Assembly (NCBI GenBank): GCA_938020525.1
Contig: CALIHW010000048.1
Coordinates: forward strand, 1 to 64,000
Origin: an uncultured Granulosicoccaceae bacterium
GTDB taxonomy: Bacteria; Pseudomonadota; Gammaproteobacteria; Granulosicoccales; Granulosicoccaceae
DNA length: 64,000 nucleotides
Direction of reading: 5' to 3'
Shown here: one piece after another, positions 1 to 64,000 of the stretch
Layout: every line of letters starts with the position of its first letter
Position numbering within the stretch: the first letter of the stretch is position 1
Notes under the pieces: model-generated
Database searches by the model: none
The model's input: the letters and a program-made list of their open reading frames with translations, nothing else
What the model was told of the DNA's origin: nothing
Translations under genes and position numbers: made by a program

Positions 1-148
1 TGTTAGCTCCGGTGTTTTTTGTTTTCTTTATTTTTCAATCGCTTGAAAATAAGTTAACAAATTACACCGGGGTTTTTATTTACAATCACGCCTGATTTAA
101 TTCTATCTTTCAATGCCTTAGCGTTTACGGACGGGCACTAGCTATTGG

Positions 149-1207
149 TCAGCCTAATGCGTCGAGGTATTGTTCGTAGGTTTCCGGCTCGTCTTCAACC
201 ATTGTTGATGCAGCGCCGCGAACGCTGCTGTTGAGCGGTCTGCGGATCGATTCTACTGGTAATCCGGTGGCCGCAATTACCAGTTGATCCATTCGCGGCA
301 ACAGTGCGCCGCCACCTGTGATCCGGATACCCGTTTCATAAGCAGTCTGCGTTATTGAGCTGTCAATTTTAGATAGTGCAGTTGTAATTTCACTGCTCAG
401 TCTTGCAAGGGTTGGCTGCAATATATCGTTGATAGTTTCAGAGCTGATGCGAAACCTTGTCATGGTGTTGGTTTTTACTGACAGGCAATCTACCTGACAT
501 GAGCTTCGAGTACATTGAATGATCGATTGAGGTGTTGCAGCGGCGACACTGTGCTTGATTTCGCGAGCGGTATCTTCAGATACCTGCAGGCTAAAGCGTT
601 CCAGCAAGCCGGCTGCAATCGCCTGGTCGATTGCATCTCCACCGCAAGACAAATTCTGATAATGAAGCACTTCGCCCCCAGCAACAGCGAATACTCGTGC
701 TGCCGTCGTGCCGAAATCGATCATGATGCACGGGTCTGATTCGGTCAGCTCGGTAGAGTAGAATGCCGCCAGCGCTGCATCTATCACTTGTATATTTTTT
801 GCGCCCGAAGATCTACAGGCTTTTTGTAATTGTCTGCTGATAGACTGAGAACAGTCGTGATGCTGCAGCAAGAGTATCTCAGTCGTTTTCGACGTCAAGC
901 CTGATTGGGTTGCCTGGTTCAGAAAGTAGCTGAGCATCTTTGCGCTCAGGCCCAGGTCATTGCGCTGGTCAAATTGCACGGGACGGATTTTCCTTAGCCC
1001 GTCGAGTCCCTGGGAATTGACTGCCTCTGCCTCATCGCCGAACTTTACCACCGCTTTCGAACCGCCGATTGGATGATCCATATCCAGCGTGGCTATAGAG
1101 GGCTGGTCGAGCAGCAGGCCTCGATTGGCGGAGTAGAATCGTGTGCGAAAAGCACCAGGATCAATCGCGAATCGTTTGGCAGCGTTGTTTTTTTGGCGGC
1201 TGAACAT
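149..1207 (-). CDS. MreB/actin-like ATPase-fold protein, degenerate paralogue
   Basis: ORF aligns by eye with MreB (FAIDPG..., KIRPVQ, GGDAIDQAI, RITGGGALLPRMDQL...TGLPVE) and lies divergent from gatC; start taken at internal ATG (MFSRQ) at 1207. Confidence 0.8.
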   Translation of the reverse strand: MFSRQKNNAAKRFAIDPGAFRTRFYSANRGLLLDQPSIATLDMDHPIGGSKAVVKFGDEAEAVNSQGLDGLRKIRPVQFDQRNDLGLSAKMLSYFLNQATQSGLTSKTTEILLLQHHDCSQSISRQLQKACRSSGAKNIQVIDAALAAFYSTELTESDPCIMIDFGTTAARVFAVAGGEVLHYQNLSCGGDAIDQAIAAGLLERFSLQVSEDTAREIKHSVAAATPQSIIQCTRSSCQVDCLSVKTNTMTRFRISSETINDILQPTLARLSSEITTALSKIDSSITQTAYETGIRITGGGALLPRMDQLVIAATGLPVESIRRPLNSSVRGAASTMVEDEPETYEQYLDALG

Positions 1208-1475
1208 TGAGCGGGCTCCCTTGTCCACTTATTCAACCGGAGTATAGACGTGATAGGTCGAACCGCCAGTCGCATGTGCTGGCAGAATGTGAGTGCAACG
1301 CAGTATCGGCCTATGCGTGCCGGGATTTGATTTGTTGAGGAGTTTGTAGGTGGTCCAGCGCCATGAGGATAATCGATAGAACCGCACCTTCAGCACGTAC
1401 TTGCCGTAGATTATGTCTCTGCCGCAGACACTCCTAGTGTGCTAAATTAGCGGTTTTTTCACGAGGCAATTCAGC

Positions 1476-1781
1476 ATGGCTGATGATGCGGAAAGTGTGG
1501 TCGGAAACGAGGTCGTGGAGCAGGTTGCACACCTTGCACGTATACAAATCGATTCTGATTCAGTATCGAATTATGCATCTGAGATGTCTGGTGTGCTGGA
1601 GCTTGCGGCGCAGATGGATCAGGTTGATACCAGCTTGGTTGAACCTATGGCTCACCCGGTGCGTGCGGTGCAACGACTACGCGAAGATGTAGTCACGGAA
1701 ACTGATCGGCGCGAAGCGTTTCAGGATATCGCGCCATCAGTGGAGAATGGTTACTACCTGGTTCCACCGGTAATCGAATGA
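1476..1781 (+). CDS. gatC: Asp-tRNA(Asn)/Glu-tRNA(Gln) amidotransferase subunit GatC
   Basis: VEQVAHLARIQID... MDQVDTSLVEPMAHP... LREDVVTE; followed by gatA and gatB. Confidence 0.95.
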   Translation: MADDAESVVGNEVVEQVAHLARIQIDSDSVSNYASEMSGVLELAAQMDQVDTSLVEPMAHPVRAVQRLREDVVTETDRREAFQDIAPSVENGYYLVPPVIE

Positions 1782-1854
1782 TCTCATCAAGTAACTTGGT
1801 TGGAATCGCACTATCAATATTCTCTACACTCTACATCCTGCACTCAGATAAACA

Positions 1855-3303
1855 ATGCACACACTTACTTTAGCCGAAATGCGAAGTGCGCTTGAAAGCG
1901 GTGATTTTTCAAGCGTCGAGCTATGTCGGCATTACATCGATAGAATTAAAAGTCAGAACGAAGCGCTTAATGCTTTTGTGAGTATCACAGAAGAACAGGC
2001 TATGGAAGCCGCCAGAGTGGCCGATCAAAAAAGAGCATCAGGTAATCTAGATGGTGCACTACATGGTTTGCCAATCGGGCATAAAGATATTTTCTGTACG
2101 GATGGTGTACGCACTACCTGCGGCTCGCGTATGTTGGAAGAGTTTGTCCCACCATACAATGCGACCGTAGTTGAGAAACTTAAAGCGGCTGGTGCCATAT
2201 GTCTTGGTAAAACCAACATGGATGAGTTTGCCATGGGGTCATCAAACGAGAATAGTTACTTCGGCGCAGTGCGTAACCCGTGGGACAACGACCGTGTACC
2301 AGGTGGATCATCCGGTGGCAGTGCCGCAGCAGTGGGCGGCAGATTAGTGCCAGCCTGTACCGGTACTGACACGGGTGGTTCCATCAGGCAGCCTGCAGCT
2401 TTTTGCGGTATCACTGGTCTAAAGCCAACTTACGGAAGAGTATCGCGATATGGCATGATTGCATTTGCTTCCAGCCTGGATCAGGGCGGGCCGATGGCGG
2501 TTACCGCTGAAGACTGTGCGCTGTTGCTAAATGAGATGGCCGGATTTGATGAGCGAGACTCTACCAGTATAGAACGTGATAAAGATGACTATGTTTCATC
2601 ACTGGGTAATTCTATTGATGGCGTAAAGATAGGCTTACCTAAACAGTATTTTGATGCAGGACTGGATTCGTCAATCGCGACTGCATTGCAGGTGGCAATT
2701 GCAGAGCTTGAAAAGCTCGGCGCAAAATTTGTGGATATTGATCTAGCTAATCAGCATTTGTCTGTACCTGCCTACTACATCGTCGCACCTGCCGAGTGTT
2801 CTTCTAATCTGGCGCGATTCGATGGTGTCAGATACGGTCATCGTTGTGACGATCCGAAAGATCTTGAAGATTTATACAAGCGCTCACGTGCAGAAGGCTT
2901 TGGTCGCGAAGTTAAGCGACGGATACTGGTTGGTACGTATGCCTTGTCTGCGGGTTATTACGATGCGTATTACCTTAAAGCGCAAAAAATCCGCAGTCTG
3001 ATCAGTCGGGATTTTAGTCAGGCATTTGAAAGTGTAGATTTTATTCTGGGTCCGACTACACCTTCACCGGCATTTAAATTAGGTGAGAAAACCGGTGATC
3101 CGGTAGAAATGTATTTAAATGATATCTATACAATACCGGCTAATCTTGCAGGCTTGCCCGGTATTTCAGTGCCATGTGGTGAGGCTGAAGGCTTGCCTGT
3201 CGGTATGCAACTGGTTGGTAATTACTTTGACGAAGCGCGATTGTTGAATGTTGCCCACCAGTATCAGGCAGTGACTGATTGGCATACCCGGTTGCCTGAG
3301 TAA
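1855..3303 (+). CDS. gatA: Asp-tRNA(Asn)/Glu-tRNA(Gln) amidotransferase subunit GatA
   Basis: Amidase signature [36 protein letters not shown]. Confidence 0.98.
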
Positions 3304-3404
3304 TTATTGAAGTCCCTTGTTATTTTGTCTGGCCCTTAAGCAGTTCGTCTGCACCTTGTTTGTTAGAAGACAATTCAACCTTTTATATTTAGATCGCGGA
3401 GATC

Positions 3405-4844
3405 ATGATGCAGTGGGAAACAGTCATCGGGCTTGAGATACATGCTCAGCTTGCGACGCAAAGCAAAATCTTTTCTGCAAGCTCTACGCAATATGGTGCC
3501 GAACCTAATACCCAGGCCAACGCTGTTGATCTGGGCATGCCCGGTGTGTTGCCTGTACTCAATCAGGAGGCGGTGCGTATGGCAGTCAAGTTTGCGTTAG
3601 CAACCAACGCCGAAATTGGTAAGCGTAACGTCTTTTCCCGCAAGAACTATTTTTATCCGGATCTTCCCAAGGGATATCAGATATCGCAAATGAGCCTGCC
3701 GATTGTCGGGGCGGGTGTGGTTCCGATTGAGCTTGAGGATGGAGTCGTTAAGAATGTCGGTCTGACACGAGCACATCTGGAAGAAGATGCTGGTAAGTCT
3801 GTGCATGAAGAATTTCATGATGCCACTGGTGTTGATCTGAATCGCGCTGGTACACCATTGCTGGAGATTGTCTCTGAGCCTGATATGCGTAGTGCAAAAG
3901 AGGCAGTTGCGTACGCTAAGAAGATTCATTCGATTGTTCGCTATATAGAAATATGTGACGGTAACATGCAGGAAGGATCGTTCCGGTGTGATGCCAACGT
4001 GTCAATCAGACCAGCAGGTGACGATAAGCTCGGTACAAGATCTGAGATTAAGAATGTAAACTCGTTTCGGTTTCTTGAGCGCGCTATTAATTTTGAGGTA
4101 GAGCGTCAGATAGACATTCTCGAAGCAGGTGGGGAAGTGGTTCAGGAGACCCGGCTTTACGATGCCGATAAAGATGAAACACGCTCTATGCGTAGTAAAG
4201 AAGAAGCCAATGACTATCGCTACTTCCCTGATCCCGACTTATTGCCTGTGCAAGTCGAGGATGAACTAATAGAGTCAATCCGATCGACACTGCCGGAACT
4301 CTCGGATGCAAGGCGTGCGCGTTTTATCTCTGAGCTTGAATTGTCAGAGTATGATGCCGGTGTTATGACTTCTGATCGTTATACGGCTGACTACTTCGAG
4401 GCAGTACTTCAGAAAAGCGGTGCGAGTGCCAAGCTTGCCTGCACCTGGATCAGTGGTGAGCTTTTCTCGCGTTTGAATAAGGAAGGCATTGAATTAAACG
4501 CATCGCCTGTTGATGCTGATCGATTTAGTCAATTAGTAGCACGCCTTCATGACAACACGATCTCCGGCAAAATAGCCAAAGAAGTGTTGGATAAAATGTG
4601 GTCCGGTGATGCGACTGCAGATCAGGTTATCGAGCAGGAAGGGCTCAAGCAGATTTCAGACAGCTCCGAGATTGAGAAAATGGTTGATGATGTCATTGCT
4701 GCCAACCCCGATCAGGTGGCCGAATTTAGATCGGGTAAGGAAAAGTTGTTAGCCTTTTTTGTTGGGCAGGTGATGAAAGCGTCCCGCGGTAAAGCGAATC
4801 CTGGTGAGCTAAACAAGCTTCTGCAGGAAAAGCTCAAAAGTTAG
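3405..4844 (+). CDS. gatB: Asp-tRNA(Asn)/Glu-tRNA(Gln) amidotransferase subunit GatB
   Basis: [21 protein letters not shown]... [14 protein letters not shown]... typical GatB. Confidence 0.98.
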
Positions 4845-4967
4845 AGTTTGCCAGGTCGAGCGATAGGGGTGGTGCGGATAATCGTGTAATGTTGGCTGGG
4901 CGCTAGTGGTGATAAATTTTTGATACACTGGTGTCCACAATCCTGACATGCAACATGACGAACTGCT

Positions 4968-5510
4968 GTGCTTACAAGAAAATCAATAATTTGCGCCCTG
5001 GTGATGTTATTGCCGGTTGGTGCGTCTGCACAGTGGCCAGAGGCAAAGCCAGGTGTTTATTTGTCCGCTTTTCTTGATCGCCAGTCTCTGGGTGAGTCGG
5101 AAAACTCTGTAGAGCTGAGACCGATTCTGGGCTCAGTGTCGGCCGGTTATTGGGTGCGTCCCGGAATCGGGATTGAGCTTGAGGCGGGCGTTGGTCTGGC
5201 AGATGATTCATTGGGCAGTCTTGATCTTGATTTTGAGTCACAGCTTGGTATAAATCTGCGGCTTGAATCTTTGCCTGTCAGCCGTTTTGCAGCTTATGCA
5301 CTATTTGGATATGTGCGCAGTTCTTACGATGTCTCGGTTGGCGGATCCAGTTCATCGATTACGTTGCCCGGTGGTCGACTATCCCTTGGAATGACTTATC
5401 TGATTAACCCGTTCCTGCGCATTGAAGCCGGACTTACGCACCACGACTACGATGGTGATACGCGTGTTAACAGTTTCCGTTTCGGACTGCGTTACGATCT
5501 CGACTCTTAA
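4968..5510 (+). CDS. outer-membrane beta-barrel family protein
   Basis: Signal peptide (..VGASAQW) and alternating amphipathic beta strands ending in RFGLRYDLDS; GTG start. Confidence 0.65.
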   Translation: MLTRKSIICALVMLLPVGASAQWPEAKPGVYLSAFLDRQSLGESENSVELRPILGSVSAGYWVRPGIGIELEAGVGLADDSLGSLDLDFESQLGINLRLESLPVSRFAAYALFGYVRSSYDVSVGGSSSSITLPGGRLSLGMTYLINPFLRIEAGLTHHDYDGDTRVNSFRFGLRYDLDS

Positions 5511-5546
5511 GACTTAAATTTAAAGCTAATAGCGCCTAAAGCTCAG

Positions 5547-6845
5547 ATGAATACACGTATTTCAGCAGTCTTCTATTTTGTTGCCTGTTTACTGACCTTA
5601 TCAGTGACAGCATGTGACAGTGATGGCGATGCACAGCGACTAAGTAACCTCGTGTCTATTGCAGATGCCGGTTTCACAAGCCTAGTGATCAACGGTGATA
5701 CGGACACAATTATTGAGACAGGCGGCACGACGCAGCTTTCGCTTGAAGCCTTTAGTGACGGCGCTGTGTTAGGCACAGCAATCAGTGCAGCAAGTGCTGA
5801 CTGGAGTAGTGCTGACACTCTAATAGCTGAAGTTGATTCGGATACCGGTGCTGTGACTGGTGGAAGTGTTGACGGCACTGTAGCTATTACAGCCAGATTT
5901 GGAAATCTGACTGCTACAACCCGGGTGCGTATTTCTTCAGCGGAGCTTACAAGTATTATTATCGAACCTGCAGACGCTGCGTTCACTGTGAATGAATGTA
6001 GTGATACCCAGTTTGTAGCTCTTGGTGTCTTTCAGGGTGAGGCAGAACAAAGGGATATAACAGATTCAGTTGTTTGGAGTGTTGCTCAAACCGGCGCGAC
6101 ATTTGATGAAATTGGTTTGCTGCGGGTTACATCATCTGATGTACTGACTGTCTCGGCTACCAGAGTTGCTGATGAGGAAAAGCCTGAGGTTACACAATCA
6201 GAAGAAGTAACAGTGCAGGATGGCCTTGAGAGCATTGAAATCGTTGCTGATGCAGGGACGCTCGCAAACGGATCTCCATTGCAATATCGCGCGGTGCCGA
6301 TGTACGCTAATCTGCCTGATGAAAGATCAGAGATTACTGACAACGTGGAATGGACTCTGCCACCAGGTGCGTCAGAGTTGTTTGCCGTGGTGGATAACAC
6401 ATTGCCGGATAAGGGGTTAGTGACACCGAGTCAAGCAGGCAATGGTGTGCTGAGCGCTGCTTGTCTGGGGACGAACATCAGTGAGTCGCTCAACATAGTT
6501 GCCGAGGGCTCTGGTGAATTCGCTGATTTAGTTATCGAAGCACAGAATTCGGCTCGAGAGTTTCCGTTACAGGTTATCTGGCGAAGAGAAGAAATTGCCG
6601 AGCAGTTGGTCGCTGCAGCATTGTTTCGTGATCGGGAAGGTTTTGAGGATGTTACTAATGACAATGACACGCAATGGAGTATTTCTTCATCCAGCAATAA
6701 CGTATTTAGCATCGGTAATGACAATGATGATAAAGGTGAGCTGGTAATCAACGGGGAAGGAACTGTCACCGTATTAGTTACATTCACCGATGATGACGGC
6801 AATTTTTTCTCTGCGACAGCCACGATTGTTTCTGCCGCCCCATAA
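5547..6845 (+). CDS. lipoprotein with bacterial Ig-like (BIG2-type) repeats
   Basis: Lipobox LSVTAC; repeated Ig-like segments (ETGGTTQLSLEAFSDG..., ...VTVLVTFTDDDG). Confidence 0.65.
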   Translation: MNTRISAVFYFVACLLTLSVTACDSDGDAQRLSNLVSIADAGFTSLVINGDTDTIIETGGTTQLSLEAFSDGAVLGTAISAASADWSSADTLIAEVDSDTGAVTGGSVDGTVAITARFGNLTATTRVRISSAELTSIIIEPADAAFTVNECSDTQFVALGVFQGEAEQRDITDSVVWSVAQTGATFDEIGLLRVTSSDVLTVSATRVADEEKPEVTQSEEVTVQDGLESIEIVADAGTLANGSPLQYRAVPMYANLPDERSEITDNVEWTLPPGASELFAVVDNTLPDKGLVTPSQAGNGVLSAACLGTNISESLNIVAEGSGEFADLVIEAQNSAREFPLQVIWRREEIAEQLVAAALFRDREGFEDVTNDNDTQWSISSSSNNVFSIGNDNDDKGELVINGEGTVTVLVTFTDDDGNFFSATATIVSAAP

Positions 6846-7052
6846 CTGAGGCCCGGTTACATTTAGCCTGGTCGGCGAGGGTCTGTTTTGGGCTCTCAGT
6901 GTGCTGACTTACAACTGACGCCAACATTTCAATAAATTTTCCAACCCGCCGATACAGTGGCCCAGCAGGGTAGTCGTTATTACGACTTGTGATCTGGTTC
7001 ATATTGATCAATCGACTACTCGTTAGGAAGTCACTGAGTAGATCGGGATCTA

Positions 7053-7520
7053 ATGAAGCACCGAGTGTTGGTTTATTTTTGCCTGTTGTCGTCTTGTGCT
7101 TCGCCGCAGGATACACGGGATGCCAACCGTTTCGACGGCGATTGGCAGGCTGTGATGCGCGGTACGGAAGCTGTGCAGCTGATAGAGGGGTTACGCTTCG
7201 ATTGTGCGCCATTTACTGAACCGTTTTTTTTGCGAGTTCAGGGCGGAGTAGCATCAGGTTTTCTGCAGGCTGATGAAAACTACAGCTTCACCGTACCGAT
7301 AGACAGGCACGGCCGCTTTCGTGCGCAAATGCCAACCAACTCAGTCTACACCTACAAGAACGCAGACATAAAGCATGAGTCGGCTATCGTTCTGAGTTTG
7401 CAAGGCCGGTTGTCAGCTGCTCGCTTGTCATCTCAAGATAGTGTGGGTTTGTTTGTCGTCGGTGATACAGCTCTTGATGGTAAGGGATGCTCTACCGCTG
7501 TGCAGTTTGTATCAGTATGA
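7053..7520 (+). CDS. hypothetical lipoprotein
   Basis: Short signal with lipobox-like LLSSCASP; 155 aa. Confidence 0.5.
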   Translation: MKHRVLVYFCLLSSCASPQDTRDANRFDGDWQAVMRGTEAVQLIEGLRFDCAPFTEPFFLRVQGGVASGFLQADENYSFTVPIDRHGRFRAQMPTNSVYTYKNADIKHESAIVLSLQGRLSAARLSSQDSVGLFVVGDTALDGKGCSTAVQFVSV

Positions 7521-10500
7521 ATCGACTGCTGCGCTTGTTAGGGATAACGCTGTTAGTTCTAACTGCAGGGTCTTGCACTTCATCTGTTGAAGTCGATAAT
7601 CATCGACGCCCTGTGGTGATTGATCCGGGTGTCTTGAGTGGTCAATTTGCCAATGGCTTCAGTTATTATTTGCGTAGCGCAAACAGTGCATTTGACAATG
7701 ATCGCCTGGAACTTCGGCTGGTTGTTAAGGCCGGATCAATCCATGAAAACCTTGACCAACGTGGCTATGCACACCTTGTTGAGCATATGGCCTATCGTGG
7801 CACCAAATCATATTCACTGGGAAAAATCGAAGCACTGGTAAGCGATAACGGTTTGCGCTGGGGAATTGATGTTAATGCTCTGACGCACTATGGCGCTACC
7901 GTCTATCGATTTTCACTTCATCGGTCTGATGAACATCTATTGCCGGATGTTCTATCGCTTATGGCTGAATGGCTTGATTCCATTTCTTTTGAACCACTCG
8001 CTCTCGAAAAGGAAAAACGTATAGTTAGCGCCGAGTTACGTGAGCGTTATGCGGCCAGAGGCTATGTGGTGGATCCTGTCACCGTCAGTGCATATGCAGA
8101 CAGTCGCTATGAAAACCGACAACCTGCGGGTGATCCTGCAAAAATTGATGCTGTTACAGCGGATGGATTGCGCAGTTTTTGGAGCCGAACCTATCGACCA
8201 GACAATGCCGTGTTGATAGTGACTGGCGCGAATAAGCCCTGGCAGTTCGAACCTATGATAGCGTCTGCGTTTTCCGGGTTGGATGCTCGTCTGTCCGTGG
8301 ATGAGGCAGGCGAGACAGAACAGGCTAATAATGAATACAGCTTTATTGATGGCCGTAGTTCTTTTGATGGTATTAAGTTTTATCAGGATGGGACATTAGT
8401 TGAGCTAACGTCATCCAGTGATCCGACCTTAGCACTACCAGGTTTGTCGGTTAATCTAATCACCAGACCAAATTCTCCACCATTAGATATTGCTGAATCC
8501 GTTGTCGCGATACAAGATCGGTTTCGTAGCCAACTATTGTTCAGTGCGTTCTCCTATTTGGTGCGTGATCGCATTGCTAATACGCAGGCATGTAGTGCTA
8601 TAGAACTGAATGCATCGCTTTTGGAGTCCGGGCAGGCTGTTGAAAAAATAGAACTAAGTTTAACTGAAGATGCTCTTCTGGATTGCTTGTCGGTCGCTTT
8701 TGATGCAGTAAAGAAAGTGCGAAAATCCCGAGTAACTGAAGAGGAGTTTTTCGAATTTCAAAGCTTGTTCCGGCAGATTACGCAATTGAGTGTTGATCAA
8801 TACCGGAGTCGTACTGCCAGTGAGCTTGCATCTGGTTTAGTGGATATGGTTGCTAACGGTGAAGTTTTGGTGTCTGCATGGGATATGCAAAAAATACTAA
8901 ACGAAGTAACTTCAGCGCTGGATCTTGATGCGCTCAATGCAATGATCTCGGGTATCACAGAGTCGCATCGGCTGGTAATTTCAGCAGTTTCTAATACAGA
9001 TCAAGCACCGTCCATTGAAGCGATGGTTGCATCGGTAGGCGAGCCGAAACAAAACTTGCCAAAGCGTGTCCGATCGACAGTTACGCACGGCGTGTTAAAC
9101 CCGGTACAGACAGAACTACCTGAGCGTGACAATAACTACTCTCAAGAGCTTGAGCGATCCATAGCGTCGCTATTGCCGGATGAACTGGTACTTCGGTCAA
9201 TGCCGGGATTATCCTCTGTTGTTAAAGTGCGTAGTCAGGGTCGTTATCATGAATGGCAACTGGAGAATGGTGCTACTGTTATTTTGTTGCAGGACGCAGC
9301 ATCTGATCATGTATCGTTGAGCGCGATTAGTAGTGGTGGGTACGCACGTTTTTCCGGTGCGTCAGAGTTAGCTGCCAAATCACTGCCAGAATATCTGGCT
9401 GTCAATGGAATTAGCGGATTTACCGGGCGAAGTCTGCGCAAGATCATGACGGATCACCAGATCTATGTGGAGCCTGTCGTTGAAGCGTTTCATCATGGTA
9501 TTGATGCAAGTGGCAAAGCACAAGAGCTTTCCGCGATGATATCTATGACAAGAGGTTACTTTGCAGAACCTTTGGTTGTTGAACCGCACTCGAGTGTCTT
9601 TCTTGAACATCTTAATGTCAGTAAAGCGCGGTCTGGCTGGCCCGCTCCGGTGTGGCAAGGTATTGCCGATAGAACGCTGGACGACAAAGTAGAGTCAGAT
9701 AAAAGCATGATTGATCGCACTGAAAAAAGTTCGATCAGCAATGATCTATTCCTGAATGCTCACAATGCGCTTTATGGTTCCACACAAGATTTTGGTTTTG
9801 TTTTTGTCGGAATGCTGGAGCCGGAAGTGCTTGAAAGAGAATTACACCGCCTCATTATTAATCGTGAGGTAGAGAATAAAAAACAAGAAACTTCACGTCA
9901 GGATTCTGTTGTTAATACTGTATTGATTAATCATGATGAAAAGCATACTGATATCACAGTTGTATTGTCGTGTGATGTTGTGCCTGAATTTAGTGACCTA
10001 GATTTCAATGAGTTATCAGAGGCTTCGAGCACAGATAATTTATCCTTATGGCACTGGGAAATACTCTCGGAAGTTATTGCCGAAGAACTTAGATATGCTC
10101 TGAGAGAAGAGGGTGGTTACGTGTACGAAATAGACAGTAGCGTTCCGACATCCACAACTTATTTGCAGAAATTCGAATTCTCGGTGCAACCATCAGATGC
10201 TAATGAGGTATTGTCTATCGTTTCTGATGAGCTTGCGCAGTTATCTTTTCATGGTGTGCCTGAGAGTAAAGTGCATGGTGCGGTGGCCAGAGACAGACGG
10301 CACCGAATGCTGGACGCATCTGACTATAAGTCTGTATCACTCAAGGCGGCACAGCGGTGGCTTGCTGGCGGCGAAGCTACTTTTGAGGAAGATATTGCCG
10401 CTGATTTAGGTTATCTAAATACGCTTGCGCAATGTTTAGTCGAACCGCTTCGGCAGGTTTGGCTGAACCCGGATAGAGATTTTTTTATCGACACTGATGC

Positions 10501-10528
10501 GAGTTCCCGTGTTTCGGGCGCTCATTGA
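7517..10528 (+). CDS. M16 family zinc metallopeptidase, lipoprotein
   Basis: Inverted zinc motif HLVEHMAYRGT plus VSAELRERY; lipobox TAGSC; two M16 halves; ATG at 7517 preferred. Confidence 0.9.
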   Translation: MNRLLRLLGITLLVLTAGSCTSSVEVDNHRRPVVIDPGVLSGQFANGFSYYLRSANSAFDNDRLELRLVVKAGSIHENLDQRGYAHLVEHMAYRGTKSYSLGKIEALVSDNGLRWGIDVNALTHYGATVYRFSLHRSDEHLLPDVLSLMAEWLDSISFEPLALEKEKRIVSAELRERYAARGYVVDPVTVSAYADSRYENRQPAGDPAKIDAVTADGLRSFWSRTYRPDNAVLIVTGANKPWQFEPMIASAFSGLDARLSVDEAGETEQANNEYSFIDGRSSFDGIKFYQDGTLVELTSSSDPTLALPGLSVNLITRPNSPPLDIAESVVAIQDRFRSQLLFSAFSYLVRDRIANTQACSAIELNASLLESGQAVEKIELSLTEDALLDCLSVAFDAVKKVRKSRVTEEEFFEFQSLFRQITQLSVDQYRSRTASELASGLVDMVANGEVLVSAWDMQKILNEVTSALDLDALNAMISGITESHRLVISAVSNTDQAPSIEAMVASVGEPKQNLPKRVRSTVTHGVLNPVQTELPERDNNYSQELERSIASLLPDELVLRSMPGLSSVVKVRSQGRYHEWQLENGATVILLQDAASDHVSLSAISSGGYARFSGASELAAKSLPEYLAVNGISGFTGRSLRKIMTDHQIYVEPVVEAFHHGIDASGKAQELSAMISMTRGYFAEPLVVEPHSSVFLEHLNVSKARSGWPAPVWQGIADRTLDDKVESDKSMIDRTEKSSISNDLFLNAHNALYGSTQDFGFVFVGMLEPEVLERELHRLIINREVENKKQETSRQDSVVNTVLINHDEKHTDITVVLSCDVVPEFSDLDFNELSEASSTDNLSLWHWEILSEVIAEELRYALREEGGYVYEIDSSVPTSTTYLQKFEFSVQPSDANEVLSIVSDELAQLSFHGVPESKVHGAVARDRRHRMLDASDYKSVSLKAAQRWLAGGEATFEEDIAADLGYLNTLAQCLVEPLRQVWLNPDRDFFIDTDASSRVSGAH

Positions 10529-10532
10529 CAGT

Positions 10533-11909
10533 TTACGAGTTGTATTTCTGAGTTACTTTTGATTGGGCAATGTTGCCGTTCTCGATATATTCTACGTGAT
10601 TCTTATCGATAGAATTGAGGTCGTACAAGTAGTTGATCATCATTCCATAGGATTGTGACAAACCATGCGCACTTGTATCGCCAAGCCAGTTAATACGCTC
10701 AAAAATTGCCCCATTAGATAAATGAAAGTGTGCTACTGAATTTGCGGCACAGCCGTTAGGCTTTTTTTCTGTCACGATATATCTGGCAACAGCACGTTGC
10801 AGTGGTTCACGCGCTACTTCACAAATACTCTCGTCAGAAAGCCACTCGGTACTGTTGAGAAGTTCATCTATGGTTTTGTCACTGGTTTGTGTCAATGCAT
10901 TAGATTCTTCTTCAGTCAGTAAACCATGATCAGGCTCTGCGGCAACCTTTTTGATCCACTTAGAAAAGCCTGGAATAGGAGATAAAGTGGCGAAATTCTC
11001 GAGGCTCGGTATTTCACGCTTTAACTCGTCTACTACTCGCTTAATTAAGAAATTACCGAGACTTACACCAGCCAGGCCTTTCTGTGCGCTGCTTATGGAA
11101 TAGAATATTGCGGTAGAGGGATTGTCTTTTTCAATTTCCTGCTGAGTAACGTCAAGGAGAGTGATCACGTTGTCCGAAATCTCATCAACTAGTGCTACCC
11201 AAACAAATATCAGTGGTTCATCTGGCATGCTGGGATGAAAAAACGCAAAACATCGACGGTTGTCGCCAAGACGATGTTGTAGATCAACCCATGACTCAAC
11301 ACGGTGCACAGCTTCGTATTCGATAAGTTTTTCTAATAGTGCTGCCGAGGAATTCCAGTCCAGCTTTTTAAGTTCAAGAAAGCCGATATCAAACCAACTA
11401 CGAAGCTGGTTTTGTAAGACGTCGTTTATTGGTTTTAAATCGGGATTCTCTTTGCTCAGACGCATGACATCAAAGCGCAAATCTACCAAAAATTTTATAC
11501 CCTGTGGTAGTGCGTTGAACTGTCTGAGTAAAATTCTGTAGGGTGGTGTCAGTCGTTCTCTGAGCTCAAGTTCAACCTCGTTCCTGCGTTCTTCTGACAA
11601 ATCAGTGAATAGGGCTTCTGCGGTGCTTCTGACTTTGTCATGGTCTACGCTGAAATCTGTGATGAGCAGGCTAAGAAATTTTTGTCTGCCCTCGTCATTA
11701 AGACCGAGGTACGCCTTACCCAGCTCAGCTGCTCTGGCACGTGTTGAGACTTCACCTCCCTTACCATCGAGACAAGCTCTGATTTTGACTTTTAGCGATT
11801 CAAATTCGTTTGCATGCAAGTATGAGCTCAGTTCGAGGCGTTTGCCTGTGAACTGGGTTGAAACGCCTTTCCATGCACTAAGGATGTTGCTGAACAGTCG
11901 ATTGCTCAT
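10533..11909 (-). CDS. malonyl-CoA decarboxylase
   Basis: Conserved MCD segments LRSWFDIGFLELKKLDWNS, EAVHRVESWVDLQHRLGDNRRCFAFFHPSMPDEPLIFV, AVARYIVTEK...DPVA-like C-terminal region. Confidence 0.9.
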   Translation of the reverse strand: MSNRLFSNILSAWKGVSTQFTGKRLELSSYLHANEFESLKVKIRACLDGKGGEVSTRARAAELGKAYLGLNDEGRQKFLSLLITDFSVDHDKVRSTAEALFTDLSEERRNEVELELRERLTPPYRILLRQFNALPQGIKFLVDLRFDVMRLSKENPDLKPINDVLQNQLRSWFDIGFLELKKLDWNSSAALLEKLIEYEAVHRVESWVDLQHRLGDNRRCFAFFHPSMPDEPLIFVWVALVDEISDNVITLLDVTQQEIEKDNPSTAIFYSISSAQKGLAGVSLGNFLIKRVVDELKREIPSLENFATLSPIPGFSKWIKKVAAEPDHGLLTEEESNALTQTSDKTIDELLNSTEWLSDESICEVAREPLQRAVARYIVTEKKPNGCAANSVAHFHLSNGAIFERINWLGDTSAHGLSQSYGMMINYLYDLNSIDKNHVEYIENGNIAQSKVTQKYNS

Positions 11910-11974
11910 TAAGGGTTATATCGTTTTTTTGTATTCTGGAGAGGAGGGGGAACGGGAGCGTGCCGGGAGTGAAT

Positions 11975-12979
11975 CTAGTAAATCACCGGTTCTCGTTCCA
12001 GCTCAATATTATAACGGTTTTTAATATCAGTTCTAATTTCATTAGCAAGTATTGCAATCTGCTGACCATTACCGGTGCCGTGGTTCACTAATACCAGGGC
12101 CTGCTTATCATGTACTCCAACGCCATCAATTCGATGTCCTTTCCAGCCTGCTTGATCGATCAGCCATGCCGCAGGCAACTTGCAGCTTCCATCAGACTGG
12201 AGATAAACCGGCAGTGACGGATATTCGTCTCGCAATGCGTCAACTTGTAGGCGGGGAACGATCGGGTTTTTGAAAAAACTACCAGCATTGCCGATCACTG
12301 ACGGGTCTGGAAGTTTTGAAGATCGAATCACACAGACCTGTTGGAAGACTTGCTTCGCAGTTGGATCTTTATTGGCTAGCGCATCGTAGGTGACTACCGG
12401 GTCATCGATTGTAGATAGCTCTAAATTGATTCCGAGTACTATGAAATCGGATCCTTTCGGCGTTTTAAACAGGCTGTGTCGATATCCAAATTGACATTCG
12501 GTATTGCTCAAAGTGAGTTGCTCACCAGTTGTGCGATGAATAACCTCTACAGACTCCAGGTTGTCGCACACCTCTTTGCCGTAAGCACCAATGTTTTGAA
12601 TAGGTGCGGCTCCTGCGTTCCCTGGAATGAGAGCAAGATTTTCGAGTCCGTAGTGTCCGTTGAAAACTGTCGACTTTACTAGGGAGTGCCAGTTGATTCC
12701 GGCTCCGACAGCGACTGATACTGTATCGCCACTTGTCTTTGCGGCGAGGTTATCGATAGCAAGGTGCAATACCAGGCCACTGACGTTGCGGGTGAACACC
12801 GTGTTGCTGCCTCCGCCGAGAACAAGCAGTTGCAGGTTTTTACTCTGTTGCCAGGCTAACGCTTCTTTAACTTCGTCTATCGATGAGGCACTGCAGAAAT
12901 ACTCGGCACGTATATCAAACCCGAAGCTATTTCGATCCCGTAGTGATTCATTTTCACGGATATGCATGGATCTAGGCAA
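11975..12979 (-). CDS. murB: UDP-N-acetylmuramate dehydrogenase
   Basis: LVLGGGSNTVF, GLENLALIPGNAGAAPIQNIGAYG, GNAGSFFKNP motifs. Confidence 0.97.
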   Translation of the reverse strand: MPRSMHIRENESLRDRNSFGFDIRAEYFCSASSIDEVKEALAWQQSKNLQLLVLGGGSNTVFTRNVSGLVLHLAIDNLAAKTSGDTVSVAVGAGINWHSLVKSTVFNGHYGLENLALIPGNAGAAPIQNIGAYGKEVCDNLESVEVIHRTTGEQLTLSNTECQFGYRHSLFKTPKGSDFIVLGINLELSTIDDPVVTYDALANKDPTAKQVFQQVCVIRSSKLPDPSVIGNAGSFFKNPIVPRLQVDALRDEYPSLPVYLQSDGSCKLPAAWLIDQAGWKGHRIDGVGVHDKQALVLVNHGTGNGQQIAILANEIRTDIKNRYNIELEREPVIY

Positions 12980-14396
12980 CTGCTTCGTCTGTGGCCTGGT
13001 CGGTGCCTTGGTCGATGGCTTTTCTTATGCGTGGGTAGAAGCAGTAGAGTGTGACGGCGCGAGTGACCATAAAAATAGAAAAAGCGAGCCAGAGACCAGT
13101 GTTGCCAAGTTTTGGTATAAGCAAAGCAGTTAGGCCAAAAAATAGTGGGGTAGAAATAATCATTGCGTTACGCATTTCGCGTGAGTGTGTTGTGCCAATA
13201 AATATTCCATCAAGTTGATAGCACCAGACGGACAGCACTGGCAACACATACAGCCATGGTAGCAGTGATTCAGCAGCGTTTAAAACTTCAATCTGGTTAG
13301 TGAAGAGTCGCAAGATCGCTGGCGCGGCGACAAACAATAGTGCTGACATCGCAATTGCTGTGACCAAGGCTTGAATGGTCGAGGCTCGAACCGCTCCATA
13401 GAACTGTTGGCGGCTTCTGTCACTGCAAGATTTACTGATCTGCGTTTTTTTACTTCCCCTGGTTTTGCTTTCCGTGGTTTTACTCCCAAGCGCCTGACCC
13501 ACCATTGTCTCCGCTGCGTGAGCAAATCCGTCAAGCGCATAAGCACAGATGTGAAGCAGTTGCATCAAAATGACGTTCGCCGCAAAAACAGTGCTGTGAA
13601 ATTTAGCGCTGCTGGCATTGAAGTAGAAAAAGCAAGATCCCAGCAGCAATGTTCTGATAAAGATATCGCCGTTTAACTTCAACAGGCGTTTGAGTGGCTC
13701 GGCCTGTCGGAGTGATGTTATGTTAGATGTTGTAAGGGCGACGACAAGTTGTTCACGAATCAGATATAGCAGGAATCCAAACGCTGCGTATTCGCTTATC
13801 AAAGAAGCAGTAGCGACACCGGCTATACCGTAGCCGAGGACTGGTACAAATATTATATCCAGTATCACGTTGATGCTATTCAACACTAATTGAAATGCAA
13901 AAACGGCTCGCATCCTTTGTAGACCAATGAGTACGCCGATTAGTACATAATTAGCCAGAGTGGCGGGTGCGGACCACACGCGAATTGAAAAGTATTCTCT
14001 TGTAAGCTGTTCGATATTCGCATCACTTCCAACGATGCGCAGTGCTAGATCGAGTAGCGGTTTGTTAAAGGCCACGATAACCGCACCAAGACACGCTGCA
14101 ATAATCAACGATCTAATGATCGTAAGATGAATGGTAGTCTTGTCATTAGCACCGAATGCTTGTGCGACGCTACCACTGGTGCCCATTTTTAAAAAGCCAA
14201 AAGTCCAGAATACAAGGCTGAACACTGACGCCCCGAGTGCTACCGCAGCAATTGGTTCGGGTGAATCCATATGGCCGGTGACGGCAGTATCCACTGCACC
14301 GACCAGAGGTACGGTAATGTTAGACAATATAATCGGGACGGCGAGCCACCAGACTCGCTTATGCCAGTGAGTCTCTGACGAGAAGTCTACCGACAT
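12972..14396 (-). CDS. MATE family efflux transporter (DinF/NorM-like)
   Basis: MATE fold: PIILSNITVPLVGAVDTAVTGHM..., 12 hydrophobic segments; stop overlaps murB start. Confidence 0.9.
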   Translation of the reverse strand: MSVDFSSETHWHKRVWWLAVPIILSNITVPLVGAVDTAVTGHMDSPEPIAAVALGASVFSLVFWTFGFLKMGTSGSVAQAFGANDKTTIHLTIIRSLIIAACLGAVIVAFNKPLLDLALRIVGSDANIEQLTREYFSIRVWSAPATLANYVLIGVLIGLQRMRAVFAFQLVLNSINVILDIIFVPVLGYGIAGVATASLISEYAAFGFLLYLIREQLVVALTTSNITSLRQAEPLKRLLKLNGDIFIRTLLLGSCFFYFNASSAKFHSTVFAANVILMQLLHICAYALDGFAHAAETMVGQALGSKTTESKTRGSKKTQISKSCSDRSRQQFYGAVRASTIQALVTAIAMSALLFVAAPAILRLFTNQIEVLNAAESLLPWLYVLPVLSVWCYQLDGIFIGTTHSREMRNAMIISTPLFFGLTALLIPKLGNTGLWLAFSIFMVTRAVTLYCFYPRIRKAIDQGTDQATDEAVA

Positions 14397-14567
14397 AAAT
14401 AAAAAAGTTGGTAAGACGGTGTATTCATGATCCTTGATTGCAGCAATACAAAGTACAGCATTGAATTGATGCTTCGTTTTAAAAATCTGACTGATTGTAA
14501 ATCAGGATTTCAATTAGATGAAATTTAGTGAACCCAATTCGATAAACCTAATTGGATAGACCCATTC

Positions 14568-14603
14568 AATAGATAACAAAAAGGCAATAGATAACAAAAA
14601 GGC
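14568..14603. repeat. 18-bp tandem duplication (aatagataacaaaaaggc x2)
   Basis: Two exact consecutive copies 14568-14585 and 14586-14603. Confidence 0.9.
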
Positions 14604-14633
14604 CGGTGGCTCAAAGAGCTACCGGCCTTTTTT
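14596..14633. terminator. bidirectional rho-independent terminator
   Basis: aaaaaggccggtggctcaaagagctaccggcctttttt: GC stem with A-run and T-run, between ugd and MATE genes. Confidence 0.85.
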
Positions 14634-14703
14634 AGTGCTAACAGCAAATAGCTATTATTCCGTGCCAGGAGTATGCGCGGACTTATGCGTCGCGTGCTCC
14701 TGG

Positions 14704-16035
14704 TTAACCACTAACCGGGCGACCGATGCAGTAGTATTTCACACCGTGATCTGCAACGACGGACGGTTCATATAGATTTCTGCCGTCGAATATAACCTGA
14801 TCCTTAAGAGATGCTTTCAGGTCTGACCATGACGGGCTTTTGAATTCGTTCCACTCGGTCATGATAATCAAAGCGTCGGCACCGCTGGCGGCTTCCATTG
14901 CGGTTTCTGTCAGTTTGAGTCCAGTGTGATCCGGATACAGATGTCGAGCCTCATCCATGGCTACCGGATCGTAGGCTTGAACGGTCGCACCCTGAGCCCA
15001 CAGCGCATCCATCAAGACGCGGCTTGGTGCTTCACGCATATCGTCGGTGTTGGGTTTGAATGACAATCCCCAGATCGCAAACGTTTTGCCTTTAAGATCA
15101 TTACCGAAATGCTGGTTAATTTTGTCTGGCAATACGCTCTTTTGTCTTTCGTTAACGGCTTCAACTGATTCGAGTAGTTCGGCTTTATAGCCAACTTCTC
15201 TGGCTGTAGCGATGAGTGCCTTTACATCTTTTGGAAAGCAGGAGCCGCCGTAGCCACAGCCAGGATAAATAAAGCTGTAGCCGATACGCGGATCTGAGCC
15301 GATACCGATGCGAACATTCTCGATATCGGCACCCAGTGAATCTGCAAGGTTAGACAGTTCGTTCATGAAGCTGATCTTGGTTGCAAGCATTGAGTTTGCA
15401 GCGTATTTGGTCAGTTCCGAAGAACGAATATCCATAAAGATCAGTCGATCATGGTTCCTGCAGAAAGGCGCATATAGCTTACGCATTTGCTCGATTGCAT
15501 ACGGATCTTGCGTACCGACAACAATGCGATCCGGCTTGCGGAAATCCTCGATGGCAGCGCCTTCTTTGAGAAATTCCGGATTAGAAATTGTGGCATACGG
15601 TAGGTTGTCACCACGCTTTTCCATAACTTCCTGAATCTTTGCAGCGACACGATCTGATGTACCGACTGGTACAGTCGATTTGGTAACAACCAGCTTACGT
15701 TCCTGCATTCGCTCAGCGATAGTTTCTGCAACGGCGAGGACGTGCTTCAGGTCAGCGGAGCCATCTTCATCCGGCGGAGTGCCGACAGCGATGAATTGCA
15801 TTTCACTGTGCGCAACAGCGGTGTCCATATCTGTGGTGAAATTCAGCCGGCCAATCTCGACATTGCGAATGATGACTTCGTCGAGGCCTGGCTCGTGGAT
15901 TGGAATGATGCCTTTTTTCAGATTGGCAACCTTCGTCTCATCGATATCCACGCAGAGAACATCGTTGCCGACATCGGCAAGTAGTGAGCCGGTAACCAGT
16001 CCGACGTAGCCCGATCCGTAAACCGTAACTTTCAT
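14704..16035 (-). CDS. ugd: UDP-glucose/GDP-mannose 6-dehydrogenase family (UDP-glucose 6-dehydrogenase)
   Basis: [59 protein letters not shown]. Confidence 0.96.
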
Positions 16036-16280
16036 CTATAAAGTCCGTAAAATTAAAACTGAATGTATTCTGATTCTGTCGGCGAAGAGTCATATGACTC
16101 ATATTTCGGTGCTTGAGCCGCGGAGTCCCAGGAGATAACGATATCGCGGGTTGCGATTTCTTCTTCTCTAGGTTTGCCTTGATGTTGCTAGTGCAAGCAC
16201 TGCGCCGTGCGAAGCCGGCCACTATAAAGCCGGAAGACGGATCTGAACAGATGTAGATCGTTATTAAATTGAAATTTGTG

Positions 16281-17030
16281 TCAAATATCTGTCTTTTGCT
16301 GGTATTGATCGACGATTTGGTCGGTGGGGAGGGGAGTCGCGACCAGGACCTCCCGTTTGCCTTTAGGGCCGGGGAGTTTGCGGAAGCTGAATCCCGCAGC
16401 AGTCAGTGCGGTACGAAATTCTCCGTTGACGCAATATGTTGCAAGCCTTGTATCGGGTCTGGAGGCGGCCCGCAGCTTTTTCAGAAAGTCTGCGCTCCAT
16501 AACGACGGATTGTTCTTTTTGCTAAAAGCATCGAGATAGATCGCATCGAATGCGGCGCCAGGCCAGCTGTGACTGCGCGCATCGACTCGGTGTAAATGAA
16601 GGTGGGTCCGGGAGTTCAGTGCCAGGTTGACCGATTGCTTTGGCGGTTGATCCGCCGGTCTATTCTCTGGCGCAATACTGCCGATTGCATCTGCTGTGAA
16701 TTCACAAAGGTCATTTGCTTCAGGAGCGTTGTGCGTTAGTACTTCAAGTGCAATTTCTCTGCTGACTGGCAGCATCTCGCAAGCAGTGTAGTGTAACTCG
16801 CAATTCCATTTAAGGGCGTGCTGAGCGGTATGGACAAAGTTAAAGCCAGTGCCGAAACCTATCTCAAGAACTGATGTTGGTTGCTGTGCCTGCAGTCTGT
16901 GATAGACACCGGAATTGTGTAGATATACCTGATCTGATTCTGTCCGTGCGCCGAACTTCGAGTGATAGGTTTCCTGTTGCTCCGGGTCCAGCAGCGTGTA
17001 GCTGCCGTCGTCTGTTTTAAGCAACTGCAC
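16281..17030 (-). CDS. MnmD-like tRNA (5-methylaminomethyl-2-thiouridine)-methyltransferase domain protein (no fused FAD domain)
   Basis: VLEIGFGTGFNF, IYLDAFSKKNNPSLWSADFLKKL, LATYCVNGEFRTALTAAGF: MnmC N-terminal/DUF752 type. Confidence 0.85.
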   Translation of the reverse strand: MQLLKTDDGSYTLLDPEQQETYHSKFGARTESDQVYLHNSGVYHRLQAQQPTSVLEIGFGTGFNFVHTAQHALKWNCELHYTACEMLPVSREIALEVLTHNAPEANDLCEFTADAIGSIAPENRPADQPPKQSVNLALNSRTHLHLHRVDARSHSWPGAAFDAIYLDAFSKKNNPSLWSADFLKKLRAASRPDTRLATYCVNGEFRTALTAAGFSFRKLPGPKGKREVLVATPLPTDQIVDQYQQKTDI

Positions 17031-17049
17031 AGTGCGTGGCTAAGAAGTT

Positions 17050-18048
17050 TTACAGGCTTTGCCGATGTGGGCGTTTTATGCTGTTAGCTGCTCTTTTGAA
17101 TTCTTCACAGGAGTCTTCAAATAACGCTGTACTGGCAGGCATTGGTACTCTTGCAAGTGCCACCCATTCAATCAGGCTCTTGCAGTCGAATACCAGTTTT
17201 AATCCAGTGCTGTGCAGCCATGCTGGCATTGAGGGATCGTTATAAGGATGACCCTGGTACTCTGCTAGCTCTTCACCAGTAGATACAAACATTGGCCACA
17301 CTGTGAAGTTGTTCTTGGCATCGCTGCGCATGGTTTCACAGTCGTACTTGGCAGCAATCGCATATCTGTCTATATATTCTTCTACTCCGTCAAAAGTAGA
17401 CAGTGGTAGCAACACTTCTTTAAGTTGATCCGCAATATGATCAATGTTGCGCATTGCCTGCGCAATCTTTATGAAACGCGATTCGTAGAATGTTTCAATT
17501 GGAACCGAGAAAGCGCGGAACGGTTCGCCCCACAGTTCATCAATACCTTCCTGTCCGCTGTAGTGTTTAACTTGTTTGCCCAGTTCCAGTGCTTCTTTAA
17601 AGCACTGACCACACTCTTGCATTAGTTCGTTGTCACTGCTCACTTCAACGCCTTTGCTGGCAAGATCAACAATCGTTCTGAAGATGTCGGTGGCTCGATT
17701 GAAAAGGGCACCTGCGAGCATTGCTGCGTTTACGCGTTTCTTTCTCGGGTCAGTTTCGTTTTCATAGGAGGCGCGGGCCCCCTTCAAGTATTGTCCTGGC
17801 GTGTTTATGCCATGCTCGGTGTGGTGGAAAGTGCGGCGCGTCAAAGATTCAATTAGGTTTTTCTTCGCCTCAAGAGTTTCCGATGGAGGCTGGTAGTAGC
17901 GAATCCAGTAGTCGTCGTAGAAAACGAATTCCTGATCTTTGACTATGCGACGGGTACCGTTTTCGATGCTGGTGCCGTCCAGCGGCTTCCAGTCTGCACC
18001 ACAGCGAAATGAGGTGGCATTGCAGGTAAAGTCCATTTCAGGGCTCAT
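17050..18048 (-). CDS. hypothetical protein, ~332 aa from ATG 18048
   Basis: Long ORF with Cys-containing segments (DFTCNATSFRCG, ECGQCFKEA); SD gggagc upstream; no family recognised. Confidence 0.65.
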   Translation of the reverse strand: MSPEMDFTCNATSFRCGADWKPLDGTSIENGTRRIVKDQEFVFYDDYWIRYYQPPSETLEAKKNLIESLTRRTFHHTEHGINTPGQYLKGARASYENETDPRKKRVNAAMLAGALFNRATDIFRTIVDLASKGVEVSSDNELMQECGQCFKEALELGKQVKHYSGQEGIDELWGEPFRAFSVPIETFYESRFIKIAQAMRNIDHIADQLKEVLLPLSTFDGVEEYIDRYAIAAKYDCETMRSDAKNNFTVWPMFVSTGEELAEYQGHPYNDPSMPAWLHSTGLKLVFDCKSLIEWVALARVPMPASTALFEDSCEEFKRAANSIKRPHRQSL

Positions 18049-18061
18049 AGTGGGCTCCCGG

Positions 18062-18301
18062 CTAGCGCTCGGGATTCTGGTTGGCTTCTGGATAGACACG
18101 GATAGAATTAAACACGCTCTTGGTGCTGATGCGATCTGGTGTGCTCATTGCCCGGCAATACTCGCAAATTTCATTGGTTGATATCAGGGCTACGGCGAGA
18201 TACAGCTTGTCTTCATCGTTAACCGTAGTATTGATGCAGATGAACCAGAATTGTCAGATTAACGTCACACTATGGTTACGAATATGGTGCAGTTCGCCCA
18301 T
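18062..18301 (-). other. 80-codon reading frame interrupted by one in-frame TGA (18254-18256)
   Basis: ATG with SD TTGGAGGccactATG; MGELHHIRNHSVTLI-UGA-QFWFICINTTVNDEDKLYLAVALISTNEICEYCRAMSTPDRISTKSVFNSIRVYPEANQNPER-stop. Confidence 0.4.
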
Positions 18302-18484
18302 AGTGGCCTCCAATTGTCACAGCCAACCTATATGGCTGGACGGGCGCGCATTATTGCATAACTCGGTACAGGATGCAGAGTGGTTTGTACGGAAGTCCAG
18401 GGCGTTGTTGCTGAGTTGCAGATTGCGCAATTCGCGCGATGTGCAAACGTAACCGGGTAGCCGTTTTTGCGTCAGGACAGTGCA

Positions 18485-19462
18485 TTACCGCATTGGTTTA
18501 CGAGCAACGACAACACACCGCGTGGGGCCCGGGTAGCCTTCTATAGTTTTTGTAGGGTCATCTGGATTGAGTCCGTTTTGGAGTGAAAAAGAAGGCATCC
18601 ACTCGGTAGGTCTCTGTTCATGCGTAGTTGTTCTACATAAGTCGATACAGTCAATGTCGCAGAAACCGGATTGTGCCAGCATGTCTTTTAAAAGCAGCAC
18701 GCTGGGCAGTATCCAGATATTGCGCATGTTTGCATAGCGATCCTTTGGCACCAGTGAAGTCGCTTCTGTGCTTTCTATTACCAGCGTTTCTAGTATAAGT
18801 TCACCGCCTGGCCTTAAGCATGAGAGTAAGCCTGCAATGTGCTCCAGCGGATCGCGACGATGACTGACAACACCCATAGAAAATACAGTATCGAACAAAA
18901 ACGGATTGTCGAATACCATCTCGCCAGTCAAAGGTAGAACTGACAGTCGAGATGTATTGATAAAATGATTTATTGCCGCGAACTGTGTGCAGAACAACTC
19001 ACCCGGGTCTACCCCTACGACAGTCTTTGCACCTGCACCAAGCATGCGATAGCCGTAGTAGCCGTTGCCACACCCAACATCAAGAACATTGCGACCGCTC
19101 AGTGGAGTAATGTGATTTTCGATACGGCTCCATTTAAGGTTTGATCGCCATTCGCTATCGATAAATAAGTCGTCAATCTGAAACGGCCCTTTGCGCCAGG
19201 GTATGAGCTTCATTAACGCAAGTTTTATCTGTTCAGTATGGATGCTGTATTCAGAGTTTACCGTAACAACATCTGTATTCAGCTTGGTAGAAGATGCCTG
19301 GTATTCGGATAATGCGTGTAGTGCTTCAAGCCACCCTGGAAAGTGACCGTGTCTTTTCGGATTGGATTGCTCCTCGACTGTCTCCGCTATTGAATTCAGC
19401 CAGGCGAGTAAGTCAGTGGAGTGATCTGCTTGATAGAATTTATCGAAGTTTAGTGTTTTCAA
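18485..19462 (-). CDS. cmoB: tRNA U34 carboxymethyltransferase
   Basis: PWRKGPFQIDDLFIDSEWRSNLKWSRIENHITPLSGRNVLDVGCGNGYYGYRMLGAGA, THEQRPTEWMPSFSLQNGLNP. Confidence 0.95.
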   Translation of the reverse strand: MKTLNFDKFYQADHSTDLLAWLNSIAETVEEQSNPKRHGHFPGWLEALHALSEYQASSTKLNTDVVTVNSEYSIHTEQIKLALMKLIPWRKGPFQIDDLFIDSEWRSNLKWSRIENHITPLSGRNVLDVGCGNGYYGYRMLGAGAKTVVGVDPGELFCTQFAAINHFINTSRLSVLPLTGEMVFDNPFLFDTVFSMGVVSHRRDPLEHIAGLLSCLRPGGELILETLVIESTEATSLVPKDRYANMRNIWILPSVLLLKDMLAQSGFCDIDCIDLCRTTTHEQRPTEWMPSFSLQNGLNPDDPTKTIEGYPGPTRCVVVARKPMR

Positions 19463-19641
19463 GGAATGGCTGCCAGAGACTCTGAATCCGCATATATTAG
19501 CTGGATGAATCGCAGGTTTACCTGTAAAAGGCAGTGAATATAGTTGATACTGTATTCGTGCCAGCTAAGCGAGTCTGTCAAGATTAGATAAGTGGTTTTC
19601 ACCAGGATAGCGCCATCGTAAACAAAGATCGCCATTATAAA

Positions 19642-20271
19642 TTGTCTGAGGCGAAAAAGTACCTGTCGAAAGTGGATCCAAGTATGGGCCGTTTGATTGC
19701 GCTGGTAGGTAAAACTAAAGTTCGCAGCGAGCAAGAGCTCAGTATTTTTCAGTCTCTGGTTCGTGCAATTGCCTACCAGATGATTTCAACCAAGGCTGCT
19801 GCCGCAATTCATGCTCGATTGATCGAATGCTGTGATGCAGATCTGCAGCCTGAGAAATTGCTAAAACTTGGGGAAGTTAAAATAAGAGAGGTTGGGTTTT
19901 CCCGAGCCAAGGTGGCCTCGCTTCTGGATCTTGCGGAAAAGTTTCACAGTGGTGAATTTCCTGATGATACATCTCTCGATGCATTAGAGGACAAGGAATT
20001 GACCAAATGCCTTACACAAGTGCGGGGGATTGGTGACTGGAGTGTGCAGATGCTTATGATCTTTAATCTACGCCGCGCCGATGTTTTTCCAGCGACAGAT
20101 CTGGGTGTTCGAAGAGGACATCTGCTCGCCTATGATCTTGATGAGATGTTAAGCGCTAAAGAGTTATTAGCCGTGTCTTCAATTTGGCAACCTTACAGAT
20201 CAGTGGCGGCATGGTACTTATGGCGAGCTAATGATTGTGTAGACTGGGACGATGTATCCAATAACGAATAA
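19642..20271 (+). CDS. DNA-3-methyladenine glycosylase II-like (AlkA/HhH-GPD)
   Basis: SLVRAIAYQMISTKAAAAIHARL, LTQVRGIGDWSVQMLMIFNLRRADVFPATDLGVRRG. Confidence 0.9.
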   Translation: MSEAKKYLSKVDPSMGRLIALVGKTKVRSEQELSIFQSLVRAIAYQMISTKAAAAIHARLIECCDADLQPEKLLKLGEVKIREVGFSRAKVASLLDLAEKFHSGEFPDDTSLDALEDKELTKCLTQVRGIGDWSVQMLMIFNLRRADVFPATDLGVRRGHLLAYDLDEMLSAKELLAVSSIWQPYRSVAAWYLWRANDCVDWDDVSNNE

Positions 20272-20290
20272 CTACTGTCGTTGACAACAT

Positions 20291-21196
20291 GTGAAGATCA
20301 TTTTAAGCCGCAAAGGTGTTGATAGCAGTGCCGGGGGATTTGCCAGTCCAATTTTCCCTGACGGTCAGATGATCTCGATACCTATACCGGATGATCGCTC
20401 AGTTGTTCGCTATAGTGATATCAAAAGCAGTTATAAAAATAGATCAGTCGGCAAACTTGTCAGGGAGCTAAGTGGTGGCAAGTTGAAAGCTACCACAAAA
20501 GCTCACGTTGACCCTGATCTGGATTGCACGCAGCTTGCGAGAGATTCTGGCTGGAGTCCGCTGTTCGGTCAGTGTGGAGCGGCACAAACTCACCTGCAGA
20601 GTTTGAATATTGATAAAGGTGATTTGTTTCTCTACTTTGGTTGGTTCAGAAAGGTTGAGCGGTATCGGAATCGTTGGCGATACATTGTGGGAGCACCTGA
20701 TCTGCATTGTTTCTATGGATGGATGCAAATAGGTTCTGTTGATTCTGTAGAGAATATTAAACAGTCTCAAAAAGATGCATGGATGCATTATCATCCACAT
20801 TGTCTTGCAGATTTTCGCGGCAACAACGTGATTTATCGTGCATCATCTGATCTGTCTATTCCTGGCTTGTCTGTTCCTGGCTTGTCCCATCCTGATCTGA
20901 CCCTTCCTGATTTAGCTCTACCTGATTTAACTCTTCCGGGCGCCGGATTGTTTGCAAGCTACCGTGATGACATTTGTCTTACGGCACAAGGTTGTAGTCG
21001 GTCCAGATGGCGGTTGCCTTTGTGGATGCATCCAGAGGGTCGTCGCAGTACGCTTAGTTATCACGGGGACTTTAAGCGTTGGCAAAAAGGTGATGATCAT
21101 GTGTTGTTGAGATCTGCAGCACGTGGTCAGGAGTTTGTGCTGGATCTTGACGATTATCCTGAGGGTCGCGAGTGGGTCGGTAGATTATTTGTTTGA
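20291..21196 (+). CDS. Nmad3-like (nucleotide modification associated domain 3) protein
   Basis: N-terminus MKIILSRKGVDSSAGGFASPIFPDGQMISIPIPD resembles Nmad3 proteins; 20 bp downstream of alkA-like gene. Confidence 0.65.
   Translation: MKIILSRKGVDSSAGGFASPIFPDGQMISIPIPDDRSVVRYSDIKSSYKNRSVGKLVRELSGGKLKATTKAHVDPDLDCTQLARDSGWSPLFGQCGAAQTHLQSLNIDKGDLFLYFGWFRKVERYRNRWRYIVGAPDLHCFYGWMQIGSVDSVENIKQSQKDAWMHYHPHCLADFRGNNVIYRASSDLSIPGLSVPGLSHPDLTLPDLALPDLTLPGAGLFASYRDDICLTAQGCSRSRWRLPLWMHPEGRRSTLSYHGDFKRWQKGDDHVLLRSAARGQEFVLDLDDYPEGREWVGRLFV
20852..20941 (+). repeat. six degenerate 15-bp units encoding LSIPG LSVPG LSHPD LTLPD LALPD LTLPG
   Basis: Direct reading of frame in the Nmad3-like ORF. Confidence 0.85.
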
Positions 21197-21369
21197 TCAA
21201 GTGCTTTTTGCCGACGGTTGACTCTCTATCTGATACAGGGTCGTCTTTGTTTGTAACAGCACAAGTTTCGGTAGTTGAAATGTTCTAATCTTCAATTTGA
21301 ATTGATCTGGATTATCTTTTCGTTTTTCACCTTTATTTATTCTTCTGTTATTTTTTATTTTGTCTGCCC

Positions 21370-22095
21370 ATGAAAAGTCTATTAAAAAGACGTGAGTTTT
21401 TGCACGGCGCTCGTGACACGGTGCCGATGATCGTTGGCGCTATACCGTTTGGCATTCTATTTGGTGCATTGGCGACGTCGGTCGGTTTGTCGTTTTATGC
21501 AACGATGGCGATGTCACTGTTTGTTTTTGCAGGCTCCAGTCAGTTTGTAGCGGCGACTTTGATTGGGCAGGGAGCAGGTGTTGCGGTAATTGTAATGACG
21601 ACTTTTTTCGTCAACCTTCGACACGCACTTTATTCTGCCTCTCTTGGTCCGGCTTTCAAGGGCTTGAAACAAACATGGCTCTTGCCGTTGGGCTTTTTTC
21701 TGACCGATGAAACCTATGCCGTTGTGATCAAGCGGGTAAACGAGTCACCTGATGGCAAAGACCACCACTGGTATTGTCTTGGTTCTTCTTTAGCTATGTA
21801 CGCTAACTGGCAGATATGCACGGTAATAGGATTCACGGCTGGCAACGCACTGGAGGATTTGTCTGGCTGGGGACTGGAGTTTGCGATGATCGTGACGTTC
21901 ATTGGCATAGTCGTACCGTTAATTACACGATTTCCGATGTTAATTGCGGCAGGGGTCGCGGTTATCGTGGCTTTGTTGAGTCGCAACATGGCACATAATC
22001 TCGGTCTGATTGTCGCCTCTGTAGCAGGTGTAGCAGCAGGTTATGGAGCCGAGGTTTATGCTGAGCGTAAAAACTATGAGGCAACCGGGTCATGA
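21370..22095 (+). CDS. azlC: AzlC family branched-chain amino acid exporter subunit
   Basis: [43 protein letters not shown]; followed by AzlD. Confidence 0.93.
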
Positions 22096-22412
22096 AGACT
22101 TTTCTGCTTATCTTTTTGATGATGGTTGTAACTTTCGGTGTGCGCTATCCAGTTCTCGCATTGGTTGGCCGTTACGAACTACCCGGTTCTGTTAAGCGCG
22201 CTTTGCGATTTGTACCGGTCGCAGTCCTCAGTGCATTGTGTGCGCCGATGGTGCTTATTCAGCAAGGCCAGTGGGATATTTCTTTTTCCAATGCGTATCT
22301 GGTCGCGAGTGTGTTCGCGATACTAGTGGCCTGGAGATCGCGTCACTTACTACTGACTATTGTTGCAGGATTATTGGTGTTTGCGTTGCTGAAAGTCAGC
22401 GGGTTCGGCTGA
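22092..22412 (+). CDS. azlD: AzlD domain protein
   Basis: [43 protein letters not shown]; overlaps azlC stop. Confidence 0.93.
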
Positions 22413-22429
22413 CAGGTTGATTGCTGTTG

Positions 22430-22918
22430 TTACACAGTTTCTTCCGGGCGATCAACGAGTGGACTTGAGTAGTTAAGCTCCATATCCCATGGAAAATTAA
22501 TCCATGTATCTTGTGGCACTTCTTTTATAAAGTCATCCACTTCGCGGCGTCCTTCTGGTTTCGCATAGACGGTGACAAAACGTGCTTCCGGCACCAGCGC
22601 TCTGACTGCTCTTGCAGTTGTGCCTGTGTCGACCAGATCATCTATGAGCAGAAAACCTTCCCCGTCACCAAAGCTTGCATCTGCTTTTTTAAGGATCTCT
22701 GTGTCACCTATATCCTGCTTTTCGTAGGTTTTGATACAAATTGTATCCAGTAAACGGATATTCAATTCACGTGCGATGATGGCGGCTGGGATCATACCGC
22801 CTCTGGTTATGGCAATTGCGCCTCGCCACTGTGTTGCGGGTAGTAACTGGCGGGCGAGAATTCTTGTGTCGCGGTGCAATTCTTCCCATGAAACAAAAAA
22901 ATTTTCTGTACGGTTCAT
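22430..22918 (-). CDS. gpt: xanthine-guanine phosphoribosyltransferase
   Basis: LLPATQWRGAIAITRGGMIPAAIIARELNIRLLDTI, FLLIDDLVDTGTTARAVR. Confidence 0.93.
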   Translation of the reverse strand: MNRTENFFVSWEELHRDTRILARQLLPATQWRGAIAITRGGMIPAAIIARELNIRLLDTICIKTYEKQDIGDTEILKKADASFGDGEGFLLIDDLVDTGTTARAVRALVPEARFVTVYAKPEGRREVDDFIKEVPQDTWINFPWDMELNYSSPLVDRPEETV

Positions 22919-22920
22919 GT

Positions 22921-23481
22921 CTATTCGCCTTCGAACTCACAAATGCTGAATACATTAAAACCTGCGTTTGCAAGCTTTGCAGAGCCTCCGAGGTCTGGCA
23001 GATCAATGATTGCTGCGGCTTCGACAATCTCGCCACCTAATTTGGTAATTAGTGCGCTTGCTGCGAGCATTGTGCCGCCGGTGGCGATAAGGTCATCTAG
23101 TAGCAGGACCTTGTCACCCGGCTTTACTGCGTCTTTGTGCAGTTCTACTTCGGCTGTGCCGTACTCAAGCTCATAAGATTCACTGACTGTTTCAAACGGT
23201 AGTTTGCCACGCTTGCGCACTGGCACGAGGCTGGTGCTAAGTTCGTATGCCAATGCCCCGCCAATAATGAAACCGCGTGCATCTATGCACGCAAGGACAT
23301 CGAATTCTTTTTCGTAGTAGCGGTGAACAAAGCAGTCGACCAAACGCCTAAAGGTAGCAGGGTTTTGCAACAGAGGTGTGATGTCTCTGAATTGCACACC
23401 TTTGATTGGCCAGTCCGGGATGGTGCGAACCCGCGCGCGGATATACTCTCTAAAGTAGTCATCCTGGTTTGAAATGCTCAT
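22921..23481 (-). CDS. apt: adenine phosphoribosyltransferase
   Basis: [40 protein letters not shown]. Confidence 0.96.
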
Positions 23482-24548
23482 GAGCTTTTTCTCTCGTTCA
23501 GCGGCTTAGCGAGTTGCTGCGCCATAGTGCTCATGAGTTGTTCGGTGGTTTCCCAGTTGATACAGGCGTCAGTAATTGAGACACCGTATTTTAGCGATTT
23601 TGCATCATCGCCAAGTTTTTGGTTGCCATCATTAAGGTGACTTTCGAGCATTAGTCCAATGATTGAGGTGTTACCTTCTGCGATCTGCTTAATGACATTA
23701 TCTGCGACCAACGGCTGTAGCTTGTGATCCTTATGCGAGTTAGCGTGGCTACAATCGACGACCAGGCTTGGTTTGAGATTCGCATCGTGTAGTGCTTGTT
23801 CAGCTAGTGCCACATTGACGGAATCGTAGTTTGGTTCTGAGCCACCGCGCAATATTACATGTCCGTATTTGTTGCCTGCTGTTGTAAGGCGTGTCACTTG
23901 TCCTTTGGTGTTAATGCCGAGAAATCTATGCGGTGACGATGCTGACTTCATGGCGTTTATAGCGATATCAAGGCTGCCATCGGTTCCGTTTTTGAAACCT
24001 ACCGGAGTTGATAAGCCGCTCGACATCTCTCGGTGGGTTTGCGATTCTGAAGTGCGTGCACCAATGGCAGTCCATGCGAACAGGTCAGATAAATATTGCG
24101 GACTGATTGGATCAAGTGCTTCAGTCCCTGCTGGTAAACCCATCTCGGCGAGTGATACGAGTAACTCGCGTGCTTTGCGCAGACCTTTTTCAATCTTGAA
24201 TGAGTCATTAAGATCGGGGTCATTGACGAAGCCCTTCCAGCCGACAGTCGTGCGAGGTTTTTCAAAGTACACACGCATGACGATGAATAGCGTGTCATTA
24301 TGCTTTTCATGCAGTGTCTTGAGCTTGCCTGCATACTCCATTGCGGAGTCAATGTCGTGAATTGAGCAAGGCCCCGCAACTACCAGCAGGCGTGGGTCAG
24401 TTCGATCCAGAATCTGCTCGATGGTTTTTCGCGATTGTCGGATAAACTCACTCGCGCTGTCCGGACAGGGGATATCTTTGTGTAGCTGTCCGGGTGTCAC
24501 CAGGACATCTTCGGCGACGATATTGACATCGCTCAGCTGCTTGCTCAC
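23478..24548 (-). CDS. 3-deoxy-7-phosphoheptulonate synthase (class I, AroF/G/H type)
   Basis: [41 protein letters not shown] start at 24548 preferred over ORF start. Confidence 0.95.
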
Positions 24549-24626
24549 GGTGATCGCTCCCAGGTTAAGGTGTATGAATAAATGGTGAGCGTCGAAGTGT
24601 ATGGAACTGAAGGTCAGAATACAAAG

Positions 24627-24796
24627 GCTAGGAGCTTGTCCGAGAATGAGGGTCGTAGCGAGAAAGTGAGATTTTGAGTCAGATATTTCTGATCGATGAA
24701 GGCGAATAGTCATTCATATTTAACGATATCGCTCGTAATAGCTGGCCAAAAGATCGCTTTCGCAGTGGATCATTCATTCTCGGACAAGCTCCTAGC
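24627..24796. mobile_element. MITE-like nonautonomous element with 23-bp perfect terminal inverted repeats incl. CTAG
   Basis: gctaggagcttgtccgagaatga (24627-24649) is the exact reverse complement of tcattctcggacaagctcctagc (24774-24796); no transposase ORF. Confidence 0.75.
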
Positions 24797-24839
24797 GGGC
24801 TGTGCGGAAAACAATCGCCCGACTTACAGATTTTTTCGG

Positions 24840-25985
24840 TCAGCTGACTACCACAGAGCCATCGCAGATTTTTAGGCTGCTTTCACCTGCCAGCACAGCT
24901 TGCAGTGCCGGGCCAATCAGTTGGCCGCGCCATCCTTGCATGACGGCGGTGTCTTTTTCGCCTTTGATCAGCGCTTCAATTGATTTACGTGGCGCAAGTA
25001 TGGAGGGGTTTATTTCCAGATCTCGAGCATGGAGTTTGGCAATTGCAGTCAGGATATCGAGTGTTGCGTCCTGATCCGGTGTCAGTTTAACTTTGCGTTT
25101 TGTCTGGTCAGCTGGTGATGGAGTGGCGTCTTTTGACTCTTTGATTTGTTCAATGATCGCGGCACCGTGATGCTTTATCATGCCATCGTTGAGACCACGT
25201 ATATGTTTTAGTTCTGCAGTACTGAGTGGTATCTGCTTGGCTATGTCTAGCAAGATGTCATCTTTAAGTAACCAGCTGCGTGGCAGGTTGCGTTCTCTGG
25301 CAGTGACTTCACGCCACCTAGCAAGTTGTTGCGCCACTGCCAGCCGACCGCCTTTCAACTTGTCTGCCCCCCGCAGTCGCTTCCAGATATCTTCCAGTGG
25401 TTTTTCGTATAGGTCAGGGTTGGTCATGTTTTCCCACTCACTATCGAGCCAGTGCAAGCGATTAAGTTGTTGTAGTTTGTCACGCATGATCGGGTACATG
25501 CGTGCGAGATAGATAACATCATCTGCTGCGTACTGTGCTTGCTGTGATGGGAGTGGTCTTCTGGTCCAGTCAGCCCGTGAATGAGACTTGCTGAGGCTGA
25601 CGCCAAGCACCTCGTTTACGAGGTTTGCATAGCCGATCTGTTCCTGGTGGCCGAGAAGAGGAGCCGCTACCTGGGTATCAAAAAGATTAAAAGGTACTTC
25701 GCCGCGTAGCCAGTAGAATATCTCCAGATCCTGTCCGGCCGCATGCAGCACTTTTATGATATCGGGCTTGTACAGTATATCGAGAACAGGATCGATAGAT
25801 TCAAGCGCAAGTGGATCAATACAAGCTACCAGATCCGGTGTGGCGATTTGCAGCAGGCAAAGTTCTGGGCGGTAGGTTTTTTCGCGTAGAAATTCAGTGT
25901 CAAGCGCAAGCCAGCTTGCCGCCCTAATACTGGATGCAAATTGCTCCAACTTCTCAGGTGTGTCTACGAAATGAATTTTACTCAT
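24840..25985 (-). CDS. rnd: ribonuclease D
   Basis: LALDTEFLREKTYRPELCLLQIATPD, HAAGQDLEIFYWLRGEVPFNLFDTQVAAPLLG; HRDC-like C-terminus; ATG 25985. Confidence 0.95.
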   Translation of the reverse strand: MSKIHFVDTPEKLEQFASSIRAASWLALDTEFLREKTYRPELCLLQIATPDLVACIDPLALESIDPVLDILYKPDIIKVLHAAGQDLEIFYWLRGEVPFNLFDTQVAAPLLGHQEQIGYANLVNEVLGVSLSKSHSRADWTRRPLPSQQAQYAADDVIYLARMYPIMRDKLQQLNRLHWLDSEWENMTNPDLYEKPLEDIWKRLRGADKLKGGRLAVAQQLARWREVTARERNLPRSWLLKDDILLDIAKQIPLSTAELKHIRGLNDGMIKHHGAAIIEQIKESKDATPSPADQTKRKVKLTPDQDATLDILTAIAKLHARDLEINPSILAPRKSIEALIKGEKDTAVMQGWRGQLIGPALQAVLAGESSLKICDGSVVVS

Positions 25986-26106
25986 ACGACTCGTCTTGCA
26001 AAGTGAGCCGTATGGTAACAGCTTATTACGTTGATGAATTGCCTGCGGAGGACTTTGGTACTTCGCTGCCAATAGCGAGCAGGCTAAATCATCTGCTAGT
26101 CAATTA

Positions 26107-26502
26107 TCAGCCCTGCAGCAAACGTGGATCACCAGTACCGAAGAACTTGTGCGCCTGTGTAAGGTATTCGTGATCGTCATTGGCAGCATCCAGTTCCATC
26201 AGACTAGTGCGCAGATCATCTGCTTCGTCCAGCTTGTTGGAAGCAACCAAAGCCTGCATCAGAATATTACGGGTACGTTCTGAATCACCCTTGAGTTCTT
26301 CCGAGGCATTCTGAAGTATTTCACAAGCCTGATTGTAGTTGCCCTTTGCGAGCTCGACACTGGCGAGTCCGATTGGGCCTGCTGCATGCTCCGGTGCGGC
26401 GTCTGAAATCAATTCGAATGCGGGTTGTGCTGTGTCCACCAGATCTGTCGCGAGGCAACTGATTGCCAGGCTGTTCAGGTAAGTTAGGTCCTGCTTTTTC
26501 AT
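26107..26502 (-). CDS. TPR-like small protein
   Basis: TPR-like helices (LTYLNSLAISCLATDLVDTAQPAFELISDAAP...); ATG at 26502. Confidence 0.6.
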   Translation of the reverse strand: MKKQDLTYLNSLAISCLATDLVDTAQPAFELISDAAPEHAAGPIGLASVELAKGNYNQACEILQNASEELKGDSERTRNILMQALVASNKLDEADDLRTSLMELDAANDDHEYLTQAHKFFGTGDPRLLQG

Positions 26503-26804
26503 CTCTATCCCCGTTTCCCCCGCCTCTATGTGCAGAGTGAATGTGTAGTCGTCAGTGACGGGTAGCGGCACGTGCAGAATTGACTGTAGGTTCGTGTCTA
26601 CAACAGTGTGATACCTGCTTTGAGATGCAGGAAATCAATGTCCGGGTAGGCAAACAGGCCAAAAAATGTCGACTGCTGCAACTGTCCACAGCTGACAGGT
26701 TTGTTGATCAACTATTAGGGGCACGTGTTACATCAGTTGCTATTCCCCGGCATTACAGAGATTATGGGGCATTGGGGGAAAAGACTCATTCCACAGGCAA
26801 TCGA

Positions 26805-27257
26805 ATGGCGAAAATTACGGTTCAGGATTTCCAGAAATTAGCAGCGCAACGTTTGCCGTTTGCGGAAATCATGGGGCTTGAACTGCAGTCTATAGATAAG
26901 GCTGGGGTGTGGATGCGCGCAGTATATAGCGACCGGTTTTTACGCCCTGGAGGCACTATTGCCGGCCCGGTTATGATGGGGCTGGCTGATGCTGCGGTTT
27001 ATGCTTTGGTATTGAGTCGCCTTGGTCCGGTTGAGCTGGCGGTAACTACGTCACTTAACATCAATTTTTTGCGTAAACCGATGCCAGGTGACATAGTGGC
27101 TCGCGCTACAGCGCTTAAGCTGGGCAAACGGTTGGTGGTTGGCGATGTTGCGTTATATAGTGCTGATCAATTTGATTCAGACGGACTACTTAAGTCTGCC
27201 GAACCCGTTGCTCATGCTACAGCGACTTACTCTGTTCCACCGGCCAGGCCCGGATAG
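26805..27257 (+). CDS. PaaI family thioesterase (hotdog fold)
   Basis: RFLRPGGTIAGPVMMGLADAAVYALVLSRLGPVELAVTTSLNINFLRKP; internal ATG 26805 preferred. Confidence 0.85.
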   Translation: MAKITVQDFQKLAAQRLPFAEIMGLELQSIDKAGVWMRAVYSDRFLRPGGTIAGPVMMGLADAAVYALVLSRLGPVELAVTTSLNINFLRKPMPGDIVARATALKLGKRLVVGDVALYSADQFDSDGLLKSAEPVAHATATYSVPPARPG

Positions 27258-27322
27258 CTGATGAAGGCAACTGATTTTCCAACCGCATATCGGCCCGCAA
27301 TCAAAATATCCAGGGAACCCCT

Positions 27323-28015
27323 ATGATCGATTCACTTGCTGACATTAAAGTCTGTGCATTTGATGCATATGGAACACTGTTTAATGTTCACTCTGCGGTT
27401 GGAGCCCATAGAGAAAGGCTGGGCGAACAGGCCGATGGTGTCAGTCTGTTGTGGAGAACTAAGCAGCTCGAATACACCTGGCTGCGAAGTCTAATGCGTG
27501 ATTACGTTGATTTTTGGCAGGTAACCGGTGATGCACTGGATTATGCACTGGATGCGAATGATATAGACAATGCTGAGCTGCGTGACGATTTGATGCAGGC
27601 TTACCTGAAACTCAAAACCTATGACGAAGTAGTGCCAGTACTTTCGGCTCTACAGAGGGAAGAAATCAAAACCGCAGTGCTCAGTAACGGTGCGACACAG
27701 ATGCTTGACGCCGCTAATCGTAGTGCTGGTATAGATGAGTTACTTGATGCGAGTATCAGTGTTGATGAAATCAGGGTCTTCAAACCTGACCCCCGTGTGT
27801 ATGAACTGGTTACCAGTAAATTTTCCGTCGAACCTCAGGAGGTGTTGTTTCAATCCTCTAATGCCTGGGATGCTGCAGGTGCCGCTGCGTTTGGATTCAA
27901 AGTGTTGTGGGTGAACCGGTTCGGTCAACGTCCTGAGAGACTACCAGCGCGACCCGATTACGAGGCAACAGACCTTAATCGTCTGCTTGAGTTGCTTAAG
28001 ATCAACTTTGAATGA
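27323..28015 (+). CDS. haloacid dehalogenase type II
   Basis: CAFDAYGTLFNVHSAV, LSNGATQMLDA, RVFKPDPRVYEL, SSNAWDAAGAAAFG. Confidence 0.92.
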   Translation: MIDSLADIKVCAFDAYGTLFNVHSAVGAHRERLGEQADGVSLLWRTKQLEYTWLRSLMRDYVDFWQVTGDALDYALDANDIDNAELRDDLMQAYLKLKTYDEVVPVLSALQREEIKTAVLSNGATQMLDAANRSAGIDELLDASISVDEIRVFKPDPRVYELVTSKFSVEPQEVLFQSSNAWDAAGAAAFGFKVLWVNRFGQRPERLPARPDYEATDLNRLLELLKINFE

Positions 28016-28355
28016 AGCTTCAGTGGTAGCTCTGCACTGCGTGCAGAGATGTAGCCGGTAGTTTAAGGGCAGATTTAAACGGTGCGGCACCCTTACAGGC
28101 GTGCCACAAGATGATTCCCAATCGCAAGGCAGAACTTGTTTTTGCCTGCATCGTTCCATGGCGCAGAAATTATTGGTCTGCCTACACTCTCGCAGAAGCG
28201 ACCGAGCCACTAGCAGTGCAGGTTGTACAATGTAAAACACTTTGTACGTGTTAACTGTGCACCGATAACAAAGACGTTAACGGCAGCTTTTAACGACTAT
28301 TTACCGGAAACAGACGGTATGGAATTGATGCCAGGTGTCTGGGTGCTAACTGTTG

Positions 28356-28598
28356 TCAGGTGGTCTTGTGGCTTCCGTCACAGAGTGGTGAGTTGCCGGT
28401 GTTTTTACAGCCGCAGAAGAAAACCCTGCCGCTCTTTTCTGCAGTGTACTTTACTGGTTTGAATTCTGAGCCCTTATGAGAGCCATCGCAAAATGGCTGC
28501 TTTGCGCTTTTGCCACAAGAGCACCAGAAATAGTCTTTGCCTTCTTCGACTTCCATCGGCAGAGGTTGGTTGTTTGGCTGGTTACTTGTATCGCTCAT
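28356..28598 (-). CDS. CDGSH iron-sulfur domain protein
   Basis: Two CDGSH-type motifs CSCGKSAKQPFCDGSH and CGCKNTGNSPLCDGSH. Confidence 0.95.
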   Translation of the reverse strand: MSDTSNQPNNQPLPMEVEEGKDYFWCSCGKSAKQPFCDGSHKGSEFKPVKYTAEKSGRVFFCGCKNTGNSPLCDGSHKTT

Positions 28599-29020
28599 GT
28601 GGTGCTCTCTGCATCGTAAACGTCATTTTCGGGCAGAGCGCCGGGATCTCTTGGTGCTCTGCGGTTGCGGCGGTCAAAGAGGCTTAATTTTCGGGACTTT
28701 GCCAGAAAATACGAGCCTATCATTCCACTAAAAATCCATATGGCAAAGGAGGCTATCGCAATTGACTTTGCTGCAGGGTTTGGCCAGAAAATAAAGGCAA
28801 TCAGAGCACCAACAAATACTGTCCAGAAAGATCCAATTTGCCAGAGAAAATGGCTATACGCATGGGTACCCCGCACACTAGCGAGTTTGCTGTGATTAAT
28901 ATAGGCGCCGATGATAGCTGTGACACCGAATAATATGCCCAGCAGCCACAGGCAGTAGACCAAGCCTGCAGTTCGATGTGCGGTTTCTACTTTGTTAAGT
29001 GACACGTCATGCTCCAACAC
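28595..29020 (-). CDS. small integral membrane protein (unknown function)
   Basis: Several hydrophobic helices; overlaps CDGSH gene start. Confidence 0.65.
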   Translation of the reverse strand: MLEHDVSLNKVETAHRTAGLVYCLWLLGILFGVTAIIGAYINHSKLASVRGTHAYSHFLWQIGSFWTVFVGALIAFIFWPNPAAKSIAIASFAIWIFSGMIGSYFLAKSRKLSLFDRRNRRAPRDPGALPENDVYDAESTT

Positions 29021-29131
29021 AGGTATTTTAGAAAAATGCAGGTCGCACGTATCCTTGTAGCAATTGCCGGAGAAGTTACGCTATATAAGTGTGCAGGTCC
29101 AGTGTTGTCCGCCGGCTACCCTTGCTAGTTG

Positions 29132-30283
29132 TTATGTGCGTTGCAAAGCGCGACTAATTACCAGTCGCTGAATATCAGATGTGCCTTCATAAATCTGGCA
29201 AACCCTGACATCACGGGCAATTCTTTCCACCGGAAAGTCTGTAAGATAACCATATCCGCCGTGAATCTGGATTGCGTCGGAGCAAACCTTCTCGGCCATT
29301 TCACTGGCAAACAGTTTAGCCATCGAGGCCTCTGTCAGGCAGGGCAGACCTTCTTCCCGCAAATACGCAGCACGGTGCACAAGCAGTCTGGCGGCATCTA
29401 TTGAGGTAGCCATGTCTGCCAGTTTGAATGCGACCGCCTGCTGCGAAATGATTGGCATCCCGAACGCCTGTCGTTCTTGTGCATAACTCAATGCGTGTTC
29501 ATATGCGGCACGTGCCATGCCGACAGACTGGGCAGCAATACCGATACGTCCGCCTTCAAGGTTACCAAGCGCTATTGGGTAGCCGTTGCCTTCTTCGCCA
29601 AGTAAGTTATCTGCTGGAATGGTGCAGTTGTTAAAAATTATCTGGCATGTGTCGGATGCACGTTGACCCATCTTTTTCTCGGTGGATGCAACTTCATAAC
29701 CCTGGGTATCGGTTGGCACAATGAAGGCACTGATGCCGCGCTTTCCTGCGGCTTTATCTGTGACTGCAAATACAATTGCGATATCTGCGTTTTTTCCTGA
29801 GGTGATAAATTGTTTTACCCCGTTGATAACATAGTTGCTGCCATTAAGTTCTGCACGTGTAACTAAAGCTGCAGCATCAGAACCAGCCTGAGGTTCAGTA
29901 AGGCAGAATGCACCAAGCATTTGCCCGGTCGCAAGCTTTGGCAGCCACTTGTCTTTTTGTGCGTCTGTGCCAAATTTGTAGATCGGCATACAGGCGACCG
30001 AGTTATGTACGCTCATGATCGTTGAGGATGCTCCATCGCCTGCAGCAATCTCTTCAAGTGCCATCGCATAAGCTACAGTGTCTGTAGCAGAGCCTTGATA
30101 TTCCTCCGGTACCACCATGCCGAGCAATCCGAGTTCCCCCATCGCTTTGATAGCCGAGCGCGGAAATTCGGAGTTTTCATCCCACGTGGCAGCATTGGGA
30201 GCTAGTTGCTCGGTAGCAAACTGGCGCGCCATATCCCGCACCATTATCTGCTCTTCTGTGTAGCTACCCGGGTTGTTGTTCAC
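29132..30283 (-). CDS. acyl-CoA dehydrogenase
   Basis: [66 protein letters not shown]. Confidence 0.97.
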
Positions 30284-31470
30284 TACACTACCTCGATTGC
30301 CATTGCGGTAGCTTCACCACCACCAATACACAGTGATGCCACGCCGCGTTGCTTGCCCTGGTTTTTTAGAGCGTGTAGTAGAGTAGTGAGAATGCGAGCA
30401 CCTGATGCACCGATCGGGTGCCCTAGAGCACAGGCACCACCGTGGATATTGACTTTGTCTGTCGACAGATCAAGATCGTGGATTGCGGCCATAGTGACCA
30501 CTGCGAATGCTTCGTTAATTTCAAAAAGATCGAAATCACTTTGCGTGCAATTGAGCTTCTCGAACAGGTTTCGCATAGCCTGTACAGGTGCGGTGGTAAA
30601 CCACTGTGGTTCGTGTGCATGCGTTGCATGGCCGAGTATTTTCGCTAAAGGTGTCAATCCACGCGCTTTACATTCACTTTGACGCATCATCACCAGCGCG
30701 GCAGCACCGTCTGAAATAGAGCTGGCATTTGCTGCAGTTACAGTACCGTCTTTGGCAAATGCTGCACGCAGAGTAGGTATCTTCTCAGGCATTGCCTTGT
30801 GTGGTTGTTCGTCATTTTCTACTACTGTATCGCCTTTGCGTGACGTGACAGTGACCGGGGCAACTTCGTTTTTAAAGTCACCGTTATCGATGGCATCTTT
30901 TGCACGTGCAAGAGAGCGCAGTGCGAACTCGTCCTGTGCTTCTCTGCTAAATTTATACTTTGTGGCAGTGTCTTCGGCAAAACAACCCATCAGTTTGCCT
31001 TTGTCATAAGCATCTTCCAATCCGTCAAGGAACATGTGATCTTGTACTTGTCCGTGTCCCATACGCATACCACCACGTGCTTTTGGTAACAGAAAGGGGG
31101 CGTTGGTCATGCTTTCCATGCCGCCGGCAACGGCGACTTTGGCGCTGCCAGCAATTAAAAGATCGTGCGCAAACATCGCGGCTTTCATGCCTGAACCACA
31201 CATCTTGTTAATCGTTGTGCAGTTGGTACCTATAGGCAGGCCGGCACCGAGTGCTGCCTGACGTGCAGGCGCCTGACCCTGACCCGCCGGGAGAACACAA
31301 CCCATAATCACTTCATCTATTGCTTCAGCATCGATACGGCTCTTTTCCAGTGCAGCTGTTATTGCTGTGGTTCCAAGCTGTGCTGCTGTAAGTGCCGAAA
31401 ATGCACCTTGAAAACCGCCGAGCGGAGTACGCATGGCTGCTGTAATTACTATGGGATCATCGTTGTTCAT
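30283..31470 (-). CDS. acetyl-CoA C-acyltransferase (thiolase)
   Basis: [51 protein letters not shown]. Confidence 0.97.
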
Positions 31471-31901
31471 GATGAGGTCTCTTTCTGTGATTGATGGTTT
31501 TGTGATGAATGGTTATCGTTGCAACTGTTGAGAGTTGCCATGTGTGAAACGCAGCGATTCTGGATACGATCAAGATCGGCCAGAGCGGCGTTGATGTCTT
31601 GTTTCTGTCGCAGCAGTTGTTGGCGGCGTTGTTCGATTTTTTTGGCGGTATATTGTAGTTGATCTAGCTCGCCGTCTCCGGCGTCATACATGTTGAGCAC
31701 CGACTTTATTTCTTCCAGCGGCCAGCCCAGCCTTTTGCCTCGCAACAGCAATTTTAGCCGCGTTCGGTCTGCTCGGGAATAAATTCTCCTGCCGCCCTGG
31801 CGGGTCGGACTCAGGAGTTCCTTGTCTTCATAAAACCGGATAGCGCGGGTTGTTATGCCGAATTCCTTGCCGAGCTCTGAAATGCTGTAAGTTTCTTGCA
31901 T
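31467..31901 (-). CDS. MerR family transcriptional regulator (LiuR-like)
   Basis: YSISELGKEFGITTRAIRFYEDKELLSPTRQGGRRIYSRADRTRL. Confidence 0.93.
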   Translation of the reverse strand: MQETYSISELGKEFGITTRAIRFYEDKELLSPTRQGGRRIYSRADRTRLKLLLRGKRLGWPLEEIKSVLNMYDAGDGELDQLQYTAKKIEQRRQQLLRQKQDINAALADLDRIQNRCVSHMATLNSCNDNHSSQNHQSQKETSS

Positions 31902-31934
31902 ATTTTGCCGCCAAACGTAATATGGGAGAGTATA

Positions 31935-31956
31935 TTGACGTTTACGTAAACGTCAA
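31935..31956. promoter_or_regulatory. perfect 22-bp palindromic operator in divergent merR/icmF region
   Basis: ttgacgtttacgtaaacgtcaa is self-complementary; minus-strand TTGACG-N16-TATACT promoter-like elements overlap it. Confidence 0.8.
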
Positions 31957-32038
31957 TGCTTGTACCTTCAATGATTTGATCGACCAGGCGCTGAAAATCT
32001 TTTAGTGCCCACCGTAAATAACCTGTGATGGATTCTCT

Positions 32039-35000
32039 ATGGCTAACCAGGCTTCTAAGGTTGTCCCTATAACCGGCGACAACCCTGATATTTCAGTGCG
32101 TTTTGTCACTGCTTCGAGTTTGTTCGACGGTCACGACGCGTCGATTAACATCATGCGCAGGATTTTGCAGGGCGCGGGTGTAGAGGTCATTCACCTGGGC
32201 CACAACCGTTCAGTCGCAGAAATTGTGACGGCTGCCATTCAGGAAGACGTGCAGGGTATTGCGATCAGTTCCTATCAGGGTGGGCACGTTGAGTATTTCA
32301 AGTACATGATAGATATGCTGCAAGAGCAGGGTGCAGATCACATTCAGGTGTTTGGAGGGGGTGGTGGTGTAATTGTTCGTGAAGAAATAGACGACCTGCA
32401 TAACTATGGTGTGGCTCGAATTTATTCTCCGGAGGATGGTCAGCAGATTGGTTTGCAAGGCATGATTGATGACATGCTCGGTCGTTGTCTGTTTAATCCG
32501 GGTGAGAGGGCAGGTAGTGATCTTACTAATCTTGCAGCGGATAATTTTCGCAACCTTTCACCTCTGCTTACGGCCTTGGAGAGTGGTTGTTTTCCGGATG
32601 CACTGCGGGAAAAGTTGCGTACAGATACTGCAGAAGTACCGGTGCTTGGCATCACTGGCACCGGTGGTTCAGGTAAGTCATCTTTAACTGATGAACTGAT
32701 TAGGCGCTTCAGAATTGATCATAATAACCAACTGAAGATTGCCATACTCGCTGTTGACCCTACACGTCGCAAGACAGGTGGTGCATTACTGGGTGATCGT
32801 ATTCGCATGAATGCTATAAATCATCCGAATATTTTTATGCGCTCGATTGCAACCCGCGATGCAGGTGGTGATGTACCGCCTGAGCTTGATGACATGGTCT
32901 TGGCAACACGTCTCGCGGGCTTTGATCTGATTATTATTGAAACACCGGGTATTGGGCAGGGTGATGCAGGTATTGTTTCACATAGTGATGTGTCGCTTTA
33001 TGTGATGACGCCGGAATTCGGTGCGGCGAGTCAGCTGGAAAAAATCGACATGCTCGATGTCGCTGACGTAGTCGCGATAAACAAGTTTGATCGAAAAGGT
33101 GCTGCAGATGCTCTGCGTGATGTTGCCAAGCAGGTGCAGCGAAACCGTGAAGATTTTGCTACACCTCCTGAGCAAATGCCGGTTTATGGCACGATGGCAT
33201 CGCGTTTTAACGATGACGGAGTTAGTGCTCTCTACAATGCAATACTTAAACAATTGCAGGCTAAAGGTTTGTCATCTGCGGGTGGTGCATTAAGTGTAAC
33301 TGACACCCGGCACTCGACAGATGACTCTGTCATTGTGCCTTCGCATCGCAGTCGTTATCTGGCAGAAATTGCAGAGACGGTTCGTGGTTATCATTTGAAG
33401 GCAGATCAGCAGGCAGCGACTGTGCGTGAAAAACAACAGTTGCAATCAGCATTAAAGTTAATGAAAAACGCTGGTGTCACAGTTGACGAAGACGGGATTT
33501 TCGGATTGATCGCGCAACGTGAACAGTCTCTTGATAGTCGTAATGTGAGTCTTCTCAATGAATGGCCGCAGCTGGCTGAACGATATAATAAAGATACTTT
33601 CGAGGTTGAGATTCGAGATCGCAAGATTGTCACCGAATTAAAGCACGAAACCCTGAGTGGTAATCCAATCAGAAAAGTGAGTCTGCCGACATTCAGCGAT
33701 CAGGGTGATTTACTGTATTGGTTACTTCGAGAAAATTTACCCGGTTTTTTTCCGTATACCGCAGGTGTTTTTCCGTTTAAACGTGAAGGTGAAGACCCAA
33801 CACGAATGTTTGCAGGTGAAGGAGATCCTTTCAGAACTAATGCGCGTTTCAAGGCATTGTCTGAACACGCGCCAGCCAAGCGTTTATCGACCGCATTTGA
33901 TTCTGTAACACTTTATGGCAATGACCCGGATCGCAGACCGGATATCTATGGCAAGGTCGGTAACTCTGGTGTTTCAATTGCAACTGTTGAAGATATGCAG
34001 GTGCTATACGACGGCTTTGATTTGTGTGAGCCGACGACATCAGTCTCTATGACTATAAACGGCCCGGCACCAACTATTCTTGCATTCTATTTCAATGCGG
34101 CATTCAGACAGCAACAGAAAAAATTTGAAGATGAAAAAGGTAGAGCACCAAGCAGTGATGAGCGAGTAGAAATTAAAAAATGGACGCTTGCCAATGTGCG
34201 CGGAACCGTTCAGGCAGATATTTTAAAAGAGGACCAGGGTCAGAACACTTGCATCTTTTCAACTGAATTCAGTCTGAAGGTCATGGGTGATATTCAGGAG
34301 TACTTTGTTGAGAATAACGTCCGAAATTTCTACTCTGTTTCTATTTCCGGTTATCACATCGCTGAGGCAGGAGCGAATCCGATAAGTCAGCTGGCTTTTA
34401 CGCTTGCTAACGGGTTTACCTATGTAGAGTCCTATCTTGCTCGTGGTATGCACATCGATGATTTTGCGGCTAATCTTTCGTTCTTTTTTAGCAACGGTAT
34501 GGATCCGGAATACACAGTGATGGGGCGGGTGGCGAGGCGTATCTGGGCTGTCGCGATGCGTGACAAATATGGTGCTAATGAAAGAAGTCAAAAGCTTAAA
34601 TATCACATTCAGACATCTGGCAGATCTTTGCATGCGCAGGAGATGGCATTTAATGATATCAGGACTACTCTACAGGCGCTGATCGCAGTTTATGACAATT
34701 GTAATTCGCTGCATACCAATGCTTATGATGAGGCAGTTACTACGCCAACTGAGGAGTCAGTTCGACGTGCTATTGCAATACAGTTGGTGATTAATCGAGA
34801 GTGGGGATTAGCAAAATGTGAAAACCCTAATCAGGGTGCTTTTGTGATTGATGAATTGACAGATCTGGTTGAGGAGGCAGTGCTTTTAGAGTTTGAACGT
34901 ATTTCTGAACGAGGTGGTGTGCTGGGCGCGATGGAAACCGGATACCAGCGCGGTAAGATCCAGGAAGAATCTATGTTATACGAGCATCGTAAACATGATG

Positions 35001-35299
35001 GTTCTCTGCCTATTATTGGTGTAAATACGTTTGTCAATCCGACTGATACTACCGAGGAACAGGTAATTGAACTTGCTCGTTCGACCAAAGAAGAAAAAGA
35101 AAGTCAGATTGCACGGCTGGAAAAATTTAAACATAAAAACGCATCTGAAGCTGAGGAGGCACTGGAGCGAATAAAGTCTGTCGCTATGTCTAATGGCAAC
35201 GTGTTTGCCGAGTTGGTTGATGCTGTGCAGTACTGCTCTCTTGGTCAGATTACTGATGCGCTATTTGAGGTGGGTGGCGAATACCGGCGAAACATGTAG
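32039..35299 (+). CDS. icmF: fused isobutyryl-CoA mutase / GTPase
   Basis: B12-binding [30 protein letters not shown]-loop [14 protein letters not shown], mutase domain ([29 protein letters not shown]) in one 1086-aa ORF. Confidence 0.95.
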
Positions 35300-35407
35300 G
35301 GCTGGATCATTTTTACATAACTTGACACTGTCAATTGTATATTCGTTATGAGCAGTGGTTATATCAGTGCGATCAATTAACCAGCTGAAGGTGGGAGTGA
35401 AGAATCA

Positions 35408-36151
35408 ATGGGTGTTGCAATTATCACAGGGGCAAGTCGTGGTATTGGTGCGGCGACTGCAATTCAAGCTGCGCAAAATGGTTACTCTGTGGTTGTTAAC
35501 TACAGAAGTAATGCGCAAGCCGCGAATGAAGTTGTTGATCAAATTATCTCGTCGGGTGGGACCGCAATTCCGATCGCGGCAGATGTGGGTGTCGAGGCAG
35601 ATGTATTGCAGTTGTTCGAGCAAACATTGTCAAAGTTCGGTCGTCTTGATGCACTGGTGAACAACGCCGGGATTCTGGAGCCGCACATGACTCTTGAATC
35701 GATGACCGTTGAGCGTATAACCCGTGTGCTGAACACTAATGTCATTGGAACGATGCTCTGTGCCCGCGAAGCGGTAAAGTGCATGTCAACCAAAAATAGT
35801 GGTTTTGGAGGTGGTATTGTCAACGTCTCGTCTATTGCTGCCCAGCTTGGCTCGCCGCGTGAGTATGTTGACTATGCAGCTAGCAAAGGCGCAATTGATA
35901 CTTTTACTAAAGGTCTGGCTGGTGAAGTGGCAGATTGCGGCATTCGGGTTAATGCTGTCAGACCTGGTGTTATTTATACCGAGATACACGCATCTGGCGG
36001 TGAACCAGAGCGAGTTGATCGGGTAAAACACAATGTGCCGATGCAACGTGGAGGTACTGCAGAAGAAGTTGCAAGTGCAATCATATGGCTATTATCTGAT
36101 CAAGCTTCTTACACCACTGGTGCTTTGATTGATGTAAGTGGTGGCAGATAA
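35408..36151 (+). CDS. SDR family oxidoreductase
   Basis: IITGASRGIGAATA, LVNNAGIL, YVDYAASKGAIDTFT. Confidence 0.95.
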   Translation: MGVAIITGASRGIGAATAIQAAQNGYSVVVNYRSNAQAANEVVDQIISSGGTAIPIAADVGVEADVLQLFEQTLSKFGRLDALVNNAGILEPHMTLESMTVERITRVLNTNVIGTMLCAREAVKCMSTKNSGFGGGIVNVSSIAAQLGSPREYVDYAASKGAIDTFTKGLAGEVADCGIRVNAVRPGVIYTEIHASGGEPERVDRVKHNVPMQRGGTAEEVASAIIWLLSDQASYTTGALIDVSGGR

Positions 36152-36250
36152 GTATCAATAAGCAAGCTTGTGACGGTATGTAACATTCTCGAGCCAATTA
36201 TGTATGCCTTAGGAAAAGTAATTTTGCTAGGATAAAACCCGTAGAGGCAT

Positions 36251-36721
36251 ATGATGGAGTATTGGATGGAGGATAGTGTTGACGAGCTGCACTCCTTGAT
36301 CAATGTGAAGCTGAATGTAGTGAACGTAAAGCTTAGCCGCCAGATTGGTCAGGCCGTCCAGTCCAAAGCCAATTTGCGTTTGCCCGAGTGGCGCATAATT
36401 TCGCTGCTTTCTTCTGCTGGATCCATGAGTCAGGCAGATATCAGAAGCAACATTGGCATGGATAAGGGGCAAATCAGCAGGACTGTGAAGGCCATGCTCC
36501 AAAACGAACTTTTGCGCTTTGAAGGACAGGATAGCCAGGCTAGAAATGTGCGGCTTTGCCTGACCGAGAAAGGTCATGATGTTCATATGCAGGTCGACTC
36601 AATGATGGAGAAACACAAAGCACAGGTGTTGTCTTTGCTTTCTCCTGATGAAAAACAGGCGTTGTACAACTGCCTGGTTCAGATTGAGAAATCTGTCGAC
36701 AACTGGCGCACGCAAGGTTGA
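36251..36721 (+). CDS. MarR family transcriptional regulator
   Basis: LPEWRIISLLSSAGSMSQADIRSNIGMDKGQISRTVKAMLQNELLRFEG. Confidence 0.88.
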   Translation: MMEYWMEDSVDELHSLINVKLNVVNVKLSRQIGQAVQSKANLRLPEWRIISLLSSAGSMSQADIRSNIGMDKGQISRTVKAMLQNELLRFEGQDSQARNVRLCLTEKGHDVHMQVDSMMEKHKAQVLSLLSPDEKQALYNCLVQIEKSVDNWRTQG

Positions 36722-37085
36722 GGGTGCCGGGGAAAAATCCCCAGTTCCCCAAGTAGGCCCCCAAATAGTCCCTAGCAGGCAGTCCCTCAGGTTTAATACC
36801 CAGTATTTCCCCGCTGACGTTGGCCGCTCTGAAAGGCCCGACTCCGCTCAGTGCCTAACTCTTCGAGAGCAGAGAACTCCTTAGTCCGGGTTGGATTCGC
36901 CTTTTGTGTCTGGTAGCTAAAAATATCTCCCGCTGTAACCATTTCAGTGCTGCCGAGGCCTCGCGTTGTAGAAGAGAGCACGGTAATCAATCCCTGGAAA
37001 TGCGATAGTGCGCCGCTCCAGGCGGACAGTTCGTATACGATGTCTGCTACAACATTTTTTGCGAAATTTATATTAGAAAGGCTGT

Positions 37086-39887
37086 ATGGCAGCACATTCC
37101 ATCGGAGCCGCAAGACCACGTAATTCCGCACTGAAAGACGCGCGGCTAACCTACCGTGCCTGCACGCTGGGGTACGCTGAGTCACTTCGGTTAACGTCGC
37201 CCACCCAGCTCGTTGGGCAATCGGATTTCGACTTTTTGTCCGATCGTGGTGCAGCACTGGTGCATGCTGCGGAAAAAAGAGTTTTGCAGACTGGTACCAC
37301 CGAGATTACTGCTGGCGAAATTCTGAGCAAGCGAACCGCGGGAAAGTTTTTTGTGCGTAGTCCGGTGTTCAATCGTTCCGGTCAGATATGTGGGATTGAA
37401 ATATCAGTTGTTAGTGTTGACGAGTTGCATCGTAGTTACCAGCTATTGCTCGGTACCGAACTGCAGCTGCGCGATGTTATTAATCAGTCTCCATTTGGCT
37501 TACTGATTCACCGTAACTACGAATTGATTTATGTTAATGCAAGCTGGTTAGAGTTGATGGGTAGTGCCGGGTCATCTCCCGGTGCGGAGGAAATAAAAAA
37601 GCTTGTTCCAGCCAGCGGCGATGATTACAGGGTTGTACGTTCGGTTAATTCTGCCGGTGTCGAGCAGGATCTGCGTTTGCAGTCGCGAATTGTAAGATGG
37701 AATGGCAGCGATGCCAGTGCTGTTTATTGTGTGCCGGGTGAATCTCTGCAAATCGACAAGCCGCAAACCAGGAGCTTAACGGGTGCAAATTTTAACTTCA
37801 TTGAGAAACGTCATGGTCACAGGCGCAGCACGGAAGTATCATCATCCGTTTCGCTGGTTGATCGCGATCACGAGTTTGATGCCGAGTTTTTTCAAAACAT
37901 AGGGCAGCCTGTTCTAGTGTGCGATGCTTGGGTGCCCGTGTACTTTAATAGATCTGCCAAATTACAGTTGGCGCTTGAGAGTAATGACAAGTATCAATCG
38001 ATTTCTTCATGGTTTAGCGATCGTGATCGAGCAACCATAGAAGCACTTATAAAAAGTCAGCAAAGTGTCTCGGTAAATGAACAATCTGATCTCAATGAAA
38101 CAGTAGTTGCACGTGTAGAGCGTAATGGTCGAGCTTTTCAAGCTTTTGTTGGTGCAATGCACTGGAAAGATCGTGATCTGGTGTACATATCGTTGCAACC
38201 AGAGGAGGAAAAAGAGTCGGAGCTTCAACACACTATATCCAGACTGAATGACTATGTGTCAGCGGCAGGAGACTTTTATTGGGAAATGGATGGTGGGTTA
38301 CGGATGACTCGAGTCTCTGTGGAGATGAAAGAGTTTCTTGGTGTAGAGACTGATCATCTATTGAATACTTCATTGGAAACATTGATTGCCCAGCACGTTC
38401 ATGAGGATGATCGGGCTGAATGGAAGGTATTGCTTGTGGACCTGGGCAAGCATTTATCATTTCGTGATCGTGAATACACCTGGCGTCGCAAAGATGGTGA
38501 GAAAAGAGTGGTAAAGCTCTCAGGCGTGCCGGTATTTGACTCAAATGAGAAATTTGTTGGGTATCGTGGGGTTGGTTGGGATTTCACTGCACAACATCAT
38601 AGCGCGAGTATTGTTGCTTATCATGCCAGTCACGATTCTCTTACAGGTCTTGTAAATCGACGTGAGTTTGAGCTCCGCTGCAATGATGCGATCACGCGGA
38701 CTGCGGCTGCGAATCAGGCGCTGTGTTTTATCGATTTGGATAATTTTAAGCGGGTAAACGATACCGCCGGTCATCTAGCTGGCGATGAGCTATTGCGGCA
38801 ACTTTCATCGCTGTTTACCAGTCTCGTCAGAAAGAGTGATGTGTTAGCGCGACTCGGCGGAGATGAGTTCGGACTACTTATTTACGATGTTGGTATAAAA
38901 GAAGCGATGCGTCTTGCGACACAGTTGCGCGCTGAAGTGGAGAGTTTTCAGTTCGATTGGGAGGGCAAGCAGTTTTCAGTTGGTGCGAGTATCGGTCTGG
39001 TTATGATTGATGATCGTTGGGATTCTCGCTCCGCGTTGTTTGGCGCTGCGGATGCAGCTTGCTATGAAGCCAAGCATCAGGGGCGAAATCGCGTGGCTGT
39101 ATTTACGGATGCTCAGGCCTCGACTGATCATAAACAGGGTGAGCAACATTGGGACGAGTATATTAAAAATGCTATCGAACAAAGAAATATAAAGCTTGCG
39201 CTGCAGAGAATAGCGAAGCCGGATCTTTTGGGCGATGATGGTTCACGGATAGAAATTCTAATGCGACTGCCTGCTCCTGATGGTGAGTTGATGATGCCTG
39301 GTGCAGTCTTGCCTCTTGCGGAAAGGTTTGGATTAACAGTTGAACTCGATAAAGCGGTTATCGAACTTACTTTGGATTGGTTGGATGGCCAACCTCACGT
39401 TACGGATGGCTTAGATCTTTGCTGCGTCAATTTGAGTGGAGCCTCAATAGGTGATGAGAAATTCCAGAATTATCTTCATAAGTTACTCAATGCCTCTGCA
39501 ATAGATCCCTCGGTGTTATGCTTTGAGGTAAGTGAAGCAGCAGTAAGTACGAATCTGACCGCTGTGTCGGCCTTCATGGATAGGTTTGGTGCACAAGGCT
39601 GCAAGTTCGCGATGGATGATTTCAGCGGTGCAATTCAGTCATTTAACTATCTGAAGAAGCTCCCCGTCACCTTTGTAAAAATCAATAGTGCCTTTGTGCG
39701 GGCGATAATGGACGACCCGGTTCATTATGCGATGGTGCGGTCTATCAATGATGTTGCGCAGACTCTTGGTAAACAAACTATTGCAGAATCTGTGGAGTCA
39801 GCTGACGTACTTTTGAAGCTGCAAGATCTCGGTGTGAATCTGGTGCAGGGATATCATATCTCTGCACCAGAGATGATTGATTTTTAG
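37086..39887 (+). CDS. PAS-GGDEF-EAL diguanylate cyclase/phosphodiesterase family protein
   Basis: HDSLTGLVNRREFE, RLGGDEFGLL; divergent EAL domain (EILMRL, VNLSG, FEVSEAA, MDDFSG, FVKINS, AESVES). Confidence 0.92.
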   Translation: MAAHSIGAARPRNSALKDARLTYRACTLGYAESLRLTSPTQLVGQSDFDFLSDRGAALVHAAEKRVLQTGTTEITAGEILSKRTAGKFFVRSPVFNRSGQICGIEISVVSVDELHRSYQLLLGTELQLRDVINQSPFGLLIHRNYELIYVNASWLELMGSAGSSPGAEEIKKLVPASGDDYRVVRSVNSAGVEQDLRLQSRIVRWNGSDASAVYCVPGESLQIDKPQTRSLTGANFNFIEKRHGHRRSTEVSSSVSLVDRDHEFDAEFFQNIGQPVLVCDAWVPVYFNRSAKLQLALESNDKYQSISSWFSDRDRATIEALIKSQQSVSVNEQSDLNETVVARVERNGRAFQAFVGAMHWKDRDLVYISLQPEEEKESELQHTISRLNDYVSAAGDFYWEMDGGLRMTRVSVEMKEFLGVETDHLLNTSLETLIAQHVHEDDRAEWKVLLVDLGKHLSFRDREYTWRRKDGEKRVVKLSGVPVFDSNEKFVGYRGVGWDFTAQHHSASIVAYHASHDSLTGLVNRREFELRCNDAITRTAAANQALCFIDLDNFKRVNDTAGHLAGDELLRQLSSLFTSLVRKSDVLARLGGDEFGLLIYDVGIKEAMRLATQLRAEVESFQFDWEGKQFSVGASIGLVMIDDRWDSRSALFGAADAACYEAKHQGRNRVAVFTDAQASTDHKQGEQHWDEYIKNAIEQRNIKLALQRIAKPDLLGDDGSRIEILMRLPAPDGELMMPGAVLPLAERFGLTVELDKAVIELTLDWLDGQPHVTDGLDLCCVNLSGASIGDEKFQNYLHKLLNASAIDPSVLCFEVSEAAVSTNLTAVSAFMDRFGAQGCKFAMDDFSGAIQSFNYLKKLPVTFVKINSAFVRAIMDDPVHYAMVRSINDVAQTLGKQTIAESVESADVLLKLQDLGVNLVQGYHISAPEMIDF

Positions 39888-39893
39888 AATTAT

Positions 39894-41387
39894 TTAAGGC
39901 TTGGCAGGTGTTGCTTCAATAGTCTCTTTTTCAGATTTCTTGCCACGTCGCCATCGATGGAAACGTTCCAATACCTTTAGTGCAAACTGTGGCGCATGTG
40001 CTTTCTGCCAGTTGCCGGCTACAGCTTTGTTAGCTTCTGACATTGTCGGGTAAGTATGTATTGTGCCGAGAATCTTTTTAAGACCCAGCTTGTATTTCAT
40101 TGCGGTGACAAACTCTGTCAGCAGGTCGCCGGCATGAGCACCGACAATGGTTGCTCCAAGAATCTGATCTTTGCCAGGCTTAGTTAAAACTTTTACAAAG
40201 CCATGATCTTCGCTATCCGCTATTGCGCGATCGAGATCGTCTATACCGTAGGTTGTAACCTCGTAAGGTATATTCTTTTCTGTTGCCTCAGACTCGTTCA
40301 ATCCGACACGTGCGACTTCAGGGTCAGTAAATGTTGCCCATGGTATTACTGAGTAATCCGCTTTGAATTTTTTAAATTGTCCGAACAGGCTGTTGACAGT
40401 TGCGAACCAGGCCTGATGAGAAGCTGTATGGGTAAACTGATACGGGCCGGTGACATCCCCAACGGCAAAAATATTCTCGTAATTGGTTCTCAGGAAATCA
40501 TCTGTCTCGATGGTAGTATTCTTTCGAAGGTTAACGCCAAGTTCTTCGAGCCCGAAGCCTTCAACATTTGGTTTCCGGCCGATAGCAACCAGCATAGCAT
40601 CAAATGGAACTTCGATAGTTTTACCATGCTGTTCACATACTAGTACTTGTTCTGTGCCTTTCTTGCATGCTACGGCCTTTGTGTCTGTTAATACGTTGAT
40701 GCCTTCAGCGATGAATTTTTCCTTTACCAGTTCCGAGATTTCATCGTCTTCCCGCCCCATTATTTGTGGCGCCATTTCAACCTGGGTGACTTCGCTGCCA
40801 AGTCTTGAGAATGCCTGCGCCATTTCACAGCCAATGGGTCCGCCGCCGAGAACAATCATTCTTTTGGGCTGTTCGCGCAATTCCCAAATATTGTCTGAGC
40901 TATACCAGGTAACCTGATCGAGTCCTTCTATAGGTGGTATGAAAGGTCGCGCACCTGTTGCAAGAATAATATTGCGAGCAGTGATTTTCTGGCCGTTGAC
41001 TTCAACTGTCCATGGGTCAATGATTTTGGCTTCCCCGGTAACGCAGTCGACACCAAGTCCGGTAAAGCGTTCTATAGAATCGTGTGGTTCAATCCTTTTA
41101 ATGACATGCTGTACCCGTTCCATAACATCGGAAAATTCAAAGTCCGCAGTGGCGGATTTGATGCCGTACTTTTCAGATGTTTTGACATCATGTAGAAACC
41201 GCGCACTTTTAATTAGTGCCTTGGATGGTACGCAGCCTGTATTCAGGCAATCACCACCCATCTTATGTCTTTCGATCAAGGTAACTTTAGCTTTGACAGC
41301 AGCAGCAATTAAGGCCGCAATTAATCCACCCGATCCAGCGCCGATGACGACGATATTCGTGTCGAAATATTTGGGAGCGTTATGCAA
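39894..41387 (-). CDS. mercuric reductase/dihydrolipoamide dehydrogenase-like FAD-dependent disulfide oxidoreductase
   Basis: NIVVIGAGSGGLIAALIAA, GGDCLNTGCVPSKALI; probable TTG start at 41387 with SD AAAGGAAAG, overlapping upstream stop. Confidence 0.93.
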   Translation of the reverse strand: MHNAPKYFDTNIVVIGAGSGGLIAALIAAAVKAKVTLIERHKMGGDCLNTGCVPSKALIKSARFLHDVKTSEKYGIKSATADFEFSDVMERVQHVIKRIEPHDSIERFTGLGVDCVTGEAKIIDPWTVEVNGQKITARNIILATGARPFIPPIEGLDQVTWYSSDNIWELREQPKRMIVLGGGPIGCEMAQAFSRLGSEVTQVEMAPQIMGREDDEISELVKEKFIAEGINVLTDTKAVACKKGTEQVLVCEQHGKTIEVPFDAMLVAIGRKPNVEGFGLEELGVNLRKNTTIETDDFLRTNYENIFAVGDVTGPYQFTHTASHQAWFATVNSLFGQFKKFKADYSVIPWATFTDPEVARVGLNESEATEKNIPYEVTTYGIDDLDRAIADSEDHGFVKVLTKPGKDQILGATIVGAHAGDLLTEFVTAMKYKLGLKKILGTIHTYPTMSEANKAVAGNWQKAHAPQFALKVLERFHRWRRGKKSEKETIEATPAKP

Positions 41388-42069
41388 CGGAAACTTTCCT
41401 TTTTTTATAGAGGCCGAGAAGTTTTTTCGCGACGATCGGGAAGATTCCGAGTAGAGCGAATGCGGCAAGTAGTGACGGAGATAAAATATCTTTTAATGAA
41501 TCCAGTTTAGCCAGTTGGTTTCCGGCGTTTACGAACACTGCGGTTGCTGGCAACATTCCAACTTGACTGACTAGTGCGTAGATTAGCGTCTTAATGCCGG
41601 TCAGGCCCATCAGTAGATTCACAATGAAAAAAGGTACCACTGGTATCAATCTGAGGGTAAATAGATAGAAGGCACCTTCTTCTTCCATGCCTTTGTTGAT
41701 GGTCTGTAAGTGATGCGAGAATTTGTTCTGCACAATGTCGCGGAACATGAAACGGGAGAAAAGAAAGGCAAGGGTAGCGCCGATAGTAGAGGCGAATGAC
41801 ACGATTATCAGTCCGGTAAAAAATCCAAATATCGCACCCCCTGCGAGTGTTAAAATTGACGCTCCCGGAAGAGACATTGCAGCTACTGCAACATAGAGCA
41901 GAAAAAAACCGGCGATTGCCACAGCCTTGTTTTCAGCTGTGTAACTCACCAGAGACTGGTGTTGTGCCTTCAGGTAATCCAGCGACAAATATTGGCTGAG
42001 ATCAAAGACAAAAAATGCGCCAATCAATGCCAATACCACAAGTACAACCAGAATCTTTATATTTTTCAT
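41380..42069 (-). CDS. TVP38/TMEM64 (VTT/SNARE-associated) family membrane protein
   Basis: SLPGASILTLAGGAIFGFFTGLIIVSFASTIGATLAFLFSRFMFRD. Confidence 0.92.
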   Translation of the reverse strand: MKNIKILVVLVVLALIGAFFVFDLSQYLSLDYLKAQHQSLVSYTAENKAVAIAGFFLLYVAVAAMSLPGASILTLAGGAIFGFFTGLIIVSFASTIGATLAFLFSRFMFRDIVQNKFSHHLQTINKGMEEEGAFYLFTLRLIPVVPFFIVNLLMGLTGIKTLIYALVSQVGMLPATAVFVNAGNQLAKLDSLKDILSPSLLAAFALLGIFPIVAKKLLGLYKKRKVSVA

Positions 42070-42345
42070 GTGAATTTTTCATAAGCGTCAATTATTGAGG
42101 TTGACGGAATGTTTGTCGGTATGGATGCAGGTGTGTTCACCTTGCATCGAATATACCCCTTCGATGTACAGCTCTGCCTTAAGTTCCTGCTGCCCCGATG
42201 CAGGTCAGCAGGCGTGGATGTGATGTATTCCTTGTGATTTACCAAGAGTGAGTATTGAATTGGGCGTAAATTGGTGTTTATGGGCATGGTAAATGAGCAA
42301 TTGCGAAATATTGGTATGAAAAATTTAAGGAAATGTTAGTAACAG

Positions 42346-43338
42346 CTAGGCTTCGATTGCACGGCTAATCATGGTGGGATCCGCGTTTCCGCCAGAAACC
42401 ACACAGATTACAGTGTCAGTGTCAATTTCCTGTGGATGAAATAATGCGGCTGCTAGTGCTACTGCGCCGCCGGGTTCTGCGATGATCTTGAAGTGAAGTA
42501 GTGCCTCCGCCATAGCCTTTAGTGCTTCATGATCGCTGACCACAATCCCCGGGCCGCAAAGACGCTGTATTATCGGGAAGGTTAGCTCACCAGGTGACGG
42601 GGTGACAATGGCATCGCAGATTGAAGCCTGGTCACTCTCCGTTGTTTCTCGTTTACCACTTTTTTGAGACCGGATTACGTCATCATAGTGTTCAGGTTCC
42701 ACTGGTCTGACCGTCATATCCGGTGCAGTCGCCTCTACGCTGATTGCGATTCCCGAGGTTAGGCCACCGCCACCGCAGCAAACCAGTAGGTCGGCACTGC
42801 TGATACCTAAACTTTGAGCTTGCTCTGCTATCTCTAATCCGCAGGTTCCCTGACCGGCAATAACTTCCTTGTTGTCATAGGGTTTGATTAAATAGAGTCC
42901 TCGCTGCTCAGCGAGGTTTTGTCCAAGTTTCTCTCGGCACTCACCACCGGGCCTGTCATACAGCACAACTTCAGCCCCGTAGGCGCGAGTATTTTCTATT
43001 TTTAAAGTCGGTGCGTCACATGGCATAACAATGACTGCGTCAACACCTGCACGCTTCGCCGCGTATGCAACTCCCTGGGCATGGTTACCCGATGAGTAAG
43101 CGATTACACCGGCGTTGCGTTGTGCAGACGTCAACTTTGTGATTGCTGATGTCCCGCCACGGAACTTGAAAGACCCGGTATGCTGCAGACACTCAGCTTT
43201 TATCAGTATCCGCCTGCCAGACAACTTATTGAGCAGGGCGCTTTCGAGAAGTGGCGTCTTGACTGTATGGCCGGTAAGTCTTTTCTGGGCGTCGATGACG
43301 TCGCTAAAGTTGATGGCTTCGTTCAAATTCTTGTCCAT
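42346..43338 (-). CDS. PLP-dependent threonine/serine dehydratase or serine racemase family
   Basis: ECLQHTGSFKFRGGTSAI, AYSSGNHAQGVAYAAKRAG, LLVCCGGGGLTSGIA, VICVVSGGN. Confidence 0.92.
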   Translation of the reverse strand: MDKNLNEAINFSDVIDAQKRLTGHTVKTPLLESALLNKLSGRRILIKAECLQHTGSFKFRGGTSAITKLTSAQRNAGVIAYSSGNHAQGVAYAAKRAGVDAVIVMPCDAPTLKIENTRAYGAEVVLYDRPGGECREKLGQNLAEQRGLYLIKPYDNKEVIAGQGTCGLEIAEQAQSLGISSADLLVCCGGGGLTSGIAISVEATAPDMTVRPVEPEHYDDVIRSQKSGKRETTESDQASICDAIVTPSPGELTFPIIQRLCGPGIVVSDHEALKAMAEALLHFKIIAEPGGAVALAAALFHPQEIDTDTVICVVSGGNADPTMISRAIEA

Positions 43339-43441
43339 CGGAAAGTTCAGTTGCTATCGTGCAGCATCAGGCTTTGCTTGTCGATGTGTAGTTGTGGCTA
43401 AAAAGGCTTAAACTGTTCAGAAATGCAGATAGGGGACAGTT

Positions 43442-43825
43442 ATGATTGTTCGTAGCATCTCTGACGTAAAAGCTTCCGGTGGCTTTGCAGAGCAAGTGGG
43501 CCACTGGTCCAGTGCGAGATATTTATTGCAAGCTGATGGTGTCGGCTTTACGTTGACCATGACGACCGTTGCCGCCGGACAGCGTCTGGAGCTTGAATAT
43601 CAAAACCATATCGAGGCGAATTTAATCATTGAGGGCAGCGCGAGACTGACAGATGTGGACGCTGATCGCTCATATGAGCTTGGGGCCGGGGATATGTATG
43701 CGCTGGATAAGAATGATCGACATATTCTGGAGGCATTGTCTGGCTTGAAGATCGTTTGTGTGTTTTCCCCCGCGCTTATCGGGCATGAAACACATGATTC
43801 TAACGGATCCTATCCTGCCGCTTAG
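43442..43825 (+). CDS. ectoine synthase (EctC)-like cupin
   Basis: MIVRSISDVKAS...GHWSSARYLLQADGVGFTLTMTTV.. HIEANLIIEG..GDMYALDKNDRHIL..CVFSPALIGHETHDSNGSYP matches EctC layout; no ectA/ectB in window. Confidence 0.85.
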   Translation: MIVRSISDVKASGGFAEQVGHWSSARYLLQADGVGFTLTMTTVAAGQRLELEYQNHIEANLIIEGSARLTDVDADRSYELGAGDMYALDKNDRHILEALSGLKIVCVFSPALIGHETHDSNGSYPAA

Positions 43826-43973
43826 CGAGTTTCTGACTTGCTGGCATCGGCGGGCAGATATCAGTTAGTAGATTTCAGTCAATTAAAGAGAGCAAGCAGT
43901 CGAGTCATCGGGCCCTGCCAACAGTGTTCAGGACAATGCTGGATTCAATGCTCAGGCGTGGAGCTGTTTTCGC

Positions 43974-45500
43974 TTACCAGGCTCTCTTCAGAAATTTGTT
44001 GCTGACTTTTCCCAATTGAATCATGGTGAGACTCCGCTCTTCTTTATCTAAAAGAGTCCAGTACGCTATTGCAATGTATACGGTTGCACCAATCAAGGCT
44101 TGACCTAGCAGTGAAAGGTATCCAGTGGGCGGCTGAGTTTTGGCGAAGTATGTAAGGATTGCGAACAATACGAGGCTGGCCGGTACTACCCTCCAATAGG
44201 TTTGCTTTACATAATCCAGTAGCGAGTAATTGATTACTCTACTGGTAAGAATCGGTGTGACCACCACATAGAACAGAATCTGTGTAGTAGCGGTTGCTGC
44301 GGCCACGCCTACCAGGCCGAATTTTTGAACCAGTATTATGCTTAAAATCAGGTTTGCAATAGAAAATGTCATATTGTAAGTGGCAAACTTCTGGTGATTC
44401 GCTGTACCAAGCAATATCGAATAGCTGATCAACTGTGGGCTTTTAATTAGCTGAGTCATAAACATAATCGTCAGTAAGGTTGAGCACTCGACGGCGTACC
44501 TGGGGCCCATCCAGATAGCGATGAATTCATCACCAAGAGCCAGAACGCCAATACACAGTAGGTTGGACAGCAGGATGACGGCTTTTGTACCTGAGATGTA
44601 GGTTTTATAGAGGTTCTTGTTTTGCGTGGCTTCCTGTTCGCTGAACACTGGCACGAATGTTTGCGCTACAGCTTGAATTAACTTGTTGCTGTACTCATTC
44701 AAGCTCCAAGGGATTGTGTATATGGTGATGGCTGCCGCCGAGAGAAAATATCCGATTACAAAAGCATCGGAGTAATAAATAAGCTGCAAGCCGAGCATGG
44801 TGAGGAAGGTGAATTTGCTATAGTTGAAAATCGAGACCATAGTCGATTTATCAGCGTTTTTTGTAGTTAGCTCTACCTGAGGCTCTACACGGCGCATTAT
44901 GAATATTAAAAGAAAAGTCGCCAGCACATGTGATATCAGGGATAAAATGCCCATCGACAGTAAGCCGTACCCGTTAGTCAGGGCAAAGTAAAATGCGATA
45001 GCCTTGAACAGTTGGATGAAAAGCGTTACCGCAGTGGTAATTTCGTTTCTTTGAAAGCCGTAGAATGCACCGAAGAAAACCCCGGAGCCGATAAAAATTG
45101 CAACATCAATAGCGGCAATGATGACAAGCGCATGGACTGTGTGCTGCATTTCTGGATCGAACTTGAATCCGTTGACGACAAGGTTTGCGAGAATCGGACT
45201 GAGCACAATCAGAAGCACACCGAGCAGCAGCATGATGACAATCGCTGACGATATAACGACGTTTAAAGATTTATAATCTTTGAGTGCTTTGTATTTGGAA
45301 ACGTATTTGGCGATCGCCGAGCTGACCCCGAGATCAAGCAGAGTCATATACCCTGCGAATGCCGAAATGATTGACCAGATGCCATAGTTGGTGTCGCCGA
45401 GGGTGTGAACCAAAAAGGGCGACAGCATAAACGCAATGACAATTGCGCCAATCATTCCAACATAGTTGGAAAATACATTTTTTGCGATGGTTCGAAAAAT
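43974..45500 (-). CDS. polysaccharide biosynthesis flippase (Wzx/MATE-type); possible ATT start at 45500 (first ATG 45455)
   Basis: GDTNYGIWSIISAFAGYMTLLDLGVSSAIAKYVSKY..., about 12-14 TM; in-frame upstream IAKNVFSNYVG and SD aaggg. Confidence 0.85.
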   Translation of the reverse strand: MFRTIAKNVFSNYVGMIGAIVIAFMLSPFLVHTLGDTNYGIWSIISAFAGYMTLLDLGVSSAIAKYVSKYKALKDYKSLNVVISSAIVIMLLLGVLLIVLSPILANLVVNGFKFDPEMQHTVHALVIIAAIDVAIFIGSGVFFGAFYGFQRNEITTAVTLFIQLFKAIAFYFALTNGYGLLSMGILSLISHVLATFLLIFIMRRVEPQVELTTKNADKSTMVSIFNYSKFTFLTMLGLQLIYYSDAFVIGYFLSAAAITIYTIPWSLNEYSNKLIQAVAQTFVPVFSEQEATQNKNLYKTYISGTKAVILLSNLLCIGVLALGDEFIAIWMGPRYAVECSTLLTIMFMTQLIKSPQLISYSILLGTANHQKFATYNMTFSIANLILSIILVQKFGLVGVAAATATTQILFYVVVTPILTSRVINYSLLDYVKQTYWRVVPASLVLFAILTYFAKTQPPTGYLSLLGQALIGATVYIAIAYWTLLDKEERSLTMIQLGKVSNKFLKRAW

Positions 45501-45518
45501 GACTGTAGCCCTTGGAGG

Positions 45519-46085
45519 TTAACGCTCTTTTATCGCGGCTGCCGGATTCCCGGCTACTATCATGTTATCGGCAACCGGGTGAACCACTACAGAACCGGCT
45601 GCAATAACGCATTTTTGCCCAATATCTGCCATAACAACGGCATTGTTTCCGATCCAGGTATCCTGGCCGATGCTGATTTTGGTGAGCTTGCCACCCTGTT
45701 CGCGAATAGGCACATCCATACTTTCAAAATTGTGCTGGTTTTTACCGCTTAAAATGTGAACTCCGCTACCTAAAAGACAGTCCTGACCGATCTTACAGCT
45801 GCCGATATTGCACTGCGGACCAATGTATGTGCCATTTTCAATTTCTGTGTCGATTTGAGAGAACAAAGTGCCAAATGATAAAACCACACCTTGTTCACAC
45901 TTTTTCATTGTTAGAGCGTAAAAGCTGTTACGCAGATAGCTGCCGCTCTTGCCTGGAAGCAAGCTCATAAATTGAGAGCAACTAGCAAAAGCGTCGTTCT
46001 GATTGATCAACGCCAACAATCGGTATGCGGTATACACCGGGAGTATCAAAATCATGGTGGTTGTCTGGACGACTTTCTTGATCAT
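45519..46085 (-). CDS. hexapeptide-repeat acyltransferase
   Basis: Left-handed beta-helix repeats (NGTYIGPQCNIGSCKIGQDCLLGSGVHIL... IGQDTWIGNNAVVMADIGQKCVIAAGSVV). Confidence 0.9.
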   Translation of the reverse strand: MIKKVVQTTTMILILPVYTAYRLLALINQNDAFASCSQFMSLLPGKSGSYLRNSFYALTMKKCEQGVVLSFGTLFSQIDTEIENGTYIGPQCNIGSCKIGQDCLLGSGVHILSGKNQHNFESMDVPIREQGGKLTKISIGQDTWIGNNAVVMADIGQKCVIAAGSVVVHPVADNMIVAGNPAAAIKER

Positions 46086-46413
46086 TGGCTACTAATAATT
46101 GTGATAGGGCGCGATACTTACAGCGTGAGAAAAACGGCGATGAAGCTCTTGGATGATTCAGTGAGGCTAAAGTTCTATTGATGATTGTGTCCGACGCAGC
46201 TGCACGATTATGCCATTTTCACGTCTGTCTTTCTGAGACAAATCGATCAGTTTCCTGTTTGACAAGGCAGAATGCCACTGAAATTGTGATATCTCACTTT
46301 TTGAAACATATGTTGACGGAGGTGCCTTGAAAACCACTAGCGGTGTCGCAAGGTGCTGAGGCTGACTGCGCTATACTTGCCGGATTAAATGTTACGGAAA
46401 ATTCCGACCATAA

Positions 46414-47856
46414 ATGTCAAAGCTAAAGCGGAAAATCAAAGAAGGCGTCAGAAAAGATAGTGGCTCCCTGTTGGAGTCTCTCCTGACTGAATCTGCGAAC
46501 GAAGACTTGATAAAAGATTCTGTGGAAAGTATCGGTACGCTCATCCAGATAGAGAAGGGGCTCCAGGAAGACAGAAAGAAGTTGTCTCGCCAGATTGGTG
46601 TTCTACGTAAGCGTGGTGAGGACACGGCAGATTTGATTGCCGGTGTGTCTGAAATTAGTGAAAAGATCAAACAGCTCGATACGGATATTGATCATCAGGT
46701 CGCACAAATCGAAAACTGCCTGAACCAAGGCAAGTCGGCTGCGGGGGATCCGCCAAACGCAACACAATTAGATGTACCCGCCCATCTGGCTGTGGTTGAG
46801 CATGCACTGGATTGTGATGCCAATCAGCTGCAGCTTGGCTGTGAGCCTGGTTTGGATGAGTCGGAATGGCAGGCATTTGTAGATTCACAGACGCACGCGA
46901 CGGTTTATCATGACGCCAGATGGCACAAATTGATTAAAGACAATTTTGGCCACAACCCGCAATATATTACTTGCCGTAAGCCTGACGGCTCGTTGTGTGG
47001 TGTATTTCCCACTGTGCATTTAAATAGCCGATTATTCGGTTCTTTTCTGCTTTCAATGCCGTACTTTAATTACGGTGGGCCGCTCACATCGCACCCTGAA
47101 GCTGCACAAAAAATGATGCAGTACGCTGCGGAAATCGGTACCTCGCTTGAGTGCACGCACCTGGAATCGAGAGACACGCTGCAGCGTGACCCGTGGCTTT
47201 GCAAGCAGCACAAAATTACTATGATATTGCCGCTGCCTGAAACAGATGAGCAGCTTGACCAACAGCTCGGAACCAAAGTCAGGGCACAGGTTAAACGTGC
47301 AGCGCGGGAAGATCTTGAATTTGTTGCTGGTGGTGCAGAACTATTGCCCGAGTTCTATCGTGTGTTTGCACACAATATGCGAGACCTCGGCACACCCGTT
47401 TATAGTCGTAAATTTTTTGCAAGCATTCTTGAATGTTTTCCGGGTCAGGCGAGTCTTACTATTGTCAGGCATGAAGGTGAACCAGTAGCCGCGGGATTCC
47501 TGCTCGGCTATAACGATAAGCTTGAAATTCCATGGGCATCGAGCTTGCGCCGAGCTAATCCTCTGGGTGCGAACATGTTTATGTACCGGCAGATACTTCG
47601 ATCCGCCATAGAACGAAAATATCAATATTTTGATTTTGGTAGATCCAGCAAGGGTGCCAGTACTCATAAGTTTAAAAAGCAATGGGGCGCATTGGAGCAC
47701 CCGTTATATTGGCACTATTGGCTGCGGGACTCAGGTGAGCTGCCGGAACTAAATCCGAACAACCCCAAGTACAAGCTGGTTATTTCTGCTTGGCAGAAGC
47801 TTCCGGTAGCAGTCGCGAATATTATAGGACCAACACTGGTCAGAAACCTGCCGTAA
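46414..47856 (+). CDS. FemAB-family protein (XrtA/PEP-CTERM-associated type) with N-terminal coiled-coil resembling SerRS tRNA-binding arm
   Basis: C-terminal FemAB/GNAT: GHNPQYITCRKPDGSLCGVFPTVHL...FGSFLLSMPYFNYGGPL...YQYFDFGRSSKGASTHKFKKQWGA; N-terminal LQEDRKKLSRQIGVLRKRGEDTADLIAGVSEISEKIKQLD. Confidence 0.85.
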   Translation: MSKLKRKIKEGVRKDSGSLLESLLTESANEDLIKDSVESIGTLIQIEKGLQEDRKKLSRQIGVLRKRGEDTADLIAGVSEISEKIKQLDTDIDHQVAQIENCLNQGKSAAGDPPNATQLDVPAHLAVVEHALDCDANQLQLGCEPGLDESEWQAFVDSQTHATVYHDARWHKLIKDNFGHNPQYITCRKPDGSLCGVFPTVHLNSRLFGSFLLSMPYFNYGGPLTSHPEAAQKMMQYAAEIGTSLECTHLESRDTLQRDPWLCKQHKITMILPLPETDEQLDQQLGTKVRAQVKRAAREDLEFVAGGAELLPEFYRVFAHNMRDLGTPVYSRKFFASILECFPGQASLTIVRHEGEPVAAGFLLGYNDKLEIPWASSLRRANPLGANMFMYRQILRSAIERKYQYFDFGRSSKGASTHKFKKQWGALEHPLYWHYWLRDSGELPELNPNNPKYKLVISAWQKLPVAVANIIGPTLVRNLP

Positions 47857-47885
47857 ACTTCTGTTGGATATACCTGGCTATTATT

Positions 47886-47909
47886 AGGCAGCCCGAAGTG
47901 ATGCTGCCT
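47886..47909. terminator. hairpin between convergent femAB-like and glycosyltransferase genes
   Basis: aggcagc-ccgaagtgat-gctgcct, weak T-rich tail. Confidence 0.5.
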
Positions 47910-47949
47910 GTGGTTTGTGTCTTGTTGTAATGCAGCCAGTTGTTTGCAG

Positions 47950-49110
47950 CTATGCAGCAATAGGAACGCGATTCAGGAGTTGCTGATATAGCTCGGTATA
48001 TTCAACGGCCATACGTCTGGCTGAGAACTTGTCGTTTATGTGCGCGGCCGCGGCTGCAGAAATTTCATTTGCAAGTTTTTCATCCCACAATAGCTTTTTG
48101 CAGCAATCGTAAAGCTCATTTTTGTTATTGAGAGTTGCTAATAAGCCTGTCTTGTTGTGCTCCAGTAGTTGATTCACGCCAGCTATATCGTAGGCTGCTA
48201 CGGGGACACCCATAGCCATTGATTCCATAAGACATCGAGGAATTCCCTCCAGAGTCGAACACATGACAAATAAGTCGAATGTTTTGAGGTATGAGAGCGG
48301 ATCAGTCTGAAATCCAAGAAAAGATATTTTGTCTCTGGAGCTTAGCGTATCAGCATATTCTTCAAACTTTGCTCGACTGATGCCATCGCCCAGGAGAACC
48401 AGCTCCAGGCCGCTGTTTTCAGAGGCCAGCTTGTCAAACACATCTAACAGGTGGCTGACATTTTTGCGGTCTATCATCTGGCCGATGAATCCGATAGTTT
48501 TCTTTTCTGGTAGATTTAGTGGCTCATTATCAGCACGGACTACAGGGTTCTCTGCAGGTTTGCGATACGCGATATCCTTTAAATCAACACCATTTCTGAT
48601 ATAGACGATTTTTTCATCGGGCACATTGTATTTCTGTACGTCGGCGTACAGCTCGCGAGAAAGCGGCACTGTGTAATCAAAGTATTTGAAAGTTCTGCAA
48701 CCGGCGGCGATAAACATCTCAAGCTTGCGGTCGTTGGTTTTTTCAAAGCCGTGTGGTGTGGTTATGCATTTAATACCAGCGACTTTGGCTGCAATTATGC
48801 CGAGTATGTCTGACTTGTATCCATGTGAATGCAATATATCAATCTGCTGATCTTTTATCAGTTTAACCAGAGTTTTGATAGCGCGCGGATCAAATCGCCC
48901 ACTCATTTTAACCTCATGACTGGTCATTCCAAGGGCGTTGAAATCACGCACGAGTTGTAAGTCCTGGTTTTCGCGCTCTTTGGTGACCACTAGCTCTGAA
49001 GTTACCAGAGTCGGGTCGCTGTTGTTGGCCAGCGCAAGAATCCATTTTTCCGCACCATAGAATCCAGTCGAACAAATGAAATGTAATACTTTTATCGGAG
49101 TATAGGTCAT
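47950..49110 (-). CDS. glycosyltransferase family 4-like
   Basis: STGFYGAEKWILALA, IGFIGQMIDRKNVSHLLDVF, CSTLEGIPRCLMESMAMGVPVAAYD. Confidence 0.9.
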   Translation of the reverse strand: MTYTPIKVLHFICSTGFYGAEKWILALANNSDPTLVTSELVVTKERENQDLQLVRDFNALGMTSHEVKMSGRFDPRAIKTLVKLIKDQQIDILHSHGYKSDILGIIAAKVAGIKCITTPHGFEKTNDRKLEMFIAAGCRTFKYFDYTVPLSRELYADVQKYNVPDEKIVYIRNGVDLKDIAYRKPAENPVVRADNEPLNLPEKKTIGFIGQMIDRKNVSHLLDVFDKLASENSGLELVLLGDGISRAKFEEYADTLSSRDKISFLGFQTDPLSYLKTFDLFVMCSTLEGIPRCLMESMAMGVPVAAYDIAGVNQLLEHNKTGLLATLNNKNELYDCCKKLLWDEKLANEISAAAAAHINDKFSARRMAVEYTELYQQLLNRVPIAA

Positions 49111-49135
49111 CGGGATTCAAGTAGTTTGGGATGGA

Positions 49136-51721
49136 CTAGCTGGCACGATTTCGTATCCAGCGCAGCTCATTCGAGATTCGGAATTTAGCCAGGCTTGACA
49201 TCAGCGTACCGGCGATGTGTTTGAAGTGTGAGCCGGGAGTGTAAAAACAGTCGTCCTGGTCAGCCACGACCACATCGCGAAGACCCGGGTACGGCAAGCT
49301 ATCTGTATCTATCATGGCGGATGGTCCATGATTTTGTAGTAGCAGTATTTGTATTCTTGCGAAGTGCAATGTATCGGATTGAGATAACTCCTCGACCAGA
49401 TAGTTCCTGAAGTATCGAGCACGTTCCAGAAATATAGTACGATCTTTCAGAGCATACTTATAAGCCGCGAATAACACGCCCACCTTGCGGGTTTCCTGAG
49501 CTATCCAGGTTGCATTGGGGTAGTCAAGATTTTCTGAGTCATGAAGATACGGTTGTTCATTTTCAACCATCCATTTGGCATAATGAAGCAAAATCGCGCG
49601 TGCATAGTAAAATTTGTTGTCGTGCTGGTCGAGTGACCTTTTCAGGTCAAGATAGCGCACGACTTCCTGCAGAAATACAATATAGAACCAAGTGTACTCG
49701 ACGTTCTTAAAGTCTCGTGCGTCAATATTATCATGTGGCCCTGCTGTCCTTTCGATTATTGTTTCTACTTTGTGTAACCAATCAGAATCTGCAGTGAGGT
49801 CATAGCAATCCATGAGAGTGCGAATATAGTTGCCAGTTTCTCGGTCCATGCGATACCGGTACTTAAAAGTTTTTGTACCTTTGCAGGTTTTAATAAAGTT
49901 TGCGGTATCTTCTTGTAGTGTTTTTCTGACGGTCTCAATCAGAGTTCCACTGCCTTCCTGGTAATGTCTAATCCAGTTCCCCAGATTAATGACCGTCTTT
50001 TTTGCTTCTTCATCGCCGGTCATAAAATAGTAGTACATGAGGCCGGTGCTGTAACAGTGACCGGAGCTTGGTCCGCCTCCTTTTTGTGGCTGCCCATTGT
50101 GGTCGATCTGATTAATAGAGTAAGTGCGATGGGAAGCGGTTTGGGCCTCCACATAGTGATCTGTATGCCAGAAATAACCGTTGTTGTATTCAGCTCGGTC
50201 TTCCTCAGTACGATAGATATCTATGTCCATGACGTGTTTAGCGAGATCAGTTGTGAGAGGTTGCCAGAAGTGGTCACCAGTTAATGCATATTGCCGAATA
50301 AATCCATAAACCGCGTCGTACTGGTTGTTGTAGTGGGATACATAGGGCCTTTTCAATTCTGTGTGATACGCTGCCTCGTGATCCGCGTAGATATCACCAA
50401 AGTTACGCCAGCTGTATTCGTCCAGATGCTCTCGTTTGGCGTAGAATCCCGTTTCATGGCTCTTAGATGGATCTAACAACGATTCGTATTTCTGACAGCT
50501 ATATTGGTCATCAAAATATCGAAAAACATCTGCCTCCCGGTATGCTGTTGCTGCAACGCATGCGAATGGCTTGTTTGTGTTCTTATTTTTTTTGGATTCA
50601 CTCAGTGAAGGCTCGAATGTAAAATCCATTTCGTGACGTTTTCGTTCGCCCCCCTGCAGTTCGTAGAGATCGCCGTGGTGAAAAGGGAACAGGCGCAGTG
50701 AGATTTTATTGCTATCAACGTCGATACTTTTTGGAAAATTCTGCCAGAAATTTGATGTCTTAATCGAGTATGCGGATCCACTGCACTCGATAGCTACTGA
50801 CGGGTCGGCTCGTTTGCCAGCATGAACGCTTTTATCACCGTTGTTCAACTGATAGCCACAGAACTGATTGCATACATTGCCGGCTGCGTTTACATGAACT
50901 GCGTTATTCCAGTGTTCTCCACCGCTTGAGGCCTGAAACAAACTGGTTGGCTGTTTGACGTCAATCCAGTCGGATCCTGGCTCTGCGAGTAGCTGAATAA
51001 ACGATTGCTCCGGATTTTGTATGGCGAACGAAAAATCTTTAAATTTTATCGATCCGGGGTCTCCCAGATCCCAGATACCGCCTGGGTGCAATGCGCGGTG
51101 CGGGTTATGTAATTCACATATAAGAGATATCTGTGCATTTGGCATTACCTCAAAAATGAATTTTGCGTGCAGCGTCTGTGTATCGTTGATGTTGTAAACA
51201 CCGCTAATTTGTATTTTGCAGGTCAGGCCATCGTTTTCCTGAAGTGACACGTCTGCTACCTGCAAGTCACATAGGCTATCGTCTTCAAGTACAAGTAGCG
51301 GCATGCAACTATCTTCCTGCCATACACCCGTACCGGCATAATTTACTGAGGGGAAAACACCGCTTTTACGGAATTCAAAAATTGCATCGCCACTACTAAC
51401 TGTAATCCCGTCACTATCCTCCGTCGCCTCCACTAACGAGGATTGCCCGATGGGGGCGCTAGTGTGGACTTTAAGATCGAGTTCTGGTGTTTTTACAGAT
51501 AGCGTTGCGATTTTTGCCAGACACCACTTGACGCTGCCGTCTGACCAGAGTGCTGTTTGAGTAATTCGACTTTGAATTAGTACTTCGGCGAATTTAATTT
51601 GGTCAACATCGATAGTTAGTGTGTCACAATCCTGCACTGAGCCTTTAGGCAAAGGTATCCCTACCCGAACAAAATTCGCTCCCGGCTGCAGGTTAGTCAG
51701 GGATAAGGTTATGGGGTTCAT
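49136..51721 (-). CDS. RIFT-barrel/PcRGLX-like polysaccharide-active protein (putative lyase/glycoside-processing)
   Basis: N-terminal ...NFVRVGIPLPKGSV...QSRITQTALWSDGSVKWCLAKIA typical of RIFT-barrel proteins, followed by long alpha-helical segments; ATG 51721 preferred. Confidence 0.65.
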   Translation of the reverse strand: MNPITLSLTNLQPGANFVRVGIPLPKGSVQDCDTLTIDVDQIKFAEVLIQSRITQTALWSDGSVKWCLAKIATLSVKTPELDLKVHTSAPIGQSSLVEATEDSDGITVSSGDAIFEFRKSGVFPSVNYAGTGVWQEDSCMPLLVLEDDSLCDLQVADVSLQENDGLTCKIQISGVYNINDTQTLHAKFIFEVMPNAQISLICELHNPHRALHPGGIWDLGDPGSIKFKDFSFAIQNPEQSFIQLLAEPGSDWIDVKQPTSLFQASSGGEHWNNAVHVNAAGNVCNQFCGYQLNNGDKSVHAGKRADPSVAIECSGSAYSIKTSNFWQNFPKSIDVDSNKISLRLFPFHHGDLYELQGGERKRHEMDFTFEPSLSESKKNKNTNKPFACVAATAYREADVFRYFDDQYSCQKYESLLDPSKSHETGFYAKREHLDEYSWRNFGDIYADHEAAYHTELKRPYVSHYNNQYDAVYGFIRQYALTGDHFWQPLTTDLAKHVMDIDIYRTEEDRAEYNNGYFWHTDHYVEAQTASHRTYSINQIDHNGQPQKGGGPSSGHCYSTGLMYYYFMTGDEEAKKTVINLGNWIRHYQEGSGTLIETVRKTLQEDTANFIKTCKGTKTFKYRYRMDRETGNYIRTLMDCYDLTADSDWLHKVETIIERTAGPHDNIDARDFKNVEYTWFYIVFLQEVVRYLDLKRSLDQHDNKFYYARAILLHYAKWMVENEQPYLHDSENLDYPNATWIAQETRKVGVLFAAYKYALKDRTIFLERARYFRNYLVEELSQSDTLHFARIQILLLQNHGPSAMIDTDSLPYPGLRDVVVADQDDCFYTPGSHFKHIAGTLMSSLAKFRISNELRWIRNRAS

Positions 51722-52052
51722 GGTGGCTGCTTCAACGGCTGTCTGGCGATCGGTGTTATACACGGTAATTGTCGCTAGGTTCTGCGAATAACATTTTTAT
51801 TTGGCAAATATTTGTGAATTAAAACTTATAATCGTACAGCTGAATCGACGAATGAGGCCTGCTCCGAATGTATCCAATTCCGAAATATACTCATCCAGAT
51901 CGAAACTGTTTCGTAAATTGAAGATCATAAAGGCCGTGCGTTTGTATACAAGGTCATGGCGCTGTCGTTGACAAACGACTAACAAATATCTGCAGGCAGA
52001 TTTCCCAGGCCTAAATAGGAAAGACACCCAATTATGGAAGATACTAAAGAGA

Positions 52053-53036
52053 TTGAACCAGACCGCCACTAATCCAGTCCGTGCGATCGCTATTTTAGCA
52101 GCTCTAGTTATCGGCAGCTTTTTGCTACTCGTGAGCTTTACGTTTCCAGAGGGCAACCGCACCTTCTCAGCGATTCAGAATTTTGGACACTTTTTGTTGT
52201 TTGCCCTGCTTGCATGGGCGGCTTTATCGATTGTGCTAGGTTTTTTTCGGCGACAAGCTGTTGCGGTGGCTGTGACCGGTATTGTGCTGATGCTGCTTGG
52301 ATTAGGTGTCGAGCTTTTTCAAACCGGATTGGCAAATAGAAGTGCGTCGATGTCGGATTTTGCGCTGGACGTGCTCGGGATCCTTGTTGGCTGTCTGTTT
52401 TTTTTCTTGGTTAAATTTTTCAGGCAAGGCAGGAAGTATCAAATGTTTACCGTTGGCTTTTTTCTATTATTCCTGACTACTATAGCATTGAGGCCGCTTA
52501 TTCCTTTGATCGGGTATGACCTTATGCGAGCTGATCTCCCGGTTGTTCGCAGCTTCAACCATCCGTTTGCGGAACAAAAAATCGAATCAGTAGGCGGAGC
52601 GATTTTTAAGAAACTGCCAAGCCGGGTGCTAGCCGGGTCAAACGCAGAATGTTGTACCCTGCATGTATCTTTTTCTACTGCTCGATACAGTGGCGTTGTT
52701 TTCGAAGAAGATGCCAGTTTACGCGCTGGTAGCTGGAGTGATTTTGAGAGCCTGAACATAAAAGTTTTCAGTTCTCTGCGAAATACTCGACAAATTGCAT
52801 TGCGAATTAACGACCGACTGCATAATAATCTCTACGAGGATAGATATAATAGCGTCCTCTCGATTTCGCCGGGTTTGAACGAGATAACTGTTCCATTACA
52901 GCAGATAGCTTCAATGGGCAGAGTGGGAAACTCAGGTCGAACAATGGATGTGAATGACGTTACTCGTATTCAGTTATTCACCAGCGAGGTTGAGAACCAG
53001 TTCACGCTGCAAGTTTTGAGCATTGAGCTCGAGTAA
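52053..53036 (+). CDS. VanZ-like membrane protein with C-terminal beta-sandwich (CBM-like) domain
   Basis: NFGHFLLFALLAWAALSI..ELFQTGLANRSASMSDFALDVLGILVG; extracytoplasmic ~150-aa beta-rich tail. Confidence 0.75.
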   Translation: MNQTATNPVRAIAILAALVIGSFLLLVSFTFPEGNRTFSAIQNFGHFLLFALLAWAALSIVLGFFRRQAVAVAVTGIVLMLLGLGVELFQTGLANRSASMSDFALDVLGILVGCLFFFLVKFFRQGRKYQMFTVGFFLLFLTTIALRPLIPLIGYDLMRADLPVVRSFNHPFAEQKIESVGGAIFKKLPSRVLAGSNAECCTLHVSFSTARYSGVVFEEDASLRAGSWSDFESLNIKVFSSLRNTRQIALRINDRLHNNLYEDRYNSVLSISPGLNEITVPLQQIASMGRVGNSGRTMDVNDVTRIQLFTSEVENQFTLQVLSIELE

Positions 53037-53097
53037 TGACGATAGGTGCAAGTTCGCCTTTTCTTTTAGCCAGTTTTAGCAATACCGTGGTGAGACT

Positions 53098-54711
53098 ATG
53101 TCAATAGCTGTTCTAGTGTATATGTTGCTGAGTTGCATCACTGCGGTGGTGATCCCCTGGGTGGGCATCATATTTTACTACCTGTTGGCGGTCGGTCAAC
53201 CGGAAGACATGTGGCCACATCATTTTGGTGAAGACAATCGTCTGTCACTCTTTATATCGCTGTCTGTCATCTTAGGTCTCGGGCTTGCCACAGCAACGCG
53301 GCAGGTAGACTGGAGACGATTGTTTGTTTTGCCTAATATTTTATTGATGCTCGTGCTGGTTGCATTCAACCTTTCAATTGCCGTTAGTCCGTTCGCGGAA
53401 TTTGTGGATATTAAGTTAAACAAGTTATCGTCCGCCGAGATGCTCGATATCTTTAATAAGATCATGATCATCTACTTTGCGGCTGTCTTATTGATTGACA
53501 CAAGATTCAAATTAATCTGTTTGTTGAGTGCCGTAGGTGGTGTTTTCCTCTACTACACATTGTGGGCAAACAAGATTTACGTTACCGGCGAATTCTGGCG
53601 TTTTGGAGACAACGGGCGCCTCAATGGTCCCTGGGGCTTGTACTACGATGAGAATTACCTGGCGATGCTATTCGTTCTGTGCACGCCGATTTTTTACTAC
53701 TTTTCTGTCGGAACTAACTACCGAATTATTCGATACGGTCTGTGGGTCTGTATCCCGCTTAGTTGGCACGCGTTGTTTTTGACAGGCTCACGCGGAGCAC
53801 TGCTGGCGCTGGGCGTCACGTGTACCTACATCTTTTTTCGCAGCTACAGTAAAAAAGCTTCATTGATACTTCTTGTTGGACTGTCTGTCGCTATCATTGA
53901 TCAAAGCGGAAACATGATTGGTCGAATTACTGACACGGTAAGTACGGAAGAATTGGAAAGAGACCGTGCTTTTATTGAAAACACGGAAGATTCCCCCGAG
54001 ATTAACAACAAGCCTGTTGATCCACGCTTGATTTCCTGGCAGGTTGGTCTGAACATCATGAAGGACTTTCCTCTTTTGGGGGTAGGCTCTGCTAACTTTA
54101 TGCGTGCGTGGCCTGAATATGAAGAGAGCGAGCCACATGTGGCTCACAATACGCTAATACAATTTGGTACTTCCTGTGGTGTCGGGGCTGCTTTGGTATA
54201 TCTCTACTTCTTGTTTCTAAGATTAAGAAATGTCGTATCGAAGCCGGATCCTGAGAAGAAGTTCGCACATGGATATCAGCGAGACTATCTTGATGATCTA
54301 CTGAACTCTCTTTTCATCGCTTTTTATACAGTGGCGTTGTTTCTTGATTTGATGATCATTGAATTGACGTATTTGATCTTCATTGCCGGTGCGTGCAAAT
54401 ATTGTCTCGACAAGCGGAAAAAGACTACTTTCAGATCATTGATTGATTCGATTTATCGCTGGCGACAGGAAGCAACAAAAGAAGCGCCGGTCCGGGAGAG
54501 TGCATATGCGTCCACGATTGCAGTGCCAGAGATGATGTCGCCAAAGATGATGCAAGAGATGCCGCAAAATCCAAGCGCTATCTACGAAATGGAATCGGAG
54601 CAACAGCAAAATTTAGAGCCTGGGCAACAGCAACAGACAGATGAGCCACGTAGCAGTCAGTACTCTACACCTACAAATCGGTACGCATCAACCAGTCTGT
54701 ATGCCAACTAG
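53098..54711 (+). CDS. O-antigen ligase / exosortase A-associated O-glycosylation ligase family
   Basis: TGSRGALLALGVTCTYI, INNKPVDPRLISWQVGLNIMKDFPLLGVGSANFM..ESEPHVAHNTLIQFGTSCG. Confidence 0.87.
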   Translation: MSIAVLVYMLLSCITAVVIPWVGIIFYYLLAVGQPEDMWPHHFGEDNRLSLFISLSVILGLGLATATRQVDWRRLFVLPNILLMLVLVAFNLSIAVSPFAEFVDIKLNKLSSAEMLDIFNKIMIIYFAAVLLIDTRFKLICLLSAVGGVFLYYTLWANKIYVTGEFWRFGDNGRLNGPWGLYYDENYLAMLFVLCTPIFYYFSVGTNYRIIRYGLWVCIPLSWHALFLTGSRGALLALGVTCTYIFFRSYSKKASLILLVGLSVAIIDQSGNMIGRITDTVSTEELERDRAFIENTEDSPEINNKPVDPRLISWQVGLNIMKDFPLLGVGSANFMRAWPEYEESEPHVAHNTLIQFGTSCGVGAALVYLYFLFLRLRNVVSKPDPEKKFAHGYQRDYLDDLLNSLFIAFYTVALFLDLMIIELTYLIFIAGACKYCLDKRKKTTFRSLIDSIYRWRQEATKEAPVRESAYASTIAVPEMMSPKMMQEMPQNPSAIYEMESEQQQNLEPGQQQQTDEPRSSQYSTPTNRYASTSLYAN

Positions 54712-54716
54712 TCGCC

Positions 54717-55841
54717 TCAGGCTTTGCTCGTAATTTTTAAGTAAACCTCTTGATAGCTCTGAATCATATGATTCAGAGCGAATTTTTCTTCAAAAGTCTT
54801 TTTGGCTTCTTCTCCCAGCCTGTGTCGGCTGCCTTTATTGTTAACCAGGCGCAGCAACGCTTCAGAGAGTTGCGGCGTATTGTCCGACTCAACGACGATG
54901 CCATTGATGTCGTTCTGAATAAGCTCTATGTTGCCGCCGACAGCGGTGACTACGCAGCATGTAGCAAAAGACATTGCTTCAAGCAGTGTCATTGAAGTGC
55001 CTTCACTAAATGATGAGAGAATATAAACGTCGATCATCGACATGAATTTTCTCGTATCCGTTTGAAATCCGGTAAATACAACTGCCTGGTTGAGATTTAG
55101 CTCATCGACCAGTTGTTCGATATCAGGTTTTTGATCGCCATCTCCGACGAGAAGAAGTCTGGCGTTTGGATGTTGGTTGTATACGGTAGCGAAGGCTTTG
55201 ACCATCATTGGTAGATTCTTGATGGTATCGAAGCGGGTGATTGTCCCGAAGACGAGATGTTGATCAATTAGGTTGAATTCATTGCTTTGACTTACTTTTG
55301 TTGCCTTGATGTTTTGCGTTGTGGCCTCGATGCCGTTGTATATCACCTGGATTGATCTGCGCTTGAACCATTCATATTCTGCGAGCGCATCTTTTGTTGC
55401 TGCAGAGATGGCAACTATTGAGCTAGTCGTCAAACCTAATAACGGATTTACTAATCTTCTTTTCCAGCTATAACGATCTGGATGAAAACGACCATGCTCT
55501 GTAAACACAACCTTTGCTCGGGTAAATAGCGCTGCCAAAACACCATAAACGTAAGGCGTGTATTGATGGCAGTGAACAACATCGATACTTTCTGATTTGA
55601 TCAGTTCTCTGACTGATTTGATCAGACTGGTATCAAAGCCGGGCTCTCGATCGAGAACATGAAAACGTGTGCCCGATTGCTGTAGTTGCTGGCCGATAGG
55701 GCCAATTTCTCCCTCCAGGCAGACTATCGTATTATCAAATAGGTCAACATCCGCATTTTTCACCAATTGATAGATGACCTGTTCGGTGCCTCCGATACCC
55801 ATATGGTATGTCAGATGCAGAATTTTTACCGGGTCTGTCAT
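54717..55841 (-). CDS. glycosyltransferase family 4-like
   Basis: ILHLTYHMGIGGTEQVIYQLVKN, TRFDTIKNLPMMVKAF, SSFSEGTSMTLLEAMSFATCCVVTAVGG; ATG 55841. Confidence 0.92.
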   Translation of the reverse strand: MTDPVKILHLTYHMGIGGTEQVIYQLVKNADVDLFDNTIVCLEGEIGPIGQQLQQSGTRFHVLDREPGFDTSLIKSVRELIKSESIDVVHCHQYTPYVYGVLAALFTRAKVVFTEHGRFHPDRYSWKRRLVNPLLGLTTSSIVAISAATKDALAEYEWFKRRSIQVIYNGIEATTQNIKATKVSQSNEFNLIDQHLVFGTITRFDTIKNLPMMVKAFATVYNQHPNARLLLVGDGDQKPDIEQLVDELNLNQAVVFTGFQTDTRKFMSMIDVYILSSFSEGTSMTLLEAMSFATCCVVTAVGGNIELIQNDINGIVVESDNTPQLSEALLRLVNNKGSRHRLGEEAKKTFEEKFALNHMIQSYQEVYLKITSKA

Positions 55842-55858
55842 TGCGATATCCGGTAGCC

Positions 55859-57754
55859 CTATGTGGTGACCGGGTCGATATATCGTGCCCACCACAACTC
55901 AAAAGCCAGCATGCTCCAGAGCTCGCTGGAGTAATCCCTCTCACTGCTTTGGTGTTGCTGCCAGATAGTTTTCACTTCGTCGGGTTTAAAGAACTGTGAT
56001 AAGCCGTTGTTTGCACTAAACAGCTTTGATTCTGCGATTTGTTTAATTTCGTTTCTGAACCAATTGGCCAGTGGTACTGAAAATCCCATTTTTTTTCTAT
56101 AAAGCGTCTCATCTGTTAGTAGCCGTTCCATTGTGGTTTTCAGAATATACTTGGACTCTTTGTCTTTAAGTTTCAGATTAGCCGGAATAGTTGCTGCGTA
56201 CTCCACAACTCGGTAGTCGAGTATCGGTGCACGAGTTTCAAGTGAGTTGGCCATACTCATGCGGTCGACCTTGACCAGAATGTCTCCGGGCAGGTAGCTC
56301 TTGATATCGGTGTAGAGAATTTTAGAAAGGTGATTGTCTGTATCTGCAGATTTGTACAGATCGGTAATGATATCAGCTGGATTGTAATCTGAAAGTTCGG
56401 ATTTGAATTCGTCCCGTACGAGGCGATCCCAAAGCTGCTCACTGAAAAATGTATTTGAAATAAAGAATCCTGTGTCTGACGACACCGCTAAAGAACCCAA
56501 CAGCGATGCACCGCGGCGTAGCTGTCTATTGTTGCTATCGAAAAGCATTTGTGAGCCCTTTTTGAAAATACTGCCCGGGAGCATTGAAGGCACCAGCGAA
56601 CGGATTTTATTCTCGAGCTGATCCTGTTGATACTTGCTATAGCCTGCAAAATTTTCATCCCCGCCATCACCGGCCAATGCAACCGTAACCATTGATCTGG
56701 CCAGTTTGGATACAAAGTAAGTGGGTACAAAGGAAGGGTCAGCAAACGGCTCGTCAAAGTGGCCAGCGATATCAATTAGATTATCTTCTACATTTTCTTT
56801 TACTGTCAGCTCGTGATGATCAGTTTTGAACTGCTCCGCTACCATGGCAGCGTAGGCTACTTCATCAAATTTTTCTGAATCAAAGCCGATTGCACAGGTT
56901 GTAACGGGCTTGTCACTGTTGCCGGCCATTAGCCCAACGACCGCGCTCGAATCTACCCCACCGCTCAGAAATGCACCTAGTGGCACATCACTCACCATGC
57001 GACTTTTTACACTGTCGTCCAGCAGGTTGTAGAGCTCGTCCTGAATTTGATCAACCGGTTTATCGTTGGTATTGCTGAACGAGACATCCCAGTACTGTTG
57101 TATTTTTACATCGTCCTTGCTGACGAGCATCCAGTGACCGGCCTGCACTTTGTCAATATATTTAAAAATTGATTTTGTTTCGGGAACGTATTGATAGAAG
57201 AAGAAATCTTTTACTGCATCATTTCTAATAGTGCGATCAATATCCGGTGCCGCAAGGATTGCCTTTATTTCCGAGGCAAAAACGAATTGATTGTCTTTGC
57301 GGTAGTAGTAGAGTGGCTTCTTGCCGAGTCTGTCTCTGGCGAGAAACAGTGTCTTTTCTACGTTGTCCCAGATTGCGATGGAAAACATACCATTCAGTAG
57401 TTGCAGGCATTCGGGACCAAGTTTTTCGTACAACGCCAACATGACTTCTGTATCAGAAGAACCTTTGAAGTTGATACCTTCTTCCTCAAGCTCAGCTCTT
57501 AAAGTCTGGAAATTGTATATCTCACCATTAAAAACCGTAACATATCGCCCTGAAGGGGAGTTCATAGGTTGACGACCGGACTCTGTCAGATCGATAATCG
57601 CGAGCCTTCTGTGACACAGTCCGACATTTGTGTCTGCGAAGACATCAGAATCATCAGGCCCTCGATGGGCAATTGTGTTGCCCATGATTTCAAGCAGTGC
57701 TTCAGGGTTGCTGTACGAATGATTGAACTGAGTAAAACCTGCGATGCCGCACAT
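55859..57754 (-). CDS. asparagine synthase (glutamine-hydrolysing), XrtA-locus type
   Basis: MCGIAGFTQF N-terminal Cys; VSDVPLGAFLSGGVDSSAVVGLM; ATG 57754. Confidence 0.95.
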   Translation of the reverse strand: MCGIAGFTQFNHSYSNPEALLEIMGNTIAHRGPDDSDVFADTNVGLCHRRLAIIDLTESGRQPMNSPSGRYVTVFNGEIYNFQTLRAELEEEGINFKGSSDTEVMLALYEKLGPECLQLLNGMFSIAIWDNVEKTLFLARDRLGKKPLYYYRKDNQFVFASEIKAILAAPDIDRTIRNDAVKDFFFYQYVPETKSIFKYIDKVQAGHWMLVSKDDVKIQQYWDVSFSNTNDKPVDQIQDELYNLLDDSVKSRMVSDVPLGAFLSGGVDSSAVVGLMAGNSDKPVTTCAIGFDSEKFDEVAYAAMVAEQFKTDHHELTVKENVEDNLIDIAGHFDEPFADPSFVPTYFVSKLARSMVTVALAGDGGDENFAGYSKYQQDQLENKIRSLVPSMLPGSIFKKGSQMLFDSNNRQLRRGASLLGSLAVSSDTGFFISNTFFSEQLWDRLVRDEFKSELSDYNPADIITDLYKSADTDNHLSKILYTDIKSYLPGDILVKVDRMSMANSLETRAPILDYRVVEYAATIPANLKLKDKESKYILKTTMERLLTDETLYRKKMGFSVPLANWFRNEIKQIAESKLFSANNGLSQFFKPDEVKTIWQQHQSSERDYSSELWSMLAFELWWARYIDPVTT

Positions 57755-57992
57755 TGTGTAAATCCGTAGGTTGTTGCGAGTTTGAGGATCAGATTTTGAG
57801 TTTAAGTAGGTGAATCGACCAGCTCCCGGCTGCAAATATTAGCGGCTGATTGCCGATAATCTAATCACGAAGATGGACCTTAGATCTGCTACCAGGTAGC
57901 GATGGGAGACCTAGCTAGCATCAGCGACCGAAAAAATGCGGATCGGACATCCCGAGCCGATGAAAGGCTAAATCATAACTGTTGTAATCGAA

Positions 57993-58871
57993 ATGACAAC
58001 CAGCACAAACTCCAACCCGCGTCCCACAAATGCAATGACAGTGGATGTCGAAGACTACTTTCAAGTTTCTGCTTTTGATCCGTATGTCGACCGGTCTACC
58101 TGGGGAAATTACGAAAGCCGGGTCGAGAGCAATACCGATCGAATATTGAGCATGTTTGACGAGCATAATGTGAAAGGCACCTTTTTCACATTAGGCTGGG
58201 TGGCTGAAAAATATCCAGCAGTGGTGCGTCGAATCGTTGCGGGCGGGCATGAGCTGGCATCTCACGGGTGGGATCACATAATGGTCACCCGCTTATCCAG
58301 GGAAGAGTTTGCGCAGGATATAAAGCGTGCAAAGCAAACACTTGAAGATGTGACTGGTGCACAGGTGAGTGGTTACCGTGCGCCGAGCTACTCTTTCACA
58401 AAAAAGAATGACTGGGCCCACACTGTGCTCGCTGAGCAGGAATATCGTTACAGTTCAAGTGTTGCTCCGATTCAACATGATTTGTACGGAATACCAGATG
58501 CACCGCGGTTTGCGCACTCTCGGGCAGAAGGTGCGGTTGTGGAATTACCCATTACCACGACAAGAGTTTTAGGGCGAAATCTGCCTTGCGGTGGTGGTGG
58601 CTGGTTTCGACTTTATCCGTATCAAGTAAGTCGCTGGGCAATTAATCGAGTTCACAAGAACGATAGCGAACGCACTATTTTCTACTTTCATCCATGGGAG
58701 ATTGATCCAAAACAACCACGAATTGATGGGCTGAGCGCACGTACCCGTTTTCGTCATTATCAGAATTTAGCTCGAATGGAGCACAAAATAGAGCGGCTGT
58801 TAAAGGATTTTGAATGGGGAACAATGACTGATGTGTTTGCAGAAGAGCTTGCTGTTAAAGCGGCTGCTTAG
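57993..58871 (+). CDS. polysaccharide deacetylase, DUF3473/XrtA-associated
   Basis: MTVDVEDYFQVSAF, TFFTLGWVAEKYPAVVRRIVAGGHELASHGWDH, GYRAPSYSF, FYFHPWEIDP. Confidence 0.95.
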   Translation: MTTSTNSNPRPTNAMTVDVEDYFQVSAFDPYVDRSTWGNYESRVESNTDRILSMFDEHNVKGTFFTLGWVAEKYPAVVRRIVAGGHELASHGWDHIMVTRLSREEFAQDIKRAKQTLEDVTGAQVSGYRAPSYSFTKKNDWAHTVLAEQEYRYSSSVAPIQHDLYGIPDAPRFAHSRAEGAVVELPITTTRVLGRNLPCGGGGWFRLYPYQVSRWAINRVHKNDSERTIFYFHPWEIDPKQPRIDGLSARTRFRHYQNLARMEHKIERLLKDFEWGTMTDVFAEELAVKAAA

Positions 58872-59135
58872 ATAATTAATTGTAAAGTGTTCGATTTATT
58901 TAACATTTACGAAACTATGCGATTTAGTATGAGATGCTTGTCACACGGGTTAATACAACATACTGAATTTGCATCTGATGCTCTGCGCTTAGAGCGAAGG
59001 TTTAAGGTACCTTCAGCCGCTATACAGACGGAGCTAAACCCTAAGTGATACATTTTTGTAGCGTTGTGAGAATAGGTTCGAGGTACGTAAACTGTAATTT
59101 CCGTATAGTACGCCGTTTTCCAGCAGGCCAAGTTT

Positions 59136-59984
59136 ATGTATCAGGAACATTACAGTTTAAAAGCGGAACCTTTTCCACTGTCCTCACGAGGCGAGGGTCT
59201 GTTTTTTCATGAATCATTTAAACGATGTATGTCTTACCTTTTGTATGCTTTTCACAGAGGTGAAGGAATGGTCTTGATCACTGGCTTGCCCGGGGGTGGT
59301 AAGACCACCTTAATTGAAGAGATCGTGACAGAGACGAGCGATATCGAAATGCCGGTCACAGTGGTGGATTGTGCGAATTTGGCAGGTAGTGATCTACTTG
59401 AGCTCTATTTGGAAGGGCTTGGTGTGGTTGCGGCCCCTGATGTATCCAATGCACGTGCCGTTCGCGATACTTTAGCCAGCATCCGTCAGGCGAGGCGACC
59501 GGTATTGGTGCTTGATGACGCGCACTTGCTTTCGGAAGAAGATTTTAAGACAGTTTACATGTTGTGCAATCTTAAGCAGAAGGGTGTGCACCTTGTACAA
59601 GTTGTGTTGGCCGGCCATCCAAAACTGCGAGAAACACTGCTGTCACCCGGTAAAGAGCAGTTGCATCAGCGATTAGTTGCAACTTGCAACATTGATGCAC
59701 TGGAGATGTCAGAGACACGAGAGTACATTCTGCATAAGTTGCGTGCAGTTGGTTGGACCGATAATCCAAGTGTTGCAGAAAGTGTCTATGGAGCGATTTA
59801 CAGATCCAGTCTCGGTGTCCCGCGGTGGATCGACTTGATTTGCAGTCGCATGTTGTTGAATGCCATGGCTGGTGATAGAGAATTTATTTCCCTTGATGAT
59901 ATTTGTGAAGTAATCAGGGACCTTATTAACGAAGATTTGCTGCCGGATCAGGTTCGGTTGTCAACCCAGAAAAAAGTAGCTTGA
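59136..59984 (+). CDS. XrtA-associated AAA ATPase (ExeA-like)
   Basis: MYQEHYSLKAEPFPLSS, Walker A GLPGGGKTTL, Walker B VLVLDDAHLL. Confidence 0.93.
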   Translation: MYQEHYSLKAEPFPLSSRGEGLFFHESFKRCMSYLLYAFHRGEGMVLITGLPGGGKTTLIEEIVTETSDIEMPVTVVDCANLAGSDLLELYLEGLGVVAAPDVSNARAVRDTLASIRQARRPVLVLDDAHLLSEEDFKTVYMLCNLKQKGVHLVQVVLAGHPKLRETLLSPGKEQLHQRLVATCNIDALEMSETREYILHKLRAVGWTDNPSVAESVYGAIYRSSLGVPRWIDLICSRMLLNAMAGDREFISLDDICEVIRDLINEDLLPDQVRLSTQKKVA

Positions 59985-59992
59985 GTGCCAAC

Positions 59993-60661
59993 ATGAAAAC
60001 TTTGTTTACTTCTGTAATAGCATTGTTCGTCGCCGCCGGATGTACCTCCGGGCCATCGGGTGTCGCCCAGCCGAGTCAGACTCCGACAACTGTGGAGGCG
60101 GTAGCTGCAGCTCCAGGTAGCAATGGCGTACCGGCGGCCACAGCTCAGGAAGGTGGTTATCAGTACGTCATAGGCCCTGGGGACACACTTGATATTTTTG
60201 TGTGGGGTTACGAAGACCTGTCAGTACAGGTTCCTGTACGACCGGACGGTAGAATTACAACGCGCCTTATTGAAGATATGCAGGCGAGCGGTAAGACTCC
60301 GACTGAGCTTGCACGAGACATTGAAAAGAAATACGTCACCTATGTGAAGAATCCAACAGTGACTATCACGGTTGATCAGTTCGTTGGCGATCCGTCGCAA
60401 CAGATTAAGGTGGTTGGCGGAGGCTCTGAGCCGAAGACTGTCCCTTATCGGAACAACATGACTGTGCTCGATGTCATGATCGAGGTTGGCGGGTTGAGCA
60501 AATTCTCCAGCGGTAACAAAGCCCGCTTGGTACGCACAGAGAATGGCCAGCAACGCTCTTATAGAGTCCGATTGCAAAGCCTGTTGAAAGGTGGCGATAT
60601 CAAAGCAAACCGTCCGGTACAGCCGGGCGACATTATCATTATTCCTGAGTCGTGGTTCTAG
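59993..60661 (+). CDS. XrtA-type polysaccharide export (Wza-like) lipoprotein
   Basis: Lipobox FVAAGC; YVIGPGDTLDIFVWGYEDLSVQVPVRPDGRIT. Confidence 0.95.
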   Translation: MKTLFTSVIALFVAAGCTSGPSGVAQPSQTPTTVEAVAAAPGSNGVPAATAQEGGYQYVIGPGDTLDIFVWGYEDLSVQVPVRPDGRITTRLIEDMQASGKTPTELARDIEKKYVTYVKNPTVTITVDQFVGDPSQQIKVVGGGSEPKTVPYRNNMTVLDVMIEVGGLSKFSSGNKARLVRTENGQQRSYRVRLQSLLKGGDIKANRPVQPGDIIIIPESWF

Positions 60662-60716
60662 GTTCAGCTGGAATAACGATTGGTAATCCTAATTATATAA
60701 AGGCTAGTAAAAGATA

Positions 60717-62306
60717 ATGCATGAGTTATTTGACAAGTTAAGTGAGTTTGTCTGGGGTGTCACCAGATACCGATGGACTGCGTTGGCAATCGCCTGGACC
60801 CTGGCATTGCTGGGATGGTTAATGGTTGCCCAGGTTGATTCCCGCTATCCGGCTACAGCTCGGCTGTTCGTTGATACTAACCGTATTCTCGGGCCCTTGA
60901 TTCGCGACATTTCCGTTCAGACTGACGTCAAGAAGCAGGTTGCCTTAATGAGTAAAACTCTATTGAGCCGCCCGAACCTTGAAGCATTGATAGAGAAGAA
61001 CAACCTTGATGTCGGCATACTGCCTGGCGATACAACTGGCTATGAAGATCTTATAGAAACTCTTGGAGGCGAGATCGAGATCTATGATACCAACGGTACC
61101 AAGTCTCTCTACTCAGTAGAATATTCACACGAGCAGGCAGGCGTAGCGCTGGGTGTTGTTGAAACACTGGTTGATATTTTCGTCAATAGCTCGCTGGATG
61201 AAGAGCGCAAAGATAATCAAACTGCTATCACTTTTCTTGACAAGCAGATTGAGGATTATGAGCAGCGTTTGACTGCTGCAGAACAACGCCTCGCTGATTT
61301 CAAATTACAGAATGCAGGATCGTTACCCGGCGAAGAAGGCGGGTACTACCAGCGCATGGAAAACCTTGTGGTCCAGCAGAGAGCCTCTGAACTTGGATTT
61401 CAGGAAGCTAGAAACACGCGTAACTCACTGCGTGAACAGCTGGCACAGGTTGAGCGTAATGTGCTGAGTTCAGCGAGTTCTGTATCACCGGAAGATGCTC
61501 GCATAGAGGAATTGCAAAACCAGCTTGATGAGCTGCTTGTCAGATTTACTGATCGCCATCCGCAGGTGTCCATACTACGACAGTCTATTGCTGACCTCGA
61601 AGCTTCGAAGTTAAGAAACACTGGTAACTTCGGCAATCGAAATGCACTACTGCAAGGAGATAAGGTTTATCAGGAAGTGAGCACACTGCTGGCTAACGCA
61701 GAGGCAGAAGTTGCAAAGTTCCAGGCGAGAACTGCTAACTATGATTCTCGTGTGAGCTCGCTAAAGAGCACCGCTGACAGTTTTCCTTTGGTGGAAGCTG
61801 AACTGGTGCAACTTGATCGTGACTACAACACGGTACGTCAGCAGCATGCAACTCTTCTGAATAAGAGAGAACAGGCCGCATTGACAGGTAACGTTGAGCG
61901 AGACTCTAACGACGTAAAGATCCGATTGATCGATCCGCCGTTTGTACCGTCACGACCTACTGATCCAGACAAGTTGTTGCTAAACGCGCTTGTATTGGTC
62001 GGAAGTATTGCAGTCGGTGTTGCTGTGAGTTTCTTCCTCTCGCTGTTACACCCGGTTTTCTATAATCGTCGCGCGTTAGAGCACTACACACGAATTCCTG
62101 TACTGGGTGGTGTGAGTATGTCTCAACAAGCTTCGGGTCGGTTCGATAACACGGTATCCAATTTAAACTTCGGTATATTGGCTTTACTGTTACCAGTTGT
62201 TTTTGGTGGATTGTTGTACATGCAAGTGAAAAATACTCAGGTATACGAGAGTCTTAAAATCGACGCATTCAGCGGAACTAAACAAGTTTCTATGCTGGAC
62301 CAGTAA
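60717..62306 (+). CDS. XrtA-type polysaccharide chain-length determinant (Wzz-like)
   Basis: SRYPATARLFVDTNRILGPLI, long coiled coil, LVEAELVQLDRDYNTVRQQHATLLNKRE, IDPPFVPSRPTDPDKLLL. Confidence 0.95.
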   Translation: MHELFDKLSEFVWGVTRYRWTALAIAWTLALLGWLMVAQVDSRYPATARLFVDTNRILGPLIRDISVQTDVKKQVALMSKTLLSRPNLEALIEKNNLDVGILPGDTTGYEDLIETLGGEIEIYDTNGTKSLYSVEYSHEQAGVALGVVETLVDIFVNSSLDEERKDNQTAITFLDKQIEDYEQRLTAAEQRLADFKLQNAGSLPGEEGGYYQRMENLVVQQRASELGFQEARNTRNSLREQLAQVERNVLSSASSVSPEDARIEELQNQLDELLVRFTDRHPQVSILRQSIADLEASKLRNTGNFGNRNALLQGDKVYQEVSTLLANAEAEVAKFQARTANYDSRVSSLKSTADSFPLVEAELVQLDRDYNTVRQQHATLLNKREQAALTGNVERDSNDVKIRLIDPPFVPSRPTDPDKLLLNALVLVGSIAVGVAVSFFLSLLHPVFYNRRALEHYTRIPVLGGVSMSQQASGRFDNTVSNLNFGILALLLPVVFGGLLYMQVKNTQVYESLKIDAFSGTKQVSMLDQ

Positions 62307-62340
62307 CCGAACAACTAATTTTAAAGTAAGGACAGTAGTA

Positions 62341-63288
62341 ATGGGTGCAATTGAAAAGGCTATTGCGAGATTTAATGTTGCGAGTAATCCTGATGCAATC
62401 CAGGATGCGCAAGTTGAAGAAGCTGCTCGAATTCCGCCAATTCCCGGCGTACCGCCAAAGACGCCAGTCATGACTGACAACCCGTCGGTGCAGTTGGTGA
62501 AGAGCGGTAGTTTTCGATCGAATGCGGCTAACTCGAACAAGACGTTCACGCTGCCGTATAAAGCAATGGAAAAGGAAGGATTGTTGTCGTTGTCAGCTCC
62601 GAGAAACCAGATGTCGGAAGAATACCGGGCTATCAAGCGTCCGATACTGGCAGCGATCGATTCGCAGGATCCGACAACCGATATTGATGGGGTTAACCGT
62701 AATGTGATTATGGTGACCAGCTGCATCTCCGGAGAAGGGAAAACTTTCTCCGCGATCAACCTGGCTTTGAGTATTGCTATGGAAAAAGATCGCGAAGTGT
62801 TGCTTGTTGATGGTGATATCACCAATCCCAGTTGTGGTAAGCGACTTGGTTTCGACAAAGAAAGCACAGGTTTGACTGAGCTTCTGCAAAACAAGGATCG
62901 TGATCCGGAAGAGTTGATCTGGCAGTCAGACCTGCCAAACTTTCGTTTCCTGCCGGCGGGCATTTCCCATAACCACGTGACTGAACTGCTGTCGAGTAGA
63001 AATATGTCTGACCTGGTTGATGGTTTGTCGCGCAACTTTCCGGAGCGAGTGATTATTATTGACTCGGCACCATTGCTTCTAACTAGTGAGGCGAGCATTG
63101 TCGCTGATTTGACTGGTCAGATTGTTTTTGTTGTCAGTGCTGAATCGACTACCAGAGGTATGGTGTCAGACGCTTTGAGAATCGTTAATGATCACTCCAG
63201 AGTCGGATTCCTGCTCAACAAGACTCGCAAGGCTCAGAACAATATCTATGGCTACGGTTACGGCTATGGTTTCTCAAATACCGGTTAA
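62341..63288 (+). CDS. XrtA-associated tyrosine autokinase (CpsD/CapB family)
   Basis: MSEEYRAIKRPIL, Walker A TSCISGEGKTFSAINLA, Tyr-rich C-terminus NNIYGYGYGYGF. Confidence 0.95.
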   Translation: MGAIEKAIARFNVASNPDAIQDAQVEEAARIPPIPGVPPKTPVMTDNPSVQLVKSGSFRSNAANSNKTFTLPYKAMEKEGLLSLSAPRNQMSEEYRAIKRPILAAIDSQDPTTDIDGVNRNVIMVTSCISGEGKTFSAINLALSIAMEKDREVLLVDGDITNPSCGKRLGFDKESTGLTELLQNKDRDPEELIWQSDLPNFRFLPAGISHNHVTELLSSRNMSDLVDGLSRNFPERVIIIDSAPLLLTSEASIVADLTGQIVFVVSAESTTRGMVSDALRIVNDHSRVGFLLNKTRKAQNNIYGYGYGYGFSNTG

Positions 63289-63331
63289 TACCGGCAATAT
63301 TAGTCACATAGATAACGAATAGTGAGCAGTC

Positions 63332-63351
63332 GCCACGCGATTTTGCGTGGC
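63332..63351 (+). terminator. hairpin gccacgc-gatttt-gcgtggc, possible terminator/attenuator
   Basis: 7-bp GC-rich stem followed by short T-rich stretch between kinase and outer-membrane protein genes. Confidence 0.5.
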
Positions 63352-63487
63352 TTCTTGTGTCATAATTCTGTGGTTTAACTGAGCAGGTTCCTAAGAGTGC
63401 TTGCTTTACTGACTTACCTCACTGCCAGCCTCGTGCGGTGTTGGTTGTGGCCTTGTTACGGGCAGCAACAAAAGACGGATTTGTCCA

Positions 63488-64000
63488 ATGTATAGAAATA
63501 CTATCCCAGCAGCACTGCTTTTTTCACTACTCGGCTTTGGCACAGAACCGGTGTATGCGAATTGGGAAGTGTACAAATTTCTCGATGTGGGAGTGACCGC
63601 AACAGACAATCTGCAACAGTTCTTAGGTGAAGAGCTGGTCTATAGTGTCAGGCCCTCTGTCGAGTTGTCCTTTAGGGGTAATCGATTTAACACCGATATT
63701 CTCGCTAGCGTAGAAGCGTATCGTTTCGAAGAGCGGGGTGACAGCATCGTTGATCCGCGAATTTCTTTGAATACCACGGGTACGTTAGTTGATAACCTCT
63801 TGTATCTGGATTCCACTCTGGATGTCGGTAAAGTTCTTCCTGGTGACGATTTTTTTGACCTTAACGAAGATGCTGATACTCAGGGGCGCTTAAAATTCAA
63901 CCCGTTTTTTGCTCGTCGAATAGGCCGGTTTGCTGATGTTTATCTAGGTTATGGCCATCAGTCTCTCGACAATGAGTTTGATGGAAGTATTGATTTTCAG
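63488..64000 (+). CDS. PEP-CTERM-system-associated outer-membrane beta-barrel (TIGR03016-like), truncated by window edge
   Basis: ATG 63488: MYRNTIPAALLFSLLGFGTEPVYANWEVYKFLDVGVTATDNLQQF..., frame open to window end. Confidence 0.75.
   Translation, partial: MYRNTIPAALLFSLLGFGTEPVYANWEVYKFLDVGVTATDNLQQFLGEELVYSVRPSVELSFRGNRFNTDILASVEAYRFEERGDSIVDPRISLNTTGTLVDNLLYLDSTLDVGKVLPGDDFFDLNEDADTQGRLKFNPFFARRIGRFADVYLGYGHQSLDNEFDGSIDFQ

Follow-up and report, generated by a model that had tools for sequence, protein, structure and literature searches.

Gene organization of the exopolysaccharide locus

The window, meaning the whole 64,000-nucleotide stretch of Granulosicoccaceae DNA analyzed here, contains a complete-looking XrtA-type exopolysaccharide (EPS) locus without XrtA at positions 43974-63288. 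Within it, the forward-strand open reading frame at 46414-47856 translates exactly as first described into a protein of 480 amino acids, with the peptide quoted at that time (residues 38-104) encoded by 46525-46725. The features of this gene, its product and the neighboring EPS genes are the following (window coordinates):

46414..47856, + strand, whole gene, a TIGR03019-type FemAB transferase with an N-terminal Seryl_tRNA_N arm, 480 aa (translation)
46414..46500, + strand, residues 1-29, short helices 3-14 and 16-24 ahead of the hairpin, as in seryl-tRNA synthetase (SerRS) (AlphaFold2; the hhalign alignment to the SerRS N-domain starts at arm column 10)
46501..46611, + strand, residues 30-66, predicted long helix 1 of the hairpin arm (AlphaFold2)
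46573..46599, + strand, residues 54-62, RKKLSRQIG, SerRS-type motif (RNxxSKxIG in SerRS; common to both when aligned jointly)
46612..46626, + strand, residues 67-71, RGEDT, predicted turn at the hairpin tip (AlphaFold2)
46627..46740, + strand, residues 72-109, predicted long helix 2 of the hairpin arm (AlphaFold2; Foldseek of the arm alone)
46741..46857, + strand, residues 110-148, linker, of low confidence at about 111-120 (pLDDT)
46858..47853, + strand, residues 149-480, predicted FemX-type double-GNAT catalytic core of 332 residues (TIGR03019 match, Foldseek, FemX profile match)
47671..47676, + strand, F420-K421, aligned to F304-K305 of Weissella viridescens FemX
55859..57835, - strand, EPS-locus amidotransferase resembling asparagine synthase (TIGR03108-like; 688 bits, below the cut-off of 817)
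57993..58871, + strand, XrtA-type polysaccharide deacetylase (TIGR03006; 430 bits, cut-off 276)
59136..63288, + strand, XrtA-type EPS assembly genes for the ATPase (TIGR03015), export protein (TIGR03027), chain-length determinant (TIGR03007) and tyrosine autokinase (TIGR03018)

The locus also encodes glycosyltransferases, an O-antigen-ligase-like protein and a priming glycosyltransferase, and the XrtA-type EPS families found around the FemAB gene bear out its original placement inside an exopolysaccharide locus. The gene arrangement around FemAB is preserved in relatives, and among the arm-bearing loci of at least 15 kb an EPS-type glycosyltransferase lies nearby in 37 of 41 and a deacetylase in 26 of 41. 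The TIGR03006 deacetylase could be what gives the glycan a free amine. Two further proteins are encoded in the window: one of 875 aa (49136-51763), without an NCBIfam match, which neighbors FemAB in several loci from Granulosicoccaceae, and one of 1086 aa (32039-35299), which by eye resembles a fused B12-dependent acyl-CoA mutase and G-protein domain. The window holds no tRNA genes, and one tRNA-Leu gene lies about 45 kb downstream of the locus.

Exosortase (PF09721) had no match in the genome of the window (assembly 93% complete) and was likewise undetected in the 13 relatives carrying the orthologue (14/14 genomes without it), while elsewhere it was above the cut-off in 43 of 50 genomes with the TIGR03019 family. 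Because of this absence, the label "XrtA locus" used in the original prediction is, for these genomes, a naming legacy. The persistence of FemAB and EPS genes without XrtA in Granulosicoccaceae suggests that FemAB serves the polysaccharide rather than PEP-CTERM protein sorting. An apparent anti-correlation between arm and exosortase in the relatives (0/14 vs. 6/6) was discarded, as it fails outside the family, where most arm-bearing genomes have exosortase.

The N-terminal arm and seryl-tRNA synthetase

From profile comparisons, the arm (residues 1-110) is almost certainly homologous to the Seryl_tRNA_N domain (PF02403) of SerRS and distinct from a generic coiled coil. Seryl_tRNA_N scored 29.9 bits on the whole protein (residues 42-103) and 33.6 bits on residues 1-122, against a curated cut-off of 28.2, and within residues 1-122 no other Pfam family was above its own cut-off. 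Among the orthologues, all 14 arms matched this family in Pfam at E ≤ 1 (best 2.1e-9), with the runner-up family matching only 7/14 arms at 0.013 or worse; counted per genome, PF02403 was above the cut-off in 7 of 14 and matched at E ≤ 0.001 in 12 of 14, and in one relative (G008) the match covers profile positions 5-101. When the arm alignment was compared by hhalign with an alignment of the SerRS N-domain built from 18 genomes, the two matched over 94 columns, almost the whole domain, with 96.8% probability and an E-value of 2.8e-10. None of 4,200 shuffles preserving the hydrophobic pattern equalled the real score.

Searches of wider databases gave the same ranking. Against 177,635 PDB sequences, the 14-arm profile placed SerRS in positions 1-8 (6.8e-7 to 0.003), followed by designed bundles and kinesin coils; the whole-protein profile likewise ranks SerRS first, and in genome after genome the second match of the FemAB profile is SerRS. 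The arm profile found matches in 239 of 274 gammaproteobacterial genomes sampled across the class; among the matches listed, almost all were SerRS-sized (~425-470 aa), usually one per genome, and the two of these that were translated in full were both SerRS. Two FemAB proteins (G249 and G275) were also among the matches listed. In 57 related genomes, nearly every non-SerRS match of Seryl_tRNA_N above the cut-off was the FemAB itself, the exception being a 1759-aa frame in G020, which passes the cut-off only when neighboring matches in the frame are counted.

These shuffles and the PDB and genome searches, together with the Foldseek results below, exclude chance similarity and place the match above coiled-coil background. 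The reading as a generic coiled coil on an ordinary GNAT of an EPS locus has some coiled coils with weak PF02403 matches to its credit (G020, G044 and G029) but is refuted as extremely improbable, since SerRS always comes first, the shuffles always fall below the real score, and among the matches listed in the 239 genomes the profile picks the SerRS-sized protein with other coiled coils absent.

The full-length AlphaFold2 model (65 sequences) has a mean pLDDT of 94 and a pTM of 0.80, with predicted helices at residues 3-14, 16-24, 30-66 and 72-109, a turn at 67-71, a linker and a double-GNAT core. The hairpin is modelled as two antiparallel helices of 37-38 residues, most of each with pLDDT above 90, and residues 1-122 modelled alone reach a pLDDT of 84. 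In a Foldseek search of the arm-alone model against 350,542 chains, SerRS occupied the first 12 places (E 0.015 to 0.19); the E-values are weak singly, and it is the ranking of these predicted structures that serves as evidence.

Conservation within the arm

Orthologues were found in 13 relatives of the same family (Granulosicoccaceae), every one with the arm, so that the arm is present in 14/14 of the close orthologues found. Neither of the two outcomes named at the outset as refuting the idea, a match no better than coiled-coil background or an arm missing from close orthologues, was therefore observed. In the full-length alignment of these 14 orthologues, the invariant residues among the first 121 are R54, L57, S58, R59, I61 and G62, which in sequence exactly match the SerRS-type motif RxxLS[KR]xIG. 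The positions common to the FemAB arms and SerRS in a joint alignment are R54, S58, R59/K, I61, G62, A64, K/R65, D70, L74, V78 and K86, which form the distal half of the hairpin, and the FemAB arms have K55 and K66 as additional conserved residues. The present arm resembles the SerRS N-terminal domain in motif, helix layout and length, and predicted structure; however, the SerRS domain sits on a class II synthetase core and the present arm on a transferase, and the FemAB arms have not kept the basic residues of SerRS in the proximal part (R37/R38, RR 20-21). As far as the alignments can tell, retention of the distal, SerRS-like half fits with continued tRNA contact.

Within the wider arm class, the IG-type motif is found in 41/55 proteins, F[GK] replaces it in 11/55, and three fit neither pattern, including L075, which reads LSGKIG. 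The arm has drifted in the F[GK] proteins. The change from IG to FK (e.g., VARAFK, TSRQFK) was seen in L058, L102, L104, L106, L110, L111, L112 and L117, and for these FK arms a changed tRNA partner or a lost tRNA contact is possible.

The catalytic core

The region downstream of the arm matches TIGR03019 (pepcterm_femAB), a FemAB family that takes its name from XrtA/PEP-CTERM systems, with 360 bits over residues 151-480, above the equivalog cut-off of 260.35; with both Seryl_tRNA_N and TIGR03019 above their cut-offs, the fusion of a FemAB-family protein to a SerRS-like arm stands as first described. The Pfam family FemAB (PF02388) scored 18.7 bits, under its cut-off of 24, for which reason the protein is not filed as PF02388 FemAB and the claim made here is one of FemAB-like working. 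When the whole model was compared with the PDB by Foldseek, places 1-23 went to FemX, FemA, Sbb17/Sba18 and the LPGS/MprF/DUF2156 group, all of them aminoacyl-tRNA-dependent transferases or domains belonging to that class, with Weissella viridescens FemX at the top (3.8e-16) and acyl-CoA GNATs ranking below these 23.

The core alignment of 29 homologues matched Weissella FemX by profile (2e-11), with F420-K421 falling on F304-K305 and K421 invariant across the 29 homologues. Both F304 and K305 of FemX have been reported as essential for activity (PMC4964394). What had been described as a normal FemAB/GNAT-type region thus has a predicted FemX-type double-GNAT fold with the F-K pair kept, and it is very likely the core of an aminoacyl-tRNA-dependent transferase, a class whose members pass an amino acid from tRNA onto an amine.

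Comparison with known aminoacyl transferases

W. viridescens FemX (1NE9, 4II9) shares the core fold and the catalytic F-K pair but has no arm, and its substrates are UDP-MurNAc-pentapeptide and Ala-tRNA(Ala). The FemA and FemX of Staphylococcus aureus (1LRZ, 6SNR) are, like the present protein, double-GNAT aminoacyl transferases and were among the best fold matches. PMC4964394, citing Benson 2002, describes for S. aureus FemA a long arm of antiparallel helices, which was likened to that of SerRS and for which tRNA binding was proposed. The idea that a FemABX enzyme carries a SerRS-like arm is therefore not new, having its precedent in FemA. However, the FemA arm (246-307) interrupts the second GNAT domain, whereas the present arm is N-terminal; neither 1LRZ nor 6SNR was found when the arm profile was searched against PDB sequences at E up to 10, so that the FemA arm is without detectable sequence kinship, whereas the present arm is a SerRS homologue by sequence.

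The FemX-like VlmA (valanimycin) and Sbb17/Sba18 are aminoacyl-tRNA-dependent, as proposed here, VlmA being likened by description; unlike the present protein, they belong to natural-product pathways and a SerRS-type arm is undescribed in them. Among these FemABX-like enzymes, VlmA uses Ser-tRNA(Ser) (PMC12945691). A literature search with limited coverage of subscription journals found nothing on the fusion or on FemAB in exosortase papers, nor did it turn up a paper in which the FemAB proteins of XrtA-type EPS loci are given a reaction. The fusion architecture may already be listed in automatic domain databases.

Distribution and origin of the arm

The best 80 loci found by scanning GTDB genomes are of two sizes, ~430-500 aa with the arm (55) and ~345 aa without it (25), in which arm-bearing forms are over-represented because the scan gave the best loci only. 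The arm-bearing taxa include Granulosicoccaceae, Spongiibacteraceae, Cellvibrionaceae, Marinobacter and other Gammaproteobacteria, with a few records under other names (Acidovorax sp. SRB_14 and a MAG with the label Verrucomicrobiaceae). When the class was sampled evenly, TIGR03019 was above the cut-off in 85/369 genomes, and the arm was present in three of these 85 (the genome of the window, G249 and G275), its absence being judged from inspection of ten other open frames of at least 415 aa. Such long frames of other class members were considered as further arm carriers and rejected, being mostly upstream read-through without the arm.

The arm-bearing proteins are a Gammaproteobacteria-centred minority of TIGR03019, and most members have no arm. 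A typical member has ~345 aa and no arm, compared with 480 aa and an arm in the present protein, the EPS context being common to both. The proposal that the arm would give XrtA-locus FemAB proteins in general a chemistry does not hold, since most TIGR03019 proteins lack it, and for the same reason the arm is dispensable for the basic reaction. In the unconstrained tree of the core the arm requires two changes; a single clade of all arm-bearing proteins was not rejected (p-AU 0.60), and thus a single gain is compatible with the data.

Proposed mechanism and alternatives

The arm homology, the predicted core fold, the conservation of the catalytic pair and the conserved position near EPS genes are the basis in hand for a reading in which a FemX-type aminoacyl-tRNA transferase uses an acquired SerRS hairpin to grip a class II tRNA, with Ser-tRNA(Ser) as donor and an amine on an EPS precursor or linked molecule as acceptor; taken as a whole, this is the account we favor, with fair confidence. 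SerRS reads tRNA(Ser) through a helix of this domain placed between the T-arm and the variable arm (PMC11479938). In the proposed mechanism, a FemX-type aminoacyl-tRNA-dependent transferase would have acquired a SerRS-type helical hairpin at its N-terminus, and the hairpin would, as in SerRS, hold a class II tRNA where its long variable arm and T-arm form a cleft, so that the charged 3' end is brought to the GNAT active site near F420-K421. The tRNA selected by the SerRS arm is tRNA(Ser), which makes Ser-tRNA(Ser) the most likely donor. The acceptor would most likely be a free amino group, either on a precursor of the exopolysaccharide or on a molecule linked to it, and the amino acid would end up in amide linkage; an amino sugar that the locus's deacetylase has exposed may be one such acceptor. 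Taken separately, tRNA binding by the arm in the present enzyme is likely, serine as the transferred amino acid is somewhat favored, and an acceptor on the EPS or its precursor is put forward tentatively, at slightly below even chances.

The alternative that survives best is that the SerRS-derived hairpin has been reused to dimerize, to dock onto an EPS enzyme or to bind a partner other than tRNA, and that the core finds the aminoacyl-tRNA through its acceptor stem, as FemX does. It would agree with the arm-less majority of TIGR03019 proteins, with the drift of the arm in several lineages and with W. viridescens FemX, which has no arm and in which a helix of GNAT domain 2 was proposed to contact the tRNA acceptor stem (PMC12945691). 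However, the most conserved arm residues are the SerRS motif and the distal basic residues and not a heptad surface alone, and the arm is kept in every close relative, which leaves this alternative rather unlikely, though worth weighing.

If the hairpin does grip a class II tRNA, donors other than Ser-tRNA(Ser) may be considered. Bacterial tRNA(Leu) and tRNA(Tyr) also have a long variable arm. Use of Leu-tRNA(Leu) or Tyr-tRNA(Tyr) would have a parallel in the FemABX-like DhpH, which takes Leu-tRNA(Leu) (PMC12945691), but it is improbable: the arm is a homologue of the SerRS arm, whose contact with the tRNA is how SerRS picks out serine isoacceptors (PMC11479938), and the distal residues it shares are SerRS residues.

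A further long-variable-arm tRNA charged by SerRS is tRNA(Sec), and selA and selB are on the contig of the window, ~20 kb downstream of FemAB (L149 4276-9180; ~67.3-72.2 kb of contig C48). Although selA was found in 13/14 arm-bearing Granulosicoccaceae, it was present in only one of the 27 arm-bearing genomes outside this family, so that tRNA(Sec) cannot be the general donor and is largely ruled out as such; Ser-tRNA(Sec) as the donor is very improbable. In G003, G005, G006 and G012, selA also shares a contig with FemAB at a similar distance.

Implications for exopolysaccharide biology

The preferred reading, with Ser-tRNA(Ser) as donor, leads to a tentative idea of tRNA-dependent EPS serylation, for which the odds are somewhat against but which is possible: the arm-bearing clade may have captured the tRNA-reading domain of SerRS and may divert Ser-tRNA(Ser) from translation to the decoration of EPS repeat units, for example at amines exposed by the deacetylase. 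The SerRS arm on one FemAB clade offers a testable hint to the donor class (aminoacyl-tRNA) and to its identity (a long-variable-arm tRNA, probably that for serine), and it is a sequence-level case of the structural proposal made for S. aureus FemA, that SerRS-like arms hold the tRNA for aminoacyl transferases. If true, serylation would add a new type of modification to those of glycans, an aminoacyl transferase would have captured a domain from a synthetase, and translation pools would be linked to the chemistry of the biofilm matrix.
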